Shown piece by piece: positions 1 to 64,000 of a stretch of 64,000 nucleotides of DNA; position 1 is the first letter of the stretch, and every line of letters begins with the position of its first letter. A program made the position numbers and the translations under genes. Source of the DNA: Eretmocerus hayati (lineage: Eukaryota; Arthropoda; Insecta; Hymenoptera; Aphelinidae); assembly GCA_029851415.1 (NCBI GenBank), contig CM056742.1:56794454-56858453 (forward strand). Reading direction: 5' to 3'. The notes under the pieces were generated by a model that saw only the letters and a program-made list of their open reading frames with translations, was not told the origin of the DNA and searched no databases.

Positions 1-53
1 AAGAAAGTTATTTTGGAAAAATTTCGTGGTGATGGTCTGGGTTGAGCACTCCG

Positions 54-305
54 TTATTGGTCATTACCACCGGTACCTTCATTATTACCATTACCTTCAC
101 GATCCTCGCGGTCACTATGTTGATTCCTATCCCGACCTTGTATGTTGTTATGGTTTGTATTCTGCGCGCTTTGACCGCCAAGTTCCGTGATAAATCCTTC
201 TCGTGCATCTTTGACTCGTGATGTTATCAATTTTACAACATCTGATCTTGTTGTAACTTCCACAGTTGCTGAATCAACCGACCAACGATTGAAAATCTCT
301 TGAAT
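54..305 (-). CDS. Possible 3' coding fragment, N/D/G-rich tail
   Basis: An open minus-strand frame encodes a stretch containing EIFNRWSVDSATVEVTTRS and ending in an Asn/Asp/Gly/Arg-rich low-complexity tail (HNNIQGRDRN, GNGNNEGTGGND). The frame opens just after an in-frame TAA near 305. No clear splice acceptor or ATG marks a true start. Composition is protein-like at the N-terminal half, so it could be the last exon of a gene or the end of a gag-like protein lying further along the minus strand. No family is recognised. Confidence is low because the frame is short and the tail is simple sequence. Confidence 0.2.
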   Translation of the reverse strand: MQEIFNRWSVDSATVEVTTRSDVVKLITSRVKDAREGFITELGGQSAQNTNHNNIQGRDRNQHSDREDREGNGNNEGTGGNDQ

Positions 306-422
306 TTTAACTTAAATTTCTACGCTCCTGTAGATTCAACTTCTGCTTCCTCAAAGAGAAAGGGTTGTATTCGTGACAAGAGATTTTTCCTTCAATTTTT
401 TCACTCAAATCCATTCTTTATT

Positions 423-870
423 CTAAAAATCTTCACTTGATGGGATTTGGCTTTAACCATTCTCTTCTCCTCGACGAAATCTTTCGGTTGTAGATCACCC
501 TTTTCTCTCCACCATCATCCACTCCACGCAAAACATTCATCTTTGTCCCTCACTGCCTGTGTCTGTGTGTGTGTGTGTGTCCGTATGAGCATCACTCTAT
601 CTCTTCAACACTTGGATCAATCCTTCTGAAATTTATGAGTCATAGAGGACCACCTCAGGATGTGTTGCACCAATTAACACCTCATTGTATCAAACAGTTC
701 ACGGCTTATGCGTCTTAAACAACAAAAATGAGGAGAATGTCAAAAATCCTATTATTTCATTTACACATATTCCTTCCCACAACTCTCATATAAAACTTCC
801 TGTCACTTAAGCATTCACTTTTCCTTCATTCTCTCTCACTTGGTTAATATGTATTCCCCATTTTTATTCG
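423..870. repeat. Copy of a ~0.5-kb dispersed repeat (family R1)
   Basis: This stretch shares long blocks with 3222-4600: the CGAAATCTT...GTAG(A/G)TCACCC block, a TGTGTGTG tract, and the block around CCTTCTGAAATTTATGAG followed by GAGGACCACCTCAGGATG. A CA/TG microsatellite (about 559-581) sits inside it. Family not recognised; no coding potential. Confidence 0.7.
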
Positions 871-2416
871 CTTTTATTGCACTCGGGCGGGCGGAGACAA
901 GATTTCTGTCGGGGAACTTTGTGTGAGGCGTGTCATTGACACACTTTGGTATAGTTGTGTTGGTGTCGAGGCTCTGAATGCTCTGATGCGCGATTTAACA
1001 TTGTGTAAACGCAAACGCGGCTTTGTGCGCAGGATCGAGGGGAGAGCATAGCGAGAACAGGGTATATATAGAAAGAGACAGATAGGCTGATGAGCTCAGC
1101 TGTGAGCAGAGCACATATATAGCACATTAGCCGATCAGCCGGAGATGCTAAGAGATCCTCGCTATCTCTCTAATTTGCGCATGATGAGTACGTAATAGTA
1201 CTTCAATAAATGATCATCAGTGATTACCGTGATTACGGTATAAAGGGCCATAAAGCAATGCTCTCGCCCGCCGGCCTGCGAAAATCACATACCCATAACC
1301 TCTACGATTCTTCAACCGCGTTATGTGATGCTGTTGCAGATTGCAGCTCAGTGCAGATATTTTGTGTTATGAAGTGATTTCATCAATGTGTTTCAGTTCT
1401 TGATCTATCCTGCGATGAATCTCATCTTCATCAATTTGTAGATAAATTTGTGAACAGTGTCAAAGCAATTGAGAAGAGTATTAGAAACAAATGTTCAGAC
1501 CAGTAGAATTACTGACAGGTGATTGATGGTTCTATATTTTGTCATATAGCTGTGAGGAGCTAAATTTTCTAGTACGCAATCAAGTTTTGTATACAGTGGA
1601 AAAATCAAGCGATAGTTTTGATCAAGTGCTAAAAGAGTGATGAATTGTATTTCATGAGACACTGTGTGTCACTTGATTAGTACCTGACATCAATCTCTCT
1701 CCTAAATGTTAATTAAGTATGCCATTGTTCAGAACTCCAGATTAGTGATCGAATAGACCATTTATGTTGTGAACAGTTGCAATAGTTCCATGCGTATCAA
1801 GTGCTGGTTCGTTTACACTCCTGAGGATGCTTTCTAACATTAACACATCCATTACAAAAATTTAGCAGTCATTTTCAACTAAATTCCACCACTCCAATGC
1901 TTTCTGTGTAGATGTTTACAATTCTGCAACACTAATACCAAAGTATTAGTGCGGTATCAGCAGGCATAGAGGGCTCAAGGATTATTCAGTTTCTTACAAG
2001 TATGAAGCATCGCTCGACTGATTAGAATTAGCAGATATCCCCATTCATGATTGAGCTCTGACTTGTAAAATATTATGGAATATTAATTGATAGAGATATA
2101 CTGATGTTGTCAATAAGCTATATACAACCTCCTGAATTTGATTTGCCAATAATTTGGCATTCATTACAAAGTTACCGGTTTGCTGTACATGACAAGAAGC
2201 ATAATTTGGGATCAACCGTGGCTGATCGCTCTACTCCTTACTGATCCATTGGTACTCTACAGCCCTTCTTATCCCAATACTTATGCAGGAATGAACACAT
2301 CTCTTCATTATAATCAGCCAGAGAAATTTCAAAGATTATCCAAATTTTTTGCCTGATATTAAATTTTTGGAATCATGGTCCATTTTAAATGATTAGGTAT
2401 GAACTAAAAATATGAA
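871..2416. other. Unassigned AT-rich DNA, no gene seen
   Basis: No ORF longer than about 65 codons, no recognisable protein, and no repeat matched elsewhere by eye. It contains one plausible core promoter, annotated separately, and many ATGATCA-like AT-rich motifs. Confidence 0.5.
1063..1100 (+). promoter_or_regulatory. Candidate TATA/Inr core promoter
   Basis: TATATATA at 1063-1070 is followed by TCAGC at 1096-1100, which resembles an arthropod initiator with +1 near 1098. Spacing is about 33-35 nt, slightly long. No coding region follows within reach, so this may be a chance match or a non-coding transcript start. Confidence 0.25.
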
Positions 2417-2825
2417 AATAAAATAATTAAAAAAAAATAATTTTAAAAATTCGCTTTTATGAACATAACAGCAACGTAAAATGTGAAAATGATCTTGAAT
2501 CTCCTTTCTGCATCTGTAGCATAGATGTTGGCTAAGTTTACTGACTTACATGCTCCAAGATATTCATGATTTTAGGAATAAATATGATAAAAGCGTGGGT
2601 TCCATCATGAAGACTACTGTTGATGAATCCAGTTGATAACCCACGCTTTTATCATATTTATTCCTAAAATCATGAATATCTTGGAGCATGTAAGTCAGTA
2701 AACTTAGCCAACATCTATGCTACAGATGCAGAAAGGAGATTCAAGATTATTTTCACATTTTGCGTTGCTGCTATGTTCATTAAAGCGAATTTTTAAAATT
2801 ATTTTTTTTTAATTATTTTATTATT
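2417..2825. repeat. Near-perfect ~185-bp inverted repeat (giant hairpin)
   Basis: The left arm (2417-2601) and right arm (2638-2825) are reverse complements with only a few mismatches or indels, separated by a 36-bp spacer. The centre of the stem is AAAGCGTGGGTT / AACCCACGCTTT, and the outer ends are A/T runs. Either strand of RNA would fold into a long double-stranded hairpin. No ORF lies inside. It directly abuts an R1 repeat copy on the right. Confidence 0.9.
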
Positions 2826-4690
2826 CATTTACATCATTCAAATCATAAATTCTTTACCATGTGAAACAAAACCACTTTTCATTTTTCCCTCATACATTCT
2901 TCCCCAATTCTGTATTAACCAATCGATCTATCAGGCCAACAGCAACATTTCATTAGCTGACTCTAAATTTCTTTAGGATGCCATTTTGAAAGATATTTTC
3001 CAAAAACTGTATTCAATTTCCACATTTTTATTTTTGAACACGCGTAAGTCGAAAACTGTTCAATAGAATCAGCTGCAAATCCTTCCAGCACATCTTTGGC
3101 TGGTCACTATGACTCATGAAAATTTCAGAAGGATCGATCGGATGGTTTAGGAGGAACCGTAAACGAAGAGTAATGAAATGCGACTCAGAATTACTTCAAT
3201 TTTCACTAAAATCCATTTTTGATTCTAAAAATCTACACGCAATGGAATTCAGCCTTAACCGTTCTGTTCTCCTCGCCGAAATCTTCAAATTGTAGGTCAC
3301 CCTTTCCGCTCCACGATCAAAAACTAACCCAAAATTTTGCTTTTCCAAAGACAAATCATTTTCGTGACGAGACATTTTATTTCAATCTCTTCACACAAAT
3401 CTATTTTTTATTCTAAAAGTCTACACTTAATGGTATTCAGCCTCAACCATTCTCTCCTCCTCGCCGAAATCTTCCTATTGTAGGTCACCCTATTCCCTCC
3501 ACGATCACCCCCTCCACGCAAAACATTCATCTTTGTCCCTCACTGTCTGTGTCTGTGTGCGTGTGTGTCCGTGTGAGCATCACTCCATCTCTTCAACACT
3601 TTGATCAATCCTTCTGAAATTTCATGAAATATAGAGGACCACCTCAGGATGAGTTGCACCAATTCACACCTCATTGTATCGAACAGTTCACGACTTATGC
3701 TCCCTAAAGAACAAAAATGAGAATAATGTCAAAAATCCTATTTTTTCATTTACAAATATTCCTTCCCACAGCTCCCATATCATACTCTCTGTTACTTAAA
3801 CAATCATTTTTTGTCTATTTTTTCTCACTTGTTTACCGTGTATTTCCCATTTTTATTCATTCACATCATTCAAATCATAAATTCTCCACCATGTGAAACA
3901 AAACCCTTTTTATTTTCTCCTCATACATTTTTACCAGATTCTGTATCAACCAATCGATCTATCATGCCAATATCAACATTCTATCACATTCTAAATTTTC
4001 TCAAGAACTCATTTCAGAAGATATTTCTCGAAAACTGAATTCAATTTCTATACTCCAATTTTAAAGACGCATAGGTCGAAAACTGTTGACTCCGATCGAT
4101 CCTTCTGGAATTTTTATGAGTGACAAAAGACCACCTCAAGGTGTGTTGCACGAATTGACACCTCATTATATCAAACAGGTCACGACTTATGCGTCTTGAA
4201 CAATAAAAATGAGTAAAATATTGACAATTCTATTATTTCATTTACAGATATGTCCTCCCACAACTTTCATATCAAACTTTCTGTCACTTGAACACTCATT
4301 TATTGTCCATTCTCCCTCACTTGGTTAACGTGTATTTCCTATTTTTATTCATTTACATGATTCAAATCATGAATTCTTCATCATGTGAATCAAAACCACT
4401 TCTTATTCCTTCCTCATATGTAATTTCTACCAAATTCTGTATTAACCAATTGATCTATCATGCCCATATGAACATTGTATCCGCTTACTCTAAATTTTCT
4501 TAGGAACTCATTTCAAAAGATATTCTCCAAAAACTGAATTCAATTTTTATATTTCTATTTTGAAAGACGCATCAGTCAAAAACTGTTTCATAGAATCAGG
4601 TGTAGATCCTTTCAGCTCATCTTTGCCTTGTCGTCTATCACTCATAATGGAAATCATTACTCAAGTCTCGCGAAAATTGATATTCGTTAG
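2826..4690. repeat. Degenerate tandem/dispersed R1 repeat array
   Basis: Several diverged copies of the unit seen at 423-870. GTAGGTCACCC blocks lie at about 3292 and 3480. ACCACCTCAGG/AAGG blocks lie at about 3640 and 4130. Blocks beginning TTCAAATCAT follow at about 2838, 3868 and 4362. The larger period is roughly 490 bp. A copy of the CCTTCTGAAATTT block near 3106 is in inverted orientation (ATTTCAGAAGG). Small ORFs here reflect the repeats and are not considered genes. Confidence 0.65.
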
Positions 4691-7207
4691 TAAATGCATA
4701 CGTATAAATTTTACTTGAATATATGATCAAATTTTGCCATGAGAAAGCATTCTGCTAATCTCTTTCAGCAGCGTTCTTATCGTCCTTCATTCTATTTCGA
4801 ATCAAAACCTGATCTTATCTGCATCCAAAAAACATTTTCCAAGCTCTGAAGGCTGTCTGGAAAATCGTCCAATATTCGCGTATACATAATGACGCTTCAA
4901 GGGATTCAAGTCTCCTCTCATGTTGTAATGAATTAACTCAATTTGTTCTCACAACTTGCTGTTGCACTTCTATTCTATTAAAAGAAATAATTCTTGTAAA
5001 CTTTGGTTCGGTGAACTTGAAAACGTGAGGTTACAAAACTTCACTGTTCGTGTGAGATTTTGACCTTTACTTTCAACAACGTTCCTGTAATCTTGAATAT
5101 TGCGTGTTTACATTGTGACTCGGGCGCGCGCTTGTGTGTATTGAACTACTAACGTGTATTCGTCTCGCATTGGTTGCGGTGCTTGGTCGATGTCCGGTGT
5201 CCAAATCACGCGCAACTGGCCGCTGAGTCCCGGCAAAGAGGGTCTCGAATTGTCTCTATGATTTTGATTGTTTGCGCCATATTATTTAACTCATTCACTT
5301 TGTGACACGGGCCTCGGGATTCATACTCTTCTTCAAATAACGCTCGCTGCAATTGTACTCGCAAAATTTGACTACGACACTTAGGTTTGCTAGACTATAG
5401 GGCAGTATTGATATATATTGTGTATATCATGAAAAACCTCTGTATGCGTCTCATTATATTACTCTATGGGCGCGCTCACTCATACGTTTTCCTGAATTCA
5501 CACTGTGTGCTCAAAAATGTTTTCTGGAATTATTGAATTTTTCTCATCTTCGCAACTCGCGGAATTTCTCCAGCTATCTGCGATTTGAATCGGGATCGTG
5601 TACGATGTACCATTTTCTCTTGTATCACACTAAATTGACTCGATGTATCGAAAAGATTTTCCTACTACGTTGCGCGTCTCGCGTCGGGGTAACGGTCCTC
5701 AATTTTGTGGATTTGATTGCGCTTTTGCTAATTGCCTAACTTAGGCAACTCTTCAGAATTATTTTGTGCATACAATATCATCATCTTACTCTACTTTATA
5801 TAAAATTGAACGCTCGTTGTGACTGTTCGCTCGAAGCTGTGAAAAAATCTCTATTAATCTATTCTGTTTGTTTCCTATTTGATTCAAAGCTACTACCATC
5901 TATTGTTTGAGTTTCTCTCGTTACATTCTCCCCGCGCGCGTCTACGCAACGGTTGCGCACGAGATCCAAACGATCCGTCGCGTGGCAACGATAATTCATC
6001 TAGAACTTTGTCTATTTTCACTTTGTCTCTATTATCCAGGGAATCATCCAAAATGTGGCTATTCCACTCTGTTTCCGCCATTTTGGAATTTTCGCTATTT
6101 CATATCACTTTTTCAAAATAACAAAATTAATTTCCATTCTCCTACTATCATCCTTCATATTATTTTAGTCTTGCTTCTTCAAAAAAAAAAAAATTATCCT
6201 ATACTCCCACTTTTCCACAATAAGAAAAATTTTCAGACGGGCCAAAAATCATCGTTATTCACTCAAAATTTCATTTTAGTAACATCACGCGTGTTAAATT
6301 TACGCATTTATGAATGTGCCATACTGTTGCAAAAATTCTCATTGCTTATAAAAAATTGGTCTGACGCAAGCGTGAAAACTCATCGAAGTCCTGCTTGAAA
6401 TATATATATGTATATGCGTCTCTCATTTTGACACTCAAAGACTCTATTTGGCTGTTAAAATTCAACATTCATCCATAGCATAGCAACAAAAAAATCTTCT
6501 TTTGACCTGTGTTGACCCTTGCGGAACTTGGCTACACGCACATCACGCGATTCTTATGTTTACGCGCGAGGTACCTGACTCTTTCTTTCGCCGGCTCTGC
6601 TTGGCCTTGGCGCGCTTTCTATCAATCTCATGTCTCAAAATTTTATTCGTTTCATAATGATTTTATCAAATTTCAACTAACAATTTACTACTTTACTTTA
6701 TGAAGAATTATTATTGGGCTCATATTGGGGTGGATTTTAATTACTGTGCTCTTTTTCATTTTATGAACAATTTTACGAATGATAACGAGCTCCTTTGCTC
6801 CGGAATTTACGCGCGAAACACGCTACATTGAATTTCAAAGCACAATAATTAAATAAACATTGGGTGCCGATGCGATAGAGTGCTGAGCCTACTTAAATAT
6901 TGGATATATTCAACACTGATGTCACTTGCATCATATTCCGGATGAGATAGGGTATTATCGGGATTCATAATTTATAGCTATATTCATGTCTAAGCAATGA
7001 CTTTAATCGAGACACAAGATTTATTATTCTCTGTGGTCCACTTCTCCGTGGACTTCGATTGTTTATCACTGATGAAATCGAATAAATAGAGATTCAATAC
7101 AAAAGATATACAACATCACGCATTTCATCACACGCGTGTTCTGACGATGAAGTTATCGCAAAATAATTCTAAGTTGAGATACGCGTGAGAGTTATCGCGC
7201 GGGAGGG
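4691..7207. other. Unassigned region, no gene seen
   Basis: AT-rich DNA with scattered CpG-rich patches (for example CCCCGCGCGCG near 5930). The block GAGAAAGC(A/T)TTCTGCTAATC at about 4741 recurs near 47698, so a dispersed repeat reaches in here. The longest open frame (5907-6398, 163 codons) has no recognisable motif, is rich in Phe/Ile/Leu from AT-rich codons, and is treated as spurious. Confidence 0.45.
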
Positions 7208-8113
7208 TACGGAAGCGCCTACGAGCCAACCCTCCCGCATGCCAGCAGGTGCCCCACTCTCACCCACTCTATACACGCACCGCGTGTCATGTATGTCACG
7301 CGACTGACGTACCGCACGTAACGCACATGATGCACCGCATATCACGCACATACCGCAACGCATGTCATGCGCGTACCACACCGCATGTCATGCACGTACT
7401 GCACTGCATGTGCTGCATATTGCACGCGGCCGAGTTGCGATGTATGTCATGCATGCCATGTGTGAAATTGTTGCGCTTGCGCCGCTAAATGTTTTTGGTA
7501 TGTCGGGTATTATTATCACATTCTACGATAAACGGATTTACATCATTCTTGATCTCTGCCATGAGATGATATTGCGTGGAATAACAGGTTTCTACATTTA
7601 ATATCAGGCCAGGAATCGTAATCGCCCCACCAGGACATAGTCTGTGAATTACGACCTGCGCGTCATTGTTTCTTATCAAAAAAAATTCTCATCAAAATAT
7701 CCGTGTACCGTTCATCCCTTTCGATTCATTAGAATTTATATGATCTCAGCTTCCTACATTCAAATTCTCATCCCCGTGAATGACATTTCCATCCCGGAAG
7801 CATATTCCGTTTTTTTTTTAATACGTAGGTCCAACACCGAATCTTCTCTACGATATTCAGCCTAAATGATGGATCCAGCGATTCGTTCATTGAATGCAAT
7901 TATGGAACTCGTAGTCGAAAACACGTCTCTGAGCAGAGCAGGAATCGCGTCTTCACTTTGAGTATCATGAACTAGTGTATCTCGTGCGCAAACCGCTTAG
8001 CCAACATGATATCAGTACTTTCGTGAGAGGAGGACACGTTTTCTGCCAAGGCTTCTCTCACATAATTTGTCTTATGCCACGGTGGTTCTCAAAAGGCTGG
8101 GAAGTTGGAGGTT
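7208..8113. repeat. Left inverted arm of foldback element I
   Basis: Pairs with 10959-11997. It includes about four copies of the 23-bp CGCATGTCATGCGCGTACC-like minisatellite at about 7324-7412, then unique arm sequence to 8113. Short ORFs in both arms encode mirror-image peptides and are by-products of the inverted repeat. Confidence 0.8.
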
Positions 8114-8194
8114 TGAGGTTAAGGTAAAGGAGATTAAGGTTGAATTGATAAAATTCTGAATGACTCTTAAGGGGATGTCAAAGTCGAATTTGTT

Positions 8195-9010
8195 CAATTG
8201 TGATCTTCAAAAGTTGATTGTGGGGGCAATATTCACTCAATTCACTCGATTCTTTCTTTAAACGATAGATCTGAAGACTTAGCAGGGCTTTTTGGAAGCA
8301 CTTTTTTGATTTATCTCTTAGATTACGTGGGAAAAATCAAATAAGTAGCGATTTGGAGTGTCGGTAAAGTGCAGATTCCTCAATTCAATTGTAATCTTCA
8401 AAAGTTGATTGTGGAGGCTATATTCACTCAAATCACTCGTTTCTCTCCTTAACTGATAGATCTGAAGCTGTAGCAGGGCTTCTTGGAAGCACTTTTTTCA
8501 TATATCTCGTAGATTTTGTAGAAATAATTAAATAAGTAAGGATTTGGAGTTTCGGTAAAAGTTGACTTTCACATGTCCTTAAAACAATCCTGATGTCTGG
8601 AATACTCCACTGTAAGACTCACAACGAGTGGAGCAATCACTGGTATTATTCTCCAAGAATTATCCAATCGGTAAGCTTAGTAAGGCTTCAGACGGTGAAA
8701 AACCTGATGGAGGAACTAGCAATTTGGTACTTATCCTGGGTATATATAATTTGCAACGACTTGAAAAATTATTCTGATTCTCGGAACAGAGCATTAATAT
8801 GCTGAAACACGAGTGGTCCATATCCTGGCGTGATTCTCTGGCAATTGTGTAATCCGCAAGTTGTGCAAGGCTCCAGAATCTCGAAAATCTATGAGCAAAA
8901 CTTGCGTTTGGCTGCTCGCTTTGGATCTCTTAATATTCAAACTCTCAAACAAATTCGAAATTTATCCGAATTTACGGAATATCCTCTCTTGGTGTTTGGA
9001 AAGCTGAAGA
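8195..9010. repeat. ~185-190-bp degenerate tandem repeat in the loop of element I
   Basis: Two well-matched units begin at 8195 and 8386 (CAATTGT(G/A)ATCTTCAAAAG), a period of 191 bp. Two more diverged units around 8625 and 8807 share the GAGTGG...GATTCTC(C/T) layout. The unit has no obvious link to the 178-bp monomers at 16-26 kb. Confidence 0.6.
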
Positions 9011-10958
9011 GGAATTGATGTGATGACTTCTAAAAGTTGTTCAATTGAGACTCTGTGCAAAGCTCGGGTCGCTTGTACTGGGGGAATCGAACTTGTTTTT
9101 GGATAATCTTTTTCCGCCCTTGAAAAAAGGGCGGAACTTCTTTAGGCTCGGGTCTAAAAAGGTCATTCAAAATGCGAAAACCATCGTTTGCGCCCTTGTA
9201 TCATAATACACTATTAGAGCACAGAGGAGGCTGTTGTGTTGAACAACGTGTTTCTGTTCGGTGTTGGGAGTGCGATGTGTTTGAAAAGTATAGCACTGGA
9301 GGCTGAAGTTCCAGCACACCTCACAATACACCGCTTTCCCGACGTGACGATAAAAAAACTCCCCTGACACCTCTGTTACACGCATAATCCGAGACCCATG
9401 AGATTCGAATCACCTGTAGTCACCGAACGACAGTTATAACGGAAAAATCAAGTTTCTCTATGTTTCCTTGTAAATAAAAAAAAGGCCATGGTTGATGCGC
9501 AAGCTTATCAGCTGCAAATTTAGTTCAAAAAACTATTTCGCATTTCTTATCTACATAGGTACTTAACCACTCATCTTGGATTTGCCAAGTTTTTGATCCC
9601 AGACAAGTTCAAGCATTCGCAAACTAATACCGATGGTCACCTATTCGGATCCGAATCGCGAAAGAGAAGCATGACCGAGGTTTTCAACCAGAAAGGTTCG
9701 CGTGGCCACCACTGACATTTTTTCTATTTGATTGCAAGGAAACACAAAGAAACTCGTCTCTCTGGTCCAAAAAATATCGTTCGGACTACCTGCCAATCTC
9801 ATGGGTCCTCTATGTTATAATAGTGATAATGAGTCAGAATATTTTCTACGCGACCAAGACGTGGCGGATCCGGACGGCCGGTCATCCATCCGGAATCCGG
9901 ATACAGTTACCGCCGAAACGTTGCTTAATCTCAAGTTCCGAGCGATTAGACTCAAAATTCAATCATTGGTTAAAAACGCAACCACCTACATGAAAGCTTA
10001 ATTAAACCGACTAGTTGAAAATTGAACCAGCTAGTTGAAATGTTGATGAAATATTCAACATTTCATTTACATTGTATTCACGCGGGAGTTCGCGGTTGTC
10101 CGATCAAGTGTCTGTATATATGGAGCCGGGCATGAAGATATTGATATATAATGTGCATCTCATTGCGATAACGTGTCATCGTTGAAATAACTTTCACTTG
10201 TCACAAGTTGCAAGATTTTGGAAAAAGAGGTCTTTCATCAAAAGTGTGCATGCATCACGATGGGTGTGAAAGGCGGAAAATCCGGAGGTTTGGTGGAAAA
10301 AATCCCTGAGGTGAGATGTGATTTGAGGTAAGTCCAGGATCATTTCGCGATAAAAACCATAGTTTTTTCGTCGCTGGATTTTAAAATAAAATCATCTTTT
10401 CGATTTTCCCACTTCCGATGATAAGGTAAAACTTGCCTATATCACCGTTTCTCATCTCTTTCGTGGTTTTTTCGTTATAATTGGAGAGGGATAACTTTTA
10501 TCGAGGAATGCGTGATACTTTTCTGTAAATCTTCTAAAAATCAACGAGATAGTGTGCTCACATGGGTGGAAAAATTGGACCACCTTTGGGTAATTGAAAA
10601 AACTTCAGGAAAGATTGCAAGGATCTACGAAGTTCCAGGGATCTCTTCCATTCATCTGAAAATCTCTTACTGGCTGTTTCTTTTTTCTGAATTATTGTGT
10701 ACAGATCATCTTGTAGATTTTCAAAAGATCTACAAAAAGGTGCATTTTTCGATCAATGTTATCCCTCCCGAACTTATGATGGGAAAACCTCAAAAAAGAT
10801 GAAAAACTACGATGTAGGCAATATTTCACCGATCATTCATAACAGAAAAATCGAAAAAAAGAATTTATTTGGAAAACCGCCGATAAACTTTAATTCTTTA
10901 TGATATATGATCTTGGGCGTACCTAGAGTCATACCCCGCATCAACATTTTTTTTCTGA
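9011..10958. other. Rest of the loop of element I, no gene recognised
   Basis: The longest frames here are 89-103 codons without motifs. TCTGTATATATGG near 10110 resembles a TATA box. A transposase gene, if one ever existed, is not visible. Confidence 0.45.
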
Positions 10959-11997
10959 ACCTCCAACTTCCCAGCCTTTTGAGAACCACCGTGGCATGAG
11001 ACAAATTATGTGAGAGAAGCCTTGGCAGAAAACGTGTCCTCCTCTCACGAAAGTACTGATATCATGTTGGCGGTTTGCGCACGAGATACACTAGTTCATG
11101 ATACTCAAAGTGAAGACGCGATTCCTGCTCTGCTCAAAGACGTGTTTTCGACTACGAGTTCCACAATTGCATTCAATGAACGAATCGCTGGATCCATCAT
11201 TCAGGCTGAATATCGTAGAGAAGATTCGGTGTTGGACCTACGTATTAAAGAAAAAAACGGAATATGCTTCCGGGATGGAAATGTCATTCACGGGGATGAG
11301 AATTTGAATGTAGGAAGCTGAGATTCTATAAATTCTAATGAATCGAAATGGATGAACGGTACACGGATATTTTGATGAGAATCTATTTTAATAAGAAACA
11401 ATGACGCGCAGGTCGTAATTCACAGATTATATCCTGGTGGGGCGATTACGATTCCTGTCCTGATATTAAATGTAGAAACCTGTTATTTCACGCAATATCA
11501 TCTCATGGCAGGGATCAAGAATGATGTAAATCCGTTTATCGTAGAATGTAATAATAATACCCGACATACGAAAAACTTTTAGCGGCGCAAGCGCAACAAT
11601 TTCACACATGGCATGCATGACATACATCGCAACTAGACGGCGTGCAATATGCAGCACATGCAGTGCAGTACGCGCATGACATGCGGTGTGGTACGCGCAT
11701 GACATGCTGTGTGGTACGCGCATGACATGCGGTGTAGTACGCGCATGACATGCGTTGCGGTACGAGCATGACATGCGTTGCGGTATGTGCGTGATATGCG
11801 GTGCGGTATGTGCGTGATATGCGGTGCGGTATGTGCGTGATATGCGGTGCGGTATGTGCGTGATATGTGGTGCATCATGTGCGTTACGTGCGGTACGTCA
11901 GTCGCGTGACATACATGACACGCGGTGCGTGTATAGAGTGGATGAGAGTGGGGCACCTGCGGGCATGCGGGTGGGGTGGCTCGTAGGCGCTTCCGTA
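10959..11997. repeat. Right inverted arm of element I with expanded 23-bp minisatellite
   Basis: Reverse complement of 7208-8113. From about 11652 to 11883 it carries roughly ten tandem 23-bp units (TACGCGCATGACATGCGGTG type), drifting to TATGTGCGTGATATGCGGTG at the outer side. The left arm has about four. The expansion accounts for the ~130-bp length difference between the arms. Confidence 0.8.
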
Positions 11998-12400
11998 GGA
12001 GGGAGAGAGAGAGAGAGACTCGCCACACATGCTCTGCATACCACGCAGGCCGGCGCCACGGCACCGGGACGACATATCCCAGGATGTGCTATTCGCAGGC
12101 CTGATTCCTGGGCTCGATCCGGGCGGCTAACCAGCTGCTTCTCGTCGATGGCTTCTCTTCTGCTTACACACACACACACATGGCCTACGATCGGGGCCAG
12201 GATCGGGTCACTCACACATATGCACGTCGCGAATATTATACGATCCGTCGGCACATCACGGCCGCTCGCGATGATGCCTCAACCCAAGCTATTCATCATG
12301 CATCGATAACGAGAACGACAGCTGTCCCTTTGCTCTCTTTCTTCTCTCTCTCCCATCTCTCCCCACTAATCACCTGTTCTCATATTCGGCTATGACTTCG
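11998..12400. other. GC-richer spacer between the two foldback systems
   Basis: Contains (GA)n at about 12001-12018 and (CA)n at about 12166-12180. No supported gene. The overlapping ORFs on both strands here extend out of the minisatellite arm and lack motifs. Confidence 0.4.
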
Positions 12401-12780
12401 ACTCGCGTGTGGCGATTCACCTCGTCACAGCGTGATTACTCGTGTCCGCCCATCTACCCGTTTACCACTCGTAAGACTCGATTTCGGCTTTTTAAGAAGA
12501 AGGTGATCACAAGGTGATCACCCGTATCTCCCCGTATCCCCTCACATGACCCGTGTGACTCGACTTCGGCCAGCTTACCAGAAGGGGGATCACCCGTATC
12601 TGCCCGTCTTCCTGCTCACCACCCGTGAGACTCTATTCTGGCCGCACGTGCATAAGCGTGATCACCCTTGTGACTCGATTCCGGCCAGGTTGGTCAGGCA
12701 TCGGTTACTCGTGCCCACCCGTCTTCCTACCGTCACCCGTGTGTCTCGATTTCGTTCAGATCTCCGTGGGAGTTAGCATC
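12400..12780. repeat. ~72-bp minisatellite, left copy
   Basis: Recurrent ACTCGA(T/C)TTCGGCC and GATCACCCGTAT blocks with roughly 72-bp spacing, in inverted orientation relative to the array at 26800-27570. About five copies remain. Confidence 0.7.
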
Positions 12781-15160
12781 CGTGGCTGCCAGTCTTCTTG
12801 GTCACAACTGTGAGAAAACCGACACAGCGACGGGTTTTTGTATCCATCCGAGAGATTCATTAAGTCCTCGTAATTCAAATGTATGTCAGCCGATTCGCAA
12901 TTCTGACGGTACGATTCTCATGATCCAATGTTGCTAACTCCTTCTTGAGGAAGATATATATCGATGTACCTAGCCTAACACGCATAGCACGGTCGGTCAC
13001 GCCATTTATATGTGATCGATCACCATTTCGAGGGTCATCACGTCGAATCCTTGAGAATGTTCAAAATACTCCTCTGCCTCAACCTCATCGAGAATTACAT
13101 CGGCCTGATCACTCACTCGGCTCTGTCCTGAATGCTCAATCGAGGCAGATACTCCATTTACTTATCTCCAATTGAAACGAATCATATTCGAAACGAAATC
13201 CTTACATCCCTAGGTTCCTTCTGAAAAAAGAAAATTTCCCCTTGTTCACTCCACAATACTTGTGTTCCTTCACAAATGAGAGAATTGCGTTCACCGGATA
13301 CATATATCTTCCCCTCCCCTTCCTCGCTTTTGGAACGGAGTTCCTTTCCAGCTTGGTCGTATAGACAGGTCTAACAACTCTCGTGGTGGGGGTGGGTCCG
13401 CTATTGTTGCCAGATAATAGTTCGCGAGTTGGCCAGCTACGACGCGTCGATCTGAGCAAACATAGCTCGCGGCTGCGCGGCTCGTCGCACATTGCCCAAA
13501 AAACCTCAAGTTGTGGTCACAACCTCGGCTTCAACTCAATTTTGGCGATATCGAAATGAAAACAACGGGAATTTGTAGCATTTTGTCAGGCCTTTCAAAT
13601 GTGCTAGGCCGTTTTTGGAGAAAATGCAGTCGACTTGCTTGTACAGTGCCCGAAAGCCGAAATTTCTTAAATTCGTGGATTTTAGGTTTTGAAAGTTTGT
13701 ATTATAGCTTATAAAAGGATTCTATGGTACAGGGAGATACAATATGTCATTGATAACAACATATCATCGGTCATTCACCCCTAAAGAGAGCTCAAAATCA
13801 ATTTAGAGTGCTCTTACAGAGCAAAAAGTCCAAAAAACGCGTTAAATCCACTAGATTGCGATAGAATACAGGCGGTCTTGCCTCACTCACGTTTTCATTC
13901 CTTGTTCAATAGAGTTCCTCATAAAGCATTAGAAGTTTCGGAGAATAGGCTTGATCAGAATCCCCCCCTCCCTCCCTCAAAATCAGAAATTACCATCCTT
14001 ACTCCCTTTGAATTTTGAGCGGGATTTTTGTATGGTCTCGAAATTTTTTCTGTAATAATCTTATACAACTATGAATAGTATAGGGGTCTGATATACTGAT
14101 ATTCACCATATTATTTCATTCATTAAGCTACATTATGTCATATTATCATCAAAAGTGGTGTTTCTGAATCCTTATGGGAGATAAGACATAAGGTAAGCTT
14201 CATTTCGGCTCGAGGGGGAGACACAATCATCATGATTAGGCAACATAATAATTTCATACACAGGAGTCCTTGGGCTGTAATCCCAACTCTCAAGAAACAT
14301 AACATAATTATAAGAAAGATATTTGGTCAAAGCTATCCCAAGTCAGTTCCATCACAGATATGATACGTCATTGATCCAACTCATGCGAGGTAGGTGCATC
14401 GTTGATGGAATCAACATCGTATGTTGATTTTATCACGATATATAGGGTTGTCACGGTCGAGTAGTTCTTCTTGTGAGCTCAATGATTCCACAACTATTAA
14501 GAGGCATGAGAAGGAATTCGGTCCCTATCCGAAAAACTTCTTTTCTTCGCCCCATGTCGAATTGACACCCTTGTGCTTCCTAATTCGACATCAATAGAGT
14601 ATTAAAGTACAAAAACATCCCTTAAACAATGAAAATTACTATATACGCCGATGCCCTGGGCATTCAACGCACTAACATTCCTGTATAGAAATGGAAGATA
14701 AACTTATATTCCAAACGTGAATGCTGGCCTTTGTCAACCATTGTTCATCCAATTCGATCCATGCGCCATATTTGACTTCAAGACGAGTTATCGAAGTCTT
14801 GACAATTAAACTCATATTCCAGTCCGTCTCCATCTTCACTCGATGCCCCGTCATCCAACATTACATCAGTATAATCACTTGGACCACTTTCTCCACACAA
14901 ATCTCCGGATTTGGATTGTTCTTCTTCGGATTCACTATTGCTATCAATAGCACTGTCTATTTTATCCTCATCAGGCTCAAAATTGAGAAGGGATTTCATT
15001 TCATCCGTCAATGTACGTTTCACATAGGGTTTCTTCGCAGTGTAGGAACTAATCAGTGGGTCTGAATGCAGGAGCAGTCATTGGAAAACATCCGTATTTG
15101 TCAATACTCTGGAATAACAAATAACTCGTTACACGGGCGGTGTCGGTTTCACGATTTCAC
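12781..15160. mobile_element. Fragment of a second foldback element of the 12-27 kb family
   Basis: 12781-13500 is inverted-homologous to 26430-26800 and beyond (a shared 96-codon shadow frame ends RRNLGM in both). The same outer-arm segment recurs about 80% identical at 15206-15330, so 13500-15160 separates two copies of arm sequence. That interval carries an acidic ORF related to the one in the main loop (21884-22183). Together this suggests an arm plus loop of an older related element, truncated on its right. TATTCAACG-type AT-rich filler makes up the remainder. Confidence 0.5.
14778..15023 (-). CDS. Acidic protein fragment, paralogue of 21884-22183
   Basis: The frame contains RTLTDEMKSLLNFEPDED followed by a long Glu/Asp/Ser tract (SESEEEQSKSGD, ASSEDGDG). 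The protein at 21884-22183 shares the LTDEMKSL(L/I) start followed by an acidic tail. The codon at 15023 is GTG, and the frame stays open upstream to a TGA without an ATG, so the true beginning is missing or spliced. Acidic N-terminal regions occur in several transposase families, but no catalytic domain is visible. Function unknown; conservation between two element copies is the main evidence that it is coding. Confidence 0.4.
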   Translation of the reverse strand: MKRTLTDEMKSLLNFEPDEDKIDSAIDSNSESEEEQSKSGDLCGESGPSDYTDVMLDDGASSEDGDGLEYEFNCQDFDNSS

Positions 15161-15570
15161 TCTCCATTCAGATGAGTGGAAAGCATGGTCGGATACACAC
15201 GTCTAACAACTCCCGTGGTAGGTCCGCTACTGTGACCAGTTGGGGTTCCTAAGTTGGCCATGCCGCGGCGCGTCAATCTGAGCAAACATAGCTCGCGGCT
15301 GCGCGGGTTGTCGGTCCGGTCGTCTGCTCTCGCCATGCTAGGATTGCAAGGTCCTGCGCGCGCACTAATGATTTGCATGCGTCATGGAATTCTACCTCGA
15401 ATTCTACTTGATTCATCTATCCTCAATTATCTGGGGAAGGAAAATCAAGAATCTCTTACGCTCAACTTACGATGCATTTGATATTGGGTGACAGATTCTC
15501 AACCTGACTAGAGTAAGCCCATGTGCGGGCGAGCGACTTATATATAAGTTTTTGAATTGGTTGGGACAGA

Positions 15571-16130
15571 TGCCGCGATAGCCGCGTGGTCAAGGTGCCG
15601 GTCTCTTGTTTTGCTGGCCCCAATTCAAATCCCCAATATTCCAATTTTTTTTGTTTTTTTCTTCAAGAGCAATCTTCAAATGTTTTTATTTCGATCAGGC
15701 AATTAGGGAATGATTTTTCCATAAGGGATTTTTGTGATATGGATATCCGAGAGAGTAGGGGCTTTGACGTAGAATTTCGAATTTTGCTCATACTACCTCA
15801 CATGCCGAGTATTAATCTTTTCGTCATTATTCCTATTACCTCAATGAGCATTCTTCAACTCTCCTTTTCATCATCACTCAACACGATGTACACAGTAAAT
15901 CCGAAATTTTCCGAATGTTTTGAGAGTAAATGCACCACTTTTGGATATTTCTACTCTCTCGTGAAGTCATATCACGAAATTTCAATCCGAATGAATTACT
16001 TCTCAATTGATGGATAAGGTAGAGATTTGAGGATTGCTGTTGAAAAAGGGGGAAGGAATGGGAAACCGGGAATTTGAACTGGGGCCAGCAAAACAAGAGG
16101 CCGACGCACTATAGTCGTCACATTCCAGCT
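15571..16130. repeat. Inverted pair of tRNA-derived SINE-like units
   Basis: At 15571-15645 (plus) TAGCCGCGTGGTCAAGGTGC resembles a pol III A box and CCAATTCAAATCC a B box, about 35 nt apart. TCTTGTTTTGCTGGCCCC lies between them. A second copy in opposite orientation at about 16070-16130 has the same TCTTGTTTTGCTGGCCCC block and a GTTCAAATTCCC B-box-like motif. The bodies (15650-15760 and 15940-16060) are also inverted repeats of each other. The right arm of element II lacks this insert, so it arrived after the arms formed. It is not a functional tRNA gene. Confidence 0.5.
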
Positions 16131-16319
16131 CTGGCCAAAAATCGCTTCAAAATTCGTTTCAAGCAATCGGGATGAGGCAAACCGCATTCTCTTCGTAATC
16201 GACAGGGCTAGGAGATGTGCTGATCTGATTTTGTCTCAGACAAAGGGGGCAGGGGTGGGGGGGGGGTCTTGAACGCGAAATGGGGTTGAAGATCGATATT
16301 TCGCCGGAATGAAACTCAC

Positions 16320-19300
16320 GCGTGGCGAGTCAGTAGTTCTACTGCCGATCCGCAACCACTTGGAGTACCTTCTAGAGATAGATGGCAGTATTTTAAACTC
16401 AGCCCCAAGTCTGAGAATCACCGCAATCAGCTCTGAGGTCGATTCTGAGCTGAGAAGAGGTGATAAATGCTGCGAATTAGTCGATTATACTGGATTCTGA
16501 GTCGAAAATGATTCTACTGCCAACTCTCAACTCTTTTCAAAACATTCCTCCATCGATTCTCAGAATTTTGAGTCTGGGCATAGCTCTAAGAATTGCTGCG
16601 GGGAATTTTGAGATCGGTTCAGATTTATTTTGTGGCGGGATTGTCTCTTCAGATCTGGAGGTACATTCGAGATGGTCGATTTCAGCTCAGAATTCGATAT
16701 GCTGCCAGGTCAGGAACATCTCGAGTGGGATCATAGAACATTTAATAGAATTTTGAGCCCAATCTCAAGTCTAGAAATTGACGTAGAAGAATTCCAGATC
16801 GATATTCGTCAAGAAAAAGCTGCAGAACAGTGCAGATTATTCAAGAAACGGTGAGTTCTAGGTGACGAATAAATATACTGCCGATCTACAATGACTTGGG
16901 GTACATTCTAGGGATGCAAAACAATATTTTGAGCCAAAGCTCAGGTCAGAGAGTCACAGCAATCGGTTCTGAGGCCGATTCCAGAGCAAGGAAAAGTGAT
17001 GAGCGCTGCGTATTCGTCGGAAATAGTGGTTTCTAGATCGGAAACATCTCTGCTGCTACCAGAAGAAGCTTTCTCGTGCATTTTACCATCACTCACCAGG
17101 ATTTTGAGCCAGAGCACGGCTCTGAGAATTTCCGTGGACGAGTTTGAAATCGAATTCGATCTCTTCCGAGTCGGGAAAGTCTCATTAGCACAGGTTTCGA
17201 TCAAGAGTGACCGATTTCAGCTCGGATTTTGATATGCTACCGAGTCAAACAAACTTTGATTGAATTCCTCAAGTGCTGATCAGAATTTAGAGCCTGATCC
17301 GATGTCGAGAAATTACTGCCGAGAGATTTGAGAACGATATTCGTCCAGAAAAAGCTGTTCAGTAATGCAGATTATTTAAGGAATGGTGATTTTTCGGTGA
17401 AGAAAAATTATACTGCCGATCAAGAAAAACTTGCAGTACATGCGGAAGATGTTAGGCAATATTTCAAGCCCAACACCGTGTCTGGGAACCACTGCAATCA
17501 GCTCTGGGTTGAGTCTGAGCAACGAAAAAGCAATGAAAGGCGCGTATCAGTCGCGAATAATGTTTCATAAGTCGGAGACAGTCCTGCTGCCACCCCAAGA
17601 ACCTGTTTCATGCATTATACTTCAAATCCTCCGGATTTTCAGCCCAAACACGACTCTGAGAACAGCCGTGGTTGAGTTTGACATCGATTCTGATCCGATT
17701 TCCCTGTTAGAAGCGTATCGCCAGTACCAACATGAATCAAATATAACCGATTTTAGCTCGGAAATCGATATGCTGCCGCTTCGGAAACACTTGGAGTGAA
17801 TCAGTCCAGTATCAAACTGAATTTTGACCTTAATCCATATGCCAGGGATTGCCGCAAGGAAATTTGGGAACAACATTCGTTCAGGAAAAGCTGTCGAGTG
17901 ATAAGATTATTCAAGGAATGATGATTTCTAGGTGGAGAAAAAATATACTGCCGATCTACAAATACTTGCACTACATGCGAGAGATAATAGGCAATTTTTC
18001 AAGCCCAACCCCGTGTCTGAGAACCACTGCAATCAGCTCTGGATTGAGTCTGAGCAAGAAAAAAGCAGTGAAAGGCGCGTATCAAACGCGAATAATCTTC
18101 TATAAGTCGGAGACAGTCTTGCTGCCACCCCAAGAACCTGTTTCATGCATTATACTTCAAATCCCCCGGATTTTGAGCCCAAACGCGACTCTGAGAACAG
18201 CCGTGGTTGAGTTTGACATCGATTCTGATCCGATTTCCCTGTCAGAAGCGTATCTCCAGTACCAACATGAATCAAATATAACCGATTTCAGCTCGGGAAT
18301 CGATATGCTGCCGCTTCGAAAACACTTGAAGTGAATCTGTCCAGTATTAAACTGAAATTTGACCTCAATCCATGTGCCAGGAATTGCCGCAAGGAAATTT
18401 GGGAACAACATTCGTTCAGGAAAAGCTGTCGAGTAATACAGAATATTCAAGGACTGATGATTTCTAGGAGGGGAAAAAATATACTGCCGATCTACAAATA
18501 CTTGCACTACATGCGGAAAACGTTAGGCAATTTTTCAAGCCCAACCCCGTGTCTGAGAACCACTGCAATCAGCTCTGGATTGAGTCTGAGCAAGGAAAAA
18601 GCAGTGAAAGGCGCGTATCAGTCGCAAATAATGTTTTATAAGTCGGAGACAGTCCTGCTGCCACCCCAAGAACCTGTTCCATACATTATACTTCAAATCC
18701 CCCGGATATCGAGCCCAAACGTGACTCTGAGAACAGCCGTGGTTGAGTTTGACATCGATTCTGATCCGATTTCCCTGTCAGGAGCGTATCTCAAACACTG
18801 GCATAAATCAGAGATAACCGATTCTAGCTTGAAAATCGATATGCTGCCGCTTCGAAAACACTTGGAGTGAATCTGTCCAGTATTTAGCTGAAATTTGTCC
18901 TTAATCCGTAGGCCAGGAATTGCCGCAAAAAATTTGGGAACAACATTCGTCCAGGAAAAGCTGTCGAGTAATGCAGATTATTCAAGGAATGGTGATTTCT
19001 AGGTGGAGAAAAAATACACTGCCGATCTACGAATACTTGCACTACATGCGGAAAACGTTAGGCAATATTTCAAGCCCAACCCCGTGTCTGAGAATCACTG
19101 CAATCAGCTCTGGGTTGAGTCTGAGCAACGAAAAAGCAATGGAAGGCGCGTATCAGTCGCGAATAATGTTTCATAAGTCGGAGACAGTCCTGCTGCCACC
19201 CCAAGAACCTATTTCATGCATTATACTTCAAATCCTCCGGATTTTGAGCCCAAACACGACTTTGAGAACAGCCGTGGTTGAGTTTGACATCGATTCTGAT

Positions 19301-20290
19301 CCGATTCCCCTGTCAGAAGCGTATCTCTAGTACCAACATGAATCAAATATAACCGATTTTACCTCGAAAATCGATATGCTGCCGCTTCGAAAACACTTGG
19401 AGTGAATCTGTCCAGTATTGAACTGAAATTTGACCTTAATCCATATGCCAGGAATTGCCGCAAGGAAATTTGAGAACAACATTCGTTCAGGAAAAGCTGT
19501 CGAGTAATGCAGAATATTCAAGGAATGATGATTTCTAGGTGGAGAGAAAATATACTGCCGATCTACAAATACTTGCACTACATGCGGAAAACGTTAGGCA
19601 ATATTTCAAGCCCAACCCCGTGTCTGAGAATCACTGCAATCAGCTCTGGGTTGAGTCTGAGCAACGAAAAAGCAATGGAAGGCGCGTATCAGTCGCGAAT
19701 AATGTTTCATAAGTCGGAGACAGTCCTGCTGCCACCCCAAGAACCTGTTTCATGCATTATACTTCAAATCCCCCGGATTTTGAGCCCAAACGCGACTCTG
19801 AGAACAGCCGTGGTTGAGTTTGACATCGATCCTGATCCGATTTCCCTGTCAGGAGCGTATCTCAAACACTGGCATAAATCAGAGATAACCGATTCTAGCT
19901 CGAAAATCGATATGCTGCCGCTCCGCAAACACTTGGAGTGAATCTGTCCAGTATTCAGCTGAAATTTGACCTTAATCCGTAGGCCAGGAATTGCCGCAAA
20001 AAAATTTGGGAACACCATTCGTCCAGTAAAAGCTGTCGAGTAATGCATATTATTCAAGGAATGGTGATTTCTAGGTGGAGAAAAAATATACTGCCGATCT
20101 ACAAATACATGCACTACATGCGGAATACGTTAGGCAATATTTCAAGCCTAACCACGTGTCTGAGAATCACTGCAATCAGCTCTGGATTGAGTCTGAGCAA
20201 AGGGAAAACGGTGGATGGTGCGTATCAATCTCGAATAATGGATTATAATCCGGAGACAGTCCTACTGCCACCCCAAGAATCATTCGAATG
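16320..20290. repeat. Higher-order satellite array, left arm (3 x ~178 bp = ~536 bp)
   Basis: TTGAGCC/TCAAGCC-type landmarks recur at about 16752, 16928, 17103, 17287, 17461, 17637, 17825, 18000 and 18172 (174-188 bp apart). The near-identical unit starting GTAATGCAGATTATTCAAGG recurs near 17360, 17898, 18434, 18968, 19505 and 20040, about 536 bp apart. Three monomer types thus form one higher-order unit. Units are most alike at 17.8-20.3 kb (inner side) and more diverged toward 16.3 kb. Open frames repeat with the array and share peptides such as SETVLLPPQEP; their frameshifts and repeat-locked positions argue against a protein. Confidence 0.85.
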
Positions 20291-21883
20291 GGCTCTGATA
20301 TAAGTCCCCAAAATATTGAGCTTGAACGCAACTCTAAGCATCACCGTAGAGAATTTCAAGATCGACATTGGACGATGGAAAGATCTTGAGTGGTGCAAAT
20401 CCGTTGAAGAACAATGAGTAGCAGTGTAAAATACTTTCCATGCCATCCAAAATCATCTACGTTTTGATCCGGGACTGTCCAGCAGATGTCTAAGCTAGAA
20501 ATACGGTGCGAAAATTGCCAGAGAAAGATTCAAGATAAATATTCAGCCTGAAAGAACTGGAGAACAATGTCTTTCAAGTGGGGGTTGCCGAAGTCTTGGT
20601 CGACAAAATATCAGTGTTAAAAACACACAATTCTACGCAAAAAATCGAGACTTCGGCCATGTTATTAATAACATCATTTTACAGTTCATTGATACATTCC
20701 CATATATTTCAAGTCCCAATACATCAGTGAATTGCGGATTGAGGGACCGAGCCCGTATATAGGAGTGCAAGCTTATGGACATGAGCTGACTCAACTGTAT
20801 GTGAGGCCTCATCAGCTCTCAAAGTACGTATATACTGGAACATAAACGTATATCCACATAAAATGTCATAGGTAAACTCAACACCGTATGAAAATTTGGT
20901 TCGGGCAGTTGGTTCCGTTGTATACGTCCCCGATTCTAAATATCAAATTTCCTTCAGTTCAAAGAGAACATCGAATGGTTCCATCTCCATTTACTAGTGA
21001 GAGGAAATTGATAAGTATCGGGTGGATTTTCGTATAGTGCGACGATTTGGCTCAACTTCATAATATTGCAACATAACCTATACTGGGAATAAAATTACCT
21101 TTCGATCAATACGACTTGATTGTTACGTGGTATTGCCGTCAGACCTCACATGGATGACCTTTTTATTGTATCAACCTGTATAAATATTCTCAAAAAATTT
21201 TTGGATTATTATAATCCAATCATCAGTTTCATTTCGAGCAAAAAGTCGGTAGCTTTCGTAGGCAAATTCTCGTCATGCGATTGTGACTCTATCGAGTATT
21301 GAGGCAATCGGAACATCTCGGTTCAATCCATTCATCCTGTCAGTAATATCAGATCGTCAATACGTTCCCCTGGATTGATGCGATAACAGAATTGGTATAG
21401 GTCTGCCGGAAAATTACCATTTTGGTCGTATGGCCAAACGCATGGCCATGTGACCAAAATTTTTTACTCAGCGTAGTACTTGATAGCCATCTTACTTGAT
21501 AAGAAATGTATATAAATTCACATGCTCTACAAGGCGATTCACAAGAGGTAATTCCCCATTTCATCGATTTTGACATGAAAAATTAAACAGCCCAAGGAAT
21601 ATCCCCATGCTCATATAGTGGTATGTGCGAATGCCCATGGAATCGTGTGAGAAATACACCCTTCGACCCTGAGAGATCCCATGAGAGCGTAGGCTGCACG
21701 GGCCAAGTTACAAGCGAGCCGCACGCGCACGCGCGCTCGTTTCCATTAGGTACTAGGAGTAATTGAGATTCAGAGTCATATGCATGAATGGAATAATGGA
21801 ATCCAGAAGTCCCTGTCTCGGAACTCACAGCCTTGATGACGAAATGAGTCTAGACGTACAGTAGGAGAATGCATTTTTCGTCA

Positions 21884-22183
21884 TCAATCATGATCTATGT
21901 ATTCATCATCACTTTCTTCATCAAACTCTTCTTCACTAGTATCATCGCTATCTAAGTTCTCTTCCCAGTTGTCCACATCTTCGTCCGAGTTGGAGTCAGT
22001 GTCATCATCGTTTTGAGTTTCTTTGCAAGAGCCTCCACCAACAAATGGAAATTCATGAGTTGGATTCTCGTCAGCATATTCGATGTCATCTATATCTACG
22101 TCTGATCGTGATTGGATGAGTGACTTCATTTCGTCGGTTAGAGGACACTTTTTGTGTTCCTTGACATTTCTCTTCAGGCTCAT
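21884..22183 (-). CDS. Small acidic protein encoded in the loop
   Basis: The 99-codon frame starts at ATG 22183; an upstream TTG in the same frame is less likely. The basic N-terminus MSLKRNVKEHKK is followed by LTDEMKSLIQ and then a Glu/Asp/Ser tract (SDEDVDNWEENLDSDD, SEEEFDEESDDEY) to the stop. The related fragment at 14778-15023 keeps LTDEMKSLL plus an acidic tail despite different surrounding bases, which suggests past selection on the protein. No catalytic domain is present. It may be the first exon of a lost transposase or an independent element-encoded factor. Function unknown. Confidence 0.45.
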   Translation of the reverse strand: MSLKRNVKEHKKCPLTDEMKSLIQSRSDVDIDDIEYADENPTHEFPFVGGGSCKETQNDDDTDSNSDEDVDNWEENLDSDDTSEEEFDEESDDEYIDHD

Positions 22184-22243
22184 ACTACGTTCCGAATTCA
22201 AGAGTAAGCGATGAAACGCTCAATAGACATGGAAAAGAGAATC

Positions 22244-22441
22244 TTATCGCAGAGAAGTATAACGCGGCATTACGATATTGTCATTTGTGTAATCTCTTGT
22301 ATCATACTCCTCTGAAATGATTGTACGGTTACTTATCAAGTGATTAGTATGTTGATCAGAAATACCAAGATTGTTTGATCCCTTATTTTTTCGTCTGCTA
22401 TATTGTTCTTCGGGGACATGTTCACTTTCTATGTAATACAT
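22244..22441 (-). CDS. Hypothetical 65-aa ORF upstream of the acidic ORF
   Basis: An ATG-initiated frame beginning MYYIESEHVPEEQYSRRKNK, hydrophilic with many Asn/Asp/Thr, lies 60 bp upstream of the acidic ORF on the same strand. It could be an upstream exon of the same transcript. No family recognised. Confidence 0.25.
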   Translation of the reverse strand: MYYIESEHVPEEQYSRRKNKGSNNLGISDQHTNHLISNRTIISEEYDTRDYTNDNIVMPRYTSLR

Positions 22442-23034
22442 TCGTGTGAGAATATAATATTTTTTGGATATGATTAATATAGGTACACAATAAATACAAA
22501 TTGAGGCATAGCTTAATGATCATCTCAGTCTTTGTCGTTATTTTCTACATCTGTACAACACGTATTGAGATCGAGACGATCATTGGAACATATCTTATCA
22601 TTTGACCAATACGCCCCTTCATGATCTGACTCTACTCGAAACCATATGGATCAGTTGCGAAATCCCATATCTGCCGCTGTATCTTGGCGATGTTGCGGTT
22701 GAACTATGACCCGTGAGCGTTATTGAACCAGAATACGAATAAATAAGGGTAACCGTCAAGCCTTCATATGTATAAAACAAAAACTTTCTCGATGGATACA
22801 CAGTAAACCATCCAGACGTATGCAGGAATCAGAGGGTTCTGAGGATTATATCATGACTTGATGATTTTATTCACCACGAAGACAACCCGAGTTTTGAGGC
22901 CACAAGATCTCTTCTGGATCTGAGTGCAACAGTGACTAGACTTCAAATTGGACTGGGAATTTTGTTGAGTGCCCCCAGACCGTATTTCAAAGTGTTTTGG
23001 AGTGGCAGAAGAACCACTTTGCCCTGGCCCATTC

Positions 23035-25915
23035 GAATGATTCTTGGGGTGGCAGTAGGACTGTCTCCGACTTATAATCCATTATTCGAGATTGATACGC
23101 ACCATCCACCGTTTTTCCTTTGCTCAGACTCAATCCAGAGCTGATTGCAGTGATTCTCAGACACGTGGTTAGGCTTGAAATATTGCCTAACGTTTTCCGC
23201 ATGTAGTGCAAGTATTTGTAGATCGGCAGTGTATTTTTTCTCCACCTAGAAATCACCATTCCTTGAATAATCTGCATTACTCGACAGCTTTTCCTGGACG
23301 AATGTTGTTCCCAAATTTTTTGCGGCGATTCCTGGCCTACGGATTAAGGTCAAATTTCAGCTAAATACTGGACAGATTCACTCCAAGTGTTCTCGAAGCG
23401 GGGGCATATCGATTTTCGAGCTAGAATCGGTTATCTCTGATTTATGCCAGTGTTTGAAATATGCTCCTGACAGGGATCGATGTCAAACTCAACCACGGCT
23501 GTTCTCAGAGTCACGTTTGGGCTCAAAATCCGGGGGATTTGAAGTATAATGCATGAATCAGGTTCTTGGGGTGGCAGCAGGACTGTCTCCGACTTATAAA
23601 ACATTATTCGCGACTGATATGCGCCTTTCACTGCTTTTTCCTTGCTCAGACTCAATCCAGAGCTGATTGCAGTGATTCTCAGACACGGAGTTGGGCTTGA
23701 AGAATTGCCTATTATCTCCCGCATGTAGTGCAAGTATTTGTAGATCGGCAGTATATTTTTTCTCCACCTAGAAATCATCATTCCTTGAATAATCTGCATT
23801 ACTCGACAGCTTCTCCTGAACGAATGTTGTTCCCAAATTTCCTTGCGGCAATTCCTGGCATATGGATTAAGGTCAAAATGCAGTTTAATACTGGACCGAT
23901 TCACTCCAAGTGCTTCCGAAGCGGCAGCATATCGATTTCCGAGCTAAAATCGGTTATATTTGATTCATGTTGGTACTGGAGATACGCTTCTGACAGGGAA
24001 ATCGGATCAGAACCGATGTCAAACTCAAGCACGGCTGTTCTCAGAGTCATGTTTGGGCTCAAAATCCGGAGGTTTTGAAGTATAATGCATGAAACAGGTT
24101 CTTGGGGTGGCAGCAGGACTGTCTCCGACTTATGAAACATTATTCGCGACTGATACGCGCCTTTCATTGCTTTTTAGTTGCTCAGACTCAACCCAGAGCT
24201 GATTGCAGTGATTCTCAGACACGGGGTTGGGCTTGAAATATTGCCTAACATCCTCCGCATGTACTGCAAGTTTTTTTTGATCGGCAGTATAATTTTTCTT
24301 CACCGAAAAATCACCATTCCTTAAATAATCTGCATTACTGAACAGCTTTTCCTGGACGAATTTCGTTCTCAAATCTCTTGGCAGTAATTTCTCGACATCG
24401 GATTAGGCTCTAAATTCTGATCAGCACTTGAGGAATTCAATCAAAGTTTGTTCGACTCGGCAGCATATCAAAATCCGACCTGAAATCGGTCACTCTTGAT
24501 CGAAACCTGTGCTAATGAGACTCTCCCGACTTGGAAGAGATCGAATTCGATTTCAAACTCGTCCACGGAAATTCTCAGAGCCGTGCTCTGGCTCAAAATC
24601 CTGGTGAGTGGTGGTAAAATGCTCGAGAAAGCTTCTTCTGGTAGCAGCAGAGAGGTTTCCGATTTAGAAACCACTATTTTCGACAAATACGCAGCGCTCA
24701 TCACTTTTCCTCGCTCTGGAATCGGCCTCAGAACCGATCGCGGTGACTCTCTGACACAAAATATTGTTTCGCATCCCTAGAATGTACCCCGAGTCATTGG
24801 AGATCGGCAGTATATTTATTCGTCACCTAGAACCCACTGTTTCTTGAATAATCTGCACTGTTCTGCAGCTTTTCCTTGACGAATATCGATCTGGAATTCT
24901 TCTACGTCAATTTCTAGACTTGAGATTGCGCTCAAAATTCTATCAAATGTTCCATGATCCCACTCGAGATGTTCCTGACCTGGCAGCATATCGAATTCTG
25001 TGGTAAAATCGACCATTCTCGGATGACTGCCATATCTGAACAGACATTTTAGCCGCAAAATAGATCAGAATCGATCTCAAATCCTCCCTCAGCAATTCTC
25101 AGAACTGTGTTTCGGCTCAAAATTCTGTAAATTTATGGGAGAATGTGTTGGAACGGGTTCTGAGTCGGCAATAGGATTAGATTCGACCCAGAATTCACTA
25201 TTCCCGACTAATTATCAAGGCTCGTCAACTTTTTTCGGCTCAGAATCGACTTCAGAGCTGATTGCGTTGGCTCCCGTACATGAGGATGAACTTAAAATAC
25301 TGCTTCCCAATCTCAAGAAGTACCCCAAGTTATTACAGATCGGCTGTACACTCTTTCTCTACCTAGAAATAACGATTTATGTAATATTCTGCGCGGCCTG
25401 ACAGCCTTTCCTGGACAAATATTGATCTCAAATCCCTCTGCGGCAATTCCCAGACCTGAGACTAGGCTAAAAATTATGTTTAATGCTCTAGAAATACACC
25501 CAAAGTCTTTTTCATCTGGCAGCATATCGCATTCTGAGCTAAAATCGACCATCTCGAATGTCCCTTCAGATCTGAAGAGACAATCCCGCCACAAAATAAA
25601 TCTGAAACGATCTCAAAATTCCCCGCAGCAATTCTTAGAGCTGTGCCCAGACTCAAAATTCTGAGACTCGATGGAGGAATGTTTTGGAAAGAGTTGAGAG
25701 TTGGCAGTAGAATCATTTTCGACTCAGAATCCAGTATAATCGACTAATTCGCAGCTTTTATCACCTCTTCTCAGCTCAGAATCGACCTCAGAGCTGATTG
25801 CGGTGATTTTCAGACTTGGGGTTGAGTTTAAAATACTGCCATCTGCCTCTAGAAGGTACTCCAAGTGGTTGCGGATCGGCAGTAGAACTACTGACTCTCC
25901 ACGCGTTAGTTTCAT
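23035..25915. repeat. Higher-order satellite array, right arm (inverted)
   Basis: The same 3 x ~178-bp units as 16320-20290, in opposite orientation, with about five units instead of seven. CCATTCCTTGAATAATCTGC landmarks fall near 23258, 23780 and 24314. The loss or gain of two units relative to the left arm shows unequal exchange or gene-conversion-like turnover within the palindrome. Confidence 0.85.
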
Positions 25916-26799
25916 TTCGGCGAAATATCGATCTTCAACCCCATTTCGCGTTCAAAAGCCCCCACCCCTGCCCCCTTTGTCTGAGACAAAATTAGATTAG
26001 CACATCTCCTAGCCCTGTCGATTACAAAGAGAATGCCGTTTGGCTCATCCCGATAGCTCGAAACAAATTTTGAAGCGATTTTTGGCCAGAGTTGGAATGT
26101 GACGACTATAGTGCGACGCCTTGTCCATATGACCATCACAGCGTCTATGTCGATATGAACAAAAATTTACATCTAAGTCGCTTACCCCCACTTGAGCTTA
26201 CTCTGCATGGTTGGGTCAAGAATCTGCCACCTAATATCGAATGCATCGTAACATCGTAACATGATACTCCAGATGAGCGACAGGAATTGTTGATTATCCT
26301 TCCTGAGAAAATTGAGGATAGATGAAGCAAGCAGAAGTTCTATTCGTAATGCATGCAAATATTTGGTGTGCGCGCGGGACCTGATGACGTGGCGGAGGCA
26401 GACGACCGGACCGACGAGCCGCGCAGCCGCGAGCTATGTTTTCTCAGATCGACGCGTCGTAGCTGGCCAACTCGCGAACTATTATCTGGCAACAATAGCG
26501 GACCCACCCCCACCACGAGAGTTGTTAGACCTGTGTATACGACCGTGCTGGAAAGGAACTCCGTTCCAAAAGCGAGGAAGGGGAGGGGAAGATATATGTA
26601 TCCGGTGAACGCAATACTTTCATTTGTGAGAGAACATAAGTATTGTGAAGTGAAGGAGGGAAGATTTTCTTTTTTCAGAAGGAACCTAGGGATGTAACGA
26701 TTTCGTTTCGAATATGATTGATTTCAATTGGAGATGAGTGAATGAAGTATCTGCCTCGATTGAGCATTCCGGACAGAGTCGAGTGAGTGACCAGTGATC
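25916..26799. repeat. Outer unique part of the right arm of element II
   Basis: 25916-26110 is inverted-homologous to about 16320-16120. 26230-26550 is inverted-homologous to 15480-15170, and 26430-26740 to 13500-13160. Mirror ORFs in these segments (with RSRELC(L/F)LRSTRR) are by-products of the repeat. Confidence 0.75.
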
Positions 26800-27570
26800 T
26801 TTCTCACGGTAAACTGTCCGAAGTCGAGACTTACGGGTAGTGCACGGGAATACGGGGAGATACAGGTGATCACCTTCATGCTCGAGAGGCTGAAATCGAG
26901 TTACACTGGTGGTGAACGGGTAGACGGGTGGATACGGGTGACCAGTCCTATGCTCATGAGGCCCAAACCGAGTCTTACGGGTGGTGTACGGGAAGACGAG
27001 TAGATACGGGTGATCTTTCTCATGGTAAACTGGCCGGAGTCGAGTCTTACGGGTAGTGCATGGGAATACGGGGAGCTACGGGTGATCACCTCCATGCTCG
27101 GAGGCCGACATCGAGTCACACGGATGGTGAACGGGTAGACGGATGGACACGGGTGGTCCCTCTCATAGTAAGCTGGCAAAGTCGAGTCTTATGGGTAGTG
27201 CACGGGAATACGGGGAGTTACGGGTGATCACCTTCATGCTCGGAGGCCGAAATCGAGTCACACGGGTGGTGAACGGATAGAAGGGTGGACACGGGTGATC
27301 CCCCTCATAGTAAGCTGGCTACGTCGAGTCTTACGGATGGTGAATGGGTAGACGGTTGGACACGGGTAATCCCTCTCATAGTAAGCTGGCAGAGTCAAGT
27401 CTTATGGGTAATGCACGGGAATACGGAGAGATACGGGTGATCACCTTCATGCTCGGGGGCCAAAATCGAGTCTCACGGGTAGTGAACGAGAAGACGGGTA
27501 GATACGGGTGATTACCCTCATGGCAAGCTGACCGAAATCGAGTCACACGGTATGTGAACGGGAGAACGGT
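26800..27570. repeat. ~72-bp minisatellite, right copy (~10 units, two alternating types)
   Basis: CGAGTCTTACGGGTAGTG and CGAGTCACACGGGTGGTG blocks alternate near 26824, 26897, 26969, 27038, 27112, 27183, 27253, 27324, 27391, 27468 and 27540. The basic period is ~72 bp and the dimer ~144 bp. G-rich CGGGTG motifs dominate. Confidence 0.85.
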
Positions 27571-28817
27571 AGACTCACCAGACCTATGGCGATCCTTTAT
27601 ATGAACGTCCCACGGGTAGAAACGGGAAAAGCTACGCCGACACTACATTAACGGGAAGCCACGGGAGGCGAGCTTGCATCGAAACGGGGACATTGCGGTT
27701 GTCTCCCGTGCCCTCCCGTTGAGCTTGCAGAGCTACAAAAAATAACACGGAAAGCTCACGGGCATGGACGTATATTACCTCATACCCGTTAATTTTACAC
27801 GGGTTCCCGTACGGAGCACTGCGTATAACCACTTTCTATCAGAGCGCATGATTTCGACGTGAAATGATCTCCTCTCTCAGAATATTTGATCAGATTTCAT
27901 CTTAGATTCGAGGTAACAACGATTTCTCAAGTTTTAGTGTCAAAATAGACTAATTTCATGTTTTGTTCCCATAGGTCACATTTGAGACTCGATCTGATGA
28001 AATATTCTGAACGATGAGATCATTCGACGTCGAAATCATGTGCCATGATATTCTCCCCATTGAATTTTGCACCAGAATAGAGCGAGAGAGGATGGAACAG
28101 GTGCCAGGCTCGGTATCTCCATAAGCAGACTGTGTAATACAAATTTTCCTCTCTAAGCTCGTAGCTCCGGCAGGAAGGGTCGTAGGGAAATTTTACAGGA
28201 AACCAAACTTGTAGATTCTCAGACGATCTACAACATCCCGTGAGAATTCTCACAATCGAATGAATTCCGTCAAAAATACAAGTGATTGATCAATGGATAA
28301 ATTTTTAGAAATTTCAACGTCGACTGAGACCAACCGAAACTACTTCTAAAATAATTAAAACACATAAATCGATAGATTCTTTTGTGGTCTCTAAGATGTT
28401 CTTTCCAAAATTCCTATACGACGAACTACATTGAAGATTTTGTTGGTTGACTGAGATTATTCATTATCCATTAATCTTGGAGGGTACTTTATTCCAAGTC
28501 ATCTGAAAATGTGAGGATGGTTGTGAATGTAAGGATTATATTCAAGCCATTCAAAAATGTAAGGATTTTGAGAATCTGAATATATCAGTATGATACAAGA
28601 ATTTTAAAACATTTTGAACAAATTTACTTGATCCATTACGTCAACATTGGATAGATGGAAATGTTCAAATTGTTGTATGAGGATTGAATGACAATAAACG
28701 TTATTAGGAACTTACGTTAGAGGGAGTAAATTGACACAGGGACACAAGTTGGGATGATGTTCTCAACCAGAAATATTCTTTATTATACCTTCTAACACAT
28801 TTCGAATCTCACATAAT

Positions 28818-28821
<4 letters not shown>
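27571..28821. other. Flank of element II; no gene seen
   Basis: 27577-27830 still contains CACGGG/CCCGT motifs related to the minisatellite and may hold the true right terminus (ending near CGGGTTCCCGTACGG at 27799-27813). Beyond that it is AT-rich DNA without ORFs or recognised repeats. Confidence 0.4.

Positions 28822-28852
<31 letters not shown>
28822..28852. repeat. (AT)n microsatellite
   Basis: Uninterrupted AT dinucleotides over about 31 bp. Confidence 0.95.
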
Positions 28853-28854
<2 letters not shown>

Positions 28855-29029
28855 TGTATGCATTGAATGCCGGAATGAATGCTTTTTGGTTGAATCTACA
28901 TATATGTGTTTTATTGAGTACAGCTCGATGAAGCTCCAAGACGATCATCTTGAGGATCGAAGGACGAAGTCCTTTCGAACTTAGGATGAAAGTCTGGTTT
29001 GACTATGCAACCTGGGTAACCTGTGTTCG

Positions 29030-29400
29030 TGGAGGCTGAAGTCCCTTTTCGTGCACCGGCACTTAGGTGATGGCGGAATTATTGACTCTTATCTGGAAAT
29101 GGGACTGTGCTGAAGTCCACACCTCATCTCTGGGTAAAACTCAACCACCAAAAATCCACTCGTGTGCCTAGGGTGGATGGGCTGAAGCCCCCATCTGTAC
29201 CTAAGCCACGTGGGGAAAACTATATAAAAAATTTTATACTCCCTATCGAATCTTATTTCGACATGCTGAAGTGCTGAAGTCCACTTGGTATGCGGAGATA
29301 AAATTTGATCCTATATTCGATCCGTACTTTTGCGTTGCGAGAGCTGAAGTCCTCTCGTATACGTCAGATATGACCGAATGAAGCAACCCCATCAATTCAC
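29030..29400. repeat. Degenerate ~70-85-bp repeat with GCTGAAGTCC core
   Basis: GCTGAAG(T/C)CC recurs at about 29035, 29109, 29181, 29273 (next to a partial duplicate GCTGAAGTG at 29265) and 29343, with variable sequence between. Confidence 0.6.
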
Positions 29401-30242
29401 ACATTCTGATCCTAATATCGATCCAAGAATATTACGTACACCTCTATCGAGGTACCCATCGCTTATGATAAATTTTGACCACTGGCTCTCTCCCGAGATC
29501 CAGAGCCTATTGGTCACTCACAGAAGATATTTCGTATCGTAACGCAGGGCTCAACTCGCACCCCAAATAGTTCTATTGTTCGGTTTGTCGAAAATTCGGA
29601 CTCCTTATTACAGCAGACTGATGGTACTCTAATTGACTCGGGGACCGCAAGTTTATGACTTCCATGGTCTACGGTCAGGTAGTCCCACCCATCGACGATT
29701 TGAAAGGTCCTGGCTGTAAAAGACAATAAAGGCCACACAATGGAGCCAGATCCCAATTTCTTCTAACTTCGCGACCTCGCCTTCCGTTCCTTTTTTCAAA
29801 ATCTGATATTGTGTTATCATTTTTGATGAAGAGTTTTTTCATGATTATTCTGTTCTTGAATCAAGTCTCCAACTTCAGTAGATGTCGAGATAACAAAAAC
29901 TCGATTATCTCCGAAAGTTATAAACTTCCCCGACCGATCTTTGTTGGAGGTTATTCATAAATGGAATATCTATCACCTCAATTTTTTGCAGTGCTTTCGA
30001 AGCTATAGCATACAAAAGTTGAGCTAATTCTGAAATAGGCCTTTCACCTGCGTTTTCTTGCATTCTGATAACGGCTACGGGCGCAGTTATCATCGGATCC
30101 ACCTCAACTAAATTTCAACATACCCGCAACTAGATGTGCATTGATGTTATCTAAGTTAGAAAGATTATACATCCCTTTTGGAGCCGATATCCCAAAAATT
30201 CTCGAGGAGACAATCTTTTTTAAGCCGATAGCAGGCCTATCT
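29401..30242. other. Unassigned DNA upstream of the BEL element
   Basis: No recognised gene. If the BEL 5' LTR originally extended upstream of 30243, its U3 would lie here, but I find no match to 40959-41641. Confidence 0.4.
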
Positions 30243-30481
30243 ATCTATCTTTTACTATTTGAATTTTGGCGTGCTACCGCCATTCTGCGCTCGCGCTGAA
30301 GCTGCGCGACGTCGCGTTTGTCGCCTTCCGTGGCTCTCGCCAGTTCTCGTCCATCGCTCGTCCGCACCACCTCGCCAACTAGCATGTAGCTATAGGCAAT
30401 AAATATCTCTTATTGTTTTTTTCACTTAGAAAAATGTGTTTGGGTGAAAATTATCTAAACCATCACTATCCGCGATAAACA
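30243..30481 (+). repeat. BEL 5' LTR (at least its 3' part)
   Basis: Matches 41642-41879 over its full length, from ATCTATCT to CGATAAACA, with about 10% differences. It contains GCAATAAATATC, a possible polyadenylation signal, and ends in CA. The similarity stops abruptly at the left, so either the LTR is only ~240 bp or one U3 has been replaced. Confidence 0.65.
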
Positions 30482-30484
30482 TTA

Positions 30485-30494
30485 TGGTCCTTCG
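30485..30494 (+). promoter_or_regulatory. Possible primer-binding site (tRNA-Tyr-like)
   Basis: TGGTCCTTCG lies three bases after the LTR end and complements the last ten bases of insect tRNA-Tyr including CCA, as I recall its acceptor stem. The match does not continue past the tenth base, so the assignment is tentative. Confidence 0.4.
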
Positions 30495-31809
30495 TGTGCT
30501 GGATCGGGATCAGTGTGTGGAATTGAAGTGGATACGAGCGGATTCGCATGACCACGAGGTGATGGTGTTCGGACGAAAGTCTCCAATGGTGACCAGCGGC
30601 GTCTTCTGCGAGGTCAACAGCAGCAGGTGCTAAGTTGCAATTTTGCCAGGAGTCGGGTATGTCTCCTCGATTGCTCGCTTGAGAGCAGTGGTCTACTGGC
30701 AGCAGCGCGGATTGGGGCAATCTACAAGTCCGGAGTGCAGGCTAACCTCATCATCGTCCATGAGGCCTCCAGCCGCCGCACCCCTTGGAGACGACGAGAA
30801 TGACCTGGGGGCTCAGGAGGGCTCTTGGGCAACGACGGAGTCATCGTGGGATTATTAGGCTAAGCTGTTCTTGATTGTTATTTCTGTTGCTATTTTTCTG
30901 AGTTTTGAGAAAATTCATGAATCTTGATCAGAATTCAGAGCACTCTTGCTCATGAATTGGGCATATTTTGCATGCGACGGTGCATTTAAAATTCAATTTG
31001 TGCCATTCAGATGAATATGATTCGTGTGTAAACTATAATTTGGATTTTCAGTGATGAGAACTTTTGGGCATATACTGCAATTATTGGCCTTTTACAGGGA
31101 GTTGTCCGTATGTGTGACCCGCGTTGGTGTGCGTGCTGCTCGGCGTTCGTGCTAGACATCTGTCAACACAGCTGGCCAGAGTCCCCGCAGCTGTTCATCA
31201 GCTTTGCACAGCGGAGCAACGCCAGTTAGCTGAGCGGGGATATCCCGTTCTCGCCAACCCGACGCTATCGTGACTCCATCTCTAGCTAGATCGTCGCATC
31301 CCAGCGCAGTGTTCCAGCACACCACGCGATCATCGTTCGTACGGCTACGACGTTGATCTTCGAGGTTTGAACTCGCAGTTTGAGTGACTTTTTCCTTTCA
31401 TTTATTCATGGATACATGAATTCTTCTGGTCGAGTACGATTAAGGTTAGGTTTTTGTGTTAAAGGGTACCCTTAATAAGTTTTTTGATTTCTCTAACCTC
31501 GAAAAATATCGTTTTCATGCTATTGCACATTGGGTTAGCCTTACATATGGCAATAGTGGGGAGGAATTTGTGGATAAGTGCTTTCATCAAATCTTTGACA
31601 CAGATTTGGAAAATTTTTCAGTTTTCTGAATTCGGTGTTGTCTCTATTCTGAGTTGAATTTTGGCATCTCTTCAAAGTTTCTGGTCAAATTTCCCAGCGT
31701 TTTGCGCTAGATTATCGCACAGGAATTTGAATTCAATTGTTTTCGGTCCGGGTTTCTAGTGTCGGCATTCTTTAGATCATTTCACGATGGTTTCGGATTT
31801 CGAGCGGAG
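30495..31809 (+). other. BEL leader / 5' untranslated region
   Basis: Long non-coding interval between the primer-binding site and gag. A 71-codon frame at 30643-30858 has no recognisable motif. Confidence 0.45.
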
Positions 31810-33130
31810 ATGGACGCTCTTTATCAACGCCAGTTGGATTTGCAACCAAAAATTGCTAACTCGTACATTAATTACAAGAAGTTGGGCCAGGAAAAATCAC
31901 AAAAGCAGCTGCTACGAGTAGATTTAATAATCTAGAAACTAGATTTCAAGCTTTGGGTGACAATTATAACAGAATCGTTGCTATGAAACCAAAGGGAGCG
32001 GGTCACGATTACTTCAAGAATAATTCTCCCGATTTAGTAGAAGAGTCGTACCTAGCTAACAAATCTGATTTTCAAAAAGCATTAGATACCTTCACGGACT
32101 TTGAACGGGTAGAGAGGAAAGCAAATGAGACTATGGCTCTAGGAAATCCGAATGAAGTTGATCCGGGGGAGTCTTATGCGCTTGTAGAGATTGATATTCC
32201 TGTATTTTCTTGGAAAATTAGTGCTTGGTCAAATTTTCGGGATCTATTCAAGTAATTAGTTCACCGTAGGAGTGGAATGGCTCCTGATATCTAGTTCTAT
32301 CATTCGAAGATCAAGTTATCGGGTGAAGCTTTGGATCAGATGAAGAATATCGAAATTTCGGGTGACAACTATCAAAAGGCTTGGCCGGATCTGTGCGAGT
32401 ATTACGAGAATAAAAGAAGGCTCGTTAACTTGTCGCTAGAGTCATATCATTCGTTGGAGCCTATGAAAAGTGATACTCATGCTGAGATGAAAAGACTTGA
32501 TTCTGTCTATGATGAGAGGAACGGCCGAATTGCGAGGCACCCTTTATTGAAGCTAGATTCCTCGACAGAGCTTCCCCAGACAATCAGAGTGATGGAAGCT
32601 CTGTCAAGAAATCTTGCTTCGATAAGGAATGCCTCGCAATTTGGCCGTTCCTCTCATCATATATTGAAACATAGCGAGGGTATAATTTCCATTAGACTTC
32701 ATTCTGGTTCATTCAACACTGTCAATTTTCTGGTAGGGCTTGGAGGTTTAACTAGGGGAAGCGGTGAGGACTTGTTCGTTTATTTCACTGATTCTGAATT
32801 GATTCAGTGACCAGGAAGGAATGAGAGGAGCATTTAGGGAAAACTAGTAATCCTGCTTCTATGGAACAATTAGAAAACTTTTCCAAAGATCAGCTGTCCA
32901 CTATGGAATCGATAGAGATTAGTCAAAAACCCCATGCTACTAGTCAACCAGCTGAGCCTTCGGGATCTGGTAAGACACCCTCGATGGCCACGGATACGGA
33001 TTCCGACCATCCAAAAAGAGTGTGTCCTAGTTGCTCAGCCAGTCATCATCTTTCCCAATGCGATTCTTTCCAGACAAGAAATATAGCTGATCGACGAGCT
33101 TTCGTAACGGGGGAACGGTTATGTTACCTC
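31810..33130 (+). pseudogene. BEL/Pao gag (DUF1759-like) with zinc finger, broken
   Basis: Gag begins at ATG 31810 (MDALYQRQLDLQPK). It shifts frame near 31905-31925 and continues as the 31953-32255 frame, which ends in a typical BEL gag motif (IDIPVFSWKISAWSNFRDLF). A stop near 32253 interrupts it. The 32331-32810 frame (GDNYQKAWPDLCEYYENKR) continues the capsid-like region. The 32861-33133 frame holds CPSCSASHHLSQC, a CX2CX4HX4C-type knuckle. Gag packages the RNA into virus-like particles in functional BEL elements. At least three disabling changes are present. Confidence 0.75.
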
Positions 33131-33571
33131 TAGTTCAGCAATCACAGTGTAAAAATCTGTAAGTCGACAAAAGTTTATCGCAAGTGTAACGGGAAACACC
33201 ATAGTTTCATTCATTCGGAATTGGAGAGGCCAGTCGAACCTCAAGGTAATGACAAAGGGGGCGATTCTGTCTCATCGGGGGATGAAAGAGTTCCGGGGAA
33301 CGGTGAAAATTCGCATGCTACCACTACCTCTTGTCTAACTTTGGTAAAAAGCTCGAGTTTCGTGCTTTTGCCAACGGCTGTCGTCAAGGTGATCTCATCA
33401 GACGGGTTTGAGTACTTCTTCACGGCTTCGATTGATCACTGTTCATAGTCTTCATTCATTTCGGAGGATGCTTGCCAAAAATTAGGGATTAAAAGGACGA
33501 AATCAAAGGTTCAAGTCAAGGGTGTTGGTGATCTCGTTACTCGGGCTTCTCGAGGTACAGCAAATTTCCTT
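33131..33571 (+). pseudogene. BEL aspartic protease remnant
   Basis: The frame 33221-33448 runs through SFVLLPTAVVKV, which matches the start of BEL proteases. The catalytic region, where a D(S/T/Q)G triad is expected, reads ASIDHCS followed by a stop. Sequence after the stop (GIKRTKSKVQVKGVGD) still looks like protease in the same neighbourhood. Catalysis is lost. Confidence 0.6.
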
Positions 33572-34562
33572 GTGCGACCCAGATTTTCCTCTGAATTGAG
33601 TTCTGACGTGCAAGTTTTCGTAATCGCTAAGGTATCTGGTTATAGAGTTTCTTTTGCTTTGGGTGTAGAAAGATGGGATCATCTCAAAGGGTTGCAATTA
33701 GCTGATCCTCACTTTTTCAAAACGCGATCGATTGATATGTTGCTCAGAGCCAAAATTTACGCTAAAATCATGCTCGATGGGATGAAAAAGGCTAAAATCG
33801 GTCCATCGAATCAACTTATCGCTACTAATACGGCTTTGGGTTGGTTTGTATCCTCTAGCATCGGTCAAAGTTCGGAATCTGCTGCTTCTTATTTTCATTT
33901 GATCGATGATCCAATGTTAAGTTCGAAACTTGAGAAATTTTGGAAGCAAGAAGAAATTGTCATGGCCAGTAAAAAGTTGACAGAAGATGATCGTGAATGC
34001 GAGGAACATTTCCAAGAGACCCATAGACCAGACTCAAATGGTAGATACGTTGTACGGTTACCGGTGAAACAAGATCTGATGGATAGTTTAAATCTCAATC
34101 TCGGAGATTCGTATAAATCAGCCTTTCAAACTCTCTATTCTATGGAACGGGAATTCACGAAAGATTTCAATTTTGGAGCTAAATACAAAAACTTTATGTT
34201 GGAGTATGAACAGCTTTCGCAAATGGGAAAAGCATCAAATTTGTCGGTCGAGGATGAAAATCGTGGCTACGTTCTTCCTCATCATGAAATTCTTCAAGGT
34301 TCTAAAAAATTACGGATGGTTTTCAATGGTTCGAACAAAATTCACGGTACGTCCTCAAATGATCTTCTCCACACTGGTGGGAATTTGCTCCCAGAGCTGA
34401 TTGATTTAATCTTAAAGTAGTGCCGTCATGAATTTGTGTTTGTAGCAGACATTGAGAGAATGTACAGGCGAATATTGGTAGATCCCTGAGATCAACATTT
34501 GCAGATGATTTCGTGGAGAGATAATCCTGATTTAGAAGTTTTGCTTTACTTACTCAGAACGG
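33572..34562 (+). pseudogene. BEL reverse transcriptase, N-terminal part
   Basis: The 282-codon frame runs from the protease-RT connection (GWFVSSSIGQ, DDRECEEHFQETHRPDSNGRY) to the RT fingers (YVLPHHEILQ, LRMVFNGSNKIHGTSSNDLL). After a stop at 34418 the palm continues as DIERMYRRILVDP, with one further stop before QHLQMI. It is then cut by the insertion at 34566. It joins in sense with 38219-38640 once the inserted element is ignored. RT copies element RNA into DNA in active relatives. Confidence 0.85.
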
Positions 34563-34565
34563 TTA
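34562..34565 (+). repeat. Target-site duplication GTTA (left)
   Basis: GTTA precedes the left LTR and recurs at 38215-38218 after the right LTR, a 4-bp duplication made when the nested element inserted into the BEL RT gene. Confidence 0.85.
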
Positions 34566-34888
34566 TGTGACGCCATAGGTGATTGCCCTTGTTGGTCAAT
34601 CACTCTGTCGTCGGTTCTGCAAGACCGATCGCCGATGCACACCTGGAGGAATGCATCACGCGATCACGTTTTGCTGACCTTTGCACTTTTACACTGTGCG
34701 ACACGCGACGAGTCGAGGGCATATAAGCCATGACTCGCGCGCGCCGCATCAGACCGCTCAGGAACCCCCATTTCGGGAGTGCCCATCACTCACTCTCAAT
34801 ACACACAGTTACCGTCAATTCATTCAATACATTTATTTCTACCATCTTTCGAGTCTATTCTTCCAGTCATCGACCACCCCACGTCACA
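34566..34888 (+). repeat. Left LTR of the nested element
   Basis: Begins TGTGACGCCATAGG and ends CCACGTCACA. GGGCATATAAGCC near 34719 is a likely TATA box with CATCAGACCGC about 25-30 bases downstream as initiator. Confidence 0.9.
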
Positions 34889-36211
34889 GTGGTGCTAGGT
34901 GTGGGGTGACTGAATGGAAAAATTTTTTCGCAACATCAACCGCGGGAAAGTCACGTTTGAGTGGAGGAGACGGTACAAGGAGTGTACATCCACCATCCTG
35001 CAGACGCTCTGAGAGAGGAGTGAACCAACCAGCCGGCCCAGCAACACCGGGCAGCACAAACAGCCAACAACATCAGGCAGAACTCTCCAGTTCCATCATC
35101 AAAAGAGAAAGAATTAAAGAGTGGCGGCACCAGCCTACAATCATTTAAGTCTCCGATGTACGAGATCATGCGCCAATCAACCTAACATCGAATCAACGTC
35201 ATCAGCATCGAACTTCGCATCATCATGTATAGGATCATCAAGGTACAGCGAAAACTTCAAACTGACTGAATATGAAACTCGAGTATCAAGTCAGTAGACT
35301 TCATTCATTATTTTATTGAGATGAATTAAAGACCTTGACTCATTGGGAACAAAGATACTAAACGTACATGGTCTGGTATATAAGTAATTACAGTATTGAT
35401 TCGCGCGGGAATAACTAATTGTAGATAGCTCAAAAGACGTTTATAGTACGGCTCTTGTTACGGGTGTGATGAATTGGGAAATAGATTGTTTAGGGAAAAC
35501 AGAGATACAAGTTAGTAGTTCGGACACTGAGGTCCATATTGTGCCGGGACTTCCTGTAAAACACATGCCACGATAGGTTGGGATTTTCTGACGAGGCACG
35601 GCGCTCAATAGACACAAATACGATAGTCCCTTCTGAATCTGATAAAGAACCCATTTACCCCCCGAGATACGAGCTGAATTCGAAGAAAAGTGAGCAATAA
35701 CGTTGAAAGATCTTGCCGAATCAGAAATACCAATGACCGCAGAAAAATTTCATGAGATATAATCCCACTTGAGTCTATGTCTGTAAGAATTGCATTGTTA
35801 TCATTGAAGGTATTGTCTGCGTATGCAGAATTGTTGACGCAAAAATAGTATAATCCTTGAATGCGAGGGATCAGAATAACGCGAGAGTCTACTGAAACGA
35901 TCAAAATGACGAATTTTGGTAAAATTGATGGAGCGTTCCAAACGCTACCACCGATTTTTGCTAGCAGTTTTGACAGGGCAAGACAAATTACGGAAATAAA
36001 GTTAGACCAATTATCAAAGAAATTAGAGGGAAAGTCGGGAAACCCTAGAAAATAGGAATTCAGCTTCGATGGAATCAAAAGCCTATGGGGTACCGTTTTT
36101 GAGCCCAATAACCCCATTTCCGGATCCAAAATCAAAAGCCTATGGGGTACCGTTTTCAAGCCCGATAATCCCACTCCCGGAGCCAAGAATATTGAATTAG
36201 AATCAAGAATC
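34889..36211 (+). other. Interior of the nested element, left part
   Basis: No intact protein. The plus-strand segment around 35422-35575 reads as a plausible broken protein (for example EIQVSSSDTEVHIVPGLPVK), followed by a further coding-like stretch with several stops to about 35760. This may be a retroviral-type polyprotein remnant, but I cannot assign a domain. A short direct duplication (AAAAGCCTATGGGGTACCG) occurs at 36080 and 36131. Confidence 0.4.
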
Positions 36212-36745
36212 TTGAATTTTTACACAGAGAATATTGAAGTAGATAGACCAGAGTCAGTAACCCATATCTGCTTGAAATCCGAAGAGTCATATGGAATAGC
36301 TACTTGCAGCAAGGTCATCACCCCGAGGCGAGGAATCGCGTTACAAATACCGCAACCTGGAATCTGCGAGTCAGCACCGCGCATACATTCGAAACTTGGC
36401 ATCATGATACATGCAAGCAACGCGCGCAAACAACGAGTTAGGCAGAAAAAAGTGAGAAAAATATCAGGCAAAATCGTTTCATGGAAAACGGTCGAAAAAG
36501 ATTCCAAAGAGTCAAATGTGTTGAATAACCCCGGAGTAGAGACGGTCAATGACCGAGTGCACAAGTTTGGAGCACAATTATCCGCAGAGTACATCGCGAA
36601 GAGCAAATACTTTAGTTTAGTATTGAAAGCCAGGCCGCCTCGCGAGAAGCCACCCTGGATACTTTATTCTAGAGAGGGAACTTCCACCTTTCCTCTAAAT
36701 TGCAAGGGAGCGACGCGAGATAGTCAAAATGTCTCATATAGTTAG
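36212..36745 (+). CDS. Unknown 177-aa ORF in the nested element
   Basis: ATG-initiated frame. The middle is basic (SNARKQRVRQKKVRKISGK) and the C-terminal half is mixed hydrophilic. No zinc finger, protease or RT motif is visible. Its length stands out in AT-rich DNA, but the opposite strand is also open for 128 codons. It could be a gag remnant or chance. Confidence 0.3.
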   Translation: MNFYTENIEVDRPESVTHICLKSEESYGIATCSKVITPRRGIALQIPQPGICESAPRIHSKLGIMIHASNARKQRVRQKKVRKISGKIVSWKTVEKDSKESNVLNNPGVETVNDRVHKFGAQLSAEYIAKSKYFSLVLKARPPREKPPWILYSREGTSTFPLNCKGATRDSQNVSYS

Positions 36746-36904
36746 AGAATGAGTGGAACATAGGGGTAATTCATGTTAAAAATATCATAAAATTTTCCCG
36801 GTCCTCACACGTGAGTCACGTGATAATTTTATGAATACTAGCGCTAAGTTATATATGAAATTATAAGTCTTATTATATAAGGTCGATGAAATCCCATCTT
36901 TGGT

Positions 36905-37560
36905 TAATCTGCATTATTAGTCAAGAGTCCACGTGAGCTCGCGAAAATTTTCAAATGACCAAATTCTTCAAGAGGATATTAGTCAAGAGTCCACGTGAGC
37001 CCGCGGAAATTATCAAATGACTAATTTCACACCATGAGAGTCCAAAAATTCTGACCATCATCCAAACTTTTTTCAATCCACGAAGTTGACAGAGATCAGT
37101 ATTAGATATTGACGAAGGTATGGTGATATACTGCAGAAATATTGAGTGAATACAATGAGGATCTTGTATAAATTACTTGAAGTATCGTAGGAATATGGGA
37201 TGTATATTGATAAAGATATTACAGAAATATTGGATCAACTCTGATGAAAATACTGTCAAAATATTGTAGGAATAAGATAGAAGCATTGGATGAGTATCGT
37301 CCAAAATATTGTAGAATATCGTAGTAGTATTGATAAGTATTCAGAAAAATATTGTAAAATGTCGTAGAAAAATATTGGAAATTGTCAGTGGAAGATTGTT
37401 AAAAACATTAAGAAAATATTGTAACAAGGTTTCGAGAAATATTGTCAAAATCATTGTAAAATATTATAAGAGTCATTGAAATATTGATATAAGATCGAGA
37501 ATCGATAAGAGATCGGTTGAATATATGGTTAGAATATCACACGAAAATACTGTCGGGGAA
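36905..37560. repeat. 61-bp duplication and degenerate AT-rich repeats
   Basis: TCAAGAGTCCACGTGAGC occurs at 36919 and 36980 (61 bp apart). From about 37100 to 37560, variants of ATATTGTA(G/A)AA(A/T)AT and ATCGTAG recur every ~20-40 bp, an internally repetitive AT-rich filler. Confidence 0.6.
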
Positions 37561-37889
37561 TTGAGAAGATGCTGTAGAAATCTCAGAAATATCATACAGA
37601 ACAAAATCAAAAATACTCTGTTCCAGGATTTTACAGGTGTTGAAGGAAAATATTCTTCCAGAAGAACACAGAACTGAGGTCAATTGAAGCACTTGAAACT
37701 TGGAACTATTGAAATGGACCAGAAAACGATAACGAATGCGAGAGAAATAACGATATGATATGTTGACAAGAACTGGAAGAAACTATGAAAGCCCCATGAT
37801 AAACCTATGTGAAATCTCATGTGGAACATCATACATTCACACAAAACACGAAGGGCTTGTCGAGGACGACAAGATCCCGGCCTCACACG

Positions 37890-38214
37890 TGTGACGCCAT
37901 AGGTGATTGCCCTTGTTGGTCAATCACTCTGTCGTCGGTTCTGCAAGACCGATCGCCGATGCACACCTGGAGGAATGCATCGCGCGATCACGTTTTGCTG
38001 ACCTTTGCACTTTTACACTGTGCGACACGCGACGAGTCGAGGGCATATAAGCCACGACTCGCGCGCGCCGCATCAGACCGCTCAGGGACTCCCATTTCGG
38101 GAGTGCCCATCACTTACTCTCAATACACACACAGTTACCGTCAATTCATTCAGTACATCTATTTCTACCATCTTTTGAGTCTATTCATTCAGTCATGGAC
38201 CACCCCACGTCACA
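37890..38214 (+). repeat. Right LTR of the nested element
   Basis: Nearly identical to 34566-34888 (a few substitutions and a 2-base CA expansion), implying a young insertion relative to the decayed BEL host. Confidence 0.9.
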
Positions 38215-38218
38215 GTTA

Positions 38219-39788
38219 CTTATGGGTTGAAATGCTCACCGTATTCAGCTATCAGAAAGTTGAGGCGGTTAGCAAAAGATTACGGCCTCCTTTTCGCACG
38301 TGCTATTGAAATCATTGAAGATGAATCTTACATGGATGATTCTATGTCGGGAGGAGAGACAGTAGAGGAAACTAGGGAGGAACAGATCCAATTGATCGAG
38401 ATTCTAAAGGTGGGCGGTTTTGAGCTGAGAAAATGGGCAGCCAACAACGCTAGATTGATCGAAGATATTTCTGTTGATCATAGAATTCACGGTTCGGCGA
38501 CTCTTGATTCTGATGATCGTACCTCCATACTGGACCTTTCTTGGGCACTGAGAGAAGATTATTCCCATCTCAGGATCAAGTTTCAAGCTTTTGACAATCA
38601 GAATTCGACGGAGAGGTTTTGTCGCTGACGGCAAAAATCTTTGACCCTCTAGGATGGTTCGCTCCTGTAGTAATTTGGGCTAAAACATTCATGCAATCTC
38701 TTTGGTTGCTAAAGTGTGATTGGGATGATGTGCTTTCGGAGGAATATTCAGAAGAGTGGTCTGATTGCTATGAGGAGCTGACGAATTTGCGAGAAATCAG
38801 GATACCTAGGTGGATAGGTTATTCGAGTCAGGGGTTAATCATACAGCTTCACGGGTTTGCAGGTGCTTCTTCCAAGGCATTCGGGACAGTAATTCACGTG
38901 AGATTGATCAGAAGTGGTCAGGTTTATGTGTCATTGCAGTGCGCCAAGTCAAAGGTAGCGCCAATTAAGACAACCAGTATACCTCGCCTAGAGCTTTGAG
39001 CAGCGTTATCACGAGCAAAACTCACCGATCACTTCTCGAAAATTATGCCTTTTGGAATGACATCGACTCATTCATAGTCAGATTCCGAGGATGTGTTGTA
39101 TTGGATTAGGGCTTTGCCAAGACGTTGGCAGACATTTGTTGCAAATAGGTGTTCGCAAATCCAAGAGTTGCTCCCTCAGGCTCACTGGCACCATGCCAGA
39201 TCAAAGGATAACCCTGCTGACATGGTTTTGCGAGGCTCAAGTCCTGAGCTGTTATCCACATTCGATGTTTGGTGGAAAGATCCTTTGTTCCTTCCAGAGT
39301 CGAGTCATCCGTGGACTTCTGAGGCGGAGAATGTGCAGGTTGAACCTCTCGAAGAGCGAACCACTACTCATGTCACTGGGTTACAGTGTCCGGATGACTC
39401 ACGTGACAACGAATTGCTTAATAGATATTCATCTGCTACTAAGCTTTTTCGGATCACTGCGCTTTGTGTTCGCTTCTTGACGAAATTTGGTTCTCGTCTT
39501 AGCGAGAGAAATAGAGGGAAAATCGAATCACCACGACTGCTATTCATAGATCTTGATGCTTTGTCCGAAGGGTTGTTGGATACCATCGAGATTAAGAACG
39601 CTGAATTGCTATGGGCTCATCTTGTTCAGAAGCAGAGTTTTCGGAATGTTTATAGGTGCCTTAAGAGAAACCTAGAGCTCAAAGGTACACATTTGAGAAA
39701 TTACGACCATTTCTGGATCGAGGACCTCTGCGGGTTAGAGGTAGACTTCGTCATTCGAATTTGGACTACACCGCAAAGCACCCACTGA
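38219..39788 (+). pseudogene. BEL RT C-terminal part and RNase H region
   Basis: Starting with TYGLKCSPYSAIRKLRRLAKD, it carries the catalytic YMDDSMSGG motif (about 38330-38356). It then passes through a frame change near 38620 into the Pao-type connection (AKIFDPLGWFAPVVIWAKTF, IPRWIGYSSQG) and a RNase H-like segment (YVSLQCAKSKVAPIKT, SIPRLEL then TGA). The frame 39093-39788 continues it (RWQTFVANRCSQIQEL). The YMDD active site is intact, but stops at about 38997 and frameshifts kill the polyprotein. Confidence 0.8.
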
Positions 39789-40958
39789 TTCTGCCAAGCA
39801 AGGGCCCTTTGACTGCTCACCAGGAGAGCTCACGAGGAAACTCAGGACGGAGGGACGCACTTAACTTTGGCAATCTACGAAATCGGTACTGGATTGTCAC
39901 TAGTCGACAAGCAGTAAAGGTTCTAATCGACAAATGCACGGTATGTCTCAGATTTTTCGCTAAAATGTCTACCCAATTGATGGGAGATCTGCCTAAGAAT
40001 CGAGTCACTCCAGCTTACTCCTCTGAACATTCGGGAGTGGACTTCGCCGGCCCATTCAAAATAGGGTTGGTGAAGGCTAAAGGGAAAGGAACCATGAAAG
40101 CTTACGTCTGTATCTGTGTATGTCTCAGTACAAGAGCTACGCACTTGGAGGCTGTGGAAGACCTCACTTCGGAAGCATTCCCCGCTGCCTTCGAAAGATT
40201 CACTGCAAGGCAAGGACACTGTTCGAGAATAGAGAGTGACAACGCGCTCAACTTTACTGGTGCTAATGCTGAACTTCGTCAACGCTTTGACCAGGCGTCT
40301 CAGGAGTTCAAGGACCTTGATGTAGATCTTACAAATCTAGGAACGGAATGGAGATTCAATCCACCTTCGGCACCGCACTGCGGGGGACGTGGGAGGCTGC
40401 TGTCAAATTCGCCAAGCATCACTTCAAAAGGATAGTTGATGACCATATTCTTACCTTTGTTGAAGTCTCTACTTTGCTATGTCAGATTGAAGCTTGCCTA
40501 AATTCAAGACCAATAACTCCTCTCCGAGATGAATCTTCTGAATTTGCTGTGCTTACCCGAGCATATTTCTTGATACAGAGACCTTCCTTCATTATTCCAG
40601 AGCCTTCGGTACCTAAAGGACTAATTCCAGTCAATAAGTGTTGGGATGGATGACTCAATTGGTCCAGGAATTTCGGAAGTTTTGGTCAAAGGATCATCTC
40701 CAAGCTCTACAAAAACGACATGAATCGTCCAGGCCTCCAAGGGCTTCCCGGCTTAGCGGCGTAGTGTTGCTTAGACAGGGCTGTCACTCTCCAGCACTCT
40801 GGCCTATGGCTGTTGTCATTCAAACATTCTCTCGTGCTGATGGAAGGATTCGGGTGGTCGGAGTTCGCACCGCCAATTCTACATTTGTTCGACCAATAGT
40901 CAAACTCGTGCTGCTTGTTCCGGATAATTCGTCAAAGGAAGATAGTGATAAGGATTGA
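39761..40958 (+). pseudogene. BEL integrase, frameshifted
   Basis: The 39761-40435 frame contains an H2C2-like zinc region (KVLIDKCTVCLRFFAK) and catalytic-core Asp positions in HSGVDFAGPF and ESDNALNF. The core motif following PPSAPHCGG moves to another frame, where WEAAVKFAKHHFKR supplies the third acidic residue (frame 40348-40653). A further shift leads to the C-terminal domain frame 40638-40958 (SRADGRIRVVGVRTANS, then a RPIVKLVLL end). Integrase joins element DNA to the chromosome in functional copies; this one needs at least two frame repairs to be open. Confidence 0.85.
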
Positions 40959-41641
40959 ATCCTCTTAATGAACACTTAGTGATATGGAGTTGAATGGAGA
41001 TTTAAGGTTCAGAGTCATGAGCATAAAATTTTTGGGTTCTTCAATTAGAGTATTTTCCAGTAGTATCGGTGACTTGTCCGTACACAAGCACCGATACTAC
41101 CGTAGATTGGTGGCTTGTGATCGTGCGATCACTATATAAACATAGAATCACTTGCGCCGTCGCCAACGACATTCAAATCCTAAAGGAATGGATGCGCTTC
41201 CTTTCGGGACTAGATCCCGAGTGACCGGAACTCAGCTTACCTTTGATAGAACCGAGATGGTAAATGTTCAACTCTGATTTCGATCTTCTGGAATTGAGAT
41301 TTCATTTTCGGTAATTTAGTAGATTTTTGCTGTACACACGATTTTCATTGGTTTATTGGCCTTCATCGGTCCAAAGGTTTTCTTCCTCTAATCGATTTAA
41401 TCACCGTCGAAACAACCGGTTGATTCATTATGATTTTTTTCTTTGGATTCTAGAGCAAAGATAACTCTTGAGTCTATTGCTCTCTCTTCGTAATTTTGAT
41501 TTTTGGCCGTGTCACCCTTGAATTGTATTCCTTTCGAGTCGAGCCAATTTGTTGAATTATAGTGTGAAATGAAACTACTTAAGTCATGAATTTTCGAAGT
41601 GTAACAAATCGAGGTGGGCAGTATGTTCAGTTTCATATCCA
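40959..41641 (+). other. BEL 3' untranslated region / possible U3
   Basis: Contains a strong 39-nt hairpin (41061-41099), a CTATATAAAC TATA-like motif near 41131 and no ORF of note on the plus strand. It may represent U3 of a longer 3' LTR whose 5' counterpart has been lost. Confidence 0.45.
41061..41099 (+). promoter_or_regulatory. Perfect 11-bp stem hairpin
   Basis: TAGTATCGGTG (41061-41071) pairs with CACCGATACTA (41089-41099). CTTGT/ACAAG extend the stem inside a one-base bulge, with loop CCGTAC. It lies ~30 bp before a TATA-like box, so it could mark the U3 border or bind a regulator. Confidence 0.6.
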
Positions 41642-41879
41642 TCTATCTCATACTATTTGAATTTTGGCGCGCTACCGCTATTTTGCGCTCGCGCTTAAGC
41701 TGCTCGACGTCGCGTTTGTCGCCTTCCGCGGCTCTCACCAGTTCTCGTCCATCGCTTGTTCACACCACCTCGCCAACTAGCATGTAGCTATAGGCACTAA
41801 ATATCTCTTGTTGTTTTTTTTACTTGGAGAAATGTGTTTGAGTAGAAATCATTGAAACCACCACTATCCGCGATAAACA
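41642..41879 (+). repeat. BEL 3' LTR (at least its 3' part)
   Basis: Direct repeat of 30243-30481, ending CGATAAACA. No convincing polypurine tract precedes it, which supports the idea that the LTR is longer than the matched block. Confidence 0.65.
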
Positions 41880-42980
41880 GTCATGAATAACGGTGGGAAC
41901 TACCCTTGCCCAGGAGATGATGCGCCCCAAATAGGGCGACATCCTCGTCAACCTGGGTAAGTATTGCATCATAATTGACAATGATTATGTAGTTTGGTTG
42001 ACTATATATGCGCGCAGAGCATATAATTCATCAATCACATCCCTCTCTCTTTCGCTATGGTCCTCAGCATCAGCCATCCTGTCCAATTGAGCCCCTCTCG
42101 ATAGCAACAGTCCCTCTTAGATCTCCACAGCCATCACGTGATAGCAAGATTTTAGGGGGTGCTGCCACCAGCCTTTTGCTGCACCTCTTTGCCGTCGGAT
42201 GATGATCGGTCCCGTATAGCTTTTCGCTGAGGCTCTTTCGCCGTCGCATAATGAACCAAGCTGCAGCTTGATGCATGTTACATAGCTTTTGCTGCGGCTC
42301 ACTGGGATGAAATCAAACTGCAGCTTGATGCATAAGGTCCATTGAATATTCGCTGTGTCCAAGTTGCTTGCGAGTGCCGTCTAGTGTCTCTGCCGCGCAT
42401 TAGAGAGCGGAGGCATAAGAATACGACCGAGAGATCTCACATACACACACTCACTTACACGCAAGTGTCGCGTCACCCTGTCGACCGATTGTCGACGACT
42501 GCACATGCTGTTCTTTCCTGCAGTCCTCAATTTTCCGCAAAATTGAAGTGATGTGAACCTGTTGAAGACTCTTCAATAAGTTTGAAAGCTCCTAGTCAAG
42601 CTCACATATAACAAAAGTCGTAAGTATCATTGAATGCCCATAGGTTATGAATCTCTGCTCCTCAAGCAGTAGTTTGATCTAACTAAAAAAACTACGTCCA
42701 CGTTGTTTCAAAACACAAGTTGCTCATGTGACTGAATGGAAAGCGGCGTGGAATATATAGATTCGAACAAACAGCCATCGACAGGCAAGAACACATCAGC
42801 TGTTGTCAGCTGTCACGGCTCAGCGGCTCGCGATCCTGTGCGATTCCTCCCGCCCGTCGCTGGCCTCCGTTTTTCCGTGTCGTATTTGGCCACCGCGAGC
42901 GCTCTAGTCAGAATTTTTCCCGCTAAATATAGGTGGATACAGCGAATAAGTGACCGGAAGGTTGAACAATGAATTTTTGA
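41880..42980. other. Unassigned DNA with a short degenerate repeat
   Basis: Between about 42168 and 42330, CTTTTGCTG/CTTTTCGCTG-containing blocks recur every ~50-65 bp and CTGCAGCTTGATGCAT occurs twice (about 42259 and 42317). ACTATATATGCGCGC near 42002 resembles a TATA box. No supported gene. Confidence 0.4.
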
Positions 42981-43253
42981 ATATGAGCAACGGAGGAATC
43001 GATCAATGAATTCTGGTGTGCAGTTTACATGGCCTTGAAAGGTAGTAGAGACCGGTTTCTCCACTTTTGAAGGTCTTAGGGGTAGAACTTCGAAGATCCT
43101 TAGTTCGAATTTTGCTGTAGTAAAGTCATCCTCAGTTTCAATTCTGTCGGAAACCAAGTTGCTCTTGATTTCGTTGAGCTCGTATCGGTCGTTGTAATTG
43201 ATTGCTCGAGACAAAATGATTTGCTCAAGCATCCTCGTTATATTTGTGAACAA
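42950..43253 (-). pseudogene. Possible fourth, diverged copy of the EQ-exon gene family
   Basis: Minus-strand frame beginning FTNITRMLEQIILSRAINYN and continuing as a hydrophilic segment (RYELNEIKSNLVSDRIETED). LEQI followed by a helical stretch resembles the EQM/EQI exon starts of the three copies at 44.1-45.7 kb, but no clear acceptor precedes it. The ORF continues to 42813 into low-confidence sequence. Confidence 0.3.
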
Positions 43254-43450
43254 GAAAATATAGTGAAGAATACATCGACTGAAAGTCTAGTGATTGTCAT
43301 ACGGAGAAGACTCCAGATATCTCACAGCCTTTCAGCACTTCTTTTAAAAATCGATGGAGATAATCACTCACCCAGGTAAATTAATTATCTGAATGGCTCT
43401 TTCTACTCTTTCAGAAGTAAGAGTTCATTTTTCCATATTGTTATTTTAGG

Positions 43451-43615
43451 CCAAGCGGAGATTCTGTATAATTTGTGGAGATTGAAAATGATTGACGGTG
43501 GTATGCCGAACTATGGTATACAGCCGTCGGTACAACGAAATGATATTTTACGTGAAAGAGTGCTTCAGCGTAGACACTTCCATGTTTTTACTTTTTATTC
43601 AAAGTAAGGCGTTAG
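43451..43615 (+). pseudogene. Possible isolated plus-strand exon
   Basis: After TTATTTTAG (acceptor-like, to 43450) a frame reads QAEILYNLWRLKMIDGGMPN and ends shortly after FTFYSK with TAA, next to AAAGTAAGG, which could also be a splice donor. An upstream segment ends CACCCAGGTAAATTAA (donor-like, near 43375). The reading frame across these sites is ambiguous. Function unknown. Confidence 0.25.
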
Positions 43616-43860
43616 GCGGATCGAGAGATGATGTTCGGAAGGAATGCGCGGTTAGACCACGATTCACCAATGAACATTGATCCTTTGCTTCATGATGATA
43701 TATACCTGATTGGAAAATATTTTATACAAGAAGGTGATCTCTCAGAATTTTACTACATCATTTTTAATTTCACGTTTGACGAGCTGACTTTTCTGTATCA
43801 AAGAGGAAATATTTCCTCTTCATTTCCAACCCTATACAATTCATGAAATGTTGAAAAGTT

Positions 43861-44115
43861 TGAGAATAACAAAGCATATGATGAATGTGACGTTCATTGT
43901 ATAGATTTAACTCAATATACACATAAATTTATCATTAAAATCATTACATTTTTATCATTTTCTATCTTTTGATACAACAACTTGAACATTTTCGGCATTT
44001 GAACGATATGTATGCAGAAATTTTGAATTTTCTCCAATATCGCCTCGAAAATCATGGGATATTGAACGAGATGAATCGAACTTACATTTATCTGTATCAC
44101 CTACCCACCTACTAG
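43861..44115. other. AT-rich spacer
   Basis: No supported feature. Confidence 0.4.
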
Positions 44116-44700
44116 TTAGATCATCTGAGAATATCGGTAATAGACAGTTACTCTCAAAGATGAAAAAAAAAAAATAATAGCTTTATCCATTTGAGTTTCA
44201 ATTTCTTGGAATGTTTCCAAAGTTTTGAGGTGTTCTTCGTTCAATTCGACGAGGACTGATACAATTGCTCGTATTTGTTCTGGAATGGAAGATTTACAAA
44301 TTTGTATTGAACCTGATTTCTGAAATGAAAGCCGACAAATAACTCTTTCAAGGCATCGCCTATATCTACTTTTATTAAATAATCTTAAGAGATTAGAGGA
44401 TTGAAATTGCATTTCGATGTATCAACTACCCAAATACTATCTTTTAATTTTCCGAAAGTGATATTTTCACAATCACGCTTGAGATTAAAAACAATTGAAT
44501 ATATGGAAATGTTTTCGATTTCCCAACACATTAAATAATAAGTGTGATAGAATTTGTGATATCCAATCGACCCCTTGATCATTTGTTTTTGACCTGTTGG
44601 AAATTAACAATTGTTATTCTAGGACGAAGAAACACTAATTGGGGATTGTCTATACATTCGTTATATTTCTCTAGAAATCTCAACATTTGAAATATGTCTT
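44116..44700 (-). pseudogene. Copy C of a tandem unknown gene family (frameshifted)
   Basis: The minus-strand frame (KGSIGYHKFYHTYYLMCWEI ... KDSIWVVDTSKCNFNPLIS) stops near 44385. The protein continues in another frame (LLRLFNKSRYRRCLERVICR), so a frameshift breaks it. TTCCATTCCAG (ending at 44280) is a splice acceptor followed by an exon encoding EQIRAIVSVLVELNEEHLKT, a predicted amphipathic helix. Both the WVVD...C...FNP segment and the EQI exon match copy B (WSVDESCIF, EQMEVMQRIV). Function unknown. Confidence 0.45.
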
Positions 44701-44931
44701 CTCTCTTTTAATAATCTTTCGAAATCAAACCATCATATTCACATGAATTTAGATCGATTCCATATTCACTTTTCTTGAATTTGTTAAATTTTTCATTGAC
44801 TTTTGCGGTCGTTTTTATATAGGAAATTACAGAGTGAATATAATTGAATTAAACTTTAACATTGCATATAAATTCTAAAATTCTATTGTAATCCACATGT
44901 TGCAGCTTCGCTCTTAGAATCTCTCTTTCAC

Positions 44932-45530
44932 CTGTCAAAAATTTTCAACTGCACATTCAAGATACATAGCGTATCTTGATCGAGGATACTGACTATGTGA
45001 TGAATATTTTCCATAGCATAGTACTCTGCGGATAAATTTGGGTCATAGTTTGGATCAGTCGGGTCCACGTCTCAACAACTATTCCTTAATTCAATTAATG
45101 CATGAGTGTGCCGAGCCCATGGATGTTTGGTGGAAATCATTGTCAATATTCCACTAGAGTCATGAACCGATTTGTTCTGCTCATATTCGGCGAATATATC
45201 TTCCAGCTCAAATTTCCTGTAGGAGAAAAACAATTCAATGTAACCCACGATACGTTGCATAACTTCCATTTGCTCTGAAACAATTTACGTTCGTTTAAGT
45301 TTCACAATTTGGATCAAAGTCATGCAATGATGGTTTTAACATGCCAAACTTCAACATTCCTTCTAACATCCCAAAAAATTGTTCCAGAGATCCACGATAA
45401 TAGAAAGTAGAAGCGAACTCGGGTTTAAATATACAACTTTCATCTACAGACCATCCACTGTTCCTTAACATCTTAGAATCATAATTTTTCGAGGTCCAAT
45501 AGTAGTTTGTTCCAAAAACTATAGGAAATA
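44932..45530 (-). pseudogene. Copy B of the unknown gene family (one in-frame TGA)
   Basis: An upstream exon-like frame (KMLRNSGWSVDESCIFKPEF ... GSLEQFFGMLEGMLKFG) precedes a TTGTTTCAG acceptor at 45275/45274. The next exon (EQMEVMQRIVGYIELFFSYR ... DIFAEYEQNK) runs to a single TGA at 45074-45072, then stays open (DVDPTDPNYDPNLSAEYYAM ... ILNVQLKIFD) to a consensus donor ACAG|GTGAAAG at 44932/44931. The single stop inside an otherwise open, properly bordered exon suggests a recent pseudogene. The exon looks helical and coiled-coil-like. Family not recognised. Confidence 0.5.
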
Positions 45531-46040
45531 TTATCTCTCATCTAAAAATTGTTCGAAATGTTTGAATTTTTCGTAGACAGTTGTGAAACAGTCCCGTTTT
45601 GCATTGTAGTAATCCATTAGAATGTTCAGCAATCTTACAAGAATTCGCATTTGCTCTAGAAGAATATTGAACTCTCAAGTCTACAAATTGAGCATACTCA
45701 AAACAAAAACCGTAAGATGTTATGAATATAAATATTTGATGAGCGTTGACAGCGAAAAAATGAGGACAAGGCAAGCTTGCAATATATTTTCTAGTGAAAT
45801 CAATCTCATAGTTACTGGAAATCAATAGTTTTCTGTCGAAATAGGAGGGAGAATGAAATACATCCGTTTCATATAACAGATGGAAAATACACGAGTCGTC
45901 AAAGTCTAATTGGTTTGTTAGATAATCGTGAAAGGCTTCATAGTCACTCATTCTTTCGTCGCTATACAGTCTCAGATTTGAAAAACATCCCTCCAATACT
46001 GAGCGCTGGACTAATAGGATTATTCGCTCTTACTCATTCT
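45531..46040 (-). CDS. Copy A of the unknown gene family (best preserved)
   Basis: The frame from about 46030 contains MSDYEAFHDYLTNQLDFDD, DSCIFHLLYETDVF and FTRKYIASLPCPHFFAVNAH. A donor TTACG|GTTTTTG (45711/45710) and acceptor TTCTAG|AG (45656/45655) define a 55-nt intron. After removal, the frame continues as EQMRILVRLLNILMDYYNAK to TAA at 45533-45531, a natural terminus. Homology of the DSCIF and EQM segments to copies B and C supports this structure. The same upstream frame is open to 46251 apart from one TAA at about 46030, so the 5' end is unclear. Function unknown; no signal peptide or membrane segment is evident. Confidence 0.45.
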
Positions 46041-46250
46041 GATTTGTACTAGATACATCTCTTTGATCATATACTTGAATTCGTGGATGGAATGCACTAT
46101 CTCGCAAATATTCCCTTTTGCTTTCTCTGAAGAGAAAGCTTTGTTTTTGGTTCAGCAAATTTTTTATCAATTTCCCATTCAATCCAATATTTCCTTCAAC
46201 GAAATCCCTCTTATAGAAAAAATACCTCAACCAATTTGTTCCTCCCGCCA

Positions 46251-46499
46251 AAATCTATCAATTGTAGGTCACACTTTTCTTCCCAGAGGCCTTCAAGATA
46301 TTTGATGGAGTCATCTTTCCGTACCTTAGTGTGATTGTGTATGTGTGTATGTGTGTTGTTTTTTTCCCGACACGCTTTATCTTGTACGGTTCACCTAATC
46401 GAAATTTCGTCTCCTACAAGTTGTAGAGAATCATTCGGAGATGAGGCCAGTTATTTGTCAGCTCTCTCGTCCTGGTCGAATTTAATTTAGAGACGTTTT
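46251..46499. other. R1-like repeat fragment and GT-rich DNA
   Basis: TCTATCAATTGTAGGTCAC near 46254 matches the R1 family block at 3280-3300, and TGTGTATGTGTGTATGTG follows near 46336. Confidence 0.5.
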
Positions 46500-47640
46500 G
46501 AGATGAAATCACTAAAATTGTGTACCTTAATAGTGAAATATTTTCCTCCTCCGTTGATTTACTACAATTTCGGTTACCTAAGCTATGAGTTTATTGGCTT
46601 AATCTTTCGATTGGTTAATACCAAAATTTCATTTAATCTTCGTATACTCAAATTTTCAGGAAATAATCAAAATTTTCTCCAAAAACTCCATTTTAAATAT
46701 ATTCAAACTAATTCTATAAAAGTTCTGTTTTAACCAAACTCCAGATATCCCTGAAATAACCCCACTTTAGAAGGCTTGAATCGCCCTAACAAGCTTTCTC
46801 AAAAAAATAACTCAGTATAAGCACAAATATTTTTTTCAATATCCATATTTTCGTCATATCTCTTTCTCAGGTTGATTTTCTAAGATTCCGATGAAGTAAG
46901 TTGACACTTTTTACACATTTTTGATCTCTTGGTTGATACCGATATTTCCTAAATTCCCTTCAATACGATTAAAATTCAATTTATCCTCCAAAAATCAGGA
47001 ATTTTACAAAAAACTACATTTTCATCTTCTTCACATCAACTTTATTAGAATTTCCCCTCAACCAAACGATATATCTTGCCCAAAAAACCCTACTTCAGAT
47101 CATCTGAATTCCTCTAACAGCGAATCTCTTCAAAATAACTCAACAAAATTGTATCTTAATTTCATTCTAGGCTCATATCTCCTTCTACAACTAATATTTC
47201 TATACACACGTTAATGAACTACATGGATACTTTTTCATCATCTCCAATCGATTGGTTGATACCGAAATTTTCTAAATTCTTTTGAATATCATTTAAATTC
47301 AACTCGTCCTCAAAGAATCAACAATTTTACAAAAAAACTGCATTTTGATCATTGTTACAGCAACTGTATTAAAATTTCGCTTCAACCAAACGACAAATCT
47401 TGACCAAAAACCCCTTCTCTAGATCATCTGGATTCCCCTGAGAGTCAATCCCGTGAAAGTAACTCAATAAAATCTCATCTCGATTTCTTTTCATCCTCAT
47501 ATCTTCTCCCACAATTAATCTATCCGCCTTTTGATTGACTAGAGAGATACTCACTAATCACCCCACATCAATTGGTTGAAACCGAATTTCATCCACTCGA
47601 ATTCGAAGTTGCTCCAAGAAGATGTACAGGAGAGTGAATG
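46500..47640. repeat. ~320-bp tandem repeat, about 3.5 copies
   Basis: (C)GATTGGTTGATACCG-like landmarks at about 46607, 46927, 47249 and 47569 are 320-322 bp apart. CATCTGGATTCC and AATAACTCAA(C/T)AAAAT blocks recur in step. AT-rich, non-coding. Confidence 0.85.
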
Positions 47641-48799
47641 AAAAATTATCACTTGAAGAAGTACATTCTTGCTAAATTATTGCACATCTTGCTAAGAGAA
47701 AGCTTTCTGCTAATCTCTTTCAGCAGCGTATTTCGAAATACCTCCCGTTGAGATCTGGTCTAGACATTGTTTTACATGATATTTATAATCCGTGAATTGC
47801 CTGTTGAGTCTTTAGACGAAGTTGAATGCAAGCATGATCTCATACGCCGGGGGTCTCAGATTGTCACTTTTGATGCGTTTTTACGAGGAAGGATGATGAG
47901 TGTGAGACATCATTCACGTATCTCTCATCGATGAGACATTCTTGGGAGATGAACATGTACCAATGGAGAAGAAGAAAAAGTCATCGTGATTTTCGGTCAT
48001 CGTTACAATTCAACCTAATTCTCAGTCATCGAGATCATCTTCATAGAAGAATACAAACGAGAGAATGGAATGCGAACGAAATTTCTTAGGCCAAATCTAG
48101 GGGTCAAGATTTGTTCAAAGATGAACATCGAATGAGTAAAAGTTCAAATCGATATAACAAGTGGCTCAAAGAAAATAATCACTGTCTACTCTTGAGCAGA
48201 CTTGTCAGCATGAGAATATTTGATCAGTTATAATCATACATGGTAGATGAATCCCCACTCTGGTGCTGTATGTGGTTCACAACTTTAGCTCAGAATCATG
48301 ATGCCACTTTAGACGGCGATGCCAACTCAACACAAAACCTACACTTTTTACATAGTGAATACTACTCAGAGACTTTTGGTGCCCATATGACCCACGAAGT
48401 TGCTGCAAATGCAATATTAATATCATCAAGGCCTTTCAAAAATGTTGTATCACACATTTGCTGCACTTAACTGTAATGATTCTCAAACCAATAGCTGTTT
48501 CATTTTTCGTGATTACGTTCGGATTATAGGGATGATAATGCTCAGCTAATGGTACAAACTCTAATCGTATCTTACAGGATTGATGAAGTAAAGGAACCAA
48601 TACTAGATCACCGTATTTCATACTGAAATTTGGCACCTATACTGAAACTAGGACTCCCCCTGCAGAAAACGGACCAATAGTCACACAAAAAATATTGACA
48701 TGCTCTTCATTGTAATGGAGTTTGAGCTTATGCATCGCGTTATGAGAAGCTTCCTAACTCTATGAAAAATCATGAAGTATATGGTGCCTCAAACACCCG
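47641..48799. other. Unassigned DNA, no gene seen
   Basis: GAGAAAGCTTTCTGCTAATC at about 47698 matches 4741, linking this area to the left-end repeats. Short ORFs (76 and 66 codons) have no motifs. Confidence 0.4.
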
Positions 48800-49400
48800 C
48801 CATAGGGTGTTCCACTCCAGGTTCCACCCCTGAAAACTGGGACCAATAGTGGAACAAACCGCTATTTGGTGAAATCTAGCTTTGTGAAGGATCAAAGCTA
48901 ATGGATAATATCTTTTCGATCACATACTTGATGGATTCGAGTAATTTACCTGTCAAGGCCCAATTGTAATGTAATAAGACAACTAACATGACTGTTCCGA
49001 GTAGATTCCATGACCTTCGAATCGGATCCTATACCGGAACAGAACCATATTTTCCAACCAAGCTAGTTATGGATAATTATTGAGGTCATGAATAATATGA
49101 TTTCGAGTACGAATCATCTGGATTCATGGCAGACTGAAGTAATCTACTTTACAAATTGCATCTGAATAGAATTTTATTCATGTGGAGTAACACTTAGATG
49201 GCTGTTCCATCGATCGTAGGTTCCATGCACTTGAGAGTGCGAGCTATACTGGAACAGGTGATTTCGAACCTTAAATGAGGTTTCAAGTCCATGAATCATA
49301 TTCTTTCAATTACATATACTCCGTATGTGTTGAATTGGCCCCCTTTTACAAAACGGGAATACTGTAAATTACATCAACTGTCTGTTCCACTGTAACGTGG
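48800..49400. repeat. Degenerate ~190-bp repeat with GTTCCA/GGAACA pairs
   Basis: Each unit carries a TGTTCCA(C/T)/TGTTCCG element and, about 45-55 bases on, a (T/C)GGAACA element (near 48808/48850, 48990/49037, 49202/49251, 49382), followed by CAT(G)AAT(C/A)ATAT-type text. The paired inverted motifs could form small hairpins. Confidence 0.5.
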
Positions 49401-49430
49401 TGAGGGGTTTAGTCTCCAGAATGAACACGA

Positions 49431-49808
49431 GTGATTGGGTTGAAGAGTGACTTTGATGTACGAGAGATAATTGATGGTGGAGAGCGAGTGTGGGAATTAT
49501 TCGGTTGGTCAGAGCGGTCTGCCACGGCGTGGCCCGTCGTCCGCGACGGTGGGTCCGTGACGCTACATCGCACTTGGTGGGGAACCGGGCGATTATCAGT
49601 CAGAAACGCCGACGGTGCACCTGGTGCATCGTCAGGTGACGGGGAGAGGCGCGGGCCGGAGGCTCGAGACTCACCACGTCACAGGTGTTCCTGGCCGGTG
49701 ACTCGCATCGTCCCCGATGCGGTGACCCATATTGCAATATATCAGCTGTGGCCTCTTGAATGGCCTCCGAGTCATATGGCTGAGATCATATGTTGTATGC
49801 TACTCTGA
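49431..49808 (+). other. GC-rich island with an uninformative 125-codon frame
   Basis: 49500-49730 is strikingly GC-rich for this window, with inverted motifs such as CGTCGTCCGCGACGG. The frame 49431-49808 lacks known motifs, and composition alone can keep it open. Possibly a fragment of another element, for example an LTR. Confidence 0.3.
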
Positions 49809-50276
49809 ATGTAAGTGTGAAGTCATGTGAGAGCGAGAGTGTCAATGTCCGTGTGTGTCGCGATACAAATTCTTATCGCGAACTCTCTCTCATTATAATC
49901 GTCTAGACTTGAATACCTTCATTCTCTTATTTCTAATCTTACAAAATGTGATTTTTTTTGTTTGCATACGATTATGCTTAAAACATGTTCGATGAATTTC
50001 TAAAAATCATGAATATTTTTGATGAAATTTTTGAAAATTATTAACAATCAATCATTAACAACTAATCTTTTCGATTGTATGAATATATAAGGTTCTATAC
50101 CTCTATTCGATGCAAATGTTTTACAAGATTATGAAAGCATGGAAATGTTGGGAAAAATTATTAACAATAGATTGTTTACGAACAATGAACCTCAATTCTA
50201 TGGTTATTCATATGAGGTCCTATACCTCAATTTGATTAACAAATTTTCCCCCAAAAAGTTCATTTTTTGTATGAAC
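49809..50276. other. Left flank of the gypsy-type element
   Basis: AT-rich; ATGAGGTCCTATACCTC and AAGGTTCTATACCTC are short duplicates (about 50210, 50089). The last bases before the LTR (ATGAAC) do not match those after the other LTR (ACACGG). Confidence 0.45.
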
Positions 50277-50336
50277 TGTTACAGAATCGTTGATTATTCT
50301 TCCACAAACACTCACTCACTCATATCCCTTATGATT

Positions 50337-50815
50337 AACAGAGGCTATCTGTTCAACCGAATTCCGGTATATAGTAGCGTTCCCTTGGTAATATAACTAG
50401 TTAATAAATACTTGATAATTAACAAGGGCTATCTGTTCAACCGAATTACGGTGTATAGTAGCGTTCCCCTGATAATATGAATGATTAATGAATAATTAAT
50501 AGTTGACAAGGGCCATCTGTTCAACCGAATTACGGTATATAGTAGCGTTCCCTTGATAATAATACTAAATAATGAATAATTAATAGTTAACAAGGGCTAT
50601 CTATTCAACCGAATTACGGTATATAGTAGCGTTCCCTTGATAATAGTACTGAATAATGAATAATTGATAGTTAACAAGGGCTATCTGTTCAACCGAATTA
50701 CGGTATATAGTAGCGTTCCCTTGATAATAATACTAAATAATAAATAATTAATAGTTAACAAGGGCTATCTGTTCAACCGAATTACGGTATATAGTAGCGT
50801 TCCCTAGATAATAAT
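50337..50815. repeat. 84-bp tandem repeats x6 in the 3' LTR
   Basis: GGC(T/C)ATCTGTTC landmarks at 50343, 50427, 50511, 50595, 50679 and 50762 give an exact 84-bp period. Each unit contains CAAGGG ... CCCTTG (or CCCCTG), an inverted pair about 37 bp apart, so each can form a hairpin. The 5' LTR has four copies. Because transcription starts upstream in the sense direction, the array lies in R/U5 of the element RNA. Confidence 0.9.
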
Positions 50816-51070
50816 ACTAAATCAACAATCAAACTCTTTCATTCAAAAATACACAACGATTCCATAACTTATTTCTTAATATTCCCTAGTTTTTGAGGCA
50901 ATAGCGGAGCTAATATCCTCCGGGAGTAAGGGAGTGAAGAGATCGGTTTGTTGACGAAGGTTAGAATGTATGACACGAGTCGCGATTAATTAATCAATTG
51001 AAAGTTATCGAAACGAGTCCCTGAACGAATTCCTATTAAATCACAAATTTGGCGATTTTCGGATCCACAT

Positions 51071-51123
51071 GGGTTATGGGTTATGGGTTATGGGTTACGG
51101 GTTATGGGTTACGGGTTATGGGC
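51071..51123. repeat. GGGTTA(T/C) heptamer repeats (3' LTR)
   Basis: Seven to eight GGGTTAT/GGGTTAC units in a row, duplicated at 61413-61464 in the other LTR. The G-runs could form a G-quadruplex on the plus (antisense) strand. It resembles telomere repeats only superficially. Confidence 0.9.
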
Positions 51124-51803
51124 GATGAGACGGAAGATTGGTACAACGAATATATGATTCTTGTCGGTGAGTTACAAGTCCGGTCTGAACGTTGTTAATG
51201 AGTTGGATGGTTTCGTGTATAATATTCTATCTTCCCTCGAGTCGGTATAGTGATGAGTATCTTCCCCTGCATCTGGGTTGGATATATTCTAAGAATTATT
51301 CAAACGTTAGTTACTCACCCCGTTCGGGTTTCTGGATGAAGATAATATATTCGAAGACAATGAAGAAACTGCTCCAATTATTCTTGATCTGATTCATTAC
51401 AACTCTATACTCTGATGTTGACAATCGGCAGGTTAAATATTTGTCGGCGATATTTCGATATATTGATCTCTGCTATTTTCAAAATTCTGATCACTGAATG
51501 ACGATTTTGGATTCTTGACCGAGATATCGGTCTCGATATCCTTGGTGGTTGTTCACTAAACACTCAATTCCGGATTCGGAATAACACAGATATTGATTCA
51601 AGATCACTTAAATTCTGTATCGATCTCGATCCTTGATCGAGATATTGGTCTTGATATTTGTTTCACAAACGTTCAACTTCACACGATCGTCTTGTCACAA
51701 TAACACACACGTACAACACTTGATCGTAAGATCAGCGAGAAGTTGACTTTAGACCGAAGAGTTATCTGCCGAGAGGACCGACACGGAGGAAAACTGGAGA
51801 GAA

Positions 51804-51840
51804 ACTGAGTTGATGGGCCCTTCTGCAGTCTCTTTTTATA
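51804..51840 (-). promoter_or_regulatory. LTR core promoter (3' LTR copy)
   Basis: In the sense direction TATAAAAA (51840-51833) is followed by the initiator TCAGT (51808-51804), about 30 nt downstream. The same arrangement is in the 5' LTR. Confidence 0.7.
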
Positions 51841-52479
51841 CCGAATTTAGGAATGTTCGGAATTCGGTAGTGGGCGGGTTTCTATTCGACGATTTGAAGA
51901 ATTTAAAATGTTTTTCCGTAGAGAAAAATCAATAACTTAGACTCCGGGGGGTCAAAAAGTCGATGCTCAGCAGGTACGTATACTAGACATAGGCCGAGCC
52001 AAGACTGACATAACTGTCTAGATGCTTGGCAAGTAACACCTCATTGCGAAGAATTTGGGCTCAGGGCGGTTCATCTTGACCGCGTACCCGCGATGTTTTC
52101 TCCGTCCCTTGCCTAGTCCGTTACTATTTTTTATTACTCTTCGGTACCTCGTCCTTCTGTTGTGTTTTTCCTCTACTCGCTTTCACTTTTGTTTTGCTTC
52201 GACCGTTCGACGTTTGAGTGAAAAACCGTGCATTGCATTCATCTCATCTTTCTTAACTCGAAACATACACAATATTCGTGTAAAAATATGGTACATTCAT
52301 ACAGTACATTCACTCGTTACATACGTTACATGATAACATTCATTCAGTACTCACTACAATTATTAGTATATATTAGTATATGTTCAATACACACACTACA
52401 ATATTAACATTCAAACATTACATTTATTCAACACGCATACTCTATTTAATATACGCACACTACATGATCACATTCACAC

Positions 52480-52790
52480 ATCAAACATTCAAAACAAGCA
52501 TTACATTCATACATCCATTCGTTCCACACATTACACAAGTACATTCACACATCGTACACATAAAACATTCAAAACAAGCATAACATTCATACATCCATTT
52601 ATTCCACACATTACACAAGTACATCCACACATCGTACACATAAAACATCCAAAACAAGCATAACATTCATACATCCATTCATTCCACACATTACACAAGT
52701 ACATTCACACATCGTACACATAAAACATCCAAAACAAGCATAACATTCATACATCCATTCATTCCACACATTACACAAGGCGCAGCCGTT
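52480..52790. repeat. ~80-bp tandem repeats at the outer U3 (3' LTR)
   Basis: AAAACAAGCAT(A/T)ACATTCAT recurs with an 80-bp period (about 52491, 52571, 52651, 52731). Similar units occupy 62900-63190 in the 5' LTR, within the first ~300 bp of U3, a position where enhancer repeats are usual. Confidence 0.85.
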
Positions 52791-52793
52791 ACA

Positions 52794-52807
52794 CCTCCCC
52801 CCTTAAG
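52794..52807 (-). promoter_or_regulatory. Polypurine tract
   Basis: Sense CTTAAGGGGGGAGG lies directly against the 3' LTR start TGTAACGG. This is the expected primer site for plus-strand DNA synthesis. Confidence 0.85.
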
Positions 52808-54198
52808 ACCGGACATTAGGGGTTACAATAGCCCCGAATGTCCGTTACAATGTTTCGCAAAATTCCAGGCTGTATAATTCAAAATCAATGAACTCTCATT
52901 CCTTCTAGCGTCAGTGATCAGATACACTTTTCAAAATACTCTATCTTTTTGAATGCTTTTACGAATATTCACATATCGCCGAGATAACAAAGTTCCATGG
53001 TAACATATGGTAAAATTCAAAAGTACATATTTGAATGTGTTGTAATTCGAGCGAAATTCTTTCTTTTGCATTATTGTTTCCTTATTAATTAATGTAAATA
53101 GAGTTATGAAAGTTATTCTTATTTCTTTCTCAATAATTAGATGGTTTCATCAATGGTGATAATAGAGGTAGATCATAATATGAAGGTAAATATTCGGTTA
53201 ACATTGGAATTCTTTATTTTGTAATAGAATAGCAGTCTTATCAACGATGATATTGAGGTAGAATGTCGAAAACTCTTGTAGATTTGATATTCTTGTAAAC
53301 TCAACAGTCTTAATAATGATGATATTGAGGTAGAATATAATTGAGCTAATAATTGAGCTAGATTTCGATTACGTATTAATAAATGTTGAGTTTCCTCATT
53401 CATTTTTTGTTGTCAATAGACACTTTCGAGATCTTTGTAATAAACTAACAGTCTTATCAATGATGATATTGGGCTAAATTTCGATTGCATAATGATAAAT
53501 ATTGAATTACTCATTATTTTTGTTGTCAATAGACATTTTCAAGATCTTTGTAATAAACTAACAGTCTTATCAATGATGATGTTGGGCTAAATTTCGATTG
53601 CATAATGATAAATATTGAATTACTCATTATTTTTGTTGTCAATAGACATTCTCGAGATCTTTGTAATAAACTAACAGTCTTATCAATGATGATGTTGGGC
53701 TAAATTTCGATTGCATAATGATAAATATTGAATTACTCATTATTTTTGTTGTCAATAGACATTTTCAAGATCTTTGTAATGAACTAACAGTCTTATCAAT
53801 GATGATGTTGGGCTAAATTTCGATTGCATAATGATAAATATTGAATTACTCATTATTTTTGTTGTCAATAGACATTTTCGAGATCTTTGTAATAAACTAA
53901 CAGTCTTATCAATGATGATGTTGGGCTAAATTTCGATTGCATAATGATGAATATTGAATTACTCATTATTTTTGTTGTCAATAGACATTTTCGAGATCTT
54001 TGTAATAAGCTAACAGTCTTATCAATGATGATGTTGGGCTAAATTTCGATTGCATAATGATAAATATTGAATTACTCATTATTTTGTTGTCAATAGACGT
54101 TTCTAAAATTTTGGAATAACTGAATAAACTTATTGTAATAAGATGCAATATTGGGGTATAATATTATACTAGCAAACGTTGGAATGAAACGGAGGGGA
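52808..54198 (-). other. Element 3' non-coding region
   Basis: AT-rich, no ORF of note; holds the 113-bp repeats listed separately. About 1.4 kb of non-coding DNA between the last accessory gene and the polypurine tract is more than compact gypsy elements carry. Confidence 0.7.
53430..54115. repeat. 113-bp tandem repeats, about six copies
   Basis: ATTGCATAATGATAAATATT recurs at about 53484, 53597, 53710, 53823, 53936 and 54049, an exact 113-bp period with very few differences. A diverged copy precedes it at 53230-53400. The high identity implies recent expansion. Confidence 0.92.
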
Positions 54199-54819
54199 TC
54201 ACTCCTCTATGGGCTCAGACATCGAGTTGGAGCTCAGCTCGATTGGAATTGAAATTCTTAAATAATGGGTGATTTTACTTCGGCATATGCTACAATTTTT
54301 CAATTGTATGGAACATCTGCTGCACGCGACGCAATGACGACATGGTAATAACGCTATTCCTATTTTATCGTCGAAACAGATTTTACACGTTAAGGAGTTC
54401 GGAGTGTTCGCTGTGGTTGGTTCGGGCGGAAAAGGTTTTGTGATTACCTCTCTCTCTGAGGTGTTCGACGATTCCAATCTTTCCATGGTGGCCTTGATGA
54501 ATGTCTTTCCCTTTGTTGTGATTACGAAGTTGCAGTTGGGGAACCAACGGATATGTTCGATCCATGCGTTATCAGTAGATTCCCATTTCTTCAGAGTAAC
54601 ACCGCAATGAAAACATGACACGATGTCTCCTCGATTCGTATAGAAAAAGCCCGCCGCAGCTAGATCTTCCTTTGATTGGTGCATACTCCGTGGCCAATTC
54701 TTGTACGTCCGTAATCTATTTTCGTAAGTAGACATCCCTTTGCCTGCAGTATCGGCGATAATTCTGTTGATTGCGTCTGACAAGTTCCGGCAGTTCATGG
54801 TTGAGCTGGATTGATCCAT
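54199..54819 (-). CDS. IAP-family protein: one BIR plus C-terminal RING (206 aa)
   Basis: ATG at 54819. A BIR domain spans about residues 33-98, with RLRTYKNWP at its start and zinc ligands C69, C72, H89 and C96 in canonical CX2CX16HX6C spacing; WESTDNAWIEHIRWFPNC is typical BIR. A RING spans about 145-180 with C145, C148, C160, H162, C166, C169, C176 and C179 (C3HC4), preceded by a Pro/Thr-rich linker. Known IAPs bind caspases or IAP antagonists through the BIR and act as E3 ubiquitin ligases through the RING; this role here is inferred. One BIR plus RING is shorter than the two-BIR insect host and baculovirus IAPs. It is the last ORF before the 3' LTR, 73 bp after the FLYWCH-like ORF, same strand. 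No break is seen. Confidence 0.9.
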   Translation of the reverse strand: MDQSSSTMNCRNLSDAINRIIADTAGKGMSTYENRLRTYKNWPRSMHQSKEDLAAAGFFYTNRGDIVSCFHCGVTLKKWESTDNAWIEHIRWFPNCNFVITTKGKTFIKATMERLESSNTSEREVITKPFPPEPTTANTPNSLTCKICFDDKIGIALLPCRHCVACSRCSIQLKNCSICRSKITHYLRISIPIELSSNSMSEPIEE

Positions 54820-54892
54820 TTCTATAATAAGACGACATTCCGGTTGAGTAATGGTTAGTTCGATAAGTCAAACTCCTCCATGTAGAATTGTG

Positions 54893-55291
54893 CTAATTCC
54901 TCGTATTCTGGTGCTGAAATCGCAGGAGGTGATTCGGGTATGGTATCCTGGGAGTCAGTATCTGTTGTTTCTTCGTGGTACCTTGGAGGGTTCTTAGCTC
55001 ATGATTATGCGCAACCAATTTGATAACGGCTGAGTCATCTTTAACAAAAGCGTCTAACAGGGGTTCCAAAGCGTTTTTATCTAACGGGTATTTCACCCAT
55101 AAGCGTTTCTTGCACTCTGTACATTTCCATTTAGCGGCATCTGAAGCGATATTTCGTACGTAGAAGTTCATTTCTCCTTGTTTGGTATCGTTTCTCTTAT
55201 TGTTCCATGATTCACAATACTTCCCTTTGCGAGAGAGGGAACCAAAGTTTCTTGTTACGTAGACGAGGGGGTAGGTTCTTTGTTGCTCCAT
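54893..55291 (-). CDS. FLYWCH-like zinc-finger protein (132 aa), accessory ORF 2
   Basis: ATG at 55291. The layout resembles FLYWCH fingers: YPLVYVTRNFGS near the start, an aromatic/basic middle (residues 40-50), then WKCTEC with C57 and C60, and VAHNHEL with H95 and H97 as CCHH ligands. FLYWCH domains bind DNA or proteins and are found in insect chromatin factors and some insect viruses; a nuclear role is inference. The C-terminus is basic and Gln-rich. It sits between accessory ORF 1 and the IAP gene, intact. It could equally be a WRKY/GCM-like finger of transposon origin. Confidence 0.6.
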   Translation of the reverse strand: MEQQRTYPLVYVTRNFGSLSRKGKYCESWNNKRNDTKQGEMNFYVRNIASDAAKWKCTECKKRLWVKYPLDKNALEPLLDAFVKDDSAVIKLVAHNHELRTLQGTTKKQQILTPRIPYPNHLLRFQHQNTRN

Positions 55292-55324
55292 TTTCTTTGT
55301 TCTGTAATGAGAGACAACTGGAAT

Positions 55325-55370
55325 ATATATATATTCCTATTATATATATATATATATATATATATATTCC
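55325..55370. repeat. Interrupted (TA)n microsatellite between accessory ORFs
   Basis: ATATATATAT, then TTCCTATT, then a longer TA run. It lies between accessory ORFs 1 and 2. Confidence 0.9.
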
Positions 55371-55931
55371 TCAACAGGGTTGTTGTCGTTGTAATAGGTC
55401 AAAAATGGTTTGTCTCTCTCTGTCAAAGCGTGCTCTGGTTGTTTCTCCGGGTTCGATTTTGGGTTTCTTCAGGGTTGATTCGTTCTCGCTATCAGTGTCG
55501 CTTGAATCTATTATCTCTATGTCTGAGTCTTCTTCATGACGCCTCCTCTGTCTACGGGCTCTGATTTCATTGCGGTAGTTGGCCCGTCTGGCCATATCTT
55601 CGGTTTGGAAGAAGTCTTCTGTGCATAAATTACAACATATTACTGGGTTTTCGTTGAGTACAGACCTCAGACACACGCGACAATCTAAGTGCATGGCTCC
55701 TCTAGGTGCTGTGGTATGCCAGACTTGATATACTCTGACAGGTTCGTTGTAGGCGAAGTGGTGTCTCCAATAGCATCTATTACATTCAATCATTCCGGTC
55801 CAACTGCTAGCATAGTAGGACACTATATTTGGATTCTTGACTATGCACGCGTATTCTAGTAATCTTTCGAAGGTCTCTGGGTGATCTTGTGGCAATATTC
55901 CATCAAAGGGTATGTCGTCTTCTCCTTGCAT
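55371..55931 (-). CDS. Cys/His-rich nuclear-type protein (186 aa), accessory ORF 1
   Basis: ATG at 55931. The N-terminal two-thirds has paired zinc ligands: IECNRCYWRHH (C50, C53, H57/H58), WH at 71-72, HLDCRVC (H81, C84, C87) and ICCNLC (C99/C100, C103), suggesting one or two zinc-binding modules of unknown family. A basic stretch (RARRQRRR, 124-131) is followed by DSDIEIIDSSDTDSE (residues 135-149), which matches a SUMO-interacting motif flanked by acids/serines, and by KKPKIEPGE, a possible NLS and sumoylation site. A role in nuclear ubiquitin/SUMO biology is inference. It starts 54 bp after the env remnant stop, is intact, and shares strand and spacing with the next two ORFs. Confidence 0.65.
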   Translation of the reverse strand: MQGEDDIPFDGILPQDHPETFERLLEYACIVKNPNIVSYYASSWTGMIECNRCYWRHHFAYNEPVRVYQVWHTTAPRGAMHLDCRVCLRSVLNENPVICCNLCTEDFFQTEDMARRANYRNEIRARRQRRRHEEDSDIEIIDSSDTDSENESTLKKPKIEPGETTRARFDRERQTIFDLLQRQQPC

Positions 55932-55985
55932 AGTATTGGACCCTGGGTTGAACGTAAATTGTTAATCTCGCTGTTTGAATTCTGT

Positions 55986-56477
55986 TTAACGTGGAATATG
56001 GTTCAGAGATTCGGTACGGCCAATATGTGGGTAAATTTGTTGATATTCCTCGTTTCGGTGGCTGTTGCGGTCATGTGTCTGATTGGTTTGGTCAATTGGT
56101 TCCCTGTTGACGTGTTTTCCTTCAGACTGTTTCGTTGTTTCGATCAGTTGGTATTCAATGTCGTCAGATTGGTTGTTCAATTTTCCTTTCTTCTTCTTTC
56201 GGTCTATTTCGTCTTCACGGTAATCTTTACCAAGATGTAACAGGAGTTGCGTGATGGAGTTCCAGACTGCTCCAATTATGTGAAGTGACCATCTGTAGAT
56301 ACTGTATAATGCGTAACCGTGAATGATTGTGTCAAGTATCAGTTTAATGACTCTGAGTAGGATGAATACTCCCATAAATCCGGCACAAATGGATCCGAAG
56401 GTTACGAATCTCATCCACATTTTTTCCCAAGTTGATGCAGCTAATTTTTCTAATGCATCGGCATCCATCAGACCCAT
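55986..56477 (-). pseudogene. Envelope-like glycoprotein, membrane anchor and tail
   Basis: ATG at 56477. The frame begins with a short amphipathic segment (ALEKLAASTWEKMW). Two hydrophobic segments follow (about residues 24-48 and 54-85), then a ~75-residue polar tail rich in Lys, Asp, Gln and His. This is how the C-terminus of a retroviral or viral fusion glycoprotein looks. The ectodomain is missing. Its class (errantivirus F-type or a captured negative-strand-virus glycoprotein) cannot be settled by eye. Alternatively it is a small membrane protein in its own right. Confidence 0.6.
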
Positions 56478-56617
56478 TGTAAGAGGCCTCCTTTGAGTGT
56501 TTCACGACCTGCTATCCCTAGTGCGACCGAGTTCAATACTGGTCCTCTTTCTAAGGGGAACATTATCCGATCTCTCAATCTGTTTGTATCAGCAGGCGTA
56601 TATAATCCGCTTGTTGC
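56478..56617 (-). pseudogene. Envelope-like fragment in a different frame, at the deletion junction
   Basis: In a frame different from the ORF at 55986-56477, this stretch reads as protein with LYTPADTNRLRDRIMFPLER and VLNSVALGIAG, then stops at the overlap. It looks like the segment that precedes the membrane anchor. A frameshift near 56470 separates it from the anchor. It abuts the RT fragment directly, so the intervening pol and most of env have been deleted. Confidence 0.55.
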
Positions 56618-57780
56618 TAGTTGTGCTTTTTATTCAGTTCCCTGTAGTCCAAAACCATCCTATATCGTTTGTTGCCTTTACTGTCTTCCTTTTTCGGTAC
56701 AACCCACACTGGATTACTGTAGTTTGATTCAGATGGAACGATAATATCATTTTCTAGGAGTTCTTTCACTTGTCTATTTATTTCTTCCCTGAATACAGGT
56801 GGTAGCCTATACTGTCGAGCATGTACAGGTATGTCATCGGTAGTGGGGATTCTGTGTTTAATAACGTTCGTGGAAGTAAGTTTTTCCCCTGGTAAGTGGA
56901 AAACGTCCGCGTAGCGAGAAACCCATTTGATTGCTATTTGTTTTTCTTCTGCGTTGAGGTGATCTAGCCTGAGTAAGGCAATAACTCTTTCAGCTCTAGA
57001 CATCCCATCCGTATTGGTGATAGAAGTTGTATTCTGTTGTAATAAATTCCTCCGAATGCCTAATTCATGGCCGTTAAATTTTTCATAACCACAATTGAGA
57101 TCCCAAGGATTTCCTTGTATTGACTGGCCAACAGCAGTCGATTCCGCACACCCTTCTTCTGAGGACTGCATATGAGGGGTATCTATTTCACTATTATACT
57201 CCATAGATGTTCCGGGGGAATTCTCTTCGTGGAAATTTAAAATTTCTTCTGTGGTTAGACCCTCATCTTCTTCGAGATCGGCTTCAGTATTACCTAAAAC
57301 TGCCTCATGTTGAACCCTTTCGTATAACTCTTCGCAAATATTATTTTCACAATTACCGCATAAGCTGTCGAACAAAATTAAATCCGCATTATTCCTCACT
57401 TCGAATATACTATAACAGCGGTCGCAAGTGCTTGAAAAATTGTTGAATTCTAACTCTTCATTAATGACTTCCCTGGATATCAAATTTTGGTGTTTCATAG
57501 ATAAATTTTCTCGTATGTCATCTATTTTATCCTTCAAATTATTTTCACTCGTTGACTCCTCTGGAAAAATTTCTGAATATTCTTTCGTTGATTCACGTAT
57601 CTCTTCTCCTTTAATAACATTTGTCTCATCTTGTTCTGAACGCACCCTTTGTTTTACTTCTATCAGAATTTCGTCGTTGCTCTCATTAGTGTTGGTATTT
57701 TCAGTAAATGATTCTTCCTCAATCTCGTTATCTTCGTGATTAGGATTTCTCGATTGTTTCTCGTTACCGTATTCGATTTC
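56617..57780 (-). pseudogene. Pol fragment: linker and RT fingers, truncated
   Basis: The frame is open from the overlap with pro (about 57790) through a long acidic, low-conservation linker to a Ty3/gypsy RT start: HRIPTTDDIPVHARQYRLPP, EEINRQVKELLENDIIVPS, NPVWVVPKKEDSKGNKRYRM and VLDYRELNKKH. It then stops at 56617. The palm with its YxDD aspartates, RNase H and integrase are absent. Full pol proteins of this group exceed 1000 residues; about 340-390 remain. The frame is -1 relative to pro. The copy cannot reverse transcribe itself. Confidence 0.85.
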
Positions 57781-58340
57781 TAGTCCCTGGACATGATGGT
57801 GAACTTGAATGTTTCTTGTTCAATATTACTCCTTATATCTTCTGAATTGGTTCTGAGACATGTATCGATACTCTCTTTGTCAAATGTCATGATCTCAGTG
57901 TTTTCGTTCGAGATTGGATTCACCCGCGTGCGTGAATCAGGCTCGAAGAAAAAGATTTGGTCATCAATCTCAATATGGTTTTCCGGATAATTTATTTTCG
58001 CGTTGGTTTTTCTGAAACAGTCGCTACCCAAAATTCCCGATTCTTTTATGGGGAAATTTTCGCTCTCTACACAAAATTCGATGACATGATCGCCGAGCTT
58101 CATTTCGATTGTCCCTGAAGTCCTAATATATTCGGGAGTGATTCCCTTCAAATTTATAACTTTCTTGTCTTGTACCCTCATCTCTTGAGGAAGACCGTTG
58201 ATCTTAATCAGATTTGGTCCGGCACCCGTATCTAACATGAATTTTAATGGACCATCGAACTCAAACATGTCCAAGTTGATTGTAGGGGCACCGTTTATCT
58301 GATTCAAATGTATGGTTCTAGTTATTATGCGGTGGTTTCT
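57780..58340 (-). CDS. Retropepsin (aspartic protease), in the pro frame
   Basis: FMLDTGAGPNLI gives the catalytic DTG (Asp about 26 of the shown frame), followed by a flap-like region and ILGSDCF, the usual hydrophobic-G motif near the retropepsin end. The codon at 58307 is TTG, not ATG, and the frame stays open upstream into the gag end, so it is probably made by a -1 frameshift from gag. It would cleave Gag and Pol polyproteins during particle maturation. No internal stop is seen. It overlaps gag by at least 15 nt and the following pol frame at its 3' end. Confidence 0.8.
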   Translation of the reverse strand, partial: RNHRIITRTIHLNQINGAPTINLDMFEFDGPLKFMLDTGAGPNLIKINGLPQEMRVQDKKVINLKGITPEYIRTSGTIEMKLGDHVIEFCVESENFPIKESGILGSDCFRKTNAKINYPENHIEIDDQIFFFEPDSRTRVNPISNENTEIMTFDKESIDTCLRTNSEDIRSNIEQETFKFTIMSRD

Positions 58341-60688
58341 CGGCCAGTCGAAGTGTTCGGGCGAGAATTCGGCTGAGTCTCCCGGCTCACGCCCGTTTGA
58401 GGGAGACCAGTAGCGTTTCCCGGATTCACTCTACCGTTGCGTACATCATTTTGAAATTTATAACAGTCTCGTTTGTAGTGCCCGATTTTCTTGCAGTAGT
58501 AACATTCTATTCGAGTATCTGTATTTCTAGCTAGGTTATTAGTCTGAGAGCTATTTCGAGGAATTGCACCGGTGTTTTCTGTGGGACGAGAATGATTTGG
58601 GTTGAAATTTCGAGGTCCTGTATAATTTTGATTTGACTGCCCGAATGTAGGATTGGAATTTCTGTAATTCCCGTAATCATTCTGTATTCTATTGTTAGAA
58701 TTATTGTTGTAATTGTTGGTATTCTGATCTGTACGCGGTGGGTAGGTATTGTTTCTCCCATATTCCGTTGGTTGTCTCGAGGGTATGAAATTTGAGTTGG
58801 GTGGTCTCGATCTATAGTCTGCATAATCGGGTCTGGATGCGTTGCGGTCTAAACCATTTCTCTCACCGAAACTAGGATTTGTCTTCATGAAGAGGGAAAA
58901 ACAATTCATCAAAAAGTGGCCTGGTTTGTTACAAAATTGACAGACGATTGCGGGTGGATTGTTGGTATTTTCAACTAGGTGAATCTTCCTAGTTTCCCTC
59001 AGATTTCTGGTTTTGATTCCGTCTTTCTTCTGTATTTCATCAGGTTCGCTACATGCAAACTCTCTCTCAATTTCAAAAGCAAGTTCTTGTGCGTCCTTGA
59101 AGTTACTAGGCGTGCCGACTCTTGCTCGTATTTCCCATTGTAATCCGCGTAAGAAGAATTTTGGGCGATCTCGAGATAACTCATCTACAAACTCAGCAAG
59201 ATTTTTTATCCGTTTTTCACGAGTTCCAGATTTGATGATCTCTTTCTCGATTTCCCTCAATCGATTCAGATAAACTATGACGGATTCATCGGATTTCTGT
59301 TTGATTTTTGCTAAATCTCCGGTCCATTCATGGAAAGTCTTGGGAGAGCCGAAAGCGTTTTCAAAAAGCGTCGCGGTTTCGTCGATGGTCTCAAAATTTC
59401 GGCCACTTAAACATTTCAAAGCTTCACCATAAAGTTTCATTCGAATCAGTTTTGTTAATTCATTTTCCAAATAATTAGGTAGTATTTCCTTTGCGTCGTG
59501 ACATCCGTCTAAAAATTGAGTTAAGCTGATATTTTGACCGTTGAAACGAGGGATCAGATCGAGGGCATCCTTAATCGAGATCCCTCTGACTTCCGGCAAT
59601 TTGCCCGATCGGTTGGTAGTCATGTTTTTGTAGTCGCTAAACATTGTAGAAGTACTGTGTTCTGTTTTGGGGTCGAGGAGATTCTTAATTTCTGAATCTG
59701 GGTGATTTTCAAGTTTGAAATCGAAGCTGTTAACTTTTGGTTTCGGCTCGAAAGTTTTGTTGTCGAGACATTTATTCGTAGCTTCTGCGGTTATATATTT
59801 CGCGGAAGATTGTGTAGACTCCTTTAAAGTCTCCAATATAATCTTATCTTGCTCACTCTCCTCGGGATATGTGGGTATGATTCGTGAACCAATGATCTCT
59901 TTCTTCGCAAAACAGTACAATTGGTAGATATCGTCACCCTCGTTATATTGTTTTACTATTCCTTCGATATTATCCGGATTATCTAGATATTCTGTAACCC
60001 TTTCCCTCTTAATATCTTCCGTTTCTAAAAGGATTGTGAGTGTTTTGATGAGCTGTTCTGGTCTAAGAGTCTTCTCAGAGTTTGTAATTGGGCTCAATGT
60101 TAAGATTTGGTTATTCGTGCGTTGATACTCGTGTGATTGGAGTGGTAAACTTGTAACTCGTGCGTCTATCTGTGCGTCAGAATTTGTGATTATCTGGGGT
60201 GGAATTTTACTCTGAGTTGGTTTGGTTTCTTGGTGCAAAGTCGGATTAAATACGGGTGGCCGGATAAGGGGTTTGGTTGGTTTGGGAATTTCCTGAGGGG
60301 TATCAATGTCAGAGTGATCATTGACGATTGAACTCGAATCTACCGTAACACCGCCCTTATTTCTATACGTTAGAAACTTGTCTTCGAATCGTAAGGCTTT
60401 CCGTTGTTGGCTCTTTTTATCTTGACAAAAATCTGAATCAATATTATGTGTGGCTAAAGTTCTGTCAATCTGAGTTTCGAGTGATTTCAACTCTTTATCT
60501 AACCTTTGCAAATCTGTATTGGAACCACCGTTTTCAATGACCGTATTATACTGTAATTGTTGGTCCAAATATCTATTCAACAAAGTATCTCCCAAATCGA
60601 CCTCGTTTGTTGCTTCACGATTTCTTGAACCGCTAATTTAAGGGACTGGAAAATTTTCAGAGTTAACGGACTGGTCAAAATTTGACAT
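58325..60688 (-). pseudogene. Gag polyprotein, full length except for an early TAA
   Basis: The long frame (756 codons from 60595) lacks an ATG at that point; TTG occupies 60595. An ATG at 60688 in the same frame reads MSNFDQSVNSENFPVP and then hits TAA at 60640-60638, after which the frame is open to 58325. One nonsense change therefore separates it from a complete gag. The protein has a hydrophilic N-terminal region, a retrotransposon capsid segment (for example DALDLIPRFNGQNISLTQFL near residue 342), and two CCHC knuckles, CQFCNKPGHFLMNC (about 548) and CYYCKKIGHYKRDC (about 690), separated by an Asn/Pro/Arg-rich linker. Gag would package RNA and form the particle. Confidence 0.85.
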
Positions 60689-60745
60689 TTTTGAACATTT
60701 GATGGAATTCAATGTTTTTAAACATCTCCGATTTCTTCACTTTGT

Positions 60746-60763
60746 TTCCCGGCCGATGCACCA
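60746..60763 (-). promoter_or_regulatory. Primer-binding site for tRNA-Gly(GCC)
   Basis: Plus-strand TTCCCGGCCGATGCACCA equals the last 18 nt of insect tRNA-Gly(GCC) including CCA, so the sense RNA is exactly complementary. It sits 24 nt inside the 5' LTR end, at the expected position for starting minus-strand DNA synthesis. Confidence 0.9.
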
Positions 60764-60847
60764 GAATTTTGTTATAAATAACACCACTGTTACAGAATCG
60801 TTGATTATTCTTTCACAAACACTCACTCACTCATATCCCTTATGATT

Positions 60848-61160
60848 AACAAAGGCTATCTGTTCAACCAAATTCCGGTATATAGTAGCGTTCCCTTGGT
60901 GATATAACTAGTTAATAAATACTTAATAATTAACAAGGGCTATCTGTTCAACCGAAATACGGTGTATAGTAGCGTTCCCCTGATAATATGAATGATTGAT
61001 GAATAATTAATAGTTAACAAGGGCTATCTGTTCAACCGGATTACGGTATATAGTAGCGTTCCCTTGATAATAATACTAAATAATGAATAATAAATAGTTA
61101 ACAAGGGCTATCTGTTCAACCGAATCACGGTATATAGTAGCGTTCCCTTGATAATAATAC
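60848..61160. repeat. 84-bp tandem repeats x4 in the 5' LTR
   Basis: GGCTATCTGTTC landmarks at 60854, 60938, 61022 and 61106, exact 84-bp period. They lie in the RNA leader between the transcript start and the primer-binding site. Confidence 0.9.
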
Positions 61161-61412
61161 TGAATCAACAATCAAACTCTTTCATTCAAAAATACACAAC
61201 GATTCCATAACTTATTTCTTAATATTCCCTAGTTTTTGAGGCAATAGCGGAGCTAATATCCTCCGGGAGTAAGGGAGTGGAGAGATCGGTTTGTTGACGA
61301 AGGTTAGAATGTATGACACGAGTCGCGATTAATTAATCAATTGAAAGTTATCGAAACGAGTCCCTGAACGAATTCCTATTAAATCACAAATTTGGCGATT
61401 TTCGGATCCACA

Positions 61413-61464
61413 TGGGTTATGGGTTATGGGTTATGGGTTACGGGTTATGGGTTACGGGTTATGG
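61413..61464. repeat. GGGTTA(T/C) heptamer repeats (5' LTR)
   Basis: Same tract as 51071-51123, without copy-number change. Confidence 0.9.
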
Positions 61465-62147
61465 GCGATGAGACGGAAGATTGGTACAACGAATATATGA
61501 TTCTTGTCGGTGAGTGACAAGTCCGGTCTGAACGTTGTTAATGAGTTGGATGGTTTCGTGTATAATATTCTATCTTCCCTCGAGTCGGTATAGTGATGAG
61601 TATCTTCCCCTGCATCTGGGTTGGATATATTCTAAGAATTATTCAAACGTTGATTACTCACCTCGTTCGGGTTTGTGGATGAAGATAATATATACGAAGA
61701 CAATGAAGAAACTGCTCCAATTATTCTTGATCTGATTTATTACAACTCTATACTCTGATGTTGACAATCGGCAGGTTGAATATTTCTCGGCGATATTTCG
61801 ATATATTGATCTCTGCTATTTTCAAAATTCTGATCACTGAATGACGATTTTGGATTCTTGACCGAGATATCGGTCTCGATATTCTTGGTGGTTGTTCACT
61901 AAACACTCAATTCCGGATTCGGAATAACACAGATATTGATTTAAGATCACTTAAATTCTGTATCGATCTCGATCCTTGATCGAGATATTGGTCTTGATAT
62001 TTGTTTCACACAACGTTCAACTTCACACGATCAACTTGTCACAATAACACACACGTACAACACTTGATCGTAAGATCAGCGAGAAGTTGACTTTAGACCG
62101 AAGAGTTATCTGCCGAGAGGACCGACACGGAGGAAAACTGGAGAAAA

Positions 62148-62184
62148 ACTGAGTTGATGGGCCCTTCTGCAGTCTCTTTTTATA
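62148..62184 (-). promoter_or_regulatory. LTR core promoter (5' LTR), likely element promoter
   Basis: Sense TATAAAAA (62184-62177) and initiator TCAGT (62152-62148), about 30 nt apart. This is the strongest core promoter seen in the window and would drive the full-length RNA. Confidence 0.75.
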
Positions 62185-63205
62185 CCGAATTTAGGAATGT
62201 TCGGAATTCGGTAGTGGAAGGGTTTCTATTCGACGATTTGAAGAATTTAAAATGTTTTTCCGTAGAGAAAAATCAATAACTTGGACTCCGGGGGGTCAAA
62301 AAGTCGATGCGCAGCAGGTGCGTATACTAGACATAGGCCGAGCCAAGACTGACATAACTGTCTAGATGCTTGGCAAGTAACACCTCATTGCAAAGAATTT
62401 GGGCTCAGCGCGGTTCATCTTGACCGCGTACCCGCGATGTTTTCTCCGTCCCTTGCCTAGTCCGTTACTATTTTTTATTACTCTTCGGTCCCTCGTCCTT
62501 CTGTTGTGTTTTACCTCTACTCGCTTTCACTTCTGTTTTGCTTCGACCGTTCGACGTTTGAGTGAAAAACCGTGCATTGCATTCATCTCATCTTTCTCAA
62601 CTCGAAACATACACAATATTCGTGTAAAAATATGGTACATTCATACAGTACATTCACTCGTTACATACGTTACATGATAACATTCATTCAGTACACACTA
62701 CAATTATTAGTATATATTAGTATATGTTCAATACACACACTACAATATCAACATTCAAACATTACATTTATTCAACACGCATACATTCAATACACATACT
62801 ACAATATTAGCATTCAAACATTACATTCATTCAACACGCATACTCTATTTAATATACGCACACTACATGATCACATTCACACATCATACACATCAAACAT
62901 TCAAAACAAGCATTACATTCATACATCCATTCGTTCCACACATTACACAAGTACATTCACACATCGTACACGTAAAACATCCAAAACAAGCATAACATTC
63001 ATACATCCATTCATTCCACACATTACACAAGTACATTCACACATCGTACACATAAAACATCCAAAACAAGCATAACATTCATACATCCATTCATTCCACA
63101 CATTACACAAGTACATTCACACATCGTACACATAAAACATCCAAAACAAGCATAACATTCATACATTCATTCATTCCACACATTACACAAGGCGCAGCCG
63201 TTACA

Positions 63206-63495
63206 ACACGGACGCAAAAGCATCTCTGCTGAGTCGTGTATTATTCGAGAATCTATCAAAGTTAATAAACGAGTGTAAATCTACTCGGATTGTGTCCTGT
63301 GTTTTCGAGTATTCTCACAGGTTATAGGCCCAAATCGCGCGACCATTGTGTGAGCGAATTTTTACCGGTGCGGCGGCGTGCAGTTTGTGGCAGCCACGCT
63401 GAGAGCAGCGGCGTCCAGTTTGTTTGCAGCCGTGCACATAGCAGCGAATTTGCAGTTTTCAACGAAGTTTGACTGAAAAGGATTCAAGGTGAGTC
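63206..63495 (+). other. Possible copia-type LTR end, primer site and leader
   Basis: AATAAACGAGTG (about 63262) and a stretch ending TCTCACA are followed by GGTTATAGGCCCAAA (63319-63333). This resembles the insect copia primer-binding site, complementary to the anticodon region of initiator tRNA-Met. It is followed by a leader with two similar blocks (CAGTTTGTGGCAGCC and CAGTTTGTTTGCAGCC) and a donor-like AAGGTGAGT at 63487-63495. The gypsy-type element abuts it at 63205. Confidence 0.4.
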
Positions 63496-64000
63496 TATTA
63501 TTGATTCATGGTTGTGCGGGACTTGTAAATCCGACTCGATTCGAGGTGTGTTTTTTTTCTACTCTCGATTCAGAAGCGTGTGATTTTCGATTCGTATAGA
63601 TAATTTGATGATTGTTTGGTGGGTCCGCCGGAGCAGCAATACACACAATAGTGCGGTCAGTTGTGTGAGTGCGTGAGCTGCTAGGAATCTCAAAATCAAG
63701 CATGAATCTTTTGTCGCGGGCGATCGGCTTCCTAGTGGACGTTTGACGACGAGCCTGCTTATCGCATCAAAGTCGAGGTCATCATCGGGCGTGCACGTGT
63801 ATATATTGCCGGCTGGCAACGCGGGCGCGTTATAACATGTTTTCGCGCTATCTCTCTCTCTCTCCTCTTTCGCTCTTTTGCATTCTCCGCTTTCTTGCAA
63901 CGATTCAGCATACGTGCGTGATGCTATAGTATTGACTCTCGTTGAGTGCGCGATTCTCCTACAATAATGCGTTTATACGAGCGGTTGATTCTGACTCTAT
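63496..64000. other. Unassigned right end
   Basis: CT-rich tract (TATCTCTCTCTCTCTC near 63849) and GTGTATATATTGC near 63798 as a TATA-like motif. No gene is visible before the window ends. Confidence 0.4.

What the first reader, a model, noticed from the sequence alone, without database searches (positions are those of the whole stretch)
54199..55931. A retrovirus-like element carries an accessory cassette including a BIR-RING IAP gene
Seen: three intact, ATG-started, same-strand ORFs (186, 132, 206 aa) lie in the env-to-3'LTR interval of a Ty3/gypsy-type element. One has every BIR and RING zinc ligand. Known: IAPs block caspases or ubiquitinate targets and are repeatedly captured by large DNA viruses. 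I know of no described LTR retroelement with an IAP gene, though I cannot search. Inference: the element, or the virus it derives from, acquired a host or viral IAP and uses it to keep infected cells alive. The position mirrors accessory regions of complex retroviruses.
Basis: partly seen in the sequence, partly recalled or inferred. Interest (0 to 1): 0.95.

Follow-up and report, generated by a model that had tools for sequence, protein, structure and literature searches.

The report
Giant retrovirus-like element encoding IAP
A virus-like jumping element in an animal genome, probably an arthropod's, carries its own gene for a cell-death blocker beside envelope genes of two unrelated virus types and ankyrin-repeat genes, a toolkit more typical of large DNA viruses than of retroviruses.

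Summary
A Ty3/gypsy-type provirus lies on the minus strand between LTRs 50277-52793 and 60788-63205, with a 206-aa BIR-RING IAP gene between an env remnant and the 3' LTR. It is the element's own gene: the genome has at least 23 near-full-length close IAP copies, window included, 18 free of stops. Of 20 fetched with flanks, 20 have a match to ORF132, 16 to ORF186 and the env tail, 17 to the LTR. Five of 26 more diverged copies were inspected; all five have env-ORF186-IAP. The IAP is under purifying selection (dN/dS 0.31; 0.85 and 1.03 off-frame); 24 element IAPs form one group against four host-type IAPs. The window copy is internally deleted; other copies show integrase, three ankyrin ORFs, a baculovirus-F-type env and a chuvirus-type glycoprotein before this cassette. 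Best reading: a complex endogenous retrovirus lineage using the IAP to delay death of infected cells; that activity is inferred. There is a partial precedent: planarian Burro elements hold BIR, ankyrin and BCL2 domains inside a polyprotein (PMC6431247, passages). New variant of a known kind.

The parts
60788..63205 (-). 5' LTR of the element (the element reads on the minus strand)
   Evidence: 95.4% identical to the 3' LTR in the longest alignment (2283 columns); TG...CA ends
60746..60763 (-). candidate primer-binding site, 24 nt inside the 5' LTR end; resembles the complement of a tRNA-Gly 3' end (tRNA identity recalled, not verified)
   Evidence: sequence printed
58325..60595 (-). gag ORF, 756 aa, zinc knuckle
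   Evidence: zf-CCHC 7.8e-6
57780..58307 (-). aspartic protease ORF, 175 aa
   Evidence: RVP 1.8e-5
56617..57645 (-). 5' part of pol, up to the start of reverse transcriptase, cut off by an internal deletion
   Evidence: no Pfam match on its own; residues 102-330 match L011 at 96%, where pol continues into RVT_1, RNase H and integrase domains
56610..56640 (.). approximate junction of the internal deletion (rest of pol, ankyrin ORFs, F-type env and most of the second env missing)
   Evidence: blastn to L009, L016 and L017 starts at about window 56625
55986..56477 (-). C-terminal 163 aa of a chuvirus-type (Monjiviricetes_fusion) envelope glycoprotein
   Evidence: PF24664 7.6e-31; 712-aa open frame in L009, L016, L017 and L021
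55371..55931 (-). ORF186: conserved accessory protein with paired CxxC motifs and an invariant DSDIE acidic motif
   Evidence: no clear Pfam, PDB or protein-database relative
54893..55291 (-). ORF132: small accessory ORF; its end is read in another frame than in other copies
   Evidence: no clear relative (best PDB E 0.0045 with no stretch passing, best Pfam E 0.013)
54199..54819 (-). IAP gene: one BIR and one C-terminal RING, 206 aa
53233..54155 (-). stretch with 113-bp tandem repeats between the IAP and the 3' LTR
52794..52804 (-). polypurine tract directly before the 3' LTR
   Evidence: sequence
50277..52793 (-). 3' LTR
   Evidence: the same LTR end in L016 and L020

Best explanation
This is an internally deleted copy of a large complex endogenous retrovirus of the Ty3/gypsy type. 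Its ancestor acquired a BIR-RING IAP gene, most simply once, before at least three subfamilies diverged, and has kept it under selection beside two envelope genes and ankyrin-repeat genes. Shown here: the anatomy, multi-copy conservation, grouping apart from host-type IAPs, and purifying selection. Inferred: the IAP is made from a spliced subgenomic RNA, its BIR groove binds the IAP-binding motifs of host death activators or initiator caspase, and its RING marks those partners or a host antiviral protein with ubiquitin. That would keep the infected cell alive long enough for a very long genome to be reverse transcribed, or for enveloped particles to be made and passed to the germ line.
For: 23 near-full-length close copies (window included), 18 stop-free; the tool calls such counts lower bounds. 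20 of the 22 others fetched with flanks: match to ORF132 in 20 (in L011 only its end; in L028 about 1.9 kb from the IAP), to ORF186 and the env tail in 16, to the LTR in 17. Five of 26 copies at 48-61% identity inspected: 5 of 5 have the second env (L034 only its end) and ORF186 upstream. Both envelopes match in 16 of the 20 close copies. dN/dS 0.31 over 210 pairs of 21 copies against 0.85 and 1.03 in the two wrong frames. Zinc ligands each kept in 20-21 of 21 copies. IAP and env-tail identities correlate at 0.93 over 21 copies, 0 of 2000 permutations as high. 24 element IAPs form one side of a branch against 4 host-type IAPs, 100/100. The BIR is closest to NAIP and cIAP1 BIRs, the RING to cIAP2 and cIAP1. 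In 31 of 35 start sites scored, the best 3' splice-site-like AG of the 40 nt upstream lies 2-29 nt before the ATG and at the 82nd percentile or above.
Against: No RNA, protein or activity data. Selection shows that the protein matters to the element, not that it blocks caspases. The splice score is home-made and takes the best of several AGs without a control for that; of the 4 exceptions one is a misplaced start (L024 ORF186), L035 ORF186 is at the 46th percentile, and the best sites for the L032 and L035 IAP are 36 nt away. 5 of 23 close IAP copies have a stop. In the wider tree support for the element group is 90/97 and three database relatives sit on long branches. The ankyrin ORFs were seen upstream in 2 of 3 stretches fetched; L030 has no integrase or ankyrin match. 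Genome-wide counts exist only for the IAP.
Confidence: 0.6

Rival explanations
1. The IAP is the element's own gene but works mainly in immune signalling rather than in blocking caspases: with the ankyrin proteins (IkB-like) it dampens an IMD/NF-kB-type response or directs ubiquitination of a restriction factor.
For: Three ankyrin ORFs lie in the same element; the RING is intact and conserved. Recalled: insect DIAP2 acts in IMD signalling, and polydnavirus vankyrins mimic IkB.
Against: The BIR keeps the groove positions expected of IBM-binding BIRs (assignment recalled from XIAP BIR3; alignment to cIAP1 BIR3). No PRANC/F-box adaptor domain was found in the C-terminal pieces of the three ankyrin ORFs.
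Confidence: 0.25
2. Passenger: a host IAP transcript was once transduced between the LTRs and has been copied along without function.
For: The IAP resembles host IAP1-type BIR2 plus RING, and LTR elements do trap host transcripts (PMC6431247, passages).
Against: dN/dS 0.31 against 0.85-1.03 off-frame, 18 of 23 copies stop-free, retention in subfamilies whose IAPs share only 51-63% identity with the window's.
Confidence: 0.05
3. Host gene neighbourhood or assembly artefact: an IAP gene happens to lie beside a degraded provirus.
For: The window copy lacks a target-site duplication and most of its coding region.
Against: The IAP lies with element sequence at the 20 fetched loci, spread over four large contigs, and at 5 of 5 diverged loci; 3' flanks differ in the three copies where they were seen.
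Confidence: 0.01
4. The accessory ORFs serve particle production or RNA handling (export, packaging), and the IAP RING regulates Gag or Env turnover or budding.
For: Retroviruses use ubiquitin for budding (recalled); ORF186 and ORF132 have cysteine pairs and no clear known relatives.
Against: A conserved BIR is not needed for that; nothing here points to Gag or Env as substrate.
Confidence: 0.09

Closest known systems
Burro / GYPSM1 giant gypsy-like elements of planarians (PMC6431247; passages read)
   Same: Giant gypsy-type element with BIR, ankyrin and RING-type motifs and an env related to gypsy Env and to mononegavirus fusion glycoproteins; its reviewers suggest meddling with apoptosis and ubiquitination.
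   Different: In Burro these are described as motifs in one huge ORF1 polyprotein with env between gag and pol; here they are separate ORFs after pol, with a stand-alone BIR-RING IAP next to the 3' LTR, three ankyrin ORFs and two separate envelope genes. No BCL2 or MATH domain appeared in the ORFs scanned by Pfam. Common ancestry was not tested.
Errantiviruses (gypsy, ZAM and kin; recalled)
   Same: Ty3/gypsy pol layout and an F-type env (Baculo_F 4.6e-29) after pol.
   Different: Errantiviruses have gag-pol-env in about 7-8 kb (recalled); this one adds ankyrin ORFs, a second envelope, ORF186, ORF132 and the IAP, with LTRs of about 2.5 kb.
Anakin and other LTR elements with chuvirus glycoproteins (PMC7642597 and PMC10084718; passages read)
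   Same: A chuvirus-type glycoprotein used as an env-like gene of an LTR element.
   Different: Anakin is BEL-Pao; the 2023 paper found no clear gypsy capture. PMC13172572 (passages) does mention gypsy elements with type III fusion glycoproteins. Neither 'apoptosis' nor 'ankyrin' where searched occurs in these texts (apoptosis; ankyrin).
Baculovirus and other large-DNA-virus IAPs; polydnavirus vankyrins (recalled)
   Same: BIR-RING IAP and ankyrin genes as host-control factors.
   Different: Carried here by a reverse-transcribing element; no sequence comparison with viral IAPs was possible beyond the databases searched.
Host IAP1-type genes of the same genome (L037, L038)
   Same: Their second BIR and RING resemble the element IAP.
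   Different: They have two BIRs and a longer linker; the 24 element IAPs in the tree group apart from them.

Membership tests
IAP (BIR-RING) protein | BIR with CCHC zinc ligands | tested here: met
   PF00653 6.9e-24; C69 C72 H89 C96 each kept in 20-21 of 21 copies
IAP (BIR-RING) protein | C-terminal RING with eight ligands | tested here: met
   zf-C3HC4_3 2e-11; nearest PDB chain is the cIAP2 RING, 7.1e-10
IAP (BIR-RING) protein | binds IBM peptides or caspases; E3 activity | not testable with these tools
   groove positions look right (L76, W79, D83, W92; alignment, XIAP numbering recalled), no assay
Ty3/gypsy LTR retroelement | RT-RNase H-integrase order and paired LTRs | tested here: met
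   L011 ORFs: RVT_1 1.4e-27, RT_RNaseH 5.8e-37, Integrase_H2C2 3.6e-18, then rve 3.7e-9; LTRs of the window copy
Ty3/gypsy LTR retroelement | short target-site duplication | tested here: inconclusive
   none seen at the window copy, which may be a recombinant; both ends of another copy were not compared
Errantivirus-like (F-type env) | Baculo_F-type env after pol | tested here: met
   L009 4.6e-29 and L017 2.9e-28; matches in 16 of 20 close copies; absent from the window copy because of its deletion
Errantivirus-like (F-type env) | RT phylogeny inside errantiviruses | not tested
   no reference RT set was used
Burro-type giant element | BIR and ankyrin domains inside a gag-env-pol polyprotein | tested here: not met
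   separate ORFs after integrase
Element with chuvirus-type envelope | Monjiviricetes_fusion glycoprotein inside the element | tested here: met
   PF24664 3.3e-211 in L009, also L016, L021, L033, L035; matches in 18 of 20 close and 5 of 5 diverged copies

The most novel reading that the evidence does not exclude
A lineage of complex reverse-transcribing viruses of arthropods (host inferred) with two unrelated entry glycoproteins, one F-type and one chuvirus-type, and a host-control module of three ankyrin proteins plus a BIR-RING IAP. It would be a retroviral counterpart of the large-DNA-virus toolkit, evolved independently of Burro and active until recently as an infectious agent.
Probability: 0.4. 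Interest if true: 0.9.

Novelty: new variant of a known kind. Interest (0 to 1): 0.77.

Why it matters
It shows a retroelement that acquired, and has kept under selection, a stand-alone IAP gene, and that joins it to ankyrin genes and two different envelope types. With Burro it makes a second and differently built case of a giant gypsy-type element holding apoptosis and ubiquitin domains, which suggests that very long reverse-transcribing elements repeatedly need to manage host cell death. It also gives a natural test of whether invertebrate endogenous retroviruses have accessory genes like those of vertebrate complex retroviruses.

Tried and rejected
Host-gene insertion, assembly chimera and neutral passenger were tested against the copies and found unlikely. 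Searches for outside relatives gave little. The protein search for the IAP gave 3 proteins among 36 candidates, all from contigs of 1.2-2.4 kb; for ORF186 none of 16 candidates passed; for ORF132 none of 12. IMG/VR scans with the IAP, the second envelope and the ORF186 alignment confirmed none of 1, 2 and 76 pattern matches. Rfam found nothing in the window at gathering scores. PHROGs gave one weak match each for ORF186 and ORF132 (E 0.5 and 0.15). The AlphaFold model of ORF186 from a single sequence was poor (pLDDT 50) and no fold search was run. A PRANC/F-box-like end of the ankyrin ORFs was suspected by eye; Pfam found none in C-terminal pieces of the three, only DUF1615 at 5.2e-4, below its cut-off, for the third. 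Papers on Troyka (PMC12440569: outline and a word search), shrimp repeats (PMC3124438: passages) and mites (PMC6275457: passages) held no match to this element in what I saw. The host was not identified. Genome-wide counts for ORF186, the envelopes and the ankyrin ORFs were not obtained, because the genome search answered only once.

Dropped rows: in the trees L013 and L018 were left out because of stops, and L022, L027 and L028 entered only as an open piece; one search also left out three database proteins and two host BIR1 rows and added L039 and L040. In one search, HSPs under 60% of the query were dropped (IAP 21, ORF186 16, env tail 17, ORF132 18 rows left, window included). One search used the 21 copies that had all three genes, of 26 with the IAP. 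Two of the 22 other close IAP copies and 21 of the 26 diverged ones were not fetched.

Full report
WHAT IS THERE. The element reads on the minus strand. Its LTRs are 60788-63205 (5') and 50277-52793 (3'), 95.4% identical in the longest alignment (2283 columns, 17 gap openings), with TG...CA ends and a purine tract against the 3' LTR. A candidate primer-binding site lies 24 nt inside the 5' LTR end (sequence; its likeness to tRNA-Gly is recalled). Inside are gag (756 aa), protease (175 aa), the first part of pol, then a junction near 56620, the last 163 aa of a viral glycoprotein, ORF186, ORF132 and the IAP. No target-site duplication is visible at this copy, so it may be a recombinant between copies, and I do not read the LTR divergence as an age.

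THE IAP. The 206-aa protein has one BIR (PF00653, 6.9e-24) and one RING (2e-11). Among solved structures the BIR is closest to NAIP BIRs and to cIAP1 BIR3, the RING to cIAP2 and cIAP1. By the alignment it has Leu76, Trp79, Asp83 and Trp92 where XIAP BIR3 has the residues of the groove that holds the IAP-binding motif (XIAP numbering recalled).

COPIES IN THE SAME GENOME. The window lies in a 692-Mb, 17-contig genome of which four contigs make up nearly all. The IAP has 96 tblastn matches there, which the tool calls a lower bound. By my count of that table, 23 matches (window included) cover at least 190 residues at 74% identity or more, 18 of them without stops; 26 more cover about 160 residues or more at 48-61%; the rest are fragments, one 42% match and host-type IAPs. 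I fetched 20 of the 22 other close copies with 10 kb each. In these 20, one search shows the IAP in 20; ORF132 in 20 (in L011 only its end; in L028 at 53% or less and about 1.9 kb from the IAP; in 18 the match splits between two frames at residue 100/101); ORF186 in 16; the env tail in the same 16; LTR sequence in 17. L011, L018, L025 and L026 lack the ORF186 and env-tail matches; L025 and L026 show no LTR match and L023 only the stretch just before it. Three copies whose 3' LTR end was in view (L016, L020, window) have different flanks. I then looked at 5 of the 26 diverged copies: all 5 have the chuvirus-type env (in L034 only its end) and ORF186 upstream of the IAP; ORF132 has a match in L032 and L033 but not in L034-L036.

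THE REST OF THE ELEMENT. The window copy is a deletion derivative. In other copies, read piece by piece: L011 has RVT_1, RNase H, Integrase_H2C2 and rve domains. L029 has the integrase end and three ankyrin-repeat ORFs (Ank_2 2.9e-26, 1.2e-50, 4.4e-25); integrase and the first two ankyrin ORFs also match in L031 at 95-99%, the first in part in L011, but not in L030, so they were seen in 2 of the 3 upstream stretches fetched. The 20 close-copy loci mostly start downstream of that part; 8 of them show a weaker ankyrin match consistent with the third ORF. L009 and L017 have a Baculo_F-type env (4.6e-29, 2.9e-28), and L009, L016 and L021 a 712-aa Monjiviricetes_fusion glycoprotein (3.3e-211 in L009). 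Matches to the F-type env occur in 16 of 20 close copies, to the chuvirus-type env in 18 of 20 close and 5 of 5 diverged copies, and all 16 with the first also have the second. The 712-aa frame is fully open in 4 of the 20 (L009, L016, L017, L021). Summing pieces from different copies gives roughly 24 kb; this is an estimate, and no full copy was put together.

IS IT UNDER SELECTION? Over 210 pairs of 21 copies the IAP gives sum dN / sum dS 0.31 in frame, against 0.85 and 1.03 for the same DNA read in the other two frames. ORF186, the env tail and ORF132 also give ratios below 0.6 in every dS bin (no off-frame control was run for these). Each of the 12 zinc ligands is kept in 20 or 21 of 21 copies. 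Pairs are not independent, but the off-frame control has the same relatedness.

ORIGIN. In a tree of 24 element IAPs and 4 host-type IAPs the element rows form one side of a branch with 100/100 support; in a wider tree with three database proteins and host BIR1 domains the support is 90/97 and long branches are present. IAP and env-tail identities rise and fall together over 21 copies (r 0.93, 0 of 2000 permutations as high). So one acquisition followed by co-descent is the simplest account. Whether the donor was a host gene or another virus is open: host IAP1-type BIR2 plus RING is similar, but no outside relative close enough to decide was found.

HOW IT MAY WORK. Inferred: accessory and env genes are made from spliced RNAs. 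In 31 of 35 start sites scored, the best 3' splice-site-like AG of the 40 nt upstream lies 2-29 nt before the ATG at the 82nd percentile or above of AGs in the same stretch. The score is my own and picks the best of several AGs without a control for that. The four exceptions are a misplaced start (L024 ORF186), L035 ORF186 (46th percentile) and the IAPs of L032 and L035 (best site 36 nt away). The IAP would then bind death activators or initiator caspase and direct ubiquitination, keeping infected cells alive; the ankyrin proteins may act on NF-kB-type signalling. None of this was tested.

WHAT IS KNOWN. The planarian Burro elements have BIR, ankyrin, RING-type and BCL2-like motifs and an env, in a giant polyprotein (PMC6431247; passages read). 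Capture of chuvirus glycoproteins is known in BEL-Pao (PMC7642597; passages) and was reported as not clearly shown for gypsy in 2023 (PMC10084718; passages), while PMC13172572 mentions gypsy elements with type III fusion glycoproteins (passages). Among the rows listed by ten full-text searches (at most 20 each, several searches matching more) I recognised no paper on an arthropod retroelement with a stand-alone IAP, two envelopes or ankyrin ORFs. Most subscription papers and bioRxiv are not covered.

LIMITS. The host species is unknown (arthropod is an inference); the genome search answered once, so genome-wide numbers exist only for the IAP; no expression data; the RT was not placed in a tree; relation to Burro was not tested.

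Noticed in passing
L029:1101-5100 (C2:59058664-59063763) and L031: Three ankyrin-repeat ORFs (523, 483 and at least 290 aa) between integrase and the F-type env in copies of the same element.
   Followed up: partly
L009 (oriented 686-4810), also L016, L017, L021: Two adjacent envelope ORFs of unrelated families, in the same frame and separated by one stop codon with an open stretch before the second ATG (Pfam on both in L009 only).
   Followed up: partly
window 55371-55931: ORF186 has an invariant acidic DSDIE stretch followed by hydrophobic and acidic-serine residues, like a SUMO-interaction motif (by eye; alignment).
   Followed up: no
L034-L036: In the most diverged copies inspected no ORF132 match was found, while ORF186 (33-39%) and the IAP (about 50%) remain, so ORF132 was gained, lost or changed separately.
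   Followed up: partly
G000 C1:82825159-82829459: Two IAP copies lie about 3 kb apart in opposite orientation; not fetched.
   Followed up: no
L037 (C2:119821330-119822680): A host IAP1-type gene whose two BIRs and RING lie in one uninterrupted 436-aa frame, unlike its paralogue L038, which is split over two frames.
   Followed up: no
window 32331-40435: ORFs resembling pieces of a BEL/Pao-type pol (by eye, not tested).
   Followed up: no
window 17849-18334, 18331-18870, 23431-23904: Three ORFs share a long common peptide stretch, a local repeat family (by eye).
   Followed up: no
window 53233-54155, 50251-50970, 52396-52935: 113-bp tandem units between the IAP and the 3' LTR; the LTRs themselves hold 84-bp and 80-bp tandem repeats.
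   Followed up: no
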